From Hypomesus transpacificus (lineage: Eukaryota > Chordata > Actinopteri > Osmeriformes > Osmeridae), in the NCBI RefSeq assembly GCF_021917145.1, contig NC_061068.1, forward strand, positions 12,241,924-12,305,923: DNA of 64,000 bases. The letters are read 5' to 3'. Below, piece by piece: positions 1 through 64,000 of the stretch (position 1 is its first letter; each line of letters starts with the position of its first letter). The notes under the pieces are model-generated. The model did no database searches. It saw only the letters and a list, made by a program, of their open reading frames with translations, and was not told where the DNA came from. Both the position numbers and the translations under genes were made by a program.

Positions 1-1
1 C

Positions 2-262
2 CCAGAGAAGGAGAACACGGATGAAGCCTCTGATGGGCACCTTGTAAAACCTCAGGAAGCCCAAATGACACACCAGGTGAAGAGGGCTAACCAAAGTGTT
101 GTTGCCAGTCAGCCACCAACCATCCAGACCAAAAAGCTGATTCAATGTGATGCCAAAAATGTCGTCCTTCCCTCTGTCAGACCTGGTTTTGGCTTTTTGA
201 GCAAGGTAGACAGAAAATCCCTGATGGCTCTGAGCAACAATTCACTGATATGGAAGGACTAG
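2..262 (+). other. open frame of unknown identity before aldh4a1
   Basis: A frame is open from the window edge to a TAG at 260-262. It holds a Lys/Gln-rich stretch and then a segment around NVVLPSVRPG. The same frame, open again from about 314 to 718, holds a similar segment (CFLPSLKPA), so the two parts may be repeats of one motif or exons of a decayed gene. I do not recognise a family. It does not match the aldh4a1 transit-peptide exon. It could be the end of an upstream gene, a pseudogene or chance. Bases 263-835 otherwise show only the end of an aldh4a1 intron, with a polypyrimidine acceptor before 836. Confidence 0.2.
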
Positions 263-835
263 AAGATTCTCACCACCTAGCAGCCACCATCAAGAATCCC
301 CATACGTGACAAAAAATGTTTCCTTCCTTCTCTCAAACCTGCTGTTGGGAAGTCATACAAGACCGGCAGTGAAGCGCCGATTGCCCAGCGATCGATCATT
401 GGTCCTGGGTATGAGAATTCAGCGGCTGCTGCCTTGGTGCCCCACAGGCCCTCGGGGACTCCCCGTCATCTTCACCACATCCGGAGGCAACCTCTCAGTA
501 ACAGTATGACCAGAAAACTTAAAAAAGATTTAAATGTATTTTTCAATTTCAAAGGGCTAAACCATAGGCCATTGGTTCAGTTGGTGCATTCATCCAAACA
601 ACATCACTCTGCACGTCTTTGGCTCCCCCTGAGCAAAACACCGGATTATTTTCAACTTAAAACTGTGTCCTTTTCTCGAGACGTGGACCGATGGACAGAC
701 GGAGACCGGGAAATCTAGTTAGATATTACAAGCTATGCTGTCACTGTCACCCCGACAGCTTTAATTGAATATTAACACCACATCTTAATCTGTAACCATG
801 TCTGTCTCTCTGTTTGTCCTCCTGCCTGTCTACAG

Positions 836-6342
<5,507 letters not shown>

Positions 6343-7758
6343 AGAGGAGGTATTGTACTTTCATCCCGTCCAACTTAGCCTCCTATCCCCCAACTAATCC
6401 AATTTTAACCCTCCAGAGAATCGACGACCCCCTCCCTTAGACCCATATCTCTCACCAATACAAGACTGGCAATGTCAAGTAAGAGTGAATTGTCTCTTTG
6501 AATCCATCCTAATATTGTCCCTCGATGAGGCTGCACTGAACCTTACGCACATACAAGAATGTAATCAGCTGCTTTGGAAGGGAATTGCTGCACCATAGCA
6601 CCTCCTAGTGGATCGTCTGGAGTGTGACGGCCTGCTGAAAGAAGCTGCTTGTGTCAGACAGACGCAACGATGGTACGAGACTGTTCCCGTCCATGGGTCC
6701 ATGGAACCAATCAAACTGTTGTGGTCAACCATGGATTTTACACATGTATAGCTACTTCCTGTTACACTGATGCATTTCCTGTTATTCTATATGGCCGCTG
6801 TGCGCTACCTTAATCTCTGGTAATGTAAGTGCAGAAGACCTGTATTAACATTGCTGTATACATCTGTCATTAGGGACAAACTGTATTATTTGAGCCTTCT
6901 TTTTATAGATGTTTTACTAACCCAGAAATAGACATCAATGCAGCATCCTTATAAGGATGACATTTGAGGCTGAAAGCAGAGCAGACTAATATAAGTGTCA
7001 AGGTCAAAGTCAACATGTTGTGTATTGTTCTAAATTGAACATTGTAAAAGAAAAAGGTTCCTGGTGCTAAAATGTTATGAACATGGAGATGTAATATCAG
7101 AAGTACACTAATGCTAATTGAACACAATCGTCTTCGTAACATTGGGTCTTTGTAATCTGATACACTGGCTGAGCTGTCAGAGTGAAATGCCCCTCCTCAC
7201 ACCTTCTCTGATTGGACGTAGACTGACTGGCTTATAGCATGTTCTGTATGGCTGTGGCCGTTACTGATGATTTATGTCATGAATAATTGGGCATTGGGTA
7301 CTGTTGGGTACTAATACCTGGTTTATATATAATCCTTAGCTAGACCCACATCAACCCTAAACAGGCCAACAAGTACTTCAAAGAGCTCATCAATATTTAC
7401 CTCATCACCCGCATACTTAATTTTACTGATGACAGACTGGTTTTACGGAGAGCAATTGCACTTTTCTCAAAATGGATGAGTCATTGAGTGTGAGGATGGT
7501 CAGTCTGTAGGCCTCAATCTGTTTCAGTAAAAAAAAAATGGGGGGGGGATTTATTTTCATAAAATGGATTTTGTATTTTAATTGTCTGTTTTAGTGCTTT
7601 ATGCAATGAGAAGTTAATTATCTTCAAAATGTGCCTGTATCAATGTAGATTGAATTAGAAATGTAATTTGTGACAATATCTATTAAATTATTTCAGTAAC
7701 AATATAGAGTACTTTGCTTTTGTTCTATTTTTCGTGATGTGAATTAATTAATAATAAA
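6343..7758 (+). other. probable aldh4a1 3' UTR and flank
   Basis: AT-rich sequence after the aldh4a1 stop with no credible exon. An AATAAA at 7753-7758 is the best polyadenylation candidate, which would give a 3' UTR of about 1.4 kb; ATTAAA-like signals lie near 7680. A short A-run/G-run sits near 7531-7548. The UTR end is a guess. Confidence 0.4.
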
Positions 7759-7904
7759 ACATATCAAGATTAATTTGATTTGCAGTTTTCACACTACTTT
7801 TGTACCAATCGATGTCTTAGATGGTCCTCATAATTATCTCCCTCCTTTTTACACCACACTCTTAGGAGGACAACTTTTAGCACTATATATCATTTGACCA
7901 TGCC

Positions 7905-8014
7905 AAATGACGTTGTGTTCTTGGGCAAGGCACTTCACCCTACTTGCCTCAGGGAGAATGTCCCTGTACTTACCTCTGGATAAGGGCGTCTGCTAAATGA
8001 CTAAATGTAAATTT
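7905..8014 (+). mobile_element. SINE 3'-end fragment (V-SINE-like)
   Basis: The block TTGGGCAAGGCACTTCACCC ... TGTCCCTGTACTTAC ... CTCTGGATAAGGGCGTCTGC ... TAAATGACTAAATGTAAAT is the conserved core and LINE-related tail of a SINE group widespread in fish. The tRNA-like head is not recognisable, so this is a 5'-truncated copy. The name V-SINE is from memory of the tail motif, not a search. Confidence 0.7.
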
Positions 8015-9630
8015 AAGAAACTGCTTTCAAAGTACACAAGCACATTTTTATTTTTTTGCTGGTCCGGCCAGGATATTTAGTGTGTTGAGAGAATCACCTC
8101 CATCTTGTCTCTCAAACCAGGCATACCTTTAGTGTCACGTACTCCTCGTCTCTCACACCAGGCATACCTTTAGTGTCACACACTCCTGTGACATTCACAG
8201 ATAACAGGATTCTGAGGCAGTGTCACCTAAGTGCTGCCACACTCCCATGTTTCATCATGTTGTGCGAAGGCAGAGAGACACACTTCGACACACCTCCAGC
8301 GAGAACATGGGGATGTATCTAAAACACTTTTTTTCTGGAAGGGCTATAGGGGAAATATAGATATGTAATGGTTTGAGGTAGTTTTATAACAATTTATACA
8401 CAGCATATTTAACTGCATCTTTCAGTGCCACAACACCTATTTAGATAAACTGACCGATTAAGGAATGTAACACCGACAGGGAACAGAATGCCCAAACTTG
8501 GGTATTCATTTAGGGTCATGAATCCCATGAGTTTCAGATTAACCTAGAGGGCTAATGGTTGAATGGCATATTAAATAAAAAGGAATGTGAATATATGAAT
8601 ATGCAGAACACACAATGCACAGAGGGGCACCAATATATAATGACATCACTGGGAGAGTGCTTTTTAGCAAACATTTTCTTTTGTTCATGTCAAAGCTATT
8701 CTGGTCTTTCATGGTCTTTCATGAAGTTATGTCAAGAATGCCAGGGCTAAGTGCATTTCTCATCCATGCTGCTGCAGAATGCTTTGTTATGTAGACTAAT
8801 TCAGTATAATTATGTGAATAACAATTGGGACATCTGTATGTGACATCCTTCAAATACCTCAAACAAAATGGTATTGTTTCTATCATTAGACATACTCCTT
8901 CCCACTCAAAACAGAAAATACTTATATAAGCAGTTTAATCTTACAGTAGGCTATTCGCTATTTTACATCCTGACCATAATGTCAACACGTGGTAGCTACA
9001 CAGAAAAACGTGGGGTTAAGAACGTTGGCGCGAAAAGCACCACACTCTAATTGACATCTTTGAATAGTGTGAGTGTGGGAAAGCTCAGGTTATCCGGGGG
9101 TTTCCGGGTACGGCGGGGCTGCCTTTGTGTTCTAAACAGCAGCTGGACTATTGAGCTTGAAAATGTTTACTCAATAGAATGTGCATGGGTCTCATGTCAC
9201 AAGCTCCCGCCAGAACTGTCTGGCTCCAGGCTTTCTTGAAGTAAAAAAGATTAATGGGAGAACTTAAGGGTGAGGCTTCCTTCAGAAATCCAATTTGAAA
9301 ACTTTGAATCTTGAATGGAGCTTTTCTCTGTCGGCGTGTGTGCATGTGTGTGTGCGCACGCGTGTGCTTGTGGATCGGGGGAGGTAGATGATAATGTGGT
9401 TTACCAAGTAGGCAATTTGATATACCTAAAGTTATAGTTCCTGAATTGGGAGAAGACAAGCTGCATACCCACGATTTCATGTGTTTCTTATTTTCATGCA
9501 CGTTAAGGTTTAGCATATTAGTATTAGTCTAGCCCATTGTTTATAGCTGTTTCTATTGTTTATAGCTGTTTCACTCGTTTAGGTTAAGATCCACATGAGG
9601 ACAGTTTCTTTATCCATTCTTTCAATTGAT
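8015..9630. other. intergenic region without recognisable genes
   Basis: At 8104-8188 a segment of about 42 bp (CTCTCAAACCAGGCATACCTTT and its partner) is duplicated once in tandem. At about 9330-9370 there is a short TG/CG alternating run (GTGTGTGCGCACGCGTGTG). No RNA gene or exon was found. Short frames here have no family resemblance. Confidence 0.5.
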
Positions 9631-10012
9631 TTTATTGATTTTATTACAATGAAAAATTGGCATATCAATGTGATACATTAGCCTAGATCAAAGCCGAGAT
9701 AGGACACATTCTCAGCAACAAGTGCCATACGCCGTTATACACTGAATCAAGAATCAACAAACACGCTTTTACAATATGTAAACATTTGCCTTCACATGGT
9801 GAAGATAGAATAGGTGTACGCTTTTGCGTAAACACTGGGTAACTCATTCGCTGAACATGTCACTATTTCACCGTTAACTGACATGAAAAAGTATTAATGA
9901 AGAAAGTAATCCTACAAATAGCTCCTAAAACAAGCCAGGAAGGTATATCATTATTTTAACATTGACAGTCTTAATTCTGAGTTTGCGCTGTCTCATTTTC
10001 CATACACGCGCA

Positions 10013-10616
10013 TCACCATGGTCTCCACACCGATGTTCTTGCACCTGCTGAGATGACACTTTTAGGAACACTCAGGTTCCTGCGGGGGCCCACCGGGCGG
10101 TTCCGCAGCCCAGACTCGGCTCCTGGCGTCTGTTGAGACCGGTGGAAGTGACTGACAAGTTTCTTAGATTCTGAAGGCTGGTTGTGAGCGGAGAGGAAAC
10201 GAAGCGTTTCTTCTAGACAGCGGGAGAATCCCTCAGAATAGCCCTGACCAACTGAGCCTGCGTGGACCGAGACAGCTGCCGAGTGCAGGTTGTCTTTCAG
10301 GTAGAACACGGCTGTCTCGAGGATGTCAGCTTTCTCGAGCTTCGAGTTTGGCTGGTGTGCTTGGAGCTCGGCGTGGAGGAGGGTTTTGAGTTGCTCTATG
10401 CTGTTGTTTATGCGATCTCTGCGCATCTTCTCCACAGCTGGTTTTCTTAGCTAGAGAGCAAACAAAAAAAACTAAGTTAGATAGGTGACATTTTCAGAAA
10501 TATTGACCGTTTTTTAAGATCACACATACACAGACATTATTTAGGAAGTTGTTTGTACTCACTTTGATTTTATCTTTGGTGCTAAGAACTAAGTTGCAAG
10601 TATTGACAGGTGGCAT
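10013..10616 (-). CDS. hes5: hes5-type bHLH-Orange repressor (her2-like)
   Basis: Notch-target transcriptional repressor. Two coding exons, complement(10563-10616) and complement(10013-10450), give 163 aa beginning MPPVNTCNLVLSTKDKIK and then LRKPAVEKMRRDRIN. Residues 19-33 form the basic region with the HES-type proline, about 33-72 the HLH (helix 2 has SKLEKADILE), about 85-120 the Orange domain (GYSEGFSRCLEETLRFLS), and the protein ends in WRPW for Groucho/TLE recruitment. Of the her genes here it looks closest to mouse Hes5 (HQPNSKLEKADILE, YSEG.S.CL). The start is chosen because it directly precedes a K/LRKP exon junction shared by all copies in the cluster. A polyadenylation candidate (TTTATT on +) lies at 9631-9645. 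Zebrafish her2 is my likely equivalent, but the subfamily name is not proven. Confidence 0.93.
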
Positions 10617-10690
10617 TGCCCTGCGTTTATGTTTTGTAGGCTAAACTTGATCTTGGAAGTTGGTTGTCCCAGCTCTCCGGGGCTCCTCAA

Positions 10691-10754
10691 TTTATAGCTC
10701 CAGCCCTCGCACTGTAAACCCGCGTGAGTTAGTGTTTGACAGGGTGTTCCCACA
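10691..10754 (-). promoter_or_regulatory. hes5-type gene promoter: TATA box and RBPJ site
   Basis: On the - strand TATAAATT (complement of 10689-10696) lies about 75 bp before the ATG. TGTGGGAA, the RBPJ/Su(H) consensus, is the complement of 10747-10754, about 50 bp upstream of the TATA box. This spacing is typical of Notch-driven hes/her promoters. Confidence 0.7.
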
Positions 10755-10873
10755 CTAGCGAGCCAATCCGGAACGCAGCCCAATGACAAAGGCTTCAATT
10801 GCTTCATGCTAAATTGACTGTCTGTCGCCGGGGGACAGTTAGCTTGTCCCATGGGAACAGGTGGAGCGTGCAA

Positions 10874-11426
10874 TTAAAGGGTGCCATGAAAAGTTGACTC
10901 TATTCCTTACGCCTGCATTCCAAGGTGTTACACCCATTCACATGAAAGGCAGGCAGACCAAAAGGCGGGAGAAGTTGTCCACAATTCATGAATAGGCATC
11001 CGAACAGATTAGTCTGGATCAAGAGATTAGTTTAAGCGTTCTGGCCGTGCGTTTTCCCGCTAATATTTCGAATAATGGCAGCCTTTTGAGGATTCCATTC
11101 AACATTTAGGTAGGCTACAGGCTTAAATACAATAACTGCATTTGAATAGAAACATAAATTCATAAAATGACTGCTATATGGTTGGCTATTTCTTAAACCA
11201 GAATTTAGTGCTTGCCTATACTAAGCCTATTGGTTAGTTATTAATATAGGCTAATGGGTTTTGAGGAATAATAGGCTATGTTAATTCGTAGCTATATCTC
11301 CATGACATGGGTCCATTTTGGTTGGTGTCCCCGTTTCAAGGGTTGTATCAAAGTGATGTTTTTCCGTATGGCCTCTCGGGAATTATATGCCCAATTGAGG
11401 ACCGGGACTAATGCGGTATTGAGCAC
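10874..11426. other. upstream flank of the hes5-type gene
   Basis: No gene seen. AT-rich sequence between the promoter and the RBPJ/SOX module that follows. Confidence 0.4.
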
Positions 11427-11469
11427 GGCACACTTCTTTTGTTGCGCTGTTGAAAGTGTGCTGTGGGAA
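11427..11469 (+). promoter_or_regulatory. RBPJ/SOX-type module upstream of the hes5-type gene
   Basis: GGCACACTTCTTTTGTT (11427-11443) is followed 18 bp later by TGTGGGAA (11462-11469). This is the same two-part layout found near most her genes in the window: a CACACTT motif joined to a C/TTTTGTT or ATTGTT half (SOX-like), then a perfect RBPJ site. It lies about 750 bp upstream of the hes5-type promoter. Confidence 0.6.
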
Positions 11470-13729
11470 AGTTGGGACAACACTGCCTCCAGGATTAGGC
11501 TTTGAAGGCAGGGCAGCTGCTGGCCTCACTGCGCGGGAAACTACTGTCAGCTCACAAAACTTGTAGACGGGCATAGGTTGTTAGCCCCTTGAAAGTGGAA
11601 TGTTTTTTCCTGTTTCTTGACTGTATAGGGTATTCCTTTTTTATATTACGAGTAATGGGCTAGATCAAACTTTCATTATCATTCTTTTGTTACCATTCTA
11701 CCTTTTAAGCGTTTAAGTTTCAAGTTGTTGTGCCAGTGAACTTTTCTTAATTTTGTTTCAGGTTCAGTTAAAGAATGTTTTTTGTTTTGTCTTTTTCAAA
11801 CCCTTCTCATCCATCACACATTTTCTTCTCCCGCCAAATTGGAACTTGTAAAGAGCACCACAATGCATTCTGAGCTGGTGTATTGTACCAACCCCAGCCC
11901 CTGACTCTGTGTGCCCTGCTTTCAGAGCTGGAGCCAGGGCATGGCTCTCCCACAAAGAGAGGGGCAGGTGCCTGGTGTCACACATGGGTCCTGTGAAGTA
12001 TCCTTGTGACTGCAGCCACACGCACACATAGAGAAAGAACCTGGGAAACGCCTGACCCCTTCCTGGAGGAGGCAGATTCTGATGTGTTGTGTGGGTCAAT
12101 GGCACTCCAGGGGCATGTGACCTGACATTCACAGTGAAGACGTGCAGCAAAGAAGAAGAAAAAAAGCGACTTGAGGCGGGAAACTTCTTGCGTTGTTGAA
12201 CACCTTCTGTCAGATTTTAGACCTCTTTCACTGGGGTCGTTTGCTCAATGCCTTGGTTGGTGGCAGCCAGTGTTGGATAGTGTTTTCGGGTTCAAATTGA
12301 TACACAATTCAGAGAACAATAACTATCTTCCTTTGATCCAGAAAATACTTCATATGTCACTATTATTGATTCATTTTTACCTTTACAGTTCACTGCATCT
12401 CCCTTCCCTTCCATTAGTTATTTCGGAGGGAATATTTAGGCTACATGCTTGATGTTTATACAGTACACAGGAATAATATGTCAATATACACATTTGTGTG
12501 CGTGTTTATTCCACCCGCCACCTGAAGCGTGTACTCTAGGTGAGTGTGGGGTAAGTAGGAGGCCCTGGCTGTCCCAGTCGAGGTCCAGATGGCCTATTGA
12601 AGCTCAGGCATAATAAGAACTGACGGATCAGAGGCTGGGGAGGCAGGGTGGGCCGCTGGCCTGAATGGGGGCTTACGTGTGGGAAAGAGGAGCAGGTCGC
12701 GGCTCTCACACATTCCTCAGAGCAGGGAGAGGGCCTTTGGCTACACACACACACACACTTACCCATACACACTCTGGGACATCTGGGCTTAAAGCCATGG
12801 AGACGGTTTGGCGTGTGTGTGCGTGGGAGGAGTGTGTGTGTGTGTATGAAGAGGTCTCCATAATGAGGCCATCTCTATTGTTGCTCAATAGAGGACGAAG
12901 GAATGTCCACATTGGAATGCGTTCATACTCAAATGATGTGGTAGCATCTGCATACTCGATTGAAGAAATGCGTCTTGAGGACTTGAAAGGAAAGAGGAAG
13001 CTTTTCCCTCCAAAAAGGCCCTGACCATCTGCTTCTTAACTCCCAGATATTGACGTTTTGTATTTTTATATTTATTTGTATATTTACAATTATACATGAA
13101 CAGCACATGTACATGTTGTCCAAAATAAAAAAAAATGCTTACACAGGATTTGGTTTTGTTGATTTGGAAATTGAGATTTAGAACCAGACAAATCAGGAAT
13201 GTAGTTACATGTCTAGGTGACAGCAAAGAGCAGCATATTCAACAGTTCCATAGTATGTCTACTTAGTGAGATGCAACTAGGGTTAGGGTTAGCTCAACCA
13301 ACCTTCAACCAATGTGCATGCAACAGTTCAAATTAATAAAGCTTGATTCTAATGCTTCCAGAGTTCCATTTAACTACATTTCTACTTTTATTTGGGAGCA
13401 GTCAAAAGTGTTAAACAAGAAATTAGCATGTTATTAGAAGACAAACAAACACATTATAGTCATGTAAGCTTGAGAAATAAGAACAGCGCCCTGCCTGACG
13501 ATGCAGGATTAAGTGTAAAACTTAAACATGGGAGCTGGAAGAGGTAAATTATCAGTGGTAGGTAAGTACACACATACACACACACAAACAAACACACACA
13601 AACACTCATATCCGGGCTGAGTGGTGTAAGCTCAGTTTGCGGAGGGGGGACGACGACCACACACACGCGCCCTCATGCTCCACAGAGGCTGTGATCAGGG
13701 CGGCAGGCTGAAAGGGTGTGTCTCGGCTG
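11470..13729. other. intergenic region with a single RBPJ site
   Basis: No gene recognised. TGTGGGAA is present at 12678-12685. A (CA)n run lies at about 12740-12760, (GT)n at 12830-12843 and short CA runs near 13570-13605. Frames in this part are low-complexity and unsupported. Confidence 0.45.
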
Positions 13730-13878
13730 GATGGGAGGGAGAGGAGGAGGGAGGGAGAGGAGGAGGGAGGGAGAGGAGGAGGGAGGGAGAGGAGGATGGA
13801 GGGAGAGGAGGAGGGAGGGAGGGAGAGGAGGAGGGAGGGAGAGGAGGAGGGAGGGAGAGGAGGAGGGAGGTAGGGGCT
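13730..13878 (+). repeat. purine-only GGGAGAGGAGGA minisatellite
   Basis: About nine imperfect copies of a 17-21 bp GGGAGAGGAGGAGGGA-type unit, almost pure purine on the + strand. It makes long Gly/Arg/Glu frames in several phases that are not genes. Such tracts can form triplex or G-quadruplex DNA. Confidence 0.92.
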
Positions 13879-13954
13879 GGGGGGTGGGTGGATGGAGGGG
13901 TGATGGGGTGTGCTCTATTGACTGGAGGATGTGTGAGTAAGAGACCATCCTGCT

Positions 13955-14047
13955 TTCCCACACTCTCTTCCCCATTTACTACATATACACCCAAGGGGGA
14001 TGAGAGACAGGGGGTTGAAGGGGGGGGTCGAACAATGGAAGTGTGCC
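13955..14047 (-). promoter_or_regulatory. RBPJ/SOX-type module upstream of the first her15-type gene
   Basis: TTCCCACA (13955-13962) and AACAATGGAAGTGTGCC (14031-14047) are the reverse-strand form of the module GGCACACTTCCATTGTT ... TGTGGGAA. It lies about 0.7 kb upstream of the her15-type promoter. Confidence 0.6.
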
Positions 14048-14717
14048 TTCCCAGAGGGCATAGGATAATTGTGTTTAATTGGCATTTACAATAGCAACAG
14101 GAATCTTTATCCCTCGCTCTCTCTACCTAACTCTTGTCTTTACTCCCCCTCCTTATTTCTCATGAGACATTTACACAGTTTGGAAGGTGTGTAATGGAAG
14201 TGACATAATGTAATTTCACATTATCACACACAGTGCTTGTATCAAACTGTAAATATTATACTAATATACAAATTGATGCAAGGTATCAACTTAAGTTTTT
14301 TAATTTATAAACAGTTCTAATAAACCCGTTCCCCAGTTCTAATATTGATGGGTTTTGTCACCTTTTTCAAATGTAATAAAGATTTCTGATTACATAGTAA
14401 AAATTACTCCCATGTTGTGTTTTCTTGACCATGTTCAGCGGTGTTGCTGTATTCTCCTCCATGTCCCATGTTTAATCTCTAATCTATAGTGGCCCTTATC
14501 AGGTGTGCAAAGGCTGCCTGCTCTCCATCTGCAGAGGCCTGATCAGACACAGGGACTGTTCCCAGGTAATAAAAGTATAACAACCTGCTTGTGTCCAGCC
14601 TATGGCTCAGAGAGCCTCAACCCCATCCCCTCTGTTGAGGCCATGAGGCTGGTTGAAACCATGAGATAATTGATGCCTCTCCCATTGTTGTGTCCGCCTC
14701 GCCCACTGGCCTCAGAG

Positions 14718-14780
14718 TGTGGGAAAGCTAAGCCTTCCTGGGACTCATGGCTTTGTAATGCTAATGCCCCGCTATAAATA
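14718..14780 (+). promoter_or_regulatory. her15-type promoter (copy 1): RBPJ site and TATA box
   Basis: TGTGGGAA at 14718-14725 in the context GAGTGTGGGAAAGC; TATAAATA at 14773-14780, 78 bp before the ATG. CCCATTGTTG (SOX-like) lies just upstream at about 14681-14690. Confidence 0.75.
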
Positions 14781-14857
14781 GGGGAGAGGGATCCTCTCTC
14801 AGTTCACAACTCACTGTCCTTCCTCAGAGAAGCACACTCTCTCCCTACTGCTCCAGA

Positions 14858-15452
14858 ATGGCTCCTACCTGCACCAGAGACTCTGACACCTCCATGCTCT
14901 CCACCAAAGACAAACATAAAGTAAGTGTTGTTACACATCTGTCCTTTTATCATCGCTTGTTTTACCTTTGCTGCATCCCTGTTTGAGAGAGAGCATTAAG
15001 CTAACAGACTGTCCTCTTTTCTCCTCCAGTTAAGGAAACCAGCCGTGGAGAAAATGCGCAGAGATCGCATCAATATCTGCATAGAGCAGCTCAAGACTCT
15101 GCTGGAGAAGGAGTTCCACAAGCAGGACCCCAACGCCAAGCTGGAGAAGGCTGACATCCTGGAGATGACCGTGGTGTTCCTGAAGCAGCAGCTGCAGTCC
15201 AGGAGTATGGTCCCTCTGAGGGCCCACGGTCAGGGCTACTCCCAGTGCTGGAGGGAGGCGCTGCACTTCCTGTCTGCCAGCTCCACCAAGGATGCCACAC
15301 TCCAACACCTCCAGCACCTCCAGCACCTCCATGGTGCCCAGAGAGTATCCCTGGACGTCTGTGCCGCCTCTCCCCTCTCCTCCCAGCTCCACAGCCAGGG
15401 CCCAGTCAAGCAGGCCACCAGCACCCACAAACCAGTGTGGAGGCCCTGGTAG
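14858..15452 (+). CDS. her15: her15-type bHLH-Orange repressor, copy 1
   Basis: Notch-responsive repressor of neural differentiation genes by family. Exons 14858-14920 and 15030-15452 give 161 aa: MAPTCTRDSDTSMLSTKDKHK, then LRKPAVEKMRRDRIN (basic, 22-36), helix 1 with ICIEQLKTLLEKEF, DPNAKLEKADILEMTVVFLKQQL (helix 2), Orange domain GQGYSQCWREALHFLS (about 87-103), a short His/Gln/Leu repeat and a C-terminal WRPW. KEKHK/KDKHK and FHKQDPNAKLEKADILEMTVVFLKQQL are what I remember of zebrafish her15, so the symbol is a good guess. A paralogue lies inverted 3.9 kb away. The long antisense frame over this gene is a shadow. Confidence 0.95.
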
Positions 15453-16361
15453 AGCCCTTGTACAGATTCTGTACCTGGAGGACTGTCCACTATCCTGAGT
15501 AGGAAACATGTTTCCAAATGTTTTACTGGATGTTCTACGTTTCTTGATAGAAAAGAACTCCACTGATGTTACACTCGCAGAGAAAAAGCTGAAAACAGTT
15601 TTACAGTACTTCGTTATGAAGTAGATGTTTTCTATATACTTTGATGAGTGATGAATACAGTTTGTGCTTTTATGAAGCAATATTGTGTTGTTTTACCCTT
15701 TCATTTTCTGAGAAAATGTTGTGTAAAGATGTTATCTTTATTTACTGATGGTTGCTTTGCCAACTGAAACTTTTCTTTAACTTCCATTTTTTATGTTCCT
15801 ATTGAGGGATATTGATTCTAAGACATGATCGTCCTTTTTGTAAAGGCTTTGTGAATCCTTTTGTGAAGGATATTGATATCATTACTTGAAAGATGTTATC
15901 TAATCTGATGGTTGCTTGGCCAACTGAAACCTGAAAACCATTCTATTGAAGGATATTGAGTCCAAGATTTTTTTTATGCCTTTTGTAAAGGCTTTTTGGA
16001 TAGTTTTGTAAAGGCTTTGTGAATCCTTTTGTAAAATTGTTTTTTCCAGTCTTTTGTGAAGACTATATACTTTGTTTTAGGATATTGTTTTGAGAAGTGA
16101 ATATGCCTTTTAGAAAGTCTGTATGGAACAATGGTCTTCTTTTGTGAAGACTATATTCTTTGTTTTAGGATATTGTTTTTGAGAAGTTGATATGCCTTTT
16201 AGAAAGTCTACATGGAACAATATGTCCCAACCTGTCTCATTTTTCTCTTACAGTTCACTGTTGACACTGTGTGTCTTCTGTATTTCTTGTTGAAAATGAT
16301 CAACTTTGACATGAGTGACAGCAGCTTCAAAGAGGACTGCTTCATTTCTTGTATAAATAAA
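15453..16361 (+). promoter_or_regulatory. her15-type 3' UTR with a hairpin array (copy 1)
   Basis: Small inverted repeats follow one another: CCTTT-TTGT-AAAGG (15833-15846), ATCCTT-TTGTG-AAGGAT (15855-15871), GCCTTT-TGT-AAAGGC (15978-15992), AGTCTT-TTGTG-AAGACT (16048-16064) and GTCTTC-TTTTGT-GAAGAC (16134-16151). The arms differ between hairpins but stay complementary, and TGT stays in the loop. The motif TATTGA flanked by TTCC/GGA recurs too. AATAAA at 16356-16361 is the likely polyadenylation signal. Confidence 0.65.
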
Positions 16362-16833
16362 TTGATGAAAATTCAAAATTATCTCTCTCTGTGTTTGACT
16401 GTGGCCCAAAAGGGGAAAAGGGAAATATTAACTTAGCCACATTATTTTTTATTTTAAATGAATGAAATTTATTGTAAAGATTTTAGAAAGGGGTCTTTCA
16501 GCAATATTATACACACTTGAGTTAAGAGATGAGACAGCTACATAGGAAGAGCATCCAATTTGAACAATGGGAAATAAGAGTTATATTAGCCAAGGTATAG
16601 TGTGGTTAAGCCTGAAACAATGCCTTTGCTATCAATGAATCATAACAGTAATCTAGACATTGTACTGCAGCAGGAGAGACTTCTTTACAGAGCATCAATC
16701 TTTAATAAATCTATTCAAATCAGTTAGTTATTTAGCTGATTGGTGTATCACTGCTGGTCTTATTGAGGGGTTATTGACAAGTTCTAAGGTTCCGTAATCA
16801 ATAATCACTGATCAGGGAGTGGTTGTCTGTTTT

Positions 16834-17143
16834 CTACAGGACCTACATGTCTCTGGAGTCCTGACTGTTTACTACAGGACCTACATGTCTCTGGAGTCCT
16901 GACTGTTTACTACAGGACGACCTACATGTGTCTGGAGTCCTTACTGTTTACTACAGGACGACCTACATGTGTCTGGAGTCCTGACTGTTTACTACTGGAC
17001 GACCTACATGTGTCTGGAGTCCTGACTGTTTACTACAGGTCCTACATGTCTCTGGAGTCCTTACTGTTTACTACAGGTCCTACATGTCTCTGGAGTCCTG
17101 ACTGTTTACTACAGGTCCTACTGCCCTCATGGGTCTGGAGTCC
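16834..17143 (+). repeat. minisatellite of about 40 bp, eight units
   Basis: Unit reads roughly CTACAGGACCTACATGTCTC followed by TGGAGTCCTGACTGTTTA, repeated about eight times with 35-43 bp spacing, in the spacer between the two her15-type genes. Translated frames over it are repeats, not a protein. Confidence 0.93.
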
Positions 17144-17151
17144 AGACTGCT

Positions 17152-17980
17152 TTCCCACACTCCTGCACCAATACACAATACACTTTTGTTTGTGACAAAA
17201 GTGTGTGTGTGTGTCTGTGCGTGTGTGCTTGGGTGTACCCGCACCTTGGGAGGCCATTGGGAGTGTGCCTGGGTGGGTGTTGTGGGAGCATGTCTGACTA
17301 AGGAGTGTGTCTGTGTGTGTGTGTGTTTGTTTTTGTGTGTTTGCTCAAAGTGTCTTATCGCCAGGTGGAACAGACCAGCCTCCACACTGACACCTGTTAG
17401 CTGAGGTAAACAGCCGAGGTTTCCCACGGTGGTCCACAGTCCTAGGAACAGGCCCAGGAACAGGCCTAGGCTCATCCTGGCATGTATACATTACTACACC
17501 ATTGACTTGTTGTGTTGTACCCCTCGTGTTGTCGCAAAGGCAGATCATTCTGGCACATAATTGTGACAGCAATCCAACCGTACTGCAATGAAGTTAGTAA
17601 CAAACTCTGCTCTGGTATGGAGCAATACAAATTCAGTTTAACTATAATGCAACAAGAATTCAAGTCAGGTAATTAGCAAAGGCCCTGAGACAATTTCTTT
17701 TTTTCCTGTTTAATATTAATTCATGTACTCAGTTACATTCATACAATATTACGTTAAAATAATTATTTGAGAACCACATTTTTTTTGGGTCATGAATAAT
17801 GCAGGTTTATGAAATGACTAAGCTGATTGTCCCCCCCAGGGACAGATTTGTAGAGGAGGGAGGGAGAGAGGGGCAGTTGGTCAGAGCTTTCTCACCATCA
17901 TGCCTCGAGGATAATTTAGCACGGCACACTTCCTTTGTCTGTGGGATGAAAGAGGAGAATGGAGCAAGAGTGTGGGAAAG
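17152..17980. promoter_or_regulatory. RBPJ sites in the spacer between the her15 pair
   Basis: TTCCCACA at 17152-17159, TTCCCACG at 17421-17428, and a + strand module GGCACACTTCCTTTGTC (17923-17939) with TGTGGGAA at 17971-17978. The spacer lies between two convergent genes, so these could serve either one. (GT)n runs lie at 17202-17226 and 17305-17340, and CA/GT runs at about 18170-18250. Confidence 0.55.
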
Positions 17981-18618
17981 CTGTGGAGAGGCAGGCCCCA
18001 CACAGGACCCTCCTCTCCCACACTGGAACCTCTCCACCAGGCCCTGCAGCCTCACAGCAGCTCAGCCCACCAGCTGTTTGATGAAACCAGAGCTGACAGA
18101 ACCAACTGCCCAACGCTAGCCTGGGGCTTAGTACACAAAGACACAAGACAGACCTGGTCCTGCCTGAACACACACAAATACATGCACACACACACGTAGT
18201 GCAAACCCCTGTGCTCTTCTGCACGTGGGTGTGTGGGTGTGTGCGCGTGTGAGTCTTTGTTTGCACGTGTACCTGTGCCTGTGTGTTCAGGGATATTTTA
18301 ATACAGATTCAATCCTAATGTATGTATATTACTATAAACTTTAAACAAAATAATGAATGTTCCTAAACAGTATGAATACAGACGCACACTTCAAATATAA
18401 TGAGCAAAGCTGTGAAATGGCAAACAAATCAAACATCATGAATTCATGATGCTACACACTTGTACAGGGATATGCCTTATGAAATCAGTCTATCCATTAT
18501 AATATCTTATAGTGTTTCTCAAATTGTTTCAGCTTAATCAAGACAAAACTTTGTTTTGCCAATTTTCGAATAACATAATTAGTCACGAACGACAGAATAT
18601 CATACTTTTAAAAACGTG

Positions 18619-19303
18619 TTTATTTGAAAGATTTGGCCCTTTTTGAAATTTGTTTCAAATAATTTAACATAGGATGTCTGACAAGAGAAAATGATGACAC
18701 TGTTAACACTGATGAATCATCAGTGTTTACAACACAGCCATGTATATGATTGAACAGCTAGTGGTTTTGCATATTTTACAAAAAAAATATTTGCATACTG
18801 GTAATAATATTGTTTACAAAAGGCATATTTAAATTATGATAATAGTAGCCTTTACAAAAGGCATATTCAAGTAATTATAACAATATCCTTCACAAAAGGA
18901 TTCACAAAACCTTTACAAAAAGGACGTTCATATCTTAGAATCAATATCCCTCAATAGGAACATAAAAAACGGAAGTTAAAGAAAATTTTCAGTTGGCAAA
19001 GCAACCATCAGTAAATAAAGATAACATCTTTACACAACATTTTCTCAGAAAATGAAAGGGTTAAACAACACAATAGTGCTTCACAAAAGCACACACTGCA
19101 TTCATCACTCATCAAAGTATATTGAAAACATCTACTTCATAACGAAGTACTGTAAAACTGTTTTCAGCTTTTTCTCTGCAAGAGCAACATCAGTGGAGTT
19201 CATTTCTATCAAGAAATGTAGAACATCCAGTAAAACATTTGGAAACATGTTTCCTACTCAGGATGGTGGACAGTCCTCCAGGTACAGAATCTGTACAGGG
19301 GCC
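18619..19303 (-). promoter_or_regulatory. her15-type 3' UTR with hairpins (copy 2)
   Basis: On the - strand it shows the same hairpin family: GCCTTT-TGT-AAAGGC (complement about 18850-18864), ATCCTT-TTGTG-AAGGAT (about 18887-18903) and CCTTT-TTGT-AAAGG (about 18911-18924). TTTATT at 18619-18624 is the complement of an AATAAA signal. The distal part has diverged from copy 1. Confidence 0.55.
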
Positions 19304-19898
19304 CTACCAGGGCCTCCACACTGGTTTGTGGGTGCTGGTGGCCTGCTTGACTGGGCCCTGGCTGTGGAGCTGGGAGGAGAGGGGAGAGGCGGGACAGACG
19401 TCCAGGGATACTCTCTGGGCACCATGGAGATGCTGGAGGTGCTGGAGGTGTTGGAGTGTGGCATCCTTGGTGGAGCTGGCAGACAGGAAGTGCAGCGCCT
19501 CCCTCCAGCACTGGGAGTAGCCCTGACCGTGGGCCCTCAGAGGGGCCATACTCCTGGACTGCAGCTGCTGCTTCAGGAACACCACGGTCATCTCCAGGAT
19601 GTCAGCCTTCTCCAGCTTGGCGTTGGGGTCCTGCTTGTGGAACTCCTTCTCCAGCAGAGCCTTGAGCTGCTCTCTGCAGATATTGATGCGATCTCTGCGC
19701 ATTTTCTCCACGGCTGGTTTCCTTAACTGGAGGAGAAAAGAGGACAGTCTGTTAGCTTAATGCTCTCTCTCAAACAGGGATGCAGCAAAGGTAAAACAAG
19801 CGATGATAAAAGGACAGATGTGTAACAACACTTACTTTATGTTTGTCTTTGGTGGAGAGCATGGAGGTGTCAGAGTCTCTGATGCAGGTAGGGGCCAT
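19304..19898 (-). CDS. her15: her15-type bHLH-Orange repressor, copy 2
   Basis: Exons complement(19836-19898) and complement(19304-19726), 161 aa, WRPW-terminated, differing from copy 1 at only a few residues: T/I in the N-terminus, T/A in helix 1, V/A and A/P further on. One change stands out. In helix 1 copy 1 reads ICIEQLK and this copy reads ICREQLK (AGA codon at complement 19673-19675). This is a hydrophobic core position (L/I/F in bHLH proteins), so dimerisation may be weakened. All other domains are intact. Promoter, intron and flanks are shared with copy 1. Confidence 0.94.
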
Positions 19899-19976
19899 TC
19901 TGGAGCAGTAGGGAGAGAGTATGCTTCTCTGAGGAAGGACAGTGAGTTGTGAGCTGAGAGAGGATCCCTCTCCCCT

Positions 19977-20038
19977 ATTTATAGCGGGGCATTAGCATTA
20001 CAAAGCCATGAGTCCCAGGAAGGCTTAGCTTTCCCACA
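19977..20038 (-). promoter_or_regulatory. her15-type promoter (copy 2): TATA and RBPJ site
   Basis: TATTTATA at 19977-19984 is the complement of TATAAATA; TTCCCACA at 20031-20038 is the complement of TGTGGGAA. Spacing is identical to copy 1. Confidence 0.75.
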
Positions 20039-20630
20039 CTCTGAGGCCAGTGGGCGAGGCGGACACAACAATGGGAGAGGCATCAATTATCTCATGGTTT
20101 CAATCAGCCTCATGGCCTCAACAGAGGGGATGGGGTTGAGGCTCTCTGAGCCACAGGCTGGACACAAGCAAGTTGTTACACTTTTATTACCTGGGAACAG
20201 TCCCTGTGTCTGATCAGGCCTCTGCAGATGGAGAGCAGGCAGCCTTTGCACACCTGATAAGGGCCACTATAGATTAAAGATTAAACATGGCACACTTTAT
20301 GTGGAGATTGCTGTCACACAATAGAAGTGGTTTTAAATATTAAACAGTTAGCCAAGGCTTTATTCTAAGCTATGATTGGTATTATCAAAAATAGCAAAGA
20401 GAAAGAGTATGGTATTTTTTTATTTTGCCATTATATTATGATTACAATTGTAAAAAAATAAATAGCTGTAGTTTGCCTTTACTTTCCAAAGAAGACTTTC
20501 TCGCCCTCTTTTCCCTCTATCTCTCTGTCTGCGTATAGTGTTTGGTTGATAGAATTTGACCACCGGGTAAACAGGCTCCTTAAATTCTAGGATCGCGCCA
20601 ATGACTCTACCCCCTATGATGCAACGCGTG

Positions 20631-20945
20631 CTATCAAAATCCCGACGCTATTTTGACAAGAAGCTATCAAAGGACAAACGCCTGCTGCTGATGGGAAAGT
20701 GTTCACAACTATCGCCCTGACACACACGGGGTGCAAATCAAAGAGTCTGCTTCAGTTTCTCACGATGTTGTTGCCTGGTAAGGTGCAATGGTAGGTGTGA
20801 TTGAGGCACGCTTTTAGGTCGCCACATGTCACTGCACGCTCCTCTTTGATTTAACAGTAATAGAGGAAGTTGTGTAAAGGGGGGTTTCATGACGAATTAT
20901 TTGTTGCTTTTATTATAGGGCCTCCAGTGTGGGAAAGTCTCAGGT
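20631..20945. promoter_or_regulatory. candidate enhancer: three TCF/LEF-like sites and an RBPJ site
   Basis: TATCAAAG (20665-20672), AATCAAAG (20736-20743) and CTTTGATT (20844-20851) fit the TCF/LEF core, followed by TGTGGGAA at 20938-20945. There is no gene in 20,290-21,980. The region is 0.7-1 kb upstream of her15 copy 2. Confidence 0.35.
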
Positions 20946-21094
20946 GGTAAGTGTCCATGCTGACTTGAGGTATGGCCTGAGCTGCAAGGACATGGCTTAT
21001 AATTGCTTGTCTTGCACATACAGAGCTTTTAACGTAATTTCTTGAGTGCTTATGTTAATCACAATCGTTAGATCATTTGTTGCCTCGATGGTGC

Positions 21095-21400
21095 CCATGG
21101 GCGGATCTAGCCCTATTTTGGGGGGTTGGAGCCCCCCCAAAAAGTTTCATTAGCCACCCCAAATAAAATACAAATAAATTCTTTCTTTCTTTTTTCTTTT
21201 TCATATTTTTCTTTAATATTTTAAATCTAAATGTGTTAATTTCTCTTCCTAAAACCCACTAGAGGACACTATTTAAAAGGATATTTGACAAATTTCTTCT
21301 GGGGAAACATGCTCCCGACCCCCTTAGTTTTGCTGGGTCACAGGAAAAATATTAGGTTTTATCTAGGGATTTAGTCCCCCCAAAAGTGGGAATCTATATT
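21095..21400. repeat. unclassified interspersed repeat-like segment
   Basis: Begins GGGCGGATCTAGCCCTATTT with G-run/C-run complementary stretches and ends around TAGTCCCCCCAAAAGTGGG. The opening resembles dispersed fish repeats, but I cannot assign a family and see no clear terminal repeats. The rest of 21,400-21,980 shows nothing gene-like. Confidence 0.3.
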
Positions 21401-21989
21401 TGCCCTTGATGGTGCCTTATTGTTATACGTTAGGGATAATGCCCGACGAGGTGTACAATATCACCTGATAATGGACGATGCGGAGGCGTGAACCTCCGAT
21501 GCGGTTGCTTCCGCATCGAAATTCGAACTAAACCTAACTGATCACACAGTTTCAAAAAGAGAAGGACAGAAATGTGTTCCACACCAGTGACTCAGACAAG
21601 ATTCAAAAGTACACTTTTCTTCTTGAAAACTCAAATTCACAAGGTGAGAAGGTGTATTTTGGTCTTGTTGGGAAATGTAGGCCTACAGTTCTTCAAGTTC
21701 AACTATTATTTCCATCACCATAAATGTAAATGTAGGCTGAATAGTAAACTTTTCTCCCATCATTTTTTGTGAAAAATTCAATAGATATTAACCCCTTGGA
21801 CCCATTTTTTAATCTTCTGTCTGCTCATCACAATCACAAAGCCATGTGTTGACTATAAGGTTAAAAGAGGGAAAAGTTAGGCCTAGTTCTCATGTGAAGA
21901 ATTGTGTGAAATGAAGTAAAGAAGAGTGAGTTCTCGTTTGGAATGAAATTAATTATGTATTACAAGTAACCCAATGAGTCAAATGTTTT

Positions 21990-23048
21990 TACAAACCTTT
22001 ACAAAAGGTTGAAAATGTAAGACATTTAACATCATCTGATCAAACTTGGACACATCTCCAAGACACAAGGTGCTCTGAGAATAGAGAACCGATATTGAAC
22101 AACAATTGGATTTTGAAAAAAAAACAGTTAATAAACAGAGCAAATAATGTTCTCTTTTCTTCATACATTGTAAAACATGCATATTAGGAACTCAAACAGA
22201 GTATGGGATTATATATTGAACATCTCTCTTTGCAAAAGACACCTTGTATTATTTAACATAAACAGTTAGTTTACAGAGAAAATAATGTTCTCCTTTCTTT
22301 ATACATATATAACATATGCATAATAAGTACTCTAACAGAGTAGAAGATATAAATTAAATGTCTGTCTTTACAAAAGGCAAATAATCTGTCTAGCATAAAC
22401 AGTAAATTTACAGAGAAAATAATGTTCTCCTTTCATCGTGCATATTTAAACACATGCATACTGTACTCTAACAGAGTAGAGGAAACATATAAGAGAACTA
22501 TCTTTTTGAAAGACTTAGATCTGTCCAACATGGACAAAAGTTTGACAAAGAAAACTTGATATTCCTCAATAGAAATTGTAATTGTAAGAGTAAATATATT
22601 GATCTTTAAACAGATCAGTTAACAATAATCACAGACAGATAACAGAGATACCCATTTTGAGTAAATAATTCTCATGGTGGAACAGTGATAATGTATCACT
22701 TACTGTAAGTTTGCATTGAAACAAACTGGTGCAAACTTCACAGAGATGCACATCAAAATGAATACTACAAAAATGTAGTGTGGAATTCAGGATTATCCTG
22801 AAAAGATTAGTTGACCTTTGAACAGATCAGAGGAAATCTCAAAGAGATTCAATTAATAATGCCCAGTTTGGGTAAATGTCCTTACAAAGAACCATAAAAG
22901 CTTCAGATCGTAATGATCTATAACAAAATCAGCAATCGTGCCATTCATATAGAACATCTTCATCTTCACTTGTCAATAATGTTTTAAGCGATGTTAATCT
23001 CTGACCAACATGGTCATGTCTGGGAGTAGAGCTACAGTCTGTAGGTCT
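21990..23048 (-). promoter_or_regulatory. 3' UTR/flank of the her4-type gene at 23.0 kb, hairpin-rich
   Basis: Reverse-complement homologue of the her4-type 3' UTRs further right: TACTCT-GTT-AGAGTA-type hairpins, TATCACT/AGTGATA and GATCATTACGATC are recognisable. It has diverged: the second TACCCA/TGGGTA hairpin is imperfect, and the usual terminal AATAAA is not found at the matching place near 21,980. Confidence 0.55.
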
Positions 23049-23649
23049 CTACCAGGGCCTCCAGGGGGCAGCGTTGACTGGACTCTTCTCTTTAATCATG
23101 ATATGCTGGGCTGGGGAGCTCAGCTGAGGCAGGTCAGTCTCCCTCCAGTTCTTATCAGAGGATGACTGCTGGCTCTGGAAGTGGCTCAGCAGTCTTCTCT
23201 GGGACTCTGTCTCCATCTCCTCCTTGGACAGGAAGTGCACCATCTCTTGGACACACCTGGAGTGACCCTGATTGGTAGGTGCAGAGCAGGAAGAGGAGCT
23301 GATTGGCTGCAGACGGCTCAATAAAGAAACTGTCATCTCCAAGATGTCAGCTTTCTCCAGCTTGGAGTCAGGCTGCTGGTTGAGGAGTTCTGGACCCAGG
23401 AGAGACTTGAGCTGCTCAATGCTGCTGTTGATACGATCTCTACGTAACTTCTCCACCTGTGGCTTTCTAAGCTGCAAAAGAAAGAGAGGAAACACATTAA
23501 TAACCTGATTCTGGAGTGTAACATGAATAAAGATCATTACTATTTAGCAGTTGATGTAAGTCTGTGACATTGGGTCTTCAATTTACCTTGTTGGTGAGAG
23601 TCAGGTGTTCCTCAGAGTAGGTTCTTGCTGAAGTGACTGTAGGAGTCAT
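23049..23649 (-). CDS. her4: her4-type bHLH-Orange repressor, copy A
   Basis: Exons complement(23587-23649) and complement(23049-23471), 161 aa. The N-terminal exon encodes MTPTVTSARTYSEEHLTLTNK (interrupted by the intron after K). Then follow LRKPQVEKLRRDRIN (basic, 22-36), SSIEQLKSLLGPELL (helix 1), DSKLEKADILEMTVSLLSRL (helix 2, about 56-75), Orange-like GHSRCVQEMVHFLS (about 90-103) and WRPW. Distinctive residues are KNWRETD and a QHIMIKEKSPVNAAP tail. It is the most isolated and diverged intact copy, separated from the array by a different her-like gene. The symbol her4 rests on overall resemblance; her12 is a possible alternative. Confidence 0.93.
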
Positions 23650-23717
23650 TGCTGGATCTCTGTGTTGTAGAGTTCACTGTGTAGAGTGAATCTGATTTCT
23701 ACTGGCTTCATCCCTCC

Positions 23718-23984
23718 TATATATAGTCCCACATCTCCATATGAATGTGTGGGTCTTGGGCTGGTTGGAGTTTCTCACAGTCAGCAGCGAATGGGAGAGC
23801 TTGGGAGGACAATAGACACATCTCAGGGGAGCAGGTGGAGGGCTGGGGGGTGATGGAGAGAGACTCACAGAGCGCTGTGTGGATCTGGGAAAGTGGTGAC
23901 CCTGTAAAGAGATCAGATCTGCTGCCTGATGTTGGGATCAATGACTCTGTCAGAGCACACGCTCATCCTCTCAACACACACGTG
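23718..23984 (-). promoter_or_regulatory. her4-type proximal promoter, copy A
   Basis: TATATATA (23718-23725). On the gene strand the CCAAT-like box is degraded here (CCCATTCGCT rather than CCCATTGGCT). Also TGTGAGAA (RBPJ variant), a SOX-like CTATTGTCC and CACGTG (23979-23984), a possible her/HES autorepression site. This copy lacks the 51-bp promoter insert. Confidence 0.7.
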
Positions 23985-24393
23985 TGAGACGTGCTCCGTT
24001 CCTTTACATGAGATCATACAGTGTCACCTGATCATCAACTATGACAAGAATGAACAATGTTCAATGATCTATAATTGATAAACTCACATAATATGTAATG
24101 ATTCTGAACATATCTTGATGTGTTCAAAGCATGAGATGCAAATCATGATTTTAAATAGTTTGTTTAAATTCATATACCTTCAAAAACATTTCATGATTTA
24201 AAATAAATCTATGAAGCTCATGTTGTCAGGTTCATCATTTAAAAAATGTGTTTTAAGGGAAGTCCATTTTAGTCCAGGAGGTCTCTTAACCCTTTAAGAT
24301 TGTTTATTTTCAGGGAGGTGTTAGCCATCTTGAGGTCCAGATGTAGCAGATGTGTTGAGTGTCTTGTAGTGTGAGTAGAGAACTGCTCTGAGT

Positions 24394-24869
24394 TTCCCAC
24401 ACTGAGTCCTGTGTCCTGTGGTCAATGTACTACAAAAGAGGTTCAGGACACTGAATGGAGCTCTAGTGACGCTATCGGCTCTGTGTTGTAGAATAGACAG
24501 AGCCTGACGTCACAGACCATCTGGAGGGAAACATGTCTGGCTTGTTTTCCCTCCTTTTTTCCCTCTTTTTTTTCCTCTACTTTGGTCACCTGCAATTCTT
24601 TCACTTCTACAATTATATTCCAATATGTAGGATCTTCAATGTATTTATTACATGTCATCATACACTACCAATACATCCATCAAGTACCAATATAAATATA
24701 TATGTACATCCATCATATATATATATACTTGCTTTGCATGGCAGTACAAATATACTCAACCACAATGTCTGAATGGTAATGAGGTTCCACGGAACTGTGA
24801 CTCCTCTCTCCGGAGCTTTCCCACACTTTGCCTATTGAGGGAGCTTTTACAGAACAATGGAAGTGTGCC
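24394..24869 (-). promoter_or_regulatory. upstream RBPJ / CRE / SOX block, copy A
   Basis: TTCCCACA (24394-24401), perfect CRE TGACGTCA (24505-24512) with one adjoining CAGATGG E-box, then TTCCCACA (24818-24825) paired with GAACAATGGAAGTGTGCC (24852-24869). It is the same set of elements in the same order as in the other her4-type units, but with a single E-box instead of two. Confidence 0.6.
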
Positions 24870-25049
24870 TTGTTCAATGTTACTTCATCTCCATGTGCAG
24901 AAAACCTCCCAAGGGAGCAGGCTTGGCAGCTCGTTAGTTAAATGTGACCCCAGGCCTGAATCCATCAGGAGCCTGCTCAAATTACCAGCCACATTAGAAC
25001 TACTTGAATCCTTTGACAAGCAACGTGATTATTTATTGAAGAAACCTTG

Positions 25050-26600
25050 AATAAACATTTGAAGCAGCTTCTTTTTGTTCAATGGATGAAAATAAAGTAG
25101 TTTTTTAATTAAATGAGATATGCATCAAAACTAGAATGATTACTTATTGTGATATTACCCTGCTGACATTTACATCACTATTGAGTTCAAATCCCAACTT
25201 TGATCAAATCCCGTTGAGGTATTATGATCATTAAACCACCTCTGTTACATGTTCATACAACTGGGTATGTCTTACTTTATACAATGTAGGGCAAGATTAG
25301 CACATAACCATAACATATCACCTCATTTTGCAGACAAATATATCCAGCATAGCTTCAATGGTGGAATTTGAAAATGCATCCCCTTGATCTGTAGTCAAAT
25401 ATTCTACGACACGTTGCAGACATGCTTGTCTGGACATGCCTGTCAGGACGTTGTTCTTTGCACACGTTCCTGATGTGCAGATTTTCTGTACACATGAAGC
25501 TTGTGTCTCAGTGAGTTAAGAGGTTGGTGTGTTTGCCCCTAGAAGGACACATATAGATATAGGGATGCAGTCTGTGCAACCTCAGGAGAGCGAGGAAGCA
25601 GATAATAGTCTCCAAACTTAGTTATGACCGCATCACCTATGGACCGTGTCCCATGTGCATCATTCGTGGAATGTGTACTGTTTAAGGGCATGTTTTGTTG
25701 GTTACTATATCTGTACTCTCCAGCTCATTTATATAATTGCTATCTGAGAGACATACTCACTCATACTAGCCACTCTGTTGTGGATTGGTGGCATAATCCG
25801 ACGTCGTTGCTAATAAAACCGAGTAAACACTTTTATATTGTCGCACATCCTTGGCCCGCCTTTACAGACAACTCATCCTTGCAACTCCCCATTGCCTACT
25901 GATTGCCCTGTGATGACCAGGACAGCAGGTAAGTGTTTGGCAAATGGACACATTCCTCAATGCTTCTCTGGTCTTCTGAGACAGCTTGTTATTTTCTGGG
26001 ATTTTATAATCAAAAGAGTACCAATAACATGACAAATGTAATTAAATTGTATTTTAATTTTATAAGTATCTCATGAATGACATTTCTTAATGCACGTCAG
26101 TGTACACTATTACATAGTAATTCAAATTAAAACAATATGTTTAGATATTCATACTCCCCCATACTAGTAATACTTCCCCTATACATAAAGGCCACGCGGT
26201 ATTTAGACTATACATCGATTGTTGCCCAAAAAAAGGGGATGAATCAATATCAGTATATCACATGTCAATGCTCCAACTTCACTTTGGGGTAGCCAGCACC
26301 CCGGTCACTCACTGTCATTTAAACTGTGAGGCGAAAACAGTGAGTCTGTTCTGGTCAAGTTCCCATTATCAAACTACATGAGACCAACTCAGCAAAACGT
26401 GCCTTTCTTACAGAAAGAATAGAGCAGTACAACTGCTTCAAACAACACAACAATGCATTGGGAAAAAAAAAAGTTTACAATTCAGTCAAATAAGAGAAAA
26501 CGTCTGTATAGATCGTCTGGCTCCCGCATGAAAGCCACGGTCATGGTTTTCAAGACGACCCCAAAGTGGTCTTCATAAATCAAGATGAGTGCAATCTCAA
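25050..26600. other. intergenic region, possibly an old LTR-like insertion at about 25,440-25,925
   Basis: No host gene seen. The stretch about 25,440-25,925 begins TGTCAGGA, contains a CTAATAAAACC polyadenylation-like motif and ends CCAGGACA, which recalls an LTR. I find no matching target-site duplication and no internal region, so the assignment is weak. The rest is AT-rich and empty. Confidence 0.25.
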
Positions 26601-26700
26601 GGGCAGCTCAATGTCTCTTTAGTAATGTCAAGTCCCAGTCCCAGTCTGTGGCAGTAGCACTGCCAGGTGCATACAGGCCAGATAGGCTTTGTTCTCCAGG

Positions 26701-27114
26701 TCACTGTTGGAGGCACAGGGGAGCCAGGTTGTCCTCTGAGCCAGGGAAGAGACGCAGGATGTCCCTGGAACACTTGGAATAGCCGTTGTAGGACAGCAAG
26801 GCCTTCCTCAGAGTGAAGAATGAGGCTGTCTTCTCCAGGAGGTCGGAGGTAGGGATCCCGTTGTGGAGATGTTCTGCCAGAATGGCCTTCAGCTTCTCCA
26901 CTCCAATGCTGCACCTCCTCTCCAGCATGTTGAGTTTACACCTGATAACAAGACAACTGTCAACACCTCCTCACTCACACCCAACTTCCTGTTCTCTTTG
27001 ACAGCATCTCTGTCTAGGACAGGAGGATGTTGTTAAGTGAACTTACCTGAGGTGCACCTGGGGCTGTTGCTCCTTCAAGCTGTCCTGAAGAGTGATATCC
27101 AGGTAGGCTGACAT
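26701..27114 (-). CDS. diverged her-like HLH-Orange protein without WRPW
   Basis: Exons complement(27047-27114) and complement(26701-26941), joined by a GT-AG intron in phase 2, give 102 aa: MSAYLDITLQDSLKEQQPQ, then VHLRCKLNMLERRCSIGVEKLKAIL. Compared with KLRKPVVEKMRRDRIN...IEQLK the basic region is shortened and loses most basic residues (ERRCS replaces EKMRRDRIN). A helix-2-like LLEKTASFFTLRKALLS and an Orange-like GYSKCSRDILRLFPG follow, but the protein ends LCLQQ with no WRPW. It has its own TATA-like box and RBPJ site, sits inside the her cluster, and is open throughout. It may be a DNA-binding-deficient HLH partner (Id-like) or a gene in decay. I know of no named equivalent. Confidence 0.7.
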
Positions 27115-27298
27115 TTCAGATTTTGGTCTGAGTTGGCAGCTTTGCTAGAAATGAGTCAAAATTTTACTTTTGACGTCCTTCGTCAAAAGTTGTTCAGAGG
27201 ATAACAGTTGTAGTGGCCGCTTGCTGGACTCAGTTGATGTTGCTTGCCTTGTGGATGTTCAGAGGACCTTCACTAGAGAGCTCTCCATCTCCTCTCTG

Positions 27299-27379
27299 TA
27301 TTTATGCTCATTCTGCTCCATGTGTCAAGATCTTCAGCCAATCAGAGAGCTCTAATCTAGGGACAATAGTCTGTGGGAA
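27299..27379 (-). promoter_or_regulatory. promoter of the diverged her-like gene
   Basis: CATAAATA (complement of 27299-27306) is a plausible TATA box about 185 bp before the ATG. TGTGGGAA (27372-27379, + strand) with GGACAATAG (27361-27369) forms an RBPJ/SOX-like pair. Confidence 0.45.
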
Positions 27380-27779
27380 TAGAATGACAGGTGGGAAGTT
27401 GCTCCCCAAGCCATATGGTAATAAGGTCTGTCAGGCTAATTCCTGGGAAAGTATCTGTGCCAGGACTAAGTCTGTACCATATAGTAATGCTTTACAGTGA
27501 TGTCCAAACTCACACACTGATGTGTTCATGTGATTCATATTCTGGACCTGTAGAAAGCAAAAGTATATATATTTATGACAATTAACAAAAACGTTGCAGT
27601 TGATGGGAAGCAAAAGAGCACATTTTTAATAACAAAAAGTTATAAAATAATGTATTTAAATGGTTAAGATATTTAGTTAGTTTGTTTTTGAGGTGAGTTA
27701 TAAGTGATCCAGATGGCAGTGGGGGTCACACTGCCTCCTAGCCCAGCCTGAATCCTGCATGGGAACAGTCTGAAGGCTT

Positions 27780-27843
27780 TGTGGGAACAGACACACTTCT
27801 ATTGTCTGGGGGGTTGAGCAGGCTGCATACAGAAGTGTGGGAA
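27780..27843 (+). promoter_or_regulatory. double RBPJ/SOX module upstream of her4 copy B
   Basis: TGTGGGAA (27780-27787), CACACTTCTATTGTC (27792-27806) and TGTGGGAA (27836-27843). It is the only upstream module of copy B seen; the CRE block present before the other copies is absent between 27.6 and 28.35 kb. Confidence 0.6.
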
Positions 27844-28379
27844 GCCGTGTGTCCCTGTGGCTCCCAGCCCCAGAGAGAGGAGGGCGTGTGACTGGGGCAT
27901 GCTCAGCCTTGTGCAGGGAGCCAGCTGTGGAAGCTGAAGGCAAGGAAGTATGCTGCCTGGGGCTGCAGGACCCACAGGAGGAAACCAGCACCAGCTCACA
28001 GCTGCACAGCCCAGCAGAGGCACAGTACCTGGGAGCCCAAGGCAGTTCAATACAGGAAGCTCAGAGCTACTCAATACAATCTCGAAATGTGGGTGGATAT
28101 AAGAGAGAAACATATTTAATATTCACAGCAAAAAGCACCCATTGGTGTATTTTCATTAAAAGGGGTGTTTTTTTTGTTGATAGATGTTTATGGAAAAACA
28201 ATGATGAAAATGAACATTTACTTCAGCATTGAATCAGATATTCTGTATTGGTATATCTTTTAATGCACCATGAAGGTAAAAAACAATAATATTAAAGGGA
28301 TATCAAGTGGATCAAATATTTGTGGCTGAGGATTAGATAACACTGTACAATCTCATGTAAAGGAGCTGAGCCAGTATGA

Positions 28380-28646
28380 CACGTGTGTGTTGAGAGGATG
28401 AGCGTGTGCTCTGACAGAGTCATTGATCCCAACATCAGGCAGCAGATCTGATCTCTTTACAGGGTCACCACTTTCCCAGATCCACACAGCGCTCTGTGAG
28501 TCTCTCTCCATCACCCCCCAGCCCTCCACCTGCTCCCCTGAGATGTGACTATTGTCCTCCCAAGCTCTCCCATTGGCTGCTGACTGTGAGAAACTCCAAC
28601 CAGCCCAAGACCCACACATTCATATGGAGATGTGGGACTATATATA
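28380..28646 (+). promoter_or_regulatory. her4-type proximal promoter, copy B
   Basis: CACGTG (28380-28385), CTATTGTCC (SOX-like), CCCATTGGCT (CCAAT box), TGTGAGAA and TATATATA (28639-28646), about 70 bp before the ATG. No 51-bp insert. Confidence 0.72.
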
Positions 28647-28714
28647 GGAGGGATCAAGCCAGTAGAAATCAGATTCACTCTACACAGTGAACTCTACAAC
28701 ACAGAGATCCAGCC

Positions 28715-29315
28715 ATGACTCCTACAGTCACTTCAGCAATAACCTACTCTGAGGAACACCTGACTCTCACTAACAAGGTAAATTGAAGACCCAATGTCAC
28801 AGACTTACATCAACTGCTATATAGTAATGATCTTTATTCATGTTACACTCCAGAATCAGGTTATTAATGTGTTTCCTCTCTATGTTTTCCAGCTAAGAAA
28901 GCCACAGGTGGAGAAGTTACGTAAAGATCGTATCAACAGCAGCATTGAGCAGATCAAGTCTCTCCTGGGTCCAGAACTCTTCAACCAGCAGCCTGACTCC
29001 AAGCTGGAGAAAGCTGACATCCTGGAGATGACAGTTTCTTTATTGAGCCGCCTGCAGCCAATCAGCTCATCTTCCTGCTCTGCACCTACCAATCAGGGTC
29101 ACTCCAGGTGTGTCCAAGAGATGGTGCACTTCCTGTCCAAGGAGGAGATGGAGACAGATTCCCAGAGAAGACTGTTGAGCCACTTCCAGAGCCAGCAGTC
29201 ATCCTCTGATAAGAACAGGAGGAAGACTGACCTGCCTCAGCTGAGCTCCCCAGCCCAGCACAGCATCAGTAAAGAGAAGAGTCCAGTCAACAGCACCCCC
29301 TGGAGGCCCTGGTAG
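28715..29315 (+). CDS. her4: her4-type bHLH-Orange repressor, copy B
   Basis: Exons 28715-28777 and 28893-29315, 161 aa ending WRPW. It has a variant DNA-binding region, EKLRKDRIN instead of EKLRRDRIN, and EQIKSLLGPELFN in helix 1; the first exon has SAITYSEE instead of SARTYSEE. The same set of changes occurs in copy J at 62.6 kb, its mirror partner. The domains are otherwise as in copy A. The conservative R-to-K change sits in the basic region but is unlikely to abolish binding. Confidence 0.95.
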
Positions 29316-30265
29316 AGACCTACAGACTGCAGCTCTACTCCCAGACATGACCATGTTGGTCAGAGATTAACATTACCAATAACACTATTGACAAGTGAAG
29401 ATGATGTTCTGTATGAACAGAACGATTGCTGATTTTGATATTGATCATTACAATCTGAAGCTTTTTTGGTTACCCAAACTGGGTATTATTCATTGAATCT
29501 CTCAGATTTCCTCTGATCTGTTCAAAGGTCAACCAATCTCTTCAGGTTAATCCTGAATTTCACACTACATTTTTGTAGTATTAATTTTGATGTGCATCTC
29601 TGTGAAGTTTGTATCAGTTTGTTTCTATGTAAACTTTCAGTAAGTGATACATTATCACTGTTCCTTCATGAGGATTATTTACCCAAAATGGGTATCACTA
29701 TTATCATCTTTCTGTGATTATTGTTAAACTATCTGTTTCAAGATTAATATATTTACTCAAACTATGAATAACTTTGAAATATTTCTATTGAGGAATATCA
29801 AGTTTTAATTGTCAAACTTCTGTTCATGTTGGACGGATCTAAGTTTTTCAAAAGGATAGTTCTTTAATATGTTTTCTCTACTCTGGTAGTTTATGTTTAA
29901 ATATGCATTGTGAAAGGAGAACATTATTTTCTCTGTAAATGTACTGTTTAAGCTAGACCGATCATTTGCCTTTTGTAAAGACAGACGTTAAATATCTATC
30001 CTCTACTCTGTTAGAGTGCTTATTATGCATATGTTTTATTTGTGTGAAGAAAGGAGAACGTTCTTTTCTCAGTAAACTAACTGTTTATGTTAAATAGTTC
30101 AATGTGTTTTTTGTAAAGACAGATGTTCAATATATATCCTCTACTCTGTTAGAGTACCTTGTGTCTTGGAAACGTGTCCAAGGTATGTTGTGATGTTTAA
30201 TCACTCAGTTTGCCTAATGTTGAGGTATCTATGATGATGTGACTCTCTGAGTCAATTTGAATAAA
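29316..30265 (+). promoter_or_regulatory. her4-type 3' UTR hairpin array, copy B
   Basis: Hairpins read directly: TGACCA-TGT-TGGTCA (29348-29362), GTTCTGT-ATGA-ACAGAAC (29406-29423), TACCCA-AAC-TGGGTA (29471-29485), GAATCT-CTC-AGATTT (29495-29509, one G-T pair), ACTACA-TTTT-TGTAGT (29564-29579), AGTGATA-CAT-TATCACT (29643-29659), TACCCA-AAA-TGGGTA (29680-29694). ACTCTGTTAGAGT-type stems follow near 30,008 and 30,145, and AATAAA at 30260-30265. Confidence 0.7.
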
Positions 30266-30850
30266 TACAATCAACTGAATCTTTCTGGTCCTTGTGCAAA
30301 ACTCCTCTTTTATTTGTTGTCATCATGATAACTTTATGATGCTTTCAGTAGAATGCTAAAATGATAATAATAATTACCTGACATATTACAAAGGTTTTAG
30401 GCTCACTTTTTGCTGGTCAAAAACAAATATACAGTACAATCAATAATGCAAGCCTGAAGACCTTGTATTTTCGAGAGCTATTTAAATGAATTTACCACTA
30501 AGATACATTCACGCAAAAACAAATATAGCACTTTTTAGATTATAATATACAAATGAAAGTAAGTTTGAAATGCTTCAATTAAGTTACAATATTTGTGGTA
30601 AAAAAAAAAGATGAACAGGATCACACATTCTTGTGAAAAATTATTAATCTTTTATAGATATAAACTGCTTCAGTTTGATACATCTTTATGACTTCATAGC
30701 TATTTTACTCTATAAGTTGAAGGTTTTTCAAATAAATATCAGCAGCATTTTATCAGTACTCACAGATAAAGCTCAAAAACGGTTTCATCGTATTGTACTT
30801 CAGATTTGACAGAGGGGTCATCCTTCATATCTTATGAGATGTGCAATAAG
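30266..30850. other. spacer between units B and C
   Basis: AT-rich, no gene. Mirrored at 61,111-61,695, with a diverged relative at 48,464-49,045. Confidence 0.6.
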
Positions 30851-32410
30851 ACACACTTCTATTGTTCCTTAATTGAAGGCAGGGTGTGGGAAACTCAGGA
30901 AACCTCACTCACAGACCCCCTAAGGGACAATAGATAGAGACCCCAGTCCTGGAGTTTAGAGGTCAGAGAGAAGGAGAGAGAGGGGGGGTGCTCCATTCTG
31001 GACCTTCTTTTACATTCAATCCAAAACTATTTAGCACTTCAGGGTTGGACAACATTCTGATTTTTCATGAATACAACGAAACACCTCATTTAGAACATTT
31101 AAAACATATAAATTCTGTGTGAAGTAGTTTTTATATAATATATTTTGATCTATGTTTTTTCCTCATCAAACATGTTATTTTAGTGGCATTCCTCAGACTT
31201 AAGCTTGTAGCACCATCTAGGCTACAATATAAACAACTCTGTAGGTATTTGATTATAGTTTATCACGTGCTGGTTCATAATAGCAGGAACAGACACTTTA
31301 ATAGGTTGAGATGTAAACAAACATCAACAACGTTACCTTATCCTCACATATTACTATTTAGCTCATTTTATACAAACGTATTTACCTCCTGCAGCTCAGC
31401 CAGGGATGGGGTCATTGGTAACTGCTTGGATGGAGATACATTTGCATTGAACAAGTCACACGTGTATTGTTCTGTAGAAGCTTCCTCAATGAGCAGAGTG
31501 TGGGAAAGCTCTGGAGAGCAGAGTCACAGTTCAGTGTCTTTAGCATCCTCAGTCTCAACACCACCAGACTGTCTCTATGGGGAATTGGCACACTTTAGGA
31601 GGAGGAATATTATCCTTCAAAGGAATTTCAGGCTGATGTCATCTGTCAGCCCAGAATGTCAAACATGTACAGAACAAGAGTGTTCATATTTAACTAACAC
31701 CAACATTTGTGTGACCAAATTGAGAATATACACCTGATGGTATATTACTTTTTGGCTGTTTTATGACATTCTTTTTTTATCACTCTAACTTTATTAATGC
31801 TTGTTGTGGTGATCATCCCACAGTATCAGCCAGTGGTGTTTTTTCCCTCCAGATGGCCAGATGGTCTGTGACGTCAGGCTCTGACCATACTACAACACAG
31901 AGCCAATAGCGTCACTAGAGCTCCATTCAGTGTCCTGAACCTCTTTTGTAGTTCATTGACCACAGGACACAGGAATCAGTGTGGGAAACTCAGAGCAGTT
32001 TTCTACTCACACTACAAGACACTCAACACATCTGCTACATCTGGACCTCAAGATGGCTAACACCTCCCTGAAAATAAACAAACTTAACGTGTTTAAATAC
32101 CACTTTTACTGAAATGGACTAAACTAAAAACTCATTTTAAAAAGTATGTACCTGATAATGACTACATGAGCTTCTTGGATTTATTTGGAATCATTACTTT
32201 TTTAAAGAGGTATGGCAGTCAATTTAGAATATAAACAAACCAAATGTCTCACATGCTTTTATAAGAACTGATTATGATTATAATGAACTCAACATAATTT
32301 CTTGAAATTTTACTTTTAAAAAGTATCGAAGAAAACCCATGTATGCATGCTTCTCATAACTGAAGGTTAAGTTACATGGGAAAATCTAACATTAAGGTGT
32401 TTCAGTATCA
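30851..32410 (+). promoter_or_regulatory. upstream regulatory region of her4 copy C
   Basis: Three blocks. (1) ACACACTTCTATTGTTC (30851-30867) with TGTGGGAA (30885-30892). (2) CACACGTGTATTGTTC (31457-31472) with TGTGGGAA (31499-31506); here the CACACTT motif has become a CACGTG E-box. (3) Two CAGATGG E-boxes (about 31853-31866), CRE TGACGTCA (31869-31876), CCAAT (about 31901) and TGTGGGAA (31980-31987). A frame of 184 codons runs across block 2 but is regulatory sequence, not a gene. Confidence 0.65.
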
Positions 32411-32728
32411 CACGTGTGTGTTGAGATGTTGAGCGTGTGCTCTGTCACAGTCATTGATCCAAACATCATGCAGCAGATCTGATCTCTTTACAGGGTCACC
32501 ACTTTCCCAGATCCACACAGCGCTCTGTGAGTCTCTCTCCATCACCCCCCAGTCCTCCACCTGCTCCCCTGAGATGTGACTATTGTCCTCCAGCAATAAG
32601 GACACTGAGCATGAGGCTGCCCCACATTCATCATTGTCTTCCCAAGCTCTCCCATTGGCTGCTGACTGTGAGAAACTCCAACCAGCCCAAGACCCACACA
32701 TTCAAATGGAGATGTGGGACTATATATA
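32411..32728 (+). promoter_or_regulatory. her4-type proximal promoter, copy C
   Basis: CACGTG (32411-32416), CCAAT box, TGTGAGAA and TATATATA (32721-32728). Contains the 51-bp insert (about 32592-32642) that adds a second ATTGTC/ACAAT motif. Confidence 0.72.
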
Positions 32729-32796
32729 GGAGGGATCAAGCCAGTAGAAATCAGATTCACCCTAGACAGTGAACTCTACAACACAGAGATCCAGCC

Positions 32797-33397
32797 ATGA
32801 CTCCTACAGTCACTTCAGCAAGAACCTACTCTGAGGAACACCTGACTCTCACTAACAAGGTAAATTGAAGACCCAATGTCACAGACTTACATCAACTGCT
32901 AAATAGTAATGATCTTTATTCATGTAACATTCCAGAATCAGGTTAATAATGTGTTCCCTCTCTTTCTTTTGCAGCTTAGAAAGCCACAGGTGGAGAAGTT
33001 ACGTAGAGATCGTATCAACAGCAGCATTGAGCAGCTCAAGTCTCTCCTGGGTCCAGAACTCCTCAACCAGCCGCCTGACTCCAAGCTGGAGAAAGCTGAC
33101 ATCCTTGAGATGACAGTTTCTTTATTGAGCCGCCTGCAGCCAATCAGCTCCTCTTCCTGCTCTGCACCTACCAATCAGGGTCACTCCAGGTGTGTCCAAG
33201 AGATGGTGCACTTCCTGTCCAAGGAGGAGATGGAGACAGAGTCCCAGAGAAGACTGTTGAGCCACTTCCAGAGCCAGCAGGCATCCTCTGATAAGAACAA
33301 CAGGGAGACTGACCTGCCTCAGCTGAGCTCCCCAGCCCAGCACAGCATCAGTAAAGAGAAGAGTCCAGTCAACAGCGCCCCCTGGAGGCCCTGGTAG
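32797..33397 (+). CDS. her4: her4-type bHLH-Orange repressor, copy C
   Basis: Exons 32797-32859 and 32975-33397, 161 aa, WRPW intact. NQPPDSKLEK in the loop (Q-to-P compared with A and D) and SQQASSDKNN in the tail mark the C/I pair. Mirror partner is copy I (58.6 kb), which differs only at NQGHSR versus NHCHSR. Followed directly by a partial tandem repeat of its own 3' end. Confidence 0.95.
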
Positions 33398-34751
33398 AGA
33401 CCTACAGACTGCAGCTCTACTCCCAGACATGACCATGTTGGTCAGAGATTAACATTACCAACATCATTATTGACAAGTGAAGATGAAGATGTTCTATATG
33501 AATGGAACAATTGCTGATTTTATTATAGATCATTACGATCTGAAGCTTTTATGGTTCTTTGTAAGGACATTTACCCAAACTGGGCATTATTCATTAAATC
33601 TCTCTGAGATTTCCTCTGATCTGTTCAAAGGTCAACCAAAATCTTCAGGATAATCCTGAATTTCAAACTACATTTTTGTAGTATGAAAACCTGCCTCAGC
33701 TGAGCTCCCCAGCCCAGCACAGCATCAGTAAAGAGAAGAGTCCAGTCAACAGCGCCCCCTGGAGGCCCTGGTAGAGACCTACAGACTGCAGCTCTACTCC
33801 CAGACATGACCATGTTGGTCAGAGATTAACATTACCAACATCATTATTGACAAGTGAAGATGAAGATGTTCTATATGAATGGAACAATTGCTGATTTTAT
33901 TATAGATCATTACGATCTGAAGCTTTTATGGTTCTTTGTAAGGACATTTACCCAAACTGGGCATTATTCATTAAATCTCTCTGAGATTTCCTCTGATCTG
34001 TTCAAAGGTCAACCAAAATCTTCAGGATAATCCTGAATTTCAAACTACATTTTTGTAGTATGAATTTTGATGTGCATCTCTGTGAAGTTTGCACCAGTTT
34101 GTTTCAATGTAAACTTACAGTAAGTGATACATTATCACTGTTCCTCCATGAGGATTATTTACCCAACATGGGTATCACTGTTATCATCTTTCTGTGATTA
34201 TTGTTAACTGATCTGTTTGAAGATCAATATAATCACTCAGACTATGAATAACTTTGAAACATTTCTGTTGAGGACTATTATGTTTTCTTTGTCAAACCTC
34301 TGTTCATGTTGGACAGATCTTTGTCTTTCAAAAAGATAGTCCTTTACAGTAGTATGTTTCCTCTACTCTGTTAAAGTACAGTACCTACTCAGCATATGCA
34401 TTTTGAAAGGAGAACATTATTTTCTCTGTAAATGTACTGTTTATGCTAGACAGATCATTTGCCATTTGTAAAGACAGATGTTTAAAATCCATCCTCTACT
34501 CTGTTAGAGTACTTATTATGCATATGTTATATATGTGTGAAGAAATTATTTTCTCTGTAAACTAACTGTTTATGTTAAATAGTTCAATGTGTCTTTTGTA
34601 AAGACACATGTTCAATATATATCCTTTACTCTGTTAGAGTACCTTGTGTCTTTGGAGACGTTTGCAAGTTATGTTGAGATGTTTATTTACTCTGTCTGCC
34701 TCATGTTGAGGTATCTATGATGATGTGACTCTCTGAGTCAAGTTGAATAAA
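33398..34751 (+). promoter_or_regulatory. her4-type 3' UTR hairpin array, copy C, with internal duplication
   Basis: Same hairpins as copy B with variant arms, for example GTTCTAT-ATGA-ATGGAAC and AAATCTC-TCT-GAGATTT. A 377-bp segment (33312-33688) that includes the last 86 bases of coding sequence is repeated at 33689-34065. AATAAA at 34746-34751. Confidence 0.7.
33689..34065 (+). pseudogene. tandem duplicate of the her4 copy C 3' end
   Basis: Second copy of 33312-33688. It begins inside the tail of exon 2, includes the WRPW codons and TAG, and continues into the first hairpins. It has no bHLH and no start, so it only lengthens the copy C 3' UTR. The same duplication is present beside copy I. 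Confidence 0.9.
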
Positions 34752-35220
34752 TACAATCAACTGAATCTCCGTGTCCCTTAGCTTGTCTGTTTTTCATCAT
34801 TGGCCCAGTTGAATATCTTACCATGGATCTTAGAACTGATTGAGAATATACAAAAATCATGATAACTGCACATTTTCAAAAAAAAAACTTACAAAGTATT
34901 AATTTTTCTTTAGTTTTAGACATTGTTCAAGAAGGTATATATCATTTTCTTCTTATTTGTCAAGACATATTTACAACTGAAATTACAAACCTACTCATGG
35001 GAAATGTATTTAACAAAATATTTTGTTGTGAATTCATGTGGATGTATGTAAAACAGTTTTTTTGCACATACCATACATCATATGTGTATATATTTAGTTT
35101 CGGAATTTGCTTCCGCTATTTCGCAGATTTTGCGTTCATTGTTCTTTTTATTGTTTAGAGCTGCAATTTCTTTGCTACTGTTTCCTCAACGATGAGGTCA
35201 TCCTCCAAAGCTGACGTGAT
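34752..35220. other. spacer between units C and D
   Basis: AT-rich; a 99-codon frame (34859-35158) is shared exactly by the mirror and tandem copies at 56.8 and 52.7 kb but has no protein-like features. I take it as noncoding. Confidence 0.5.
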
Positions 35221-35230
35221 GTGCAATAAG

Positions 35231-36901
35231 ACACACTTCTATTGTTCCTTAATTGAAGGCAGGGTGTGCGAAACTGAGGAAAACTCACTCACAGACCCCC
35301 TATGGGACAATATATACAGACCCAGTCCTTGAGGTTAGAGGTCGGAGAGAAGGAGAGGGGGGGAGTCTCCATTTTGGACAATATTTTTACATGAATTGCA
35401 AAACTGCTATGCACTTTAGGGTTGGACAATATCCCAATTTGATTTGCAAAATATAAAGCATAATTGAGACTGTTTAAACCATTTAAACTGTGTCAGATGT
35501 AGCTTTTATAAAATACATAATTATTTACCTTTTCATGCAATCAAATCTGTGATATCATTCGTTTAACACCATTTAGCCATGTAGAACCATCCAGGCTACA
35601 AGTTACACAACCTTGTAGGTATTTGATTGTTACACAATCTTACAAACATTTAATTAATTGTATAATTTACCTCACTTTATCGGGTATATGCCATTCTGAA
35701 GAGAAGAATAGTTTGTTTACACTGCAAAGCTTAGTACTCTACAGTCAGGTGCTGGTTCATAATGACAAGAACAACCCCTTTATGTGTTCAGATGTAAACA
35801 AACAAATCAACAAATGTACTTTATTTTCACATCTTAGTATTTACCTTATTCTATATAAATGTATTTACCTCCTGCAGTTCAGCCAGGGATGGGGTCGTAG
35901 GTAGCTTCTTGGAAAGAGATGAATTAACATTGAACAAGGCACACGTGTATAGTTCCGTAGAAGCTCCCTCAATGAGCAGAGTGTGGGAAAGCTCTGGAGA
36001 GCAGAGTCACAGTTCAGTGTCTTTAGCATCCTCAGTTCCAACACCACCAGTCGGTCTCTATGGGGAATTGGCACACTTTAGGAGGAGGAATAACAATTAT
36101 CCATCAAAGGAATTTCAGGCTGATGTCATCTGTCAGCCAAGAATGTAAAACATGTACAGAACAAGAGTGTTCATATTTGACGAACACCAAGCGTTTCTGT
36201 GATAAAACTGACAAAATACACCTGAGACTATTATGTTGCAGCTATTTTATAATGAATATTTGTAATTATTGATATCTTTAACTGTGTAAATGTTTGTTGT
36301 GATAATTAGCCCACAATTTCCGCCAGTGGTGTTCTTTCCCTCCAGATGGCCAGATGGTCTGTGACGTCAGGCTCTGACTATACTACAACAGAGCCAATAG
36401 CATCACTAGAGCTCCATTCAGTGTCCTGAACCTCTTTTGTAGTTCATTGACCACAGGACACAGGAATCAGTGTGGGAAACTCAGAGCAGTTCTCTACTCA
36501 CACTTCAAGACACTCAACACATCTGCTACATCTGGACCTCAAGATGGCTAACACCTCCCTGAAAATAAACAATCTTAACGTGTTTAAATACCACTTTTAC
36601 TGAAATGGACAAAAATAAAAACTAATTTTAAAAAGTATGTACCTGATATTGACTACATGAGCTTCTTAGATTTATTTGGAATCATTACATTTTTTAAGAG
36701 GTATGGCGGTAAATTTAGATTATAAACAAACCAAATGTCTCACATGCTTTCATAAGAACTGGTTATGATTATAATGAACTCACCATAATTTCTTGAAATT
36801 TAACTTTAAAAAAGTATAGAAGAAAACCCATGTATGCATGCTTCTCATAATTGAAGATTAAGTTACATTGGAAAATCTAACAATAAGGTGTGTCAGTATG
36901 A
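35231..36901 (+). promoter_or_regulatory. upstream regulatory region of her4 copy D
   Basis: ACACACTTCTATTGTTC followed by a mutated RBPJ site TGTGCGAA (35265-35272); CACACGTGTATAGTTC with TGTGGGAA (35982-35989); two CAGATGG, CRE TGACGTCA (36362-36369) and TGTGGGAA (36471-36478). Confidence 0.62.
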
Positions 36902-37219
36902 CACGTGTGTGTTGAGAGGATGAGCGTGTGCTCTGACAGAGTCATTGATCCCAACATCAGGCAGCAGATCTGATCTCTTTACAGGGTCACCACTTTCCCA
37001 GATCCACACAGCGCTCTGTGAGTCTCTCTCCATCACCCCCCAGCCCTCCACCTACTCCCCTGAGATGTGACTATTGTCCTCCAGCAATAAGGACACTGAG
37101 CATGAGGCTGCCCCACATTCATCATTGTCTTCCCAAGCTCTCCCATTGGCTGCTGACTGTGAGAAACTCCAACCAGCCCAAGACCCACACATTCATATGG
37201 AGATGTGGGACTATATATA
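36902..37219 (+). promoter_or_regulatory. her4-type proximal promoter, copy D
   Basis: CACGTG (36902-36907), 51-bp insert present, CCAAT box, TGTGAGAA, TATATATA (37212-37219). Confidence 0.72.
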
Positions 37220-37287
37220 GGAGGGATGAAGCCAGTAGAAATCAGATTCACTCTACACAGTGAACTCTAAAACACAGAGATCCAGCC

Positions 37288-37888
37288 ATGACTCCTACAG
37301 TCACTTCAGCAAGAACCTACTCTGAGGAACACCTGACTCTCACCAACAAGGTAAATTGAAGACCCAATGTCACAGACTTACATCAACTGCTAAATGGTAA
37401 TGATCTTCAGTCATGTTACACTCCAGAATCAGGTTATTAATGTGTTTCCTCTCTTTCTTTTGCAGCTTAGAAAGCCACAGGTGGAGAAGTTACGTAGAGA
37501 TCGTATCAACAGCAGCATTGAGCAGCTCAAGTCTCTCCTGGGTACAGAACTCCTCAACCAGCAGCCTGACTCCAAGCTGGAGAAAGCTGACATCCTGGAG
37601 ATGACAGTTTCTTTATTGAGCCGCCTGCAGCCAATCAGCTCCTCTTCCTGCTCTGCACCTACCAATCAAGGTCACTCCAGGTGTGTCCAAGAGATGGTGC
37701 ACTTCCTGTCCAAGGAGGAGATGGAGACAGAGTCCCAGAGAAGACTGCTGAGCCACTTCCAGAGCCAGCAGTCATCCTCTAATAAGAACAACAGGGAGAC
37801 TGACCTGCCTCAGCTGAGCTCCCCAGCCCAGCACAGCATCAGTAAAGAGAAGAGTCCAGTCAACAGCACCCCCTGGAGGCCCTGGTAG
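37288..37888 (+). CDS. her4: her4-type bHLH-Orange repressor, copy D
   Basis: Exons 37288-37350 and 37466-37888, 161 aa, all domains and WRPW intact. LLGTELLNQQPDSK and SSSNKNN distinguish it. Position mirrors copy H, yet the coding exon is more like A/E than H (QQP rather than QPP), so the palindrome's near-identity stops at this gene. Gene conversion from another copy is a possible reason. Confidence 0.95.
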
Positions 37889-38846
37889 AGACCTACAGAC
37901 TGCAGCTCTACTCCGAGACATGACCATGTTGGTCAGAGATTAACATTACCAACAACATTATTGACAAGTGAAGATGATGTTCTGTATGAACAGAACGATT
38001 GCTGATTTTGATATTGATCATTACAATCTGAAGCTTTTTTGGTTACCCACACTGGGTATTATTCATTGAATCTCTCAGATTTCCTCTGATCTGTTCAAAG
38101 GTCAACCAATCTCTTCAGGATAATCCTGAATTTCACACTACATTTTTGTAGTATGAATTTTGATGTGCATCTCTGTGAAGTTTGCACCAATTTGTTTTTA
38201 TGTAAACTTACAGTAAGTGATACATTATCACTGTTCCTCCATGAGGATTATTTACCCAAAACAGGTATCACTGTTATCATCTTTCTGTGATTATTGTTAA
38301 ATGATCTGTTTTAAGATTAATATATTTCTCAAACTATGAATAACTTTGAAATATTTCTATTGAGGAATATCAAGTTTTCTTTGTCAAACTTCTGTTCATG
38401 TTGGACAGATCTTTGTATTTCAAAAAGATAGTCCTTTACAGTTATATGTTTCCTCTACTCTGTTAAAGTACAGTACCTACTCAGCATATGCATTTTGAAA
38501 GGAGAACATTATTTTCTCTGTAAATGTACTGTTTATGCTAGACAGATCATTTGCCTTTTGTAAAGACAGACGTTTAATATCTATCCTCTACTCTGATAGA
38601 GTACTTATTATGCATATGTTATATATGTGTGAAGAAAGTTGAACATTCTTTTCCCTTTAAACTAACTGTTTATGTTAAATAGTTCAATGTGTCTTTTGTA
38701 AAGACAGATGTTCAATATATATCCTTTACTCTGTTAGAGTACCTTGTGTCTTTGGAGACTGTCCAAGTTATGTTGTGATGTTTAATTACTCTGCCTCATG
38801 TTGAGGTATATATGATGATGTGACTCTCTGAGTCAAGTTGAATAAA
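37889..38846 (+). promoter_or_regulatory. her4-type 3' UTR hairpin array, copy D
   Basis: Among the clearest examples: TTCAGGA-TAA-TCCTGAA (38114-38130), TGTCTTT-TGT-AAAGACA (38690-38706), TACTCT-GTT-AGAGTA (38727-38741), TGACTC-TCT-GAGTCA (38821-38835), plus GTTCTGT-ATGA-ACAGAAC, ACTACA-TTTT-TGTAGT, AGTGATA-CAT-TATCACT and TACCCA-CAC-TGGGTA. AATAAA at 38841-38846 lies in the loop between AGTTG and CAACT. Confidence 0.72.
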
Positions 38847-39230
38847 TACAATCAACTGAATCTCTCTGTCCCTTAGCTTGTCTGTTTTTCATCATTAACC
38901 CAGTTGAATGTCTTACCATGGACTCAGAACTGATTGAGAATATACAAAAATCATGATAACTGCAGTTTTTCAAAAAAAAATCTTACAAAGTATTAACTTT
39001 TCTGTAGTTTTAGAAATTGTTCAAGATGTATTGTTGTGAATTCATGTGAATGTATGTAAAACACTTTTTTGCACATACCATACATCACATGTGAATGCAT
39101 TTAGTTTCGGAATTTGCTTCCGGTATTTCGCAGATTTTGCGCTCATTGTTCTTTTTATTGTTTAGAGCTGCAATTTCTTTGCTACTGTTTCCTCAATGAT
39201 GAGGTCATCCTCCAAAGCTGACGTGATGTG
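38847..39230. other. spacer between units D and E
   Basis: AT-rich, no gene; similar to 34,752-35,220 but shortened by about 100 bases, and related to the reverse complement of 44,580-44,940. Confidence 0.55.
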
Positions 39231-39239
39231 CAATAAGAC

Positions 39240-41761
39240 ACACTTCTATTGTTCCTTAATTGAAGGCAGGGTGTGGGAAACTGAGGAAAACTCACTCACA
39301 GACCCCCTATGGGACAATATATACAGACCCAGTCCTTGAGGTTAGAGGTCGGAGAGAAGGAGAGGAGGGGAGTCACCATTCTAGGCAATATCTTTACATG
39401 AATTGCAAAACTGCTATGCACTTTAGGGTTGGACATATATCCCAATTTGATTAGCAAAATATAAAGCATAATTGAGACTGTTTAAACCATTTAAACTGTG
39501 TCAGATGTAGCTTTTATAAAATACATCATTATTTACCTTTTCATGCAATCAAATCCGTGATATCATTCTTTTAACACCATTTAGCCATGTAGAACCATCC
39601 AGGCTACAAGTTACACAACCTTGTAGGTATTTGATTGTTACACAATCTTACAGACATTTATTTAATTGTAACATTTACCTCAGTTTATCGGTATATGCCA
39701 TTCTGAGGAGAAGAATAGTTTGTTTACACTGCAAAGCTTAGTACTCTACAGTCAGGTGCTGGTTCATAATGACAAGAACAACCCCTTCATGTGTTCAGAT
39801 GTAAACAAACAAATCAACAAATTTACTTCATTTTCACATCTTAGTATTTACCTCATTCTCTATGTATTTACCTCCTGCAACTCAGCCAGGGATGGGGTCG
39901 TAGGTAGCTTCTTGGAAAGAGATGAATTAACATTGAACAGGGCACGCTTGTATTGTTCTGTAGAAGCTCCTTCAATGAACAGAGTGTGGGAAAGCTCTGG
40001 AGAGCAGAGTCACAGTTCAGTGTCTTTAGCATCCTCAGTCTCAACACCACCAGACTGTCTCTATGGGGAATTGGCACACTTTAGGAGGAGGAATAACAAT
40101 TATCCTTCAAAGGAATTTCAGGCTGATGTCATCTGTCAGCCAAGAATGTCAAACATGTACAGAACAAGAGTGTTCATATTTAACGAACACAAAGCGTTTC
40201 TGTAATAAAACTGACAAAATACACTTGTTGCTGCTATTTTATAATGAATATTTGTAATTATTTATATCTTTAACTGTGTAAATGTTTGTTGTGATAATTA
40301 GCCCACATAATCAGCCAGTGGTGTTCTTTCCCTCCAGATGGCCAGATGGTCTGTGACGTCAGGCTCTGACTATACTACAACACAGAGCCAATAGCGTCAC
40401 TAGAGCTCCATTCAGTGTCCTGAACCTCTTTTGTAGTACATTGACCACAGGACACAGGAATCAGTGTGGGAAACTCAGAGCAGTTCTCTACTCACACTAC
40501 AAGACACTCAACACATCTGCAACATCTGGACCTCAAGATGGCTAACACCTCCCTGAAAATAAACAATCTTCAAGAGTTTAGAGACCTCCTGGACTGAAGT
40601 AGATGTCACGGGGACCATATTCAGTACCGTATTAAACCAACTAGCTGCAGGTGTGCAGCAGGGAAGCACCCAGCTGGTCGCAATTAACCGGGGGATTGGG
40701 AGGGTTTTTAAACTCAGATCACCGTCAATCAAGGCGCGTTGGGACTGGAAGGAGAACTGAAACTGGAGGCGGAGAGAGGACTGGAAGCGGAGAGAAGGAC
40801 TGGAAGCAGAGAGAGAGGACTGGAAGCAGAGAGAGAGGACTGGAAGCAGAGAGAGAGGACTGGAAGCAGAGAGAGAGGACTGGGGGAGCAAGGGACTGCA
40901 ACACAGCGCGCACGGAGACGGACTTTCGCCGAAGCTGAGTACCGTGAATTCTACGCAGTCAAGCTTGTGGAACGTGCTGCCCGGACTGCTCGGCCTATTG
41001 ATACACCTGAGTTTGAGGTTTTATCCACAACTGTGTTACGCTTGCACACGTGAGTTTGATGTGTGGTGTGCCCATGTTCCACTGTTTTACAGATTTTGCC
41101 GTTCATGCACTAGTTGGAGCACCCTGCAGTCCCGGGTGGGCGATAGGATTACGTCCAGTGTGCGCAGAATAATCAATCGGACTATTCCAGCAGTCTCCGG
41201 ATAACCCCCCTTCCCCCTGCTGGAGGAGGCCAGTATCAGCGGCCACCAGAGGAACCAGGCTACCTTATCTCCTGCCAGAGCCTCTTGAGGCGATCAACAA
41301 CAAGGACTTCCTTTTCTTTTTTTATTTCTTTTTACCAATAAATCTAATACATTTTATACCTCGATTCTACGAGTTTTGGCATCTTTTGAGTGGGAGATAC
41401 GTTTTGCTCCTCAGAGTAAGAGTAGACTAAGTGGAGGCACCAGCGCCCCCACCTGTGACATAGACTTACCTTAAAAGATCATTCACATAATTATGTATCT
41501 TAATTATAATCTACATGAGCTTCATATAATTGTTTTAATTGATACAATTTTCAAAAGGTTACATGAATAGATAAAGAATGTAGAGTAAACAAACTGCCTA
41601 TATCATGTGCTTTACAAAACAATTTTGCTTAATTCAATAAGTTCATCATGATTGCAGAAAGTATGATTTTATTAATGACATATCTCCATTATTCATGATT
41701 TTGAAAGCTGAAGTTTAGGTCCTACTTTAAGATCTCATGTAAAAGAGCTGAGCCAGTATCA
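39240..41761 (+). promoter_or_regulatory. upstream regulatory region of her4 copy E, split by an LTR
   Basis: ACACTTCTATTGTTC with TGTGGGAA (39272-39279); CTTGTATTGTTC with TGTGGGAA (39985-39992); two CAGATGG, CRE (40354-40361) and TGTGGGAA (40465-40472). An 857-bp solo LTR (40604-41460) then separates these blocks from the promoter. Confidence 0.6.
40604..41460 (+). mobile_element. solo LTR of a retrotransposon (Gypsy-like)
   Basis: Begins TGTCAC and ends GTGACA, flanked on both sides by the 4-bp target-site duplication TAGA (40600-40603 and 41461-41464). Inside are a 19-bp tandem repeat (GAGAGAGGACTGGAAGCAG, about 40,790-40,880) and a polyadenylation-like CAATAAATC near 41,336. No internal region or second LTR is present, as expected after LTR-LTR recombination. 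It is absent from all other her4 units, so it postdates their duplication. Family assignment rests on the TSD length and termini only. Confidence 0.8.
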
Positions 41762-42025
41762 CACGTGTGTGTTGAGATGATAAGTGTGTGCTCTGTCTGA
41801 GTCATTGATCCCAACATCAGCAGCAGATCTGATCTCTTTACAGGGTCACCACTTTCCCAGATCCACACAGCGCTCTGTGAGTCTCTCTCCATCCCCCCAG
41901 CCCTCCACCTGCTCCCCTAAGATGTGACTATTGTCCTCTCAAGCTTTCCCATTGGCTGCAGACTGTGAGAAACTCCAACCTGCCCAAGACCCACACATTC
42001 ATATGGAGATGAGGATCTATATATA
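41762..42025 (+). promoter_or_regulatory. her4-type proximal promoter, copy E
   Basis: CACGTG (41762-41767), CCAAT-like CCCATTGGCT, TGTGAGAA, TATATATA (42018-42025). No 51-bp insert; a short duplication (CAGATT...GAAGCC) lies between TATA and ATG. Confidence 0.7.
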
Positions 42026-42104
42026 GGAGGGATGAAGCCAGTAGAATTCAGATTGAAGCCAGATTCACTCTACACAGTGAACTCTACAACACAGCAATCC
42101 AGCC

Positions 42105-42759
42105 ATGTCTCCTACAGTCACTTCAGCAAGAACCTACTCTGAGGAACACCTGACTCTCACCAACAAGGTAAATTGAAGACCCAATGTCACAGACTTACAT
42201 CAACTGCTAAATAGTAATGATCTTTATTCATGTTACACTCCAGAATCAGGTTATTAATGTGTTTCCTCTCTTTCTATTGCAGCTTAGAAAGCCACAGGTG
42301 GAGAAGTTACGTAGAGATCGTATCAACAGCAGCATTGAGCAGCTCAAGTCTCTCCTGGGTCCAGAACTCCTCAACCAGCAGCCTGACTCCAAGCTAGAGA
42401 AAGCTGACATCCTGGAGATGACAGTTTCTTTATTGAGCCGTCTGCAGCCAATCAGCTCCTCTTCCTGCTCTGCACCTACCAATCAGGGTCACTCCAGGTG
42501 TGTCCAAGAGATGGTGCACTTCCTGTCCAAGGAGGAGATGGAGACAGAGTCCCAGAGAAGACTGTTGAGCCACTTCCAGAGCCAGCAGTCATCCTCTGAT
42601 AAGAACAACAGGGAGACTGACCTGCCTCAGCTGAGCTCCCCAGCCCAGCACAGCATCAGTAAAGACAAGAGTCCAGTCAACAGCGCCCCTGGAGGCCCTG
42701 GTAGAGACCTACAGACTGCAGCTCTACTCCCAGACATGACCATGTTGGTCAGAGATTAA
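42105..42759 (+). CDS. her4: her4-type bHLH-Orange protein, copy E, WRPW lost by frameshift
   Basis: Exons 42105-42167 and 42283-42759, 179 aa. The N-terminus reads MSPTVTSARTYSEEH and the bHLH and Orange regions match the other copies. One C is missing from the run of five C seen in copies C, F, H and I (here at about 42,686-42,689), so the frame shifts: instead of ending in WRPW it continues APGGPGRDLQTAALLPDMTM and stops 57 bases later. Such a protein could still dimerise and bind DNA but should not recruit Groucho/TLE through WRPW. A one-base sequencing error in a C-run cannot be excluded. Confidence 0.88.
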
Positions 42760-43692
42760 CATTACCAACAACATTATTGAGTTGAGTATAAGTGAAGATG
42801 TTCATTATGAATGGAACGATTGCTGATTTTGTCATAGATCGTTACGATCTGAAGCTTTTATGGTTCTTTGTAAGGACATTTACCCAAACTGGGCATTATT
42901 GATTAAATCTCTTTGAGATTTCCTCTGATCTGTTCAAAGGTCAACCAATCTCTTCAGGATAATCCTGAATTTCACACTACATTTTTGTAGTATGAATTTT
43001 GATGTGCATCTCTGTGAAGTTTGCACCAGTTTGTTTCTATGTAAACTTACAGTAAGTGATACATTATCACTGTTCCTCCATGAGGATTATTTACCCAACG
43101 TGGGTATCACTATCATCTTTCTGTGATAATTTTTTACTGATCTGTTTCAAGATCAATATATTTACTCAGAATATGAGTTACTTTGAAATATTTCTATTGA
43201 GGAATATCAAGTTTTCTTTGTCAAACTTCTGTTCATGTTCGACAGATCTTTGTCTTTCTAAAAGATGGTTCTTTGATATGTTTCCTCTACTCTGTTAGAG
43301 AACAGTGCCTACCCAGCATATGTTCAAATATGCATGATGAATGGAAAACATTATTTTCTCTGTAAATGTACTGTTTATGCTAGGCAGATCATTTGCCTTT
43401 TGTAAAGACAGACGTTCAATATCTATCTTCTACTCTGTTAGAGTACTTATTATGCATTTGTTTTGGATGTGTGAAGAAAGAAGAACATTATTTTCCCCGT
43501 AAACTAACTGTTTATGTTAAATAGTTCAATGTGTCTTTTGTAAAGACAGATGTTCAATATATATCCTCTACTCTGTTAGAGTACCTTGTGTCTTGGAGAC
43601 GTGTCCAAGTTATGTTGTGATGTTTAATCACTCTGTCTGCCTCATGTTGAGGTATCTATGATGATGTGACTCTCTGAGTCAAGTTGAATAAA
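42760..43692 (+). promoter_or_regulatory. her4-type 3' UTR hairpin array, copy E
   Basis: Contains AGATCG-TTA-CGATCT near 42,837-42,851 (other copies have A in place of the first G of the stem), TTCAGGA-TAA-TCCTGAA, ACTACA-TTTT-TGTAGT, AGTGATA-CAT-TATCACT, TGTCTTT-TGT-AAAGACA, TACTCT-GTT-AGAGTA, TGACTC-TCT-GAGTCA and AATAAA at 43687-43692. Confidence 0.7.
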
Positions 43693-44957
43693 TACAATCC
43701 ACTGAAACTTTTTTGTCCTTTTGCACTATTCCCCTCTCAATTAATAGCATTAGTACTTCTAGTTAGTAAATCTATTTACATCATCCTGTTCTTTCGTTAG
43801 TCAAAGCATACATTTTAATCAAACAATCTGAGCCTATATCAGTCATATCAAGGTGAGAAAATTATCATTATATTTATGTTATAAATCTGTATATTATGTA
43901 TCTTCATTCAAAACTACTCCCTTAATTAATAGCATTGTGTCCACGTTATAATGCTAATACCTGTACTAGCACTACATATTAGTATTCCCAGCACCAATGA
44001 CAGAAATCCACAAAATAATATTGACTACAATGAACTATTATATAAACAAAGATGTGTTCAGGTTAAATGATTGTATTTGCTTTGTCACAAAAAAGATGTA
44101 TGGCAATCCTATTTAAACCTTACAGAAGATTCAGTTGATTGGTGGTTTTGTAGTTGCAAAGTATTGAGTTATATTTAACATTGACTTTTGCATTAGATTA
44201 GAATTAGCATCTTATCCATATATACATACAAAAATACACAGGATGTCTAATAAGTACTCTAGTAGATGATAGATAATAAGAAACAGTCTTCATGAAAGAC
44301 TTGCAAATCTTTCCAACACAAATAATGCAAAATATATATATTTTATATCTATGTTATATTTGTATAATATGATCTTGGATTGAAGATAATCAAATTTCAG
44401 GGTTTGCTCTTGATATGACTGATATAGTTTGAGATTGTGGATTACATGGTCAAAAGCTGATGTTTAATGCTCAGAAGACTGTCATCATATTTGTATAATC
44501 ACTGTAACATACAGCTGAATGCACTGTAAAAAAAACACATTGTTATTAATAAAGAGAGGGAAATGGAAAAAGGATGAACACAAAGTCTGCAAAATACCGG
44601 AAGCAAATTCCGAAACTAAATGCATTTACATGTGATGTATGATATGTGCAAAAAACTGTTTTACATACATCCACATGAATTCACATCAAAATATCTTGTT
44701 AATTACATTTCCCATGAGTAAGTTTGTAATTTCAGTTGTAAATATTTCTTAAAAAATAGGAAGAAAATGATATATACCTTCATGAACAATGTCTAAAACT
44801 AAAGAAAAGTTAATACTTAAGTAAACATTTTGAAAATTTGCAGTTATCATGATTTGTGTATATTCTCAATCAGTTCTAAGATCCATGGTCAGATATTCAA
44901 CTGGGCCAATGATGAAAAACAGACAAGCTAAGGGACAGAGAGATTCAGTTGATTGTA
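43693..44957. other. centre of the her4 array, between convergent copies E and F
   Basis: AT-rich, no gene. The right half (44,580-44,940) is the reverse complement of spacer sequence downstream of copies C and D, while the left half is unrelated, so the centre is not a simple hairpin. Symmetry axis of the E/F gene pair is near 44,307. Confidence 0.6.
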
Positions 44958-45908
44958 TTTATTCAACTTGACTCAGAGAGTCACATCATCATAGATACCT
45001 CAACATGAGGCAGACAGAGTAATTAAACATCACAACATAACTTGGACACGTCTCCAAAGACACAAGGTACTCTAACAGAGTAAAGGATATATATTGAACA
45101 TCTGTCTTTACAAAACACACATTGAACTATTTAACATAAACAGTTAGTTTACGGGGAAAATAATGTTCTCCTTTCTTCACACATACAAAACATATGCATA
45201 ATAAGTACTCTAACAGAGTAGAGGATAGATATTAAACGTCTGTCTTTAAAAAAGGCAAATGATCTGTTTAGCATAAACAGTACATTTACAGAGAAAATAA
45301 TGTTCTCCTCTCACAATGCATATTTAAACATATGCTGGGTAGGTACTGTTCTCTAACAGAGTAAAGGAAACATATCAAAGACCTATCTTTTTGAAAGACT
45401 TAGATCTGTCCAACATGAACAGAAGTTTGACAAAGAAAACTTGATATTCCTCAATAGAAATATTTCAAAGTTAAAGATCATTTAACAATGATCACAGAAA
45501 GATGATAACAGTGATACCCAAGTAGGGTAAATAATCCTCATGGAGGAACAGTGATAATGTATCACTTACTGTAAGTTTACATTGAAACAAACTGGTGCAA
45601 ACTTCACAGAGATGCACATCAAAATTCATACTACAAAAATGTAGTGAGAAATTCAGGATTATCCTGAAGAGATTGGTTGACCTTTGAACAGATCAGAGGA
45701 AATCTCAAAGAGATTTAATCAATAATGCCCAGTTTGGGTAAATGTCCTTACAAAGAACCATAAAAGCTTCATATCGTAATGATCTATGACAAAATCAGCA
45801 ATCTTTCCATTCATATAGAACATCTTCACTTGTCAATAATGTTGTTGGTAATGTTAATCTCTGACCAACATGTACATGTCTGGGAGTAGAGCTGCAGTCT
45901 GTAGGTCT
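44958..45908 (-). promoter_or_regulatory. her4-type 3' UTR hairpin array, copy F
   Basis: TTTATT (44958-44963) is the complement of AATAAA. Hairpin series as in E on the - strand; the GTTCTAT stem has lost its outer pair and one TACCCA stem is shortened to five pairs. Confidence 0.62.
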
Positions 45909-46509
45909 CTACCAGGGCCTCCAGGGGGCGCTGTTGACTGGACTCTTCTCTTTCCTGATGCTGTGCTGGGCTGGGGAGCTCAGCTTAGGCAGGTCAGTCT
46001 CCCTGTTGTTCTTATCAGAGGATGACTGCTGGCTCTGGAAGTGGCTCAGCAGTCTTCTCTGGGACTCTGTCTCCATCTCCTCCTTGGACAGGAAGTGCAC
46101 CATCTCTTGGACACACCTGGAGTGACCCTGATTGGTAGGTGCAGAGCATGAAGAGGAGCTGATTGGCTGCAGACGGCTCAATAAAGAAACTGTCATCTCC
46201 AGGATGTCAGCTTTCTCCAGCTTGGAGTCAGGCGGCTGGTTGAGGAGTTCTGGACCCAGGAGAGACTTGAGCTGCTCAATGCTGCTGTTGATACGATCTC
46301 TACGTAACTTCTCCACCTGTGGCTTTCTAAGCTGCAAAAGAAAGAGAGGAAACACATTAATAACCTGATTCTGGAATGTAACATGAATAAAGATCATTAC
46401 TATTTAGCAGTTGATGTAAGTCTGTGACATTGGGTCTTCAATTTACCTTGTTGGTGAGAGTCAGGTGTTCCTCAGAGCAGGTTCTTGCTGAAGTGACTGT
46501 AGGAGACAT
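45909..46509 (-). CDS. her4: her4-type bHLH-Orange repressor, copy F
   Basis: Exons complement(46447-46509) and complement(45909-46331), 161 aa, MSPTVTSARTCSEEH start (as copy E with Y-to-C), QPPDSK loop, DLPKLSSPAQHSIRKEKS tail, WRPW intact. Domains as in copy A. First gene on the - side of the array, tail to tail with E. Confidence 0.95.
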
Positions 46510-46578
46510 GGCTGGATCTCTGTGTTGTAGAGTTCACTGTGTTTAGTGAATCTGATTTCTACTGGCTTCATCCCCTCC

Positions 46579-46896
46579 TATATATAGTCCCACATCTCCA
46601 TATGAATGTGTGGGTCTTGGGCTGGTTGGAGTTTCTCACAGTCAGCAGCCAATGGGAGAGCTTGGGAAGACAATGATGAATGTGGGGCAGCCTCATGCTC
46701 AGTGTCCTTATAGCTGGAGGACAATAGTCACATCTCAGGGGAGCAGGTGGAGGGCTGGGGGGTGATGGAGAGAGACTCACAGAGCGCTGTGTGGATCTGG
46801 GAAAGTGGTGACCCTGTAAAGAGATCAGATCTGCTGCCTGATGTTGGGATCAATGACTCTGTCAGAGCACACGCTCATCCTCTCAACACACACGTG
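46579..46896 (-). promoter_or_regulatory. her4-type proximal promoter, copy F
   Basis: TATATATA (46579-46586), TGTGAGAA, CCAAT box, 51-bp insert, CACGTG (46891-46896). Confidence 0.72.
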
Positions 46897-48463
46897 TCAT
46901 ACTGACACACCTTATTGTTAGATTTTCCAATGTAACTTAATCTTCAATTATGAGAAGCATGCATACATGGGTTTTCTTCTATACTTTTTTAAAGTTAAAT
47001 TTCAAGAAATTATGGTGAGTTCATTATAATCATAACCAGTTCTTATGAAAGCATGTGAGACATTTGGTTTGTTTATAATCTAAATTTACCGCCATACCTC
47101 TTAAAAAATTGTAATGATTCCAAATAAATCTAAGAAGCTCATGTAGTCAATATCAGGTACATACTTTTTAAAATTAGTTTTTAGTTTAGTCCATTTCAGT
47201 AAAAGTGGTATTTAAACACGTTAAGTTTGTTTATTTTCAGGGAGGTGTTAGCCATCTTGAGGTCCAGATGTAGCAGATGTGTTGAGTGTCTTGTAGTGTG
47301 AGTAGAAAACTGCTCTGAGTTTCCCACACTGATTCCTGTGTCCTGTGGTCAATGTACTACAAAAGAGGTTCAGGACACTAAATGGAGCTCTAGTGACGCT
47401 ATTGGCTCTGTGTTGTAGAATAGACAGAGCCTGACGTCACAGACCATCTGGCTATCTGGAGGTAAAGAACACCACTGGCTGATACTGTGGGATGATCACC
47501 ACAACAACCATTAATAAAGTTACAGTGATAAAAAAAAGAATATCATAAAAAAGCCAAAAAGTAACATACTATCAGGTGTATATTGTCAATTTGGTCACAC
47601 AATTGTTGGTGTTAGTTAAGCATGAACACTCTTCTTGTGTAAATGAATGAGATTCTTGGCTGACAGATGACATCAGCCTGAAATTCCTTTGAAGGATAAT
47701 TGTTATTCCTCCTCCTAAAGTGTGCCAATTCCCCATAGAGACAGTCTGGTGGTGTTGAGACTGAGGATGCTAAAGACACTGAACTGTGACTCTGCTCTCC
47801 AGAGCTTTCCCACACTCTGCTCATTGAGGAAGCTTCTACAAAACAATACACGTGTGCCTTGTTCAATGCAAATGTATCTCCATCCAAGCAGTTACCAATG
47901 ACCCCATCCCTGGCTGAGCTGCAGGAGGTAAATACATTTGTATAGAATGATCTAAATAGTGATATGTGAGGATAAGGTAACTTTGTTGATGTTTGTTTAC
48001 ATCTCAACCTATTAAGGTGTGTGTTCCTGCTATTATGAACCAGCACCTGATTGTGTATAATCAAATACCTACAGAGTTGTTTATCTTGTAGCCTAGATGG
48101 TGCTACAAGCTTAAGTCTGAGGAATGCCACTAAAATAACATGTTTGATGAGGAAAAAACATAGATCAAAATATATTACATAAAAACTACTTCACACAGAA
48201 TTTATATGTTTTAAATGTTCTAAATGAGGTGTTTCGTTGTATTCATGAAAAATCAGATTGTTGTCCAACCCTGAAGTGCTAAATAGTTTTGGATTGAATG
48301 CAAAAGAAGGTCTAGAATGGAGCACCCCCCCTCTCTCTCCTTCTCTCTGACCTCTAAACTCCAGGACTGGGGTCTCTATCTATTGTCCCTTAGGGGGTCT
48401 GTGAGTGAGGTTTCCTGAGTTTCCCACACCCTGCCTTCAATTAAGGAACAATAGAAGTGTGTA
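46897..48463 (-). promoter_or_regulatory. upstream regulatory region of her4 copy F
   Basis: TTCCCACA (47321-47328), CRE (47432-47439) with one intact and one degraded CAGATGG, TTCCCACA (47817-47824) with ACAATACACGTGTG, TTCCCACA (48421-48428) with ACAATAGAAGTGTG. Closest in sequence to the C and I upstream regions. Confidence 0.62.
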
Positions 48464-49045
48464 TTATTGCACATCTCATAAGATATGAAGGATGACCCCT
48501 CTGTAAAATCTGAAGTACAATACGATGAAACAGTTTTTGAGCTTTATCTGTGAGTACTGATAAAAGGCTGCTAATATTTATTTGAAAAACCTTCAACTTA
48601 TAGAGTAAAATAGCTATGAAGTACTAAAGATTATCACAATGAAGCAGTTTATATCTATAAAAGATTAACAATTTTTTTACAAGAACGTGTGATCCTGTTC
48701 ATCTTTTTTTTAACCACAAATATTGTAACTTAATTGAAGCATTTCAAACTTACTTTCATTTTAATATTATCATCAAAACAGTACTATATTTGTTTTTGCG
48801 TGAATGTATCTTGGTGGTAATTTCTTTTAACTAGCTCTCGAAAATACAAGGTCTTCAGGCTTGCATTATTGATTGTACTGTATATTTGTTTTTGCCCAGC
48901 AAAAGGTGAGCCTAAAACCTTTGTATGTGTCAGGTAATTATTATTATCATTTTAGCATTCTACTGAAAGCATCATAAAGTTACCATGATAACAAACAAGA
49001 AAAGAGGAGTTTTGCACAAGGACCAGAAAGATTCAGTTGATTGTA
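48464..49045. other. spacer between units F and G
   Basis: AT-rich, no gene; a diverged relative of 30,266-30,850 in reverse orientation. Confidence 0.55.
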
Positions 49046-50008
49046 TTTATTCAACTTGACTCAGAGAGTCACATCATCATAGATCCCTCAACATGAGGCA
49101 AACTGAGTGATTAAACATCACAACATACCTTGGACACGTTTCCAAGACACAAGGTACTCTAACAGAGTAGAGGATATATATTGAACATCTGTCTTTACAA
49201 AAGACACATTGAACTATTTAACATAAACAGTTAGTTTACGGGGGAAATTATTTTCTCCTTCCTTCACACATAGAAAATATATGCATAATAAGTACTCTAA
49301 CAGAGTAAAGGATAGATATTGAACGTCTGTCTTTACAAAAGGCAAATGATCTGTTTAGCATAAACAGTACATTTACAGAGAAAATAATGTTCTCCTTTCA
49401 CCATACATATTTAAACATATGCTGGGTAGGTACTGTACACAGAGTAGTGGAAACATATTAAAGAACTATCTTTTTGAAAGACAAAGATCTGTCCAACATG
49501 AACAGAAGTTTGACAAAGAAAACTTGATATTCCTCAATAGAAATATTTTAAAGTTATTCATAGTCTGAGTAAATATATTAATCTTAAAACAGATCATTTA
49601 ACAATAATCACAAAAAGATGATAACAGTGATACCCATTTTGTGTAAACAATCCTCATGAAGGAACAGTGATAATGTATCACTTACTGTAAGTTTACATAG
49701 AAACAAACTGGTGCAAACTTCACAGAGATGCACATCAAAATTAATACTACAAAAATGTAGTGTAAATTCAGGATTATCCTGAAGATATTGGTTGACATTT
49801 GAACAGATCAGAGGAAATCTGAGAGATTCAATGAATAATACCCAGTTTGGGTAACCAAAAAAGCTTCAGATTGTAATGATCAATATCAAAATCAGCAATT
49901 GTTCTGTTCATACAGAACATCATCTTCACTTGTCAATAATGTTTTAAGCAATGTTAATCTCTGACCAACATGGTCATGTCTGGGAGTAGAGCTGCAGTCT
50001 GTAGGTCT
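49046..50008 (-). promoter_or_regulatory. 3' region of her4 pseudogene G, hairpins partly degraded
   Basis: TTTATT (49046-49051) is the complement of AATAAA. GTTCTGT-ATGA-ACAGAAC is kept, but one TACCCA/TGGGTA stem carries a mismatch and one run of the TACTCT stem is lost (about 49,437-49,446). Confidence 0.55.
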
Positions 50009-50608
50009 CTACCAGGGCCTCCAGGGGGCGCTGTTGACTGGACTCTTCTCTTTACTGATGCTGTGCTGGGCTGGGGAGCTCAGCTGAGGCAGGTCAGTCT
50101 CCCTCCTGTTCTTATCAGAGGATGACTGCTGGCTCTGGAAGTCGCTCATCAGTCTTCTCTAGGACTCAGTCTCCATCTCCTCCTTGGACAGGAAGTGCAC
50201 CATCTCTTGGACACACCTGGAGTGACCCTGATTGGCAGAAGCAGAGCAGGAAAAGGAGCCGATTGGCTGTAGACGGCTCAATAAAGAAACTGTCATCTCC
50301 AGGATGTCAGCTTTCTCCAGCTTGGAGTCAGGCGGCTGGTTGAGGATTCTGGACCCAGGAGAGACTTGAGCTGCTCAATGCTGATGTTGATACGATCTCT
50401 ACGTAACTTCTTCACCTGTGGCTTTCTAAGCTGCAAAAGAAAGAGAGGGAACACATTAATAACCTGATTCTGGAATGTAACATGAATAAAGATCATTACT
50501 ATTTAGCAGTTGATGTAAGTCTGTGACATTGGGTCTTCAATTTACCTTGTTAGTGAGAGTCAGGTGTTCCTCAGAGTAGGTTCTTGCTGAAGTGACTGTA
50601 GGAGTCAT
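50009..50608 (-). pseudogene. her4: her4-type pseudogene, copy G
   Basis: Exons complement(50546-50608) and complement(50009-50430). The first exon and splice sites are intact, but exon 2 has a one-base deletion after GPE (about 50,346), so the frame leaves the HLH and ends SSTSRLTPSWRKLTSWR. A CAG-to-TAG change also creates a stop downstream in the original frame (about 50,160). Further substitutions are E-to-K in the basic region (VKKLRRDRIN) and S-to-I in RINISIEQ. The reading frame is lost before helix 2, so no functional bHLH is expected. The intact TATA box and regulatory region suggest it may still be transcribed. Confidence 0.93.
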
Positions 50609-50676
50609 GGCTGGATCTCTGTGTTGTAGAGTTCACTGTGTAGAGTGAATCTGATTTCTACTGGCTTGATCCCTCC

Positions 50677-50943
50677 TATATATAGTCTCACATCTCCATA
50701 TGAATGTGTGGGTCTTGGGCTGGTTGGAGTTTCTCACAGTCAGCAGCCAATGGGAGAGCTTGGGAGGACAATAGTCACATCTCAGGGGAGCAGGTGGAGG
50801 GCTGGGGGGTGATGGAGAGAGACTCACAGAGCGCTGTGTGGATCTGGGAAAGTGGTGACCCTGTAAAGAGATCAGATCTGCTGCCTGATGTTGGGATCAA
50901 TGACTCTGTCAGAGCACACGCTCATCCTCTCAACACACACGTG
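50677..50943 (-). promoter_or_regulatory. her4-type proximal promoter, pseudogene G
   Basis: TATATATA (50677-50684), TGTGAGAA, CCAAT box, no 51-bp insert, CACGTG (50938-50943). Confidence 0.65.
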
Positions 50944-52618
50944 TCATACTGACACACCTTATTGTTAGATTTTCCAATGTAACTTAATCTTCAATTATGA
51001 GAAGCATGCATACATGGGTTTTCTTCTATACTTTTTTAAAGTTAAATTTCAAGAAATTATGGTGAGTTCATTATAATCATAACCAGTTCTTATGAAAGCA
51101 TGTGAGACATTTGGTTTGTTTATAATCTAAATTTACCGCCATACCTCTTAAAAAATGTAATGATTCCAAATAAATCTAAGAAGCTCATGTAGTCAATATC
51201 AGGTACATACTTTTTAAAATTAGTTTTTATTTTTGTCCATTTCAGTAAAAGTGGTATTTAAACACGTTAAGATTGTTTATTTTCAGGGAGGTGTTAGCCA
51301 TCTTGAGGTCCAGATGTAGCAGATGTGTTGAGTGTCTTGAAGTGTGAGTAGAGAACTGCTCTGAGTTTCCCACACTGATTCCTGTGTCCTGTGGTCAATG
51401 AACTACAAAAGAGGTTCAGGACACTGAATGGAGCTCTAGTGATGCTATTGGCTCTGTTGTAGTATAGTCAGAGCCTGACGTCACAGACCATCTGGCCATC
51501 TGGAGGGAAAGAACACCACTGGCGGAAATTGTGGGCTAATTATCACAACAAACATTTACACAGTTAAAGATATCAATAATTACAAATATTCATTATAAAA
51601 TAGCTGCAACATAATAGTCTCAGGTGTATTTTGTCAGTTTTATCACAGAAACGCTTGGTGTTCGTCAAATATGAACACTCTTGTTCTGTACATGTTTTAC
51701 ATTCTTGGCTGACAGATGACATCAGCCTGAAATTCCTTTGATGGATAATTGTTATTCCTCCTCCTAAAGTGTGCCAATTCCCCATAGAGACCGACTGGTG
51801 GTGTTGAGACTGAGGATGCTAAAGACACTGAACTGTGACTCTGCTCTCCAGAGCTTTCCCACACTCTGCTCATTGAGGGAGCTTCTACGGAACTATACAC
51901 GTGTGCCTTGTTCAATGTTAATTCATCTCTTTCCAAGAAGCTACCTACGACCCCATCCCTGGCTGAACTGCAGGAGGTAAATACATTTATATAGAATAAG
52001 GTAAATACTAAGATGTGAAAATAAAGTACATTTGTTGATTTGTTTGTTTACATCTGAACACATAAAGGGGTTGTTCTTGTCATTATGAACCAGCACCTGA
52101 CTGTAGAGTACTAAGCTTTGCAGTGTAAACAAACTATTCTTCTCTTCAGAATGGCATATACCCGATAAAGTGAGGTAAATTATACAATTAATTAAATGTT
52201 TGTAAGATTGTGTAACAATCAAATACCTACAAGGTTGTGTAACTTGTAGCCTGGATGGTTCTACATGGCTAAATGGTGTTAAACGAATGATATCACAGAT
52301 TTGATTGCATGAAAAGGTAAATAATTATGTATTTTATAAAAGCTACATCTGACACAGTTTAAATGGTTTAAACAGTCTCAATTATGCTTTATATTTTGCA
52401 AATCAAATTGGGATATTGTCTAACCCTAAAGTGCATAGCAGTTTTGCAATTCATGTAAAAATATTGTCCAAAATGGAGACTCCCCCCCTCTCCTTCTCTC
52501 CGACCTCTAACCTCAAGGACTGGGTCTGTATATATTGTCCCATAGGGGGTCTGTGAGTGAGTTTTCCTCAGTTTCGCACACCCTGCCTTCAATTAAGGAA
52601 CAATAGAAGTGTGTCTTA
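50944..52618 (-). promoter_or_regulatory. upstream regulatory region of pseudogene G
   Basis: TTCCCACA (51367-51374), CRE (51476-51483) with two CAGATGG, TTCCCACA (51856-51863), and mutated TTCGCACA (52572-52579) shared with copies D and H. Almost identical to the sequence 4,116 bp to the right. Confidence 0.62.
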
Positions 52619-53093
52619 TTGCACATCACGTCAGCTTTGGAGGATGACCTCATCGTTGAGGAAACAGTAGCAAAGAAATTGCAGCTCTAAACAATAAAAA
52701 GAACAATGAACGCAAAATCTGCGAAATAGCGGAAGCAAATTCCGAAACTAAATATATACACATATGATGTATGGTATGTGCAAAAAAACTGTTTTACATA
52801 CATCCACATGAATTCACAACAAAATATTTTGTTAAATACATTTCCCATGAGTAGGTTTGTAATTTCAGTTGTAAATATGTCTTGACAAATAAGAAGAAAA
52901 TGATATATACCTTCTTGAACAATGTCTAAAACTAAAGAAAAATTAATACTTTGTAAGTTTTTTTTTTGAAAATGTGCAGTTATCATGATTTTTGTATATT
53001 CTCAATCAGTTCTAAGATCCATGGTAAGATATTCAACTGGGCCAATGATGAAAAACAGACAAGCTAAGGGACACGGAGATTCAGTTGATTGTA
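52619..53093. other. spacer between units G and H
   Basis: AT-rich, no gene; same sequence as 56,735-57,209 and the reverse complement of 34,752-35,220. Confidence 0.55.
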
Positions 53094-54070
53094 TTTATTC
53101 AACTTGACTCAGAGAGTCACATCATCATAGATACCTCAACATGAGGCAGACAGAGTAAATAAACATCTCAACATAACTTGCAAACGTCTCCAAAGACACA
53201 AGGTACTCTAACAGAGTAAAGGATATATATTGAACATGTGTCTTTACAAAAGACACATTGAACTATTTAACATAAACAGTTAGTTTACAGAGAAAATAAT
53301 TTCTTCACACATATATAACATATGCATAATAAGTACTCTAACAGAGTAGAGGATGGATTTTAAACATCTGTCTTTACAAATGGCAAATGATCTGTCTAGC
53401 ATAAACAGTACATTTACAGAGAAAATAATGTTCTCCTTTCAAAATGCATATGCTGAGTAGGTACTGTACTTTAACAGAGTAGAGGAAACATACTACTGTA
53501 AAGGACTATCTTTTTGAAAGACAAAGATCTGTCCAACATGAACAGAGGTTTGACAAAGAAAACATAATAGTCCTCAACAGAAATGTTTCAAAGTTATTCA
53601 TAGTCTGAGTGATTATATTGATCTTCAAACAGATCAGTTAACAATAATCACAGAAAGATGATAACAGTGATACCCATGTTGGGTAAATAATCCTCATGGA
53701 GGAACAGTGATAATGTATCACTTACTGTAAGTTTACATTGAAACAAACTGGTGCAAACTTCACAGAGATGCACATCAAAATTCATACTACAAAAATGTAG
53801 TTTGAAATTCAGGATTATCCTGAAGATTTTGGTTGACCTTTGAACAGATCAGAGGAAATCTCAGAGAGATTTAATGAATAATGCCCAGTTTGGGTAAATG
53901 TCCTTACAAAGAACCATAAAAGCTTCAGATCGTAATGATCTATAATAAAATCAGCAATCGTTCCATTAATATAGAACATCTTCATCTTCACTTGTCAATA
54001 ATGTTGTTGGTAATGTTCATCTCTGACCAACATGGTCATGTCTGGGAGTAGAGCTGCAGTCTGTAGGTCT
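53094..54070 (-). promoter_or_regulatory. her4-type 3' UTR hairpin array, copy H
   Basis: TTTATT (53094-53099); full hairpin series on the - strand including TACCCA-ACA-TGGGTA, AAATCTC-TCT-GAGATTT and TGTCTTT-TGT-AAAGACA. Confidence 0.68.
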
Positions 54071-54671
54071 CTACCAGGGCCTCCAGGGGGCGCTGTTGAC
54101 TGGACTCTTCTCTTTACTGATGCTGTGCTGGGCTGGGGAGCTCAGCTGAGGCAGGTCAGTCTCCCTGTTGTTCTTATCAGAGGATGACTGCTGGCTCTGG
54201 AAGTGGCTCAACAGTCTTCTCTGGGACTCTGTCTCCATCTCCTCCTTGGACAAGAAGTGCACCATCTCTTGGACACACCTGGAGTGACCCTGATTGGTAG
54301 GTGCAGAGCAGGAAGAGGAGCTGATTGGCTGCAGGCGGCTCAATAAAGAAACTGTCATCTCAAGGATGTCAGCTTTCTCCAGCTTGGAGTCAGGCGGCTG
54401 GTTGAGGAGTTCTGGACCCAGGAGAGACTTGAGCTGCTCAATGCTGCTGTTGATACGATCTCTACGTAACTTCTCCACCTGTGGCTTTCTAAGCTGCAAA
54501 AGAAAGAGAGGGAACACATTAATAACCTGATTCTGGAATGTAACATGAATAAAGATCATTACTATTTAGCAGTTGATGTAAGTCTGTGACATTGGGTGTT
54601 CAATTTACCTTGTTAGTGAGAGTCAGGTGTTCCTCAGAGTAGGTTCTTGCTGAAGTGACTGTAGGAGTCAT
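54071..54671 (-). CDS. her4: her4-type bHLH-Orange repressor, copy H
   Basis: Exons complement(54609-54671) and complement(54071-54493), 161 aa, standard bHLH (QPPDSK loop), Orange region with GHSRCVQEMVHFLS, SSSDKNNRETD tail and WRPW. Coding sequence is close to F and I. No defect seen. Confidence 0.95.
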
Positions 54672-54741
54672 GGCTGGATCTCTGTGTTTTAGAGTTCACT
54701 GTGTAGAGTGAATCTGTGAATTCTACTGGCTTGATCCCTCC

Positions 54742-55059
54742 TATATATAGTCTCACATCTCCATATGAATGTGTGGGTCTTGGGCTGGTTGGAGTTTCTC
54801 ACAGTCAGCAGCCAATGGGAGAGCTTGGGAAGACAATGATGAATGTGGGGCAGCCTCATGCTCAGTGTCCTTATTGCTGGAGGACAATAGTCACATCTCA
54901 GGGGAGCAGGTGGAGGGCTGGGGGGTGATGGAGAGAGACTCACAGAGCGCTGTGTGGATCTGGGAAAGTGGTGACCCTGTAAAGAGATCAGATCTGCTGC
55001 CTGATGTTGGGATCAATGACTCTGTCAGAGCACACGCTCATCCTCTCAACACACACGTG
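54742..55059 (-). promoter_or_regulatory. her4-type proximal promoter, copy H
   Basis: TATATATA (54742-54749), TGTGAGAA, CCAAT box, 51-bp insert, CACGTG (55054-55059). Confidence 0.72.
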
Positions 55060-56734
55060 TCATACTGACACACCTTATTGTTAGATTTTCCAATGTAACT
55101 TAATCTTCAATTATGAGAAGCATGCATACATGGGTTTTCTTCTATACTTTTTTAAAGTTAAATTTCAAGAAATTATGGTGAGTTCATTATAATCATAACC
55201 AGTTCTTATGAAAGCATGTGAGACATTTGGTTTGTTTATAATCTAAATTTACCGCCATACCTCTTAAAAAATGTAATGATTCCAAATAAATCTAAGAAGC
55301 TCATGTAGTCAATATCAGGTACATACTTTTTAAAATTAGTTTTTATTTTTGTCCATTTCAGTAAAAGTGGTATTTAAACACGTTAAGATTGTTTATTTTC
55401 AGGGAGGTGTTAGCCATCTTGAGGTCCAGATGTAGCAGATGTGTTGAGTGTCTTGAAGTGTGAGTAGAGAACTGCTCTGAGTTTCCCACACTGATTCCTG
55501 TGTCCTGTGGTCAATGAACTACAAAAGAGGTTCAGGACACTGAATGGAGCTCTAGTGATGCTATTGGCTCTGTTGTAGTATAGTCAGAGCCTGACGTCAC
55601 AGACCATCTGGCCATCTGGAGGGAAAGAACACCACTGGCGGAAATTGTGGGCTAATTATCACAACAAACATTTACACAGTTAAAGATATCAATAATTACA
55701 AATATTCATTATAAAATAGCTGCAACATAATAGTCTCAGGTGTATTTTGTCAGTTTTATCACAGAAACGCTTGGTGTTCGTCAAATATGAACACTCTTGT
55801 TCTGTACATGTTTTACATTCTTGGCTGACAGATGACATCAGCCTGAAATTCCTTTGATGGTTAATTGTTATTCCTCCTCCTAAAGTGTGCCAATTCCCCA
55901 TAGAGACCGACTGGTGGTGTTGAGACTGAGGATGCTAAAGACACTGAACTGTGACTCTGCTCTCCAGAGCTTTCCCACACTCTGCTCATTGAGGGAGCTT
56001 CTACGGAACTATACACGTGTGCCTTGTTCAATGTTAATTCATCTCTTTCCAAGAAGCTACCTACGACCCCATCCCTGGCTGAACTGCAGGAGGTAAATAC
56101 ATTTATATAGAATAAGGTAAATACTAAGATGTGAAAATAAAGTACATTTGTTGATTTGTTTGTTTACATCTGAACACATAAAGGGGTTGTTCTTGTCATT
56201 ATGAACCAGCACCTGACTGTAGAGTACTAAGCTTTGCAGTGTAAACAAACTATTCTTCTCTTCAGAATGGCATATACCCGATAAAGTGAGGTAAATTATA
56301 CAATTAATTAAATGTTTGTAAGATTGTGTAACAATCAAATACCTACAAGGTTGTGTAACTTGTAGCCTGGATGGTTCTACATGGCTAAATGGTGTTAAAC
56401 GAATGATATCACAGATTTGATTGCATGAAAAGGTAAATAATTATGTATTTTATAAAAGCTACATCTGACACAGTTTAAATGGTTTAAACAGTCTCAATTA
56501 TGCTTTATATTTTGCAAATCAAATTGGGATATTGTCCAACCCTAAAGTGCATAGCAGTTTTGCAATTCATGTAAAAATATTGTCCAAAATGGAGACTCCC
56601 CCCCTCTCCTTCTCTCCGACCTCTAACCTCAAGGACTGGGTCTGTATATATTGTCCCATAGGGGGTCTGTGAGTGAGTTTTCCTCAGTTTCGCACACCCT
56701 GCCTTCAATTAAGGAACAATAGAAGTGTGTCTTA
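55060..56734 (-). promoter_or_regulatory. upstream regulatory region of her4 copy H
   Basis: TTCCCACA (55483-55490), CRE (55592-55599), TTCCCACA (55972-55979), mutated TTCGCACA (56688-56695) next to ACAATAGAAGTGTG. Confidence 0.62.
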
Positions 56735-57209
56735 TTGCACATCACGTCAGCTTTGGAGGATGACCTCATCGTTGAGGAAACAGTAGCAAAGAAATTACAG
56801 CTCTAAACAATAAAAAGAACAATGAACGCAAAATCTGCGAAATAGCGGAAGCAAATTCCGAAACTAAATATATACACATATGATGTATGGTATGTGCAAA
56901 AAAACTGTTTTACATACATCCACATGAATTCACAACAAAATATTTTGTTAAATACATTTCCCATGAGTAGGTTTGTAATTTCAGTTGTAAATATGTCTTG
57001 ACAAATAAGAAGAAAATGATATATACCTTCTTGAACAATGTCTAAAACTAAAGAAAAATTAATACTTTGTAAGTTTTTTTTTTGAAAATGTGCAGTTATC
57101 ATGATTTTTGTATATTCTCAATCAGTTCTAAGATCCATGGTAAGATATTCAACTGGGCCAATGATGAAAAACAGACAAGCTAAGTGACACGGAGATTCAG
57201 TTGATTGTA
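56735..57209. other. spacer between units H and I
   Basis: Mirror of 34,752-35,226; no gene. Confidence 0.55.
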
Positions 57210-58563
57210 TTTATTCAACTTGACTCAGAGAGTCACATCATCATAGATACCTCAACATGAGGCAGACAGAGTAAATAAACATCTCAACATAACTTGCAAA
57301 CGTCTCCAAAGACACAAGGTACTCTAACAGAGTAAAGGATATATATTGAACATGTGTCTTTACAAAAGACACATTGAACTATTTAACATAAACAGTTAGT
57401 TTACAGAGAAAATAATTTCTTCACACATATATAACATATGCATAATAAGTACTCTAACAGAGTAGAGGATGGATTTTAAACATCTGTCTTTACAAATGGC
57501 AAATGATCTGTCTAGCATAAACAGTACATTTACAGAGAAAATAATGTTCTCCTTTCAAAATGCATATGCTGAGTAGGTACTGTACTTTAACAGAGTAGAG
57601 GAAACATACTACTGTAAAGGACTATCTTTTTGAAAGACAAAGATCTGTCCAACATGAACAGAGGTTTGACAAAGAAAACATAATAGTCCTCAACAGAAAT
57701 GTTTCAAAGTTATTCATAGTCTGAGTGATTATATTGATCTTCAAACAGATCAGTTAACAATAATCACAGAAAGATGATAACAGTGATACCCATGTTGGGT
57801 AAATAATCCTCATGGAGGAACAGTGATAATGTATCACTTACTGTAAGTTTACATTGAAACAAACTGGTGCAAACTTCACAGAGATGCACATCAAAATTCA
57901 TACTACAAAAATGTAGTTTGAAATTCAGGATTATCCTGAAGATTTTGGTTGACCTTTGAACAGATCAGAGGAAATCTCAGAGAGATTTAATGAATAATGC
58001 CCAGTTTGGGTAAATGTCCTTACAAAGAACCATAAAAGCTTCAGATCGTAATGATCTATAATAAAATCAGCAATTGTTCCATTCATATAGAACATCTTCA
58101 TCTTCACTTGTCAATAATGATGTTGGTAATGTTAATCTCTGACCAACATGGTCATGTCTGGGAGTAGAGCTGCAGTCTGTAGGTCTCTACCAGGGCCTCC
58201 AGGGGGCGCTGTTGACTGGACTCTTCTCTTTACTGATGCTGTGCTGGGCTGGGGAGCTCAGCTGAGGCAGGTTTTCATACTACAAAAATGTAGTTTGAAA
58301 TTCAGGATTATCCTGAAGATTTTGGTTGACCTTTGAACAGATCAGAGGAAATCTCAGAGAGATTTAATGAATAATGCCCAGTTTGGGTAAATGTCCTTAC
58401 AAAGAACCATAAAAGCTTCAGATCGTAATGATCTATAATAAAATCAGCAATTGTTCCATTCATATAGAACATCTTCATCTTCACTTGTCAATAATGATGT
58501 TGGTAATGTTAATCTCTGACCAACATGGTCATGTCTGGGAGTAGAGCTGCAGTCTGTAGGTCT
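57210..58563 (-). promoter_or_regulatory. her4-type 3' UTR hairpin array, copy I, with internal duplication
   Basis: Mirror of the copy C 3' UTR. TTTATT (57210-57215). The 377-bp duplicated segment, including a WRPW-TAG fragment ending at 58187, is present. Confidence 0.7.
57896..58272 (-). pseudogene. tandem duplicate of the her4 copy I 3' end
   Basis: Mirror of 33689-34065. Only the last 86 coding bases and early UTR are duplicated. Confidence 0.88.
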
Positions 58564-59164
58564 CTACCAGGGCCTCCAGGGGGCGCTGTTGACTGGACTC
58601 TTCTCTTTACTGATGCTGTGCTGGGCTGGGGAGCTCAGCTGAGGCAGGTCAGTCTCCCTGTTGTTCTTATCAGAGGATGCCTGCTGGCTCTGGAAGTGGC
58701 TCAACAGTCTTCTCTGGGACTCTGTCTCCATCTCCTCCTTGGACAGGAAGTGCACCATCTCTTGGACACACCTGGAGTGACAATGATTGGTAGGTGCAGA
58801 GCAGGAAGAGGAGCTGATTGGCTGCAGGCGGCTCAATAAAGAAACTGTCATCTCAAGGATGTCAGCTTTCTCCAGCTTGGAGTCAGGCGGCTGGTTGAGG
58901 AGTTCTGGACCCAGGAGAGACTTGAGCTGCTCAATGCTGCTGTTGATACGATCTCTACGTAACTTCTCCACCTGTGGCTTTCTAAGCTGCAAAAGAAAGA
59001 GAGGAAACACATTATTAACCTGATTCTGGAATGTTACATGAATAAAGATCATTACTATTTAGCAGTTGATGTAAGTCTGTGACATTGGGTCTTCAATTTA
59101 CCTTGTTAGTGAGAGTCAGGTGTTCCTCAGAGTAGGTTCTTGCTGAAGTGACTGTAGGAGTCAT
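58564..59164 (-). CDS. her4: her4-type bHLH-Orange repressor, copy I
   Basis: Exons complement(59102-59164) and complement(58564-58986), 161 aa, WRPW intact. Identical to copy C except for NHCHSR instead of NQGHSR just before the Orange domain, caused by two adjacent changes in codons of otherwise unchanged DNA (about 58,782-58,784). It loses the glycine conserved at this place in every other intact copy. Confidence 0.95.
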
Positions 59165-59232
59165 GGCTGGATCTCTGTGTTGTAGAGTTCACTGTCTAGG
59201 GTGAATCTGATTTCTACTGGCTTGATCCCTCC

Positions 59233-59550
59233 TATATATAGTCCCACATCTCCATTTGAATGTGTGGGTCTTGGGCTGGTTGGAGTTTCTCACAGTCAGC
59301 AGCCAATGGGAGAGCTTGGGAAGACAATGATGAATGTGGGGCAGCCTCATGCTCAGTGTCCTTATTGCTGGAGGACAATAGTCACATCTCAGGGGAGCAG
59401 GTGGAGGACTGGGGGGTGATGGAGAGAGACTCACAGAGCGCTGTGTGGATCTGGGAAAGTGGTGACCCTGTAAAGAGATCAGATCTGCTGCATGATGTTT
59501 GGATCAATGACTGTGACAGAGCACACGCTCAACATCTCAACACACACGTG
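59233..59550 (-). promoter_or_regulatory. her4-type proximal promoter, copy I
   Basis: Mirror of the copy C promoter: TATATATA (59233-59240), 51-bp insert, CACGTG (59545-59550). Confidence 0.72.
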
Positions 59551-61110
59551 TGATACTGAAACACCTTAATGTTAGATTTTCCCATGTAACTTAACCTTCA
59601 GTTATGAGAAGCATGCATACATGGGTTTTCTTCGATACTTTTTAAAAGTAAAATTTCAAGAAATTATGTTGAGTTCATTATAATCATAATCAGTTCTTAT
59701 AAAAGCATGTGAGACATTTGGTTTGTTTATATTCTAAATTGACTGCCATACCTCTTTAAAAAAGTAATGATTCCAAATAAATCCAAGAAGCTCATGTAGT
59801 CATTATCAGGTACATACTTTTTAAAATGAGTTTTTAGTTTAGTCCATTTCAGTAAAAGTGGTATTTAAACACGTTAAGTTTGTTTATTTTCAGGGAGGTG
59901 TTAGCCATCTTGAGGTCCAGATGTAGCAGATGTGTTGAGTGTCTTGTAGTGTGAGTAGAAAACTGCTCTGAGTTTCCCACACTGATTCCTGTGTCCTGTG
60001 GTCAATGAACTACAAAAGAGGTTCAGGACACTGAATGGAGCTCTAGTGACGCTATTGGCTCTGTGTTGTAGTATGGTCAGAGCCTGACGTCACAGACCAT
60101 CTGGCCATCTGGAGGGAAAAAACACCACTGGCTGATACTGTGGGATGATCACCACAACAAGCATTAATAAAGTTAGAGTGATAAAAAAAGAATGTCATAA
60201 AACAGCCAAAAAGTAATATACCATCAGGTGTATATTCTCAATTTGGTCACACAAATGTTGGTGTTAGTTAAATATGAACACTCTTGTTCTGTACATGTTT
60301 GACATTCTGGGCTGACAGATGACATCAGCCTGAAATTCCTTTGAAGGATAATATTCCTCCTCCTAAAGTGTGCCAATTCCCCATAGAGACAGTCTGGTGG
60401 TGTTGAGACTGAGGATGCTAAAGACACTGAACTGTGACTCTGCTCTCCAGAGCTTTCCCACACTCTGCTCATTGAGGAAGCTTCTACAGAACAATACACG
60501 TGTGACTTGTTCAATGCAAATGTATCTCCATCCAAGCAGTTACCAATGACCCCATCCCTGGCTGAGCTGCAGGAGGTAAATACGTTTGTATAAAATGAGC
60601 TAAATAGTAATATGTGAGGATAAGGTAACGTTGTTGATGTTTGTTTACATCTCAACCTATTAAAGTGTCTGTTCCTGCTATTATGAACCAGCACGTGATA
60701 AACTATAATCAAATACCTACAGAGTTGTTTATATTGTAGCCTAGATGGTGCTACAAGCTTAAGTCTGAGGAATGCCACTAAAATAACATGTTTGATGAGG
60801 AAAAAACATAGATCAAAATATATTATATAAAAACTACTTCACACAGAATTTATATGTTTTAAATGTTCTAAATGAGGTGTTTCGTTGTATTCATGAAAAA
60901 TCAGAATGTTGTCCAACCCTGAAGTGCTAAATAGTTTTGGATTGAATGTAAAAGAAGGTCCAGAATGGAGCACCCCCCCTCTCTCTCCTTCTCTCTGACC
61001 TCTAAACTCCAGGACTGGGGTCTCTATCTATTGTCCCTTAGGGGGTCTGTGAGTGAGGTTTCCTGAGTTTCCCACACCCTGCCTTCAATTAAGGAACAAT
61101 AGAAGTGTGT
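59551..61110 (-). promoter_or_regulatory. upstream regulatory region of her4 copy I
   Basis: Mirror of 30851-32410: TTCCCACA (59974-59981), CRE (60085-60092), TTCCCACA (60455-60462), TTCCCACA (61069-61076). Confidence 0.65.
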
Positions 61111-61695
61111 CTTATTGCACATCTCATAAGATATGAAGGATGACCCCTCTGTCAAATCTGAAGTACAATACGATGAAACCGTTTTTGAGCTTTATCTGTG
61201 AGTACTGATAAAATGCTGCTGATATTTATTTGAAAAACCTTCAACTTATAGAGTAAAATAGCTATGAAGTCATAAAGATGTATCAAACTGAAGCAGTTTA
61301 TATCTATAAAAGATTAATAATTTTTCACAAGAATGTGTGATCCTGTTCATCTTTTTTTTTTACCACAAATATTGTAACTTAATTGAAGCATTTCAAACTT
61401 ACTTTCATTTGTATATTATAATCTAAAAAGTGCTATATTTGTTTTTGCGTGAATGTATCTTAGTGGTAAATTCATTTAAATAGCTCTCGAAAATACAAGG
61501 TCTTCAGGCTTGCATTATTGATTGTACTGTATATTTGTTTTTGACCAGCAAAAAGTGAGCCTAAAACCTTTGTAATATGTCAGGTAATTATTATTATCAT
61601 TTTAGCATTCTACTGAAAGCATCATAAAGTTATCATGATGACAACAAATAAAAGAGGAGTTTTGCACAAGGACCAGAAAGATTCAGTTGATTGTA
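61111..61695. other. spacer between units I and J
   Basis: Mirror of 30,266-30,850; no gene. Confidence 0.55.
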
Positions 61696-62645
61696 TTTAT
61701 TCAAATTGACTCAGAGAGTCACATCATCATAGATACCTCAACATTAGGCAAACTGAGTGATTAAACATCACAACATACCTTGGACACGTTTCCAAGACAC
61801 AAGGTACTCTAACAGAGTAGAGGATATATATTGAACATCTGTCTTTACAAAAAACACATTGAACTATTTAACATAAACAGTTAGTTTACTGAGAAAAGAA
61901 CGTTCTCCTTTCTTCACACAAATAAAACATATGCATAATAAGCACTCTAACAGAGTAGAGGATAGATATTTAACGTCTGTCTTTACAAAAGGCAAATGAT
62001 CGGTCTAGCTTAAACAGTACATTTACAGAGAAAATAATGTTCTCCTTTCACAATGCATATTTAAACATAAACTACCAGAGTAGAGAAAACATATTAAAGA
62101 ACTATCCTTTTGAAAAACTTAGATCCGTCCAACATGAACAGAAGTTTGACAATTAAAACTTGATATTCCTCAATAGAAATATTTCAAAGTTATTCATAGT
62201 TTGAGTAAATATATTAATCTTGAAACAGATAGTTTAACAATAATCACAGAAAGATGATAATAGTGATACCCATTTTGGGTAAATAATCCTCATGAAGGAA
62301 CAGTGATAATGTATCACTTACTGAAAGTTTACATAGAAACAAACTGATACAAACTTCACAGAGATGCACATCAAAATTAATACTACAAAAATGTAGTGTG
62401 AAATTCAGGATTAACCTGAAGAGATTGGTTGACCTTTGAACAGATCAGAGGAAATCTGAGAGATTCAATGAATAATACCCAGTTTGGGTAACCAAAAAAG
62501 CTTCAGATTGTAATGATCAATATCAAAATCAGCAATCGTTCTGTTCATACAGAACATCATCTTCACTTGTCAATAGTGTTATTGGTAATGTTAATCTCTG
62601 ACCAACATGGTCATGTCTGGGAGTAGAGCTGCAGTCTGTAGGTCT
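61696..62645 (-). promoter_or_regulatory. her4-type 3' UTR hairpin array, copy J
   Basis: Mirror of the copy B 3' UTR; TTTATT at 61696-61701. Confidence 0.68.
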
Positions 62646-63246
62646 CTACCAGGGCCTCCAGGGGGTGCTGTTGACTGGACTCTTCTCTTTACTGATGCTG
62701 TGCTGGGCTGGGGAGCTCAGCTGAGGCAGGTCAGTCTTCCTCCTGTTCTTATCAGAGGATGACTGCTGGCTCTGGAAGTGGCTCAACAGTCTTCTCTGGG
62801 AATCTGTCTCCATCTCCTCCTTGGACAGGAAGTGCACCATCTCTTGGACACACCTGGAGTGACCCTGATTGGTAGGTGCAGAGCAGGAAGATGAGCTGAT
62901 TGGCTGCAGGCGGCTCAATAAAGAAACTGTCATCTCCAGGATGTCAGCTTTCTCCAGCTTGGAGTCAGGCTGCTGGTTGAAGAGTTCTGGACCCAGGAGA
63001 GACTTGATCTGCTCAATGCTGCTGTTGATACGATCTTTACGTAACTTCTCCACCTGTGGCTTTCTTAGCTGGAAAACATAGAGAGGAAACACATTAATAA
63101 CCTGATTCTGGAGTGTAACATGAATAAAGATCATTACTATATAGCAGTTGATGTAAGTCTGTGACATTGGGTCTTCAATTTACCTTGTTAGTGAGAGTCA
63201 GGTGTTCCTCAGAGTAGGTTATTGCTGAAGTGACTGTAGGAGTCAT
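62646..63246 (-). CDS. her4: her4-type bHLH-Orange repressor, copy J
   Basis: Exons complement(63184-63246) and complement(62646-63068), 161 aa, the same predicted protein as copy B, including the EKLRKDRIN basic region and ELFNQQPDSK. WRPW intact. It is the outermost gene of the right arm within the window. Confidence 0.95.
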
Positions 63247-63314
63247 GGCTGGATCTCTGTGTTGTAGAGTTCACTGTGTAGAGTGAATCTGATTTCTACT
63301 GGCTTGATCCCTCC

Positions 63315-63581
63315 TATATATAGTCCCACATCTCCATATGAATGTGTGGGTCTTGGGCTGGTTGGAGTTTCTCACAGTCAGCAGCCAATGGGAGAGCTTG
63401 GGAGGACAATAGTCACATCTCAGGGGAGCAGGTGGAGGGCTGGGGGGTGATGGAGAGAGACTCACAGAGCGCTGTGTGGATCTGGGAAAGTGGTGACCCT
63501 GTAAAGAGATCAGATCTGCTGCCTGATGTTGGGATCAATGACTCTGTCAGAGCACACGCTCATCCTCTCAACACACACGTG
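63315..63581 (-). promoter_or_regulatory. her4-type proximal promoter, copy J
   Basis: Mirror of the copy B promoter: TATATATA (63315-63322), no 51-bp insert, CACGTG (63576-63581). Confidence 0.72.
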
Positions 63582-64000
63582 TCATACTGGCTCAGCTCCT
63601 TTACATGAGATTGTACAGTGTTATCTAATCCTCAGCCACAAATATTTGATCCACTTGATATCCCTTTAATATTATTGTTTTTTACCTTCATGGTGCATTA
63701 AAAGATATACCAATACAGAATATCTGATTCAATGCTGAAGTAAATGTTCATTTTCATCATTGTTTTTCCATAAACATCTATCAACAAAAAAAACACCCCT
63801 TTTAATGAAAATACACCAATGGGTGCTTTTTGCTGTGAATATTAAATATGTTTCTCTCTTATATCCACCCACATTTCGAGATTGTATTGAGTAGCTCTGA
63901 GCTTCCTGTATTGAACTGCCTTGGGCTCCCAGGTACTGTGCCTCTGCTGGGCTGTGCAGCTGTGAGCTGGTGCTGGTTTCCTCCTGTGGGTCCTGCAGCC
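63582..64000. other. upstream flank of copy J at the window end
   Basis: Mirror of 27,961-28,379. The RBPJ/SOX module matching 27,780-27,843 would fall just outside the window. Confidence 0.6.

Follow-up and report, generated by a model that had tools for sequence, protein, structure and literature searches.

The 3' UTRs of the her4 and her15 genes of Hypomesus transpacificus contain a string of short stem-loops, and that of her2 contains two, exceeding what is expected by chance. Positions are counted within a 64,000-nt stretch (NC_061068.1:12,241,924-12,305,923), analyzed as a whole and called the window from here on (Table 1). Judging from the sequence, the most likely reading is that these strings would form a multi-hairpin decay platform of the Roquin/Regnase type, similar to that of Nfkbid, in Notch-target repressor mRNAs.

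Gene copies and hairpin excess

The initial annotation had described runs of small perfect hairpins, with loops of mostly 3 nt, in ten her4-type 3' UTRs between 29316 and 43692. The five hairpins that it quoted are exactly where it had placed them (29348, 29643, 38114, 38690, and 38821). Ten copies were indeed located, but those limits hold only the four on the plus strand, with six more on the minus strand, and the ten are not independent; they make about seven distinct sequences, because the UTRs of A and J are identical, as are those of B and I, and those of B and H are 99.6% identical. Apart from E, the her4 copies are 91 to 100% identical, and a search of the genome with the UTR matched her4 copies only. 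Copy B has a 377-nt tandem duplication made of the end of the CDS and the start of the UTR, and in copy E the first AATAAA is found ca. 2.1 kb past the stop. An internal repeat is part of each her4 UTR examined (A, C, and E), and there are two tandem arrays inside the her15a UTR. The UTRs of her15 and her2, unnamed in the initial annotation, show the hairpin feature too.

Table 1. 3' UTRs and individual hairpins in the window (array hairpins in the coordinates of her4 copy C)
Feature	Position	Strand	Remarks
her4 copy A 3' UTR	29313..30282	+	11 perfect hairpins (stem at least 6, loop 3-8), 6 triloops
her4 copy B 3' UTR	33395..34768	+	9 triloops within distal UTR 33772-34768
her4 copy C 3' UTR	37886..38863	+	array reference copy; 8 triloops vs 0.45 expected
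TGACCA-TGT-TGGTCA	37921..37935	+	CDE-type, YRU loop; perfect in 7/8 copies A-H
GTTCTGT-ATGA-ACAGAAC	37979..37996	+	tetraloop; A-U replaces G-C in other copies (double change, alignment columns 104/111)
TGATCT-GTTCAA-AGGTCA	38087..38104	+	ADE-type hexaloop, one U-G pair; kept in 7/8 copies, one broken pair in G
TTCAGGA-TAA-TCCTGAA	38114..38130	+	YRN triloop; perfect in 7/8 copies
AGTGATA-CAT-TATCACT	38216..38232	+	CDE-type, YRU, A-U closing; invariant in 8/8 copies
TGATCT-GTTTTA-AGATTA	38302..38319	+	ADE-type hexaloop, one G-U pair; loop GUUUUA is the published wild-type ADE loop
CTGTTCA-TGT-TGGACAG	38392..38408	+	YRU loop, one U-G pair (C-G instead in copy E)
TACTCT-GAT/GTT-AGAGTA	38589..38603	+	non-Roquin loop
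TGTCTTT-TGT-AAAGACA	38690..38706	+	CDE-type, YRU, U-A closing
TACTCT-GTT-AGAGTA	38727..38741	+	non-Roquin loop
TGACTC-TCT-GAGTCA	38821..38835	+	non-Roquin loop
her4 copy D 3' UTR	42702..43709	+	10 triloops, 3 ADE-type hexaloops (strict stems in two, 43138 and 43316)
her4 copy E 3' UTR	20892..23051	-	most divergent among the ten copies
AACCTTT-TGT-AAAGGTT (copy E)	21994-22010	-	
her4 copy F 3' UTR	44941..45911	-	
her4 copy G 3' UTR	49029..50011	-	coding region frameshifted
her4 copy H 3' UTR	53077..54073	-	
her4 copy I 3' UTR	57193..58566	-	carries copy B's duplication
her4 copy J 3' UTR	61679..62648	-	identical to copy A
her15 copy a 3' UTR	15450..16380	+	triloops and repeated CUUU-UGU-RAAG, loops at 15671, 15862, 15984, 16055, 16143
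her15 copy b 3' UTR	18597..19306	-	triloops and CUUU-UGU-RAAG, loops at 19085, 18894, 18856
her2 3' UTR, TTTACA-TAT-TGTAAA	9768..9782	-	CDE-type
her2 3' UTR, CTTCAC-CAT-GTGAAG	9790..9804	-	CDE-type

The her4 array comprises 11 to 15 perfect hairpins (stem of at least 6 bp, loop of 3 to 8 nt) per about 970 to 1,010 nt. Its density withstood the comparison with shuffled sequence: perfect triloop hairpins with stems of at least 6 bp number 6 to 10 per UTR in copies A to H against 0.41 to 0.51 in shuffles, none of 1,000 reaching the count, while each her15 UTR has 4 or 5 and her2 has 2 (0.14 to 0.51 expected across the her UTRs). For her4 A, C, and E, the dense short hairpins that had been reported amount to 8, 11, and 10 triloops with stems of at least 5 bp (1.55 to 1.78 shuffled; 0/300 each) and to 6, 8, and 7 with stems of at least 6 bp (0.43 to 0.53 shuffled; 0/300). 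With stems of at least 7 bp (loops 3 to 8), the excess is clear for copy C alone (4 hairpins, 0/300 shuffles), the 2 found in each of A and E being matched by 35/300 and 49/300 shuffles. Triloop density is 7.47/kb in the her4 UTRs and 5.82/kb in those of her15 and her2, compared to 0.64/kb in the remaining window and 0.38/kb at other loci; the maximum in 46 non-UTR tiles of 978 nt within the window was 3 triloops.

AU-rich or Pumilio-type decay elements have been reported for her1. As a feature of the her UTRs studied here they were rejected, neither AUUUA nor UGUANAUA being in excess in the six tested (her4 A, C, and E, her15a, her15b, and her2): UGUANAUA had no occurrence in any of them, and AUUUA appeared 0 to 2 times in five (1.1 to 3.0 expected) and 6 times in her4 E (3.7 expected). 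No Rfam family matched within the window at its gathering score.

Loop size, loop sequence, and strand

PMC6294493 and PMC11609897 give the Roquin CDE as a stem with a YRN triloop, best YRU, with a measured preference for a Y-R closing pair when the middle base is G and R-Y when it is A, and the ADE as a hexaloop [G/A]UUN[U/C/A][A/G]; the measured preference of the ROQ domain is for loop sizes 3 and 6. In our UTRs, loop 3 was raised in 10/10 tested and triloops are the main excess; a hexaloop class was missing from the earlier list: loop 6 (one G-U allowed) was raised in 5/7 her4 copies (p 0.04 or less). Loops of 7 to 12 nt were at chance level, barring loop 8 in her4 E and loop 9 in her4 C. 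One group of hairpins, TACCCA-(AAA/ACA/ACG)-TGGGTA, combines a constant stem with a variable loop.

The loops that follow the Roquin rules are mostly on the sense strand. YRU triloops were found 33 times in sense (9 distinct) and 4 times in antisense (2 distinct), with 2 across the other 100 kb of strand sequence. For ADE-rule hexaloops (one G-U allowed) there were 19 sense matches (8 distinct), all in her4 and none in the her15 or her2 UTRs, with 0 in antisense and 0 elsewhere in the window (chance level in other loci, 0.039/kb). Among 21 non-redundant, hand-listed triloop loci, 8 were YRU (1.88 expected; p 3e-4) and 11 YRN (5.24 expected), antisense YRU being found at 1 (1.59 expected); in a strict set, YRU was present at 5/18 loci (p 0.018). 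Hairpin counts that tolerate G-U pairs do not separate sense from antisense, so that loop sequence and U-G closing pairs are what distinguishes the strands.

The CDE-type hairpins have canonical stems of 6 to 8 bp under a triloop, with the exception of a 10-bp stem in B/H and U-G pairs in some her15 elements, both against the published preferences, as is the A-U closing pair with a middle G seen in some YRU hairpins. The closing-pair rule is followed by the TGTCTTT-TGT, AGTGATA-CAT, and TTTACA-TAT types and not by TGACCA-TGT and CTGTTCA-TGT. Several CDE/ADE hairpins co-occur within single her4 UTRs. We consider it probable that a large share of the her hairpins are of the Roquin type, i.e., CDE triloops (6 to 8 bp, YRU/YRN) plus, in her4, ADE hexaloops.

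The remaining loops (10/21 loci outside YRN, with GUU, UCU, UUU, AAC, and others; 13/21 outside YRU) could suit a platform for decay or translation control read mainly by other stem-loop proteins, of the Regnase/Zc3h12 family or another triloop reader, Roquin having little or no part in it. The Roquin loop rules leave out about half of the triloop loci, some of them repeated or conserved (TACTCT-GTT-AGAGTA and TGACTC-TCT-GAGTCA), and Regnase-1 prefers pyrimidine-purine-pyrimidine triloops and has been linked to a hexaloop (excerpts of PMC5603727). However, the ADE-rule hexaloops, confined to the sense strand and not found in the rest of the window, and a preference of her4 for loops 3 and 6 that mirrors that of the ROQ domain make this alternative rather unlikely.

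Folding, covariation, and other hes/her genes

The local minimum free energy (MFE) z-score was -3.2 to -5.8 for her4 and -3.4 and -3.7 for her15, 50 control folds having a mean of -0.09 and a lowest value of -3.35; for the whole UTR of her4 C it reached -8.05. The antisense strand folds about as strongly, one non-Hes5 hes UTR (L014) had -3.04, and the her2 UTR showed no folding excess (0.03). Predicted pairing of individual hairpins varies between copies. In local folds it was 0.15 to 0.91 for AGTGATA-CAT across 8 copies, 0.88 to 0.92 for TGTCTTT-TGT in five copies (dropping to 0.08 in A and to 0.00 in E and F), and 0.10 to 0.79 for TGACCA-TGT, but 0.00 in F. The canonical GUUUUA hairpins had 0.37 in her4 C (0.04 in the global fold) and 0.03 in G, and the ADE hairpin at 38087..38104 was near zero in A, C, and G. 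The high-confidence CDE set in excerpts of PMC6294493 is defined by predicted folding above 5%.

Strong local folding, together with stems that persist as loops change (TACCCA/TGGGTA, for example), is what would be seen if the structure itself were selected, with no dedicated reader of the loops; compact folds might make the UTR shorter, shield it, set the spacing of sites, or prevent long-range pairing. Such selection fails to predict the YRU/ADE loop biases, the strand asymmetry, and the strong preference for 3-nt loops, and we regard it as improbable.

Outside the dense array, six Hes5-type UTRs had 10 triloops (2.49 expected) and 5 YRU hairpins (0.20 expected), both reached in 0/3000 shuffles, and strict YRU hairpins were present in 4/6. 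Six other hes UTRs had 1 triloop (2.35 expected) and 0 YRU hairpins (0.17 expected). The dense array is missing from two divergent her4 copies, K and L (the latter also lacking a YRU hairpin), and from the C18 cluster, and one hes1-like UTR (L011) has one ADE-rule hexaloop.

The CUUU-UGU-RAAG element covaries among paralogous copies by three of five measures. Its cells were paired in 82.3% of cases, against 40 to 64% when slid, and 22 were double changed (10.7 in shuffles; 0/500), while pairs with a double change (216/500) and further pair types (350/500) were not above shuffles. The set comprised 22 of 29 core matches, in 21 distinct rows, the other 7 being identical repeats. Covariation, which the initial annotation had named as a check, was found for this element; the her4-only alignment gave one genuine compensatory pair, three others being an artefact of the misaligned end of copy E; the her4 array itself allows no strong covariation test, because paralog divergence is too small. 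A neutral by-product, in which template switching or the expansion of repeats creates short inverted repeats and gene conversion carries them from one tandem copy to another, would fit the homogenized her4 copies, the internal repeats and tandem arrays, and the similar MFE of both strands, but it is very improbable given the little or no excess in background DNA, a bias common to UTRs without detectable similarity (her15, her2, and the C18 cluster) and absent from other hes genes, the mostly sense orientation of Roquin-rule loops, and the covarying UGU element.

A putative Roquin platform and known systems

The Roquin reading of the initial annotation gains from the sense-strand YRU/YRN enrichment, the ADE-rule hexaloops, the UGU covariation, and the CDE-type hairpins of Hes5-type UTRs; it loses from the triloop loci outside YRN and from the poor predicted folding of several Roquin-type hairpins in some copies. 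We infer binding by Roquin/Regnase, decay, and a role in Notch dynamics. One her mRNA would be occupied simultaneously by several molecules of Roquin (Rc3h1/2), possibly together with Regnase; bound Roquin would recruit CCR4-NOT deadenylation and decapping, and this machinery would keep Notch-target repressor transcripts short-lived. More tentatively, and with slightly less than an even chance in our view, Hes5-type Notch-target repressor genes may be a Roquin regulon, with CDE hairpins as a property of the class. In the her4/her15 cluster these would have expanded to about a dozen arrayed hairpins (CDE, ADE, and other triloops), and a decay pathway best known from immune cells would thereby set the lifetime of Notch-feedback messages in embryos.

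Rapid removal of hes/her mRNAs is important for Notch feedback and oscillation (excerpts of the review PMC9403190), and its underlying elements have been defined only in part. Strings of Roquin-type hairpins could account for the fast disappearance of her4, her15, and her2 messages. Should the arrays prove to be Roquin sites, the half-life of Notch-target repressors could be tested with mutated loops and in rc3h mutants; Roquin would then acquire a developmental role beyond the immune system. Among the matches listed, judged mostly by title, openly licensed literature on Roquin, hes/Notch, and stem-loop decay gave no description of a hes/her hairpin array, and the main texts of three Roquin target papers had none of the hes/Notch words looked for.

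Hes-family repressor mRNAs are known to decay rapidly via the 3' UTR, and the signals described in the excerpted review (PMC9403190) are a short conserved element (25 bp in Xenopus hes4), poly(A) tail length (CCR4-NOT control of her1/her7), and microRNAs (miR-9 on Hes1/her6), whereas the her array is made of hairpins. Zebrafish Roquins are linked with CCR4-NOT members by database prediction (PMC11172303). Like the UCP3 and TNF CDEs (PMC6294493, in part), the her elements have a 6- to 8-bp stem with a YRU triloop, with YAU and A-U closing in AGTGATA-CAT-TATCACT and TTTACA-TAT-TGTAAA, and UGU and Y-R closing in TGTCTTT-TGT-AAAGACA; unlike them, several her hairpins have non-preferred closing pairs, U-G pairs, or stems longer than 8 bp. 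The Ox40 3' UTR, with its CDE-like and ADE-like pair (PMC5603727, in part), also combines triloop hairpins with U-rich hexaloop hairpins, and its likeness extends to the ADE loop GUUUUA of her4 copies C and G, but her4 has far more elements, other stems, and a G-U pair, and its binding is a prediction. A close counterpart may be the Nfkbid 3' UTR, whose minimal Roquin response element has six stem-loops (excerpts of PMC6145892). The her4 array, as read from its sequence, is longer and has many non-YRN triloops, and the her arrays sit in fish genes for Notch-target bHLH repressors.

Hairpin density and loop size

The 3' UTRs of the her4-like copies had been described in the initial annotation as runs of small perfect hairpins, and the five hairpins quoted there are all present, exactly at their positions. 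The comparison with dinucleotide shuffles that it proposed confirmed the excess. Counting Watson-Crick stems of at least 6 bp with a 3-nt loop (1000 dinucleotide-preserving shuffles per UTR), copies A-H carry 6, 9, 8, 10, 7, 7, 9 and 9 triloops, respectively, against 0.41-0.51 in the shuffles, none of which reached the observed value. The two her15-like genes, her15a and her15b, have 4 (0.25 expected, 0/1000) and 5 (0.35 expected, 1/1000), and the her2-like gene has 2 (0.14 expected, 12/1000). Triloop density was 7.47/kb in the her4 UTRs (88 in 11,785 nt), 5.82/kb in those of her15 and her2 (12 in 2,061 nt) and 0.64/kb in the rest of the window (32 in 50,154 nt); non-UTR tiles of 978 nt (n=46) held 0-3 triloops each. 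For the triloops of her4 and her15, chance is excluded by the shuffles and the window tiles. Folded locally (span 60, 60 shuffles), the UTRs gave minimum free energy z scores of -3.2 to -5.8 for her4, -3.4 and -3.7 for her15 and 0.03 for her2, with a mean of -0.09 (sd 1.5, lowest -3.35) in 50 control folds from both strands of 25 of the 46 tiles. Antisense values were similar (her4, -2.5 to -5.7), and folding of whole UTRs (20 shuffles each) gave -8.05 sense and -5.84 antisense for copy C and -2.18 sense for her15b. As strand tests, neither G-U pairs nor folding energy separated sense from antisense clearly.

Under strict pairing (300 shuffles), triloops were raised in all 10 UTRs compared (A-G, her15a, her15b and her2). 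Hexaloops with strict stems were raised in D only; allowing one G-U pair brought the excess to p ≤ 0.04 in A, D, E, F and G but left B (p 0.13) and C (p 0.10) short of significance, and a slightly looser count showed it in each of copies A-H (2-25/1000 shuffles). Tetraloops showed a weak excess (p 0.043 in her15b, 0.07-0.08 in A, C, F and G), and pentaloops were raised in her15 (p 0.003 and 0.007), several of them being UGU triloops closed by U-G. Among loops of 7-12 nt, only 8-nt loops in E (p 0.043) and 9-nt loops in C (p 0.03) rose above chance. According to excerpts of PMC11609897, the ROQ domain of Roquin accepts loop sizes three and six and discriminates against tetra- and pentaloops.

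Duplicated copies and covariation of the stems

The window contains an aldehyde-dehydrogenase exon (Pfam Aldedh; one frame tested) and a cluster of bHLH repressors, in which ten her4-like copies (A-J) accompany two her15-like genes and a single her2-like gene; these names were assigned by resemblance. Pfam HLH matched all three gene types tested (her2, her15 and her4); Hairy_orange was above the cut-off only in her2, under it in her15 and unlisted for her4 exon 2. A WRPW end is found in the her2 frame, both her15 frames and 8/10 her4 frames. The 3' UTR is ca. 970-1010 nt long with AATAAA at its end in nine of the ten her4 copies, B and I being 377 nt longer by a duplication that doubles the proximal hairpins; in copy E the first AATAAA is located ca. 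2.1 kb downstream. The ten UTRs first offered for comparison do not stand as independent sequences, since A and J are identical, as are B and I, and B and H share 99.6% identity. Across 1691 nt the genes of the A/J pair do not differ, and the inverted duplication may be a genuine palindrome or may stem from the assembly. The frames of copies D and G are altered, and both retain the UTR hairpins.

Location of features in the window and on C18
Feature	Position	Remark
Window, C9 (genome 437 Mb)	C9:12241924-12305923	
Cluster with her2, her15 and her4 types	9616-63361	
Inverted duplication	27961-39026 vs 64000-52913	98.9% identity; arms 11 kb each (27961-39026, 52913-64000)
Tandem duplication, 377 nt, copy B	33312-33687 / 33689-34064	CDS end and UTR start
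Tandem duplication, 377 nt, copy I	57897-58272 / 58274-58649	CDS end and UTR start
Altered frame, copy D	42690-42759	one base missing ahead of WRPW codons; frame crosses first hairpin, stop at 42759
Altered frame, copy G	50009-50430	one base missing early in exon 2; more stops
Repeats in her15a UTR	15980-16221	23- and 89-nt tandem repeats around CUUU-UGU-RAAG hairpin
Minisatellite	~16830-17100	short units (CTACAGGACCTACATGTCTCTGGAGTCC...), downstream of her15a
Hairpin in locus L027	889-903 (C18, ~4620889)	GTCTTT-TGT-AAAGAC

Covariation, another check put forward at the outset, was found in the repeated CUUU-UGU-RAAG hairpin of the her15 and her4 UTRs (UGU element), among paralogous copies of one genome, but the her4 array yielded a single trustworthy double change. 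The sense her UTRs scanned contain 29 instances of the core TTT-(TGT/TGC/TAT/CAT)-RAA; 22 rows were used (21 distinct), the 7 omitted being identical to included rows and none being left out for poor pairing. The outer stem varies in step (U-A/C-G/G-C at one pair, G-C/U-A/A-U at a second and U-A/A-U/G-C at a third), with 82.3% of cells paired vs 40-64% when slid, 22 double-changed cells vs 10.7 shuffled (0/500) and a covariation score of 0.352 vs 0.200 (0/500). Two further covariation measures were not above shuffles (216/500 and 350/500), and 22/63 cells of the three outermost pairs are unpaired. In six rows the closing pair is U-G, equivalent to A-C on the opposite strand. The tandem repeats in her15a suggest that the element was expanded there by duplication.

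The her4 array alignment covers 16 hairpins in 8 copies and has 96.8% of its cells paired vs 36-39% slid. Four pairs are double-changed; because copy E is non-homologous across helix 16, the three located there were set aside, and only A-U/G-C at columns 104/111 was counted as compensatory. Hairpin retention between her4 paralogs was above neutral expectation in 20/20 of the comparisons listed (56 possible), for example C to E (5 kept vs 2.5 expected) and E to A (3 vs 1.8). However, stem divergence was not lower from C to F (0.065 vs 0.063) and the copies are homogenized, so retention is supporting evidence only.

Roquin-rule loops and predicted pairing

Both strands of the window were scanned with published Roquin loop rules, for the constitutive decay element (CDE; stem of at least 6 bp, loop YRU) and the alternative decay element (ADE; hexaloop). 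CDE matches in the her UTRs numbered 33 sense (2.39/kb, 9 distinct) and 4 antisense (2 distinct), with 2 in the other 100 kb of strand sequence; YRN triloops numbered 48 sense, 5 antisense and 21 elsewhere. With one G-U allowed, the ADE rule gave 19 sense matches (8 distinct) and none antisense or elsewhere in the window. Both motifs also arise by chance, as indicated by same-genome background (180 kb of other strand sequence; YRU 0.017/kb, ADE 0.039/kb). Since many matches are copies of one another, they were reduced to 21 hand-listed triloop loci, of which 8 are YRU (1.88 expected, p 3e-4; antisense, 1 vs 1.59); removal of three related UGU loci left 5/18 (p 0.018). Roquin's pyrimidine-purine-N type, to which the initial annotation assigned several loops, is found at 11 loci (5.24 expected, p 0.006) and not at the other 10, and the 51 non-YRN sense triloops (3.69/kb) place about half of all triloops outside the rule. 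By eye only, YRN loops look suggestively more conserved than other loops. Six her4 copies have 3 YRU loops, A has 2 and F has 1 (32/1000 shuffles); B, D and H have one each in antisense. ADE matches number 3 in D and E (0/1000), 2 in C, F and G (1-3/1000) and 1 in A, B and H (33-59/1000), with none in the her15 or her2 UTRs; the published loop GUUUUA is found in C and G.

Partition-function estimates (local span 120) predict uneven formation. TTCAGGA-TAA is predicted to pair at 0.81-0.92 in all eight copies and AGTGATA-CAT at 0.15-0.91. For TGTCTTT-TGT, five copies reach 0.88-0.92, A has 0.08, and E and F have 0.00. The first of the two ADE hairpins has 0.38-0.96 in B, D, E, F and H and 0.00 in A, C and G; the second has 0.92-0.97 in B, D, E and H, 0.37-0.47 in A and C and 0.03 in G, and is absent from F, so that both GUUUUA copies are among the poor folders. 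Values for the her15 UGU/UAU elements are 0.05-0.96 and for the two her2 hairpins 0.97 and 0.66.

Other hes genes and a putative decay platform

Searching the genome for Hairy_orange yielded 16 matches, and a her4 search revealed a second Hes5-type cluster on C18. Two more her4 copies, K and L, are located ca. 9 and 12 kb past the window, with coding DNA identity of 96% and 91%; their 3' UTRs gave no blastn alignment to A, C or E. The first stop-proximal hairpin is still recognizable by eye in both (GATCA-TGT-TGGTC and CTGATCA-TTT-TGGTCAG). The gene set is consistent with the teleost hes5-type set in excerpts of PMC8320183, which place the zebrafish her2, her15 and her4 types on two chromosomes; here all three lie together on C9. 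Genes were grouped by blastp bits alone, taking for each the highest score to her4A, her15a or her2: the C18 genes, K and L scored 135-247 and six other WRPW genes ≤34. The comparison covers genes with the WRPW pattern, which eight further hes-like loci (L013, L015, L016 and L018-L022) lack. UTRs were taken as 1000 nt after the stop (her2, 400 nt). The six Hes5-type UTRs outside the dense array (her2, three on C18, K and L) contain 10 triloops vs 2.49 expected and 5 YRU vs 0.20 (both 0/3000 shuffles), with no antisense YRU. Strict YRU hairpins are present in four of these six UTRs, with two in her2; in the C18 her15-like gene (- strand) the single YRU hairpin needs a G-U pair, and L lacks one altogether. 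In the UTRs of the six other WRPW genes, 1 triloop (2.35 expected) and no strict YRU were counted. A YRU stem containing one G-U is present at comparison loci L012 and L014, and L011 and L have one ADE-rule hexaloop each. General hairpin counts range from 3 to 5 for C18, K and L (1.5-1.9 expected) and from 0 to 2 for the six comparison genes. Therefore, the dense array distinguishes the ten her4 copies and the her15 genes, whereas the CDE-type hairpin is more widespread among the Hes5-type genes of this genome without being universal. Another gene adjoining the C18 cluster (L027) has a 92-codon open frame and, 200 nt past its stop, a hairpin whose six inner pairs and loop are identical to those of the her4 element.

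The initial annotation saw in the array a multi-hairpin decay platform, several of its loops fitting the Roquin type. A Roquin-type platform is the best-supported reading, for which the array itself and the Roquin-rule loops, mainly on the sense strand, speak; it does not account for the 10 non-YRN loci. Several Roquin-type hairpins per her4 or her15 mRNA would form the putative platform. That several of these hairpins are predicted poor folders counts against two readings: judged from sequence, the arrays are rather probably such a platform, and that the Hes5-type branch of Notch-target repressors is a Roquin regulon, with CDE hairpins as a class property, is a tentative proposal of about even standing. 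Excerpts of the review PMC9403190 have her1/her7 mRNA levels depending on the CCR4-NOT deadenylase, and excerpts of PMC11172303 report rc3h expression in zebrafish embryos. Counted against a Roquin platform, the main texts of three papers on Roquin targets make no mention of hes or notch (PMC6294493), of hes1 or notch (PMC6145892), or of HES1, HES4, HES5, Notch or HEY1 (PMC4510711).

Regnase-1, instead of or alongside Roquin, is a strong alternative or partner as reader of these hairpins, its loop preferences overlapping Roquin's in the excerpted PMC5603727. Linear decay motifs are rejected as the main signal, since six UTRs contain AUUUA, UGUANAUA and K-, Brd- and GY-boxes at about chance frequency, AUUUA alone being slightly in excess in E. 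Also rejected is a mobile element or repeat family, because a search of the 437-Mb genome with the copy C UTR gave, among the best candidates scored, 12 matches, all her4 copies of the window, and Rfam had no match in the window. Pattern searches for relatives gave 8 matches in viral contigs and 132 in genome contigs, with no relatives among them. For a Roquin-type platform, the closest precedent is Nfkbid, whose six stem-loops act together according to excerpts of PMC6145892.
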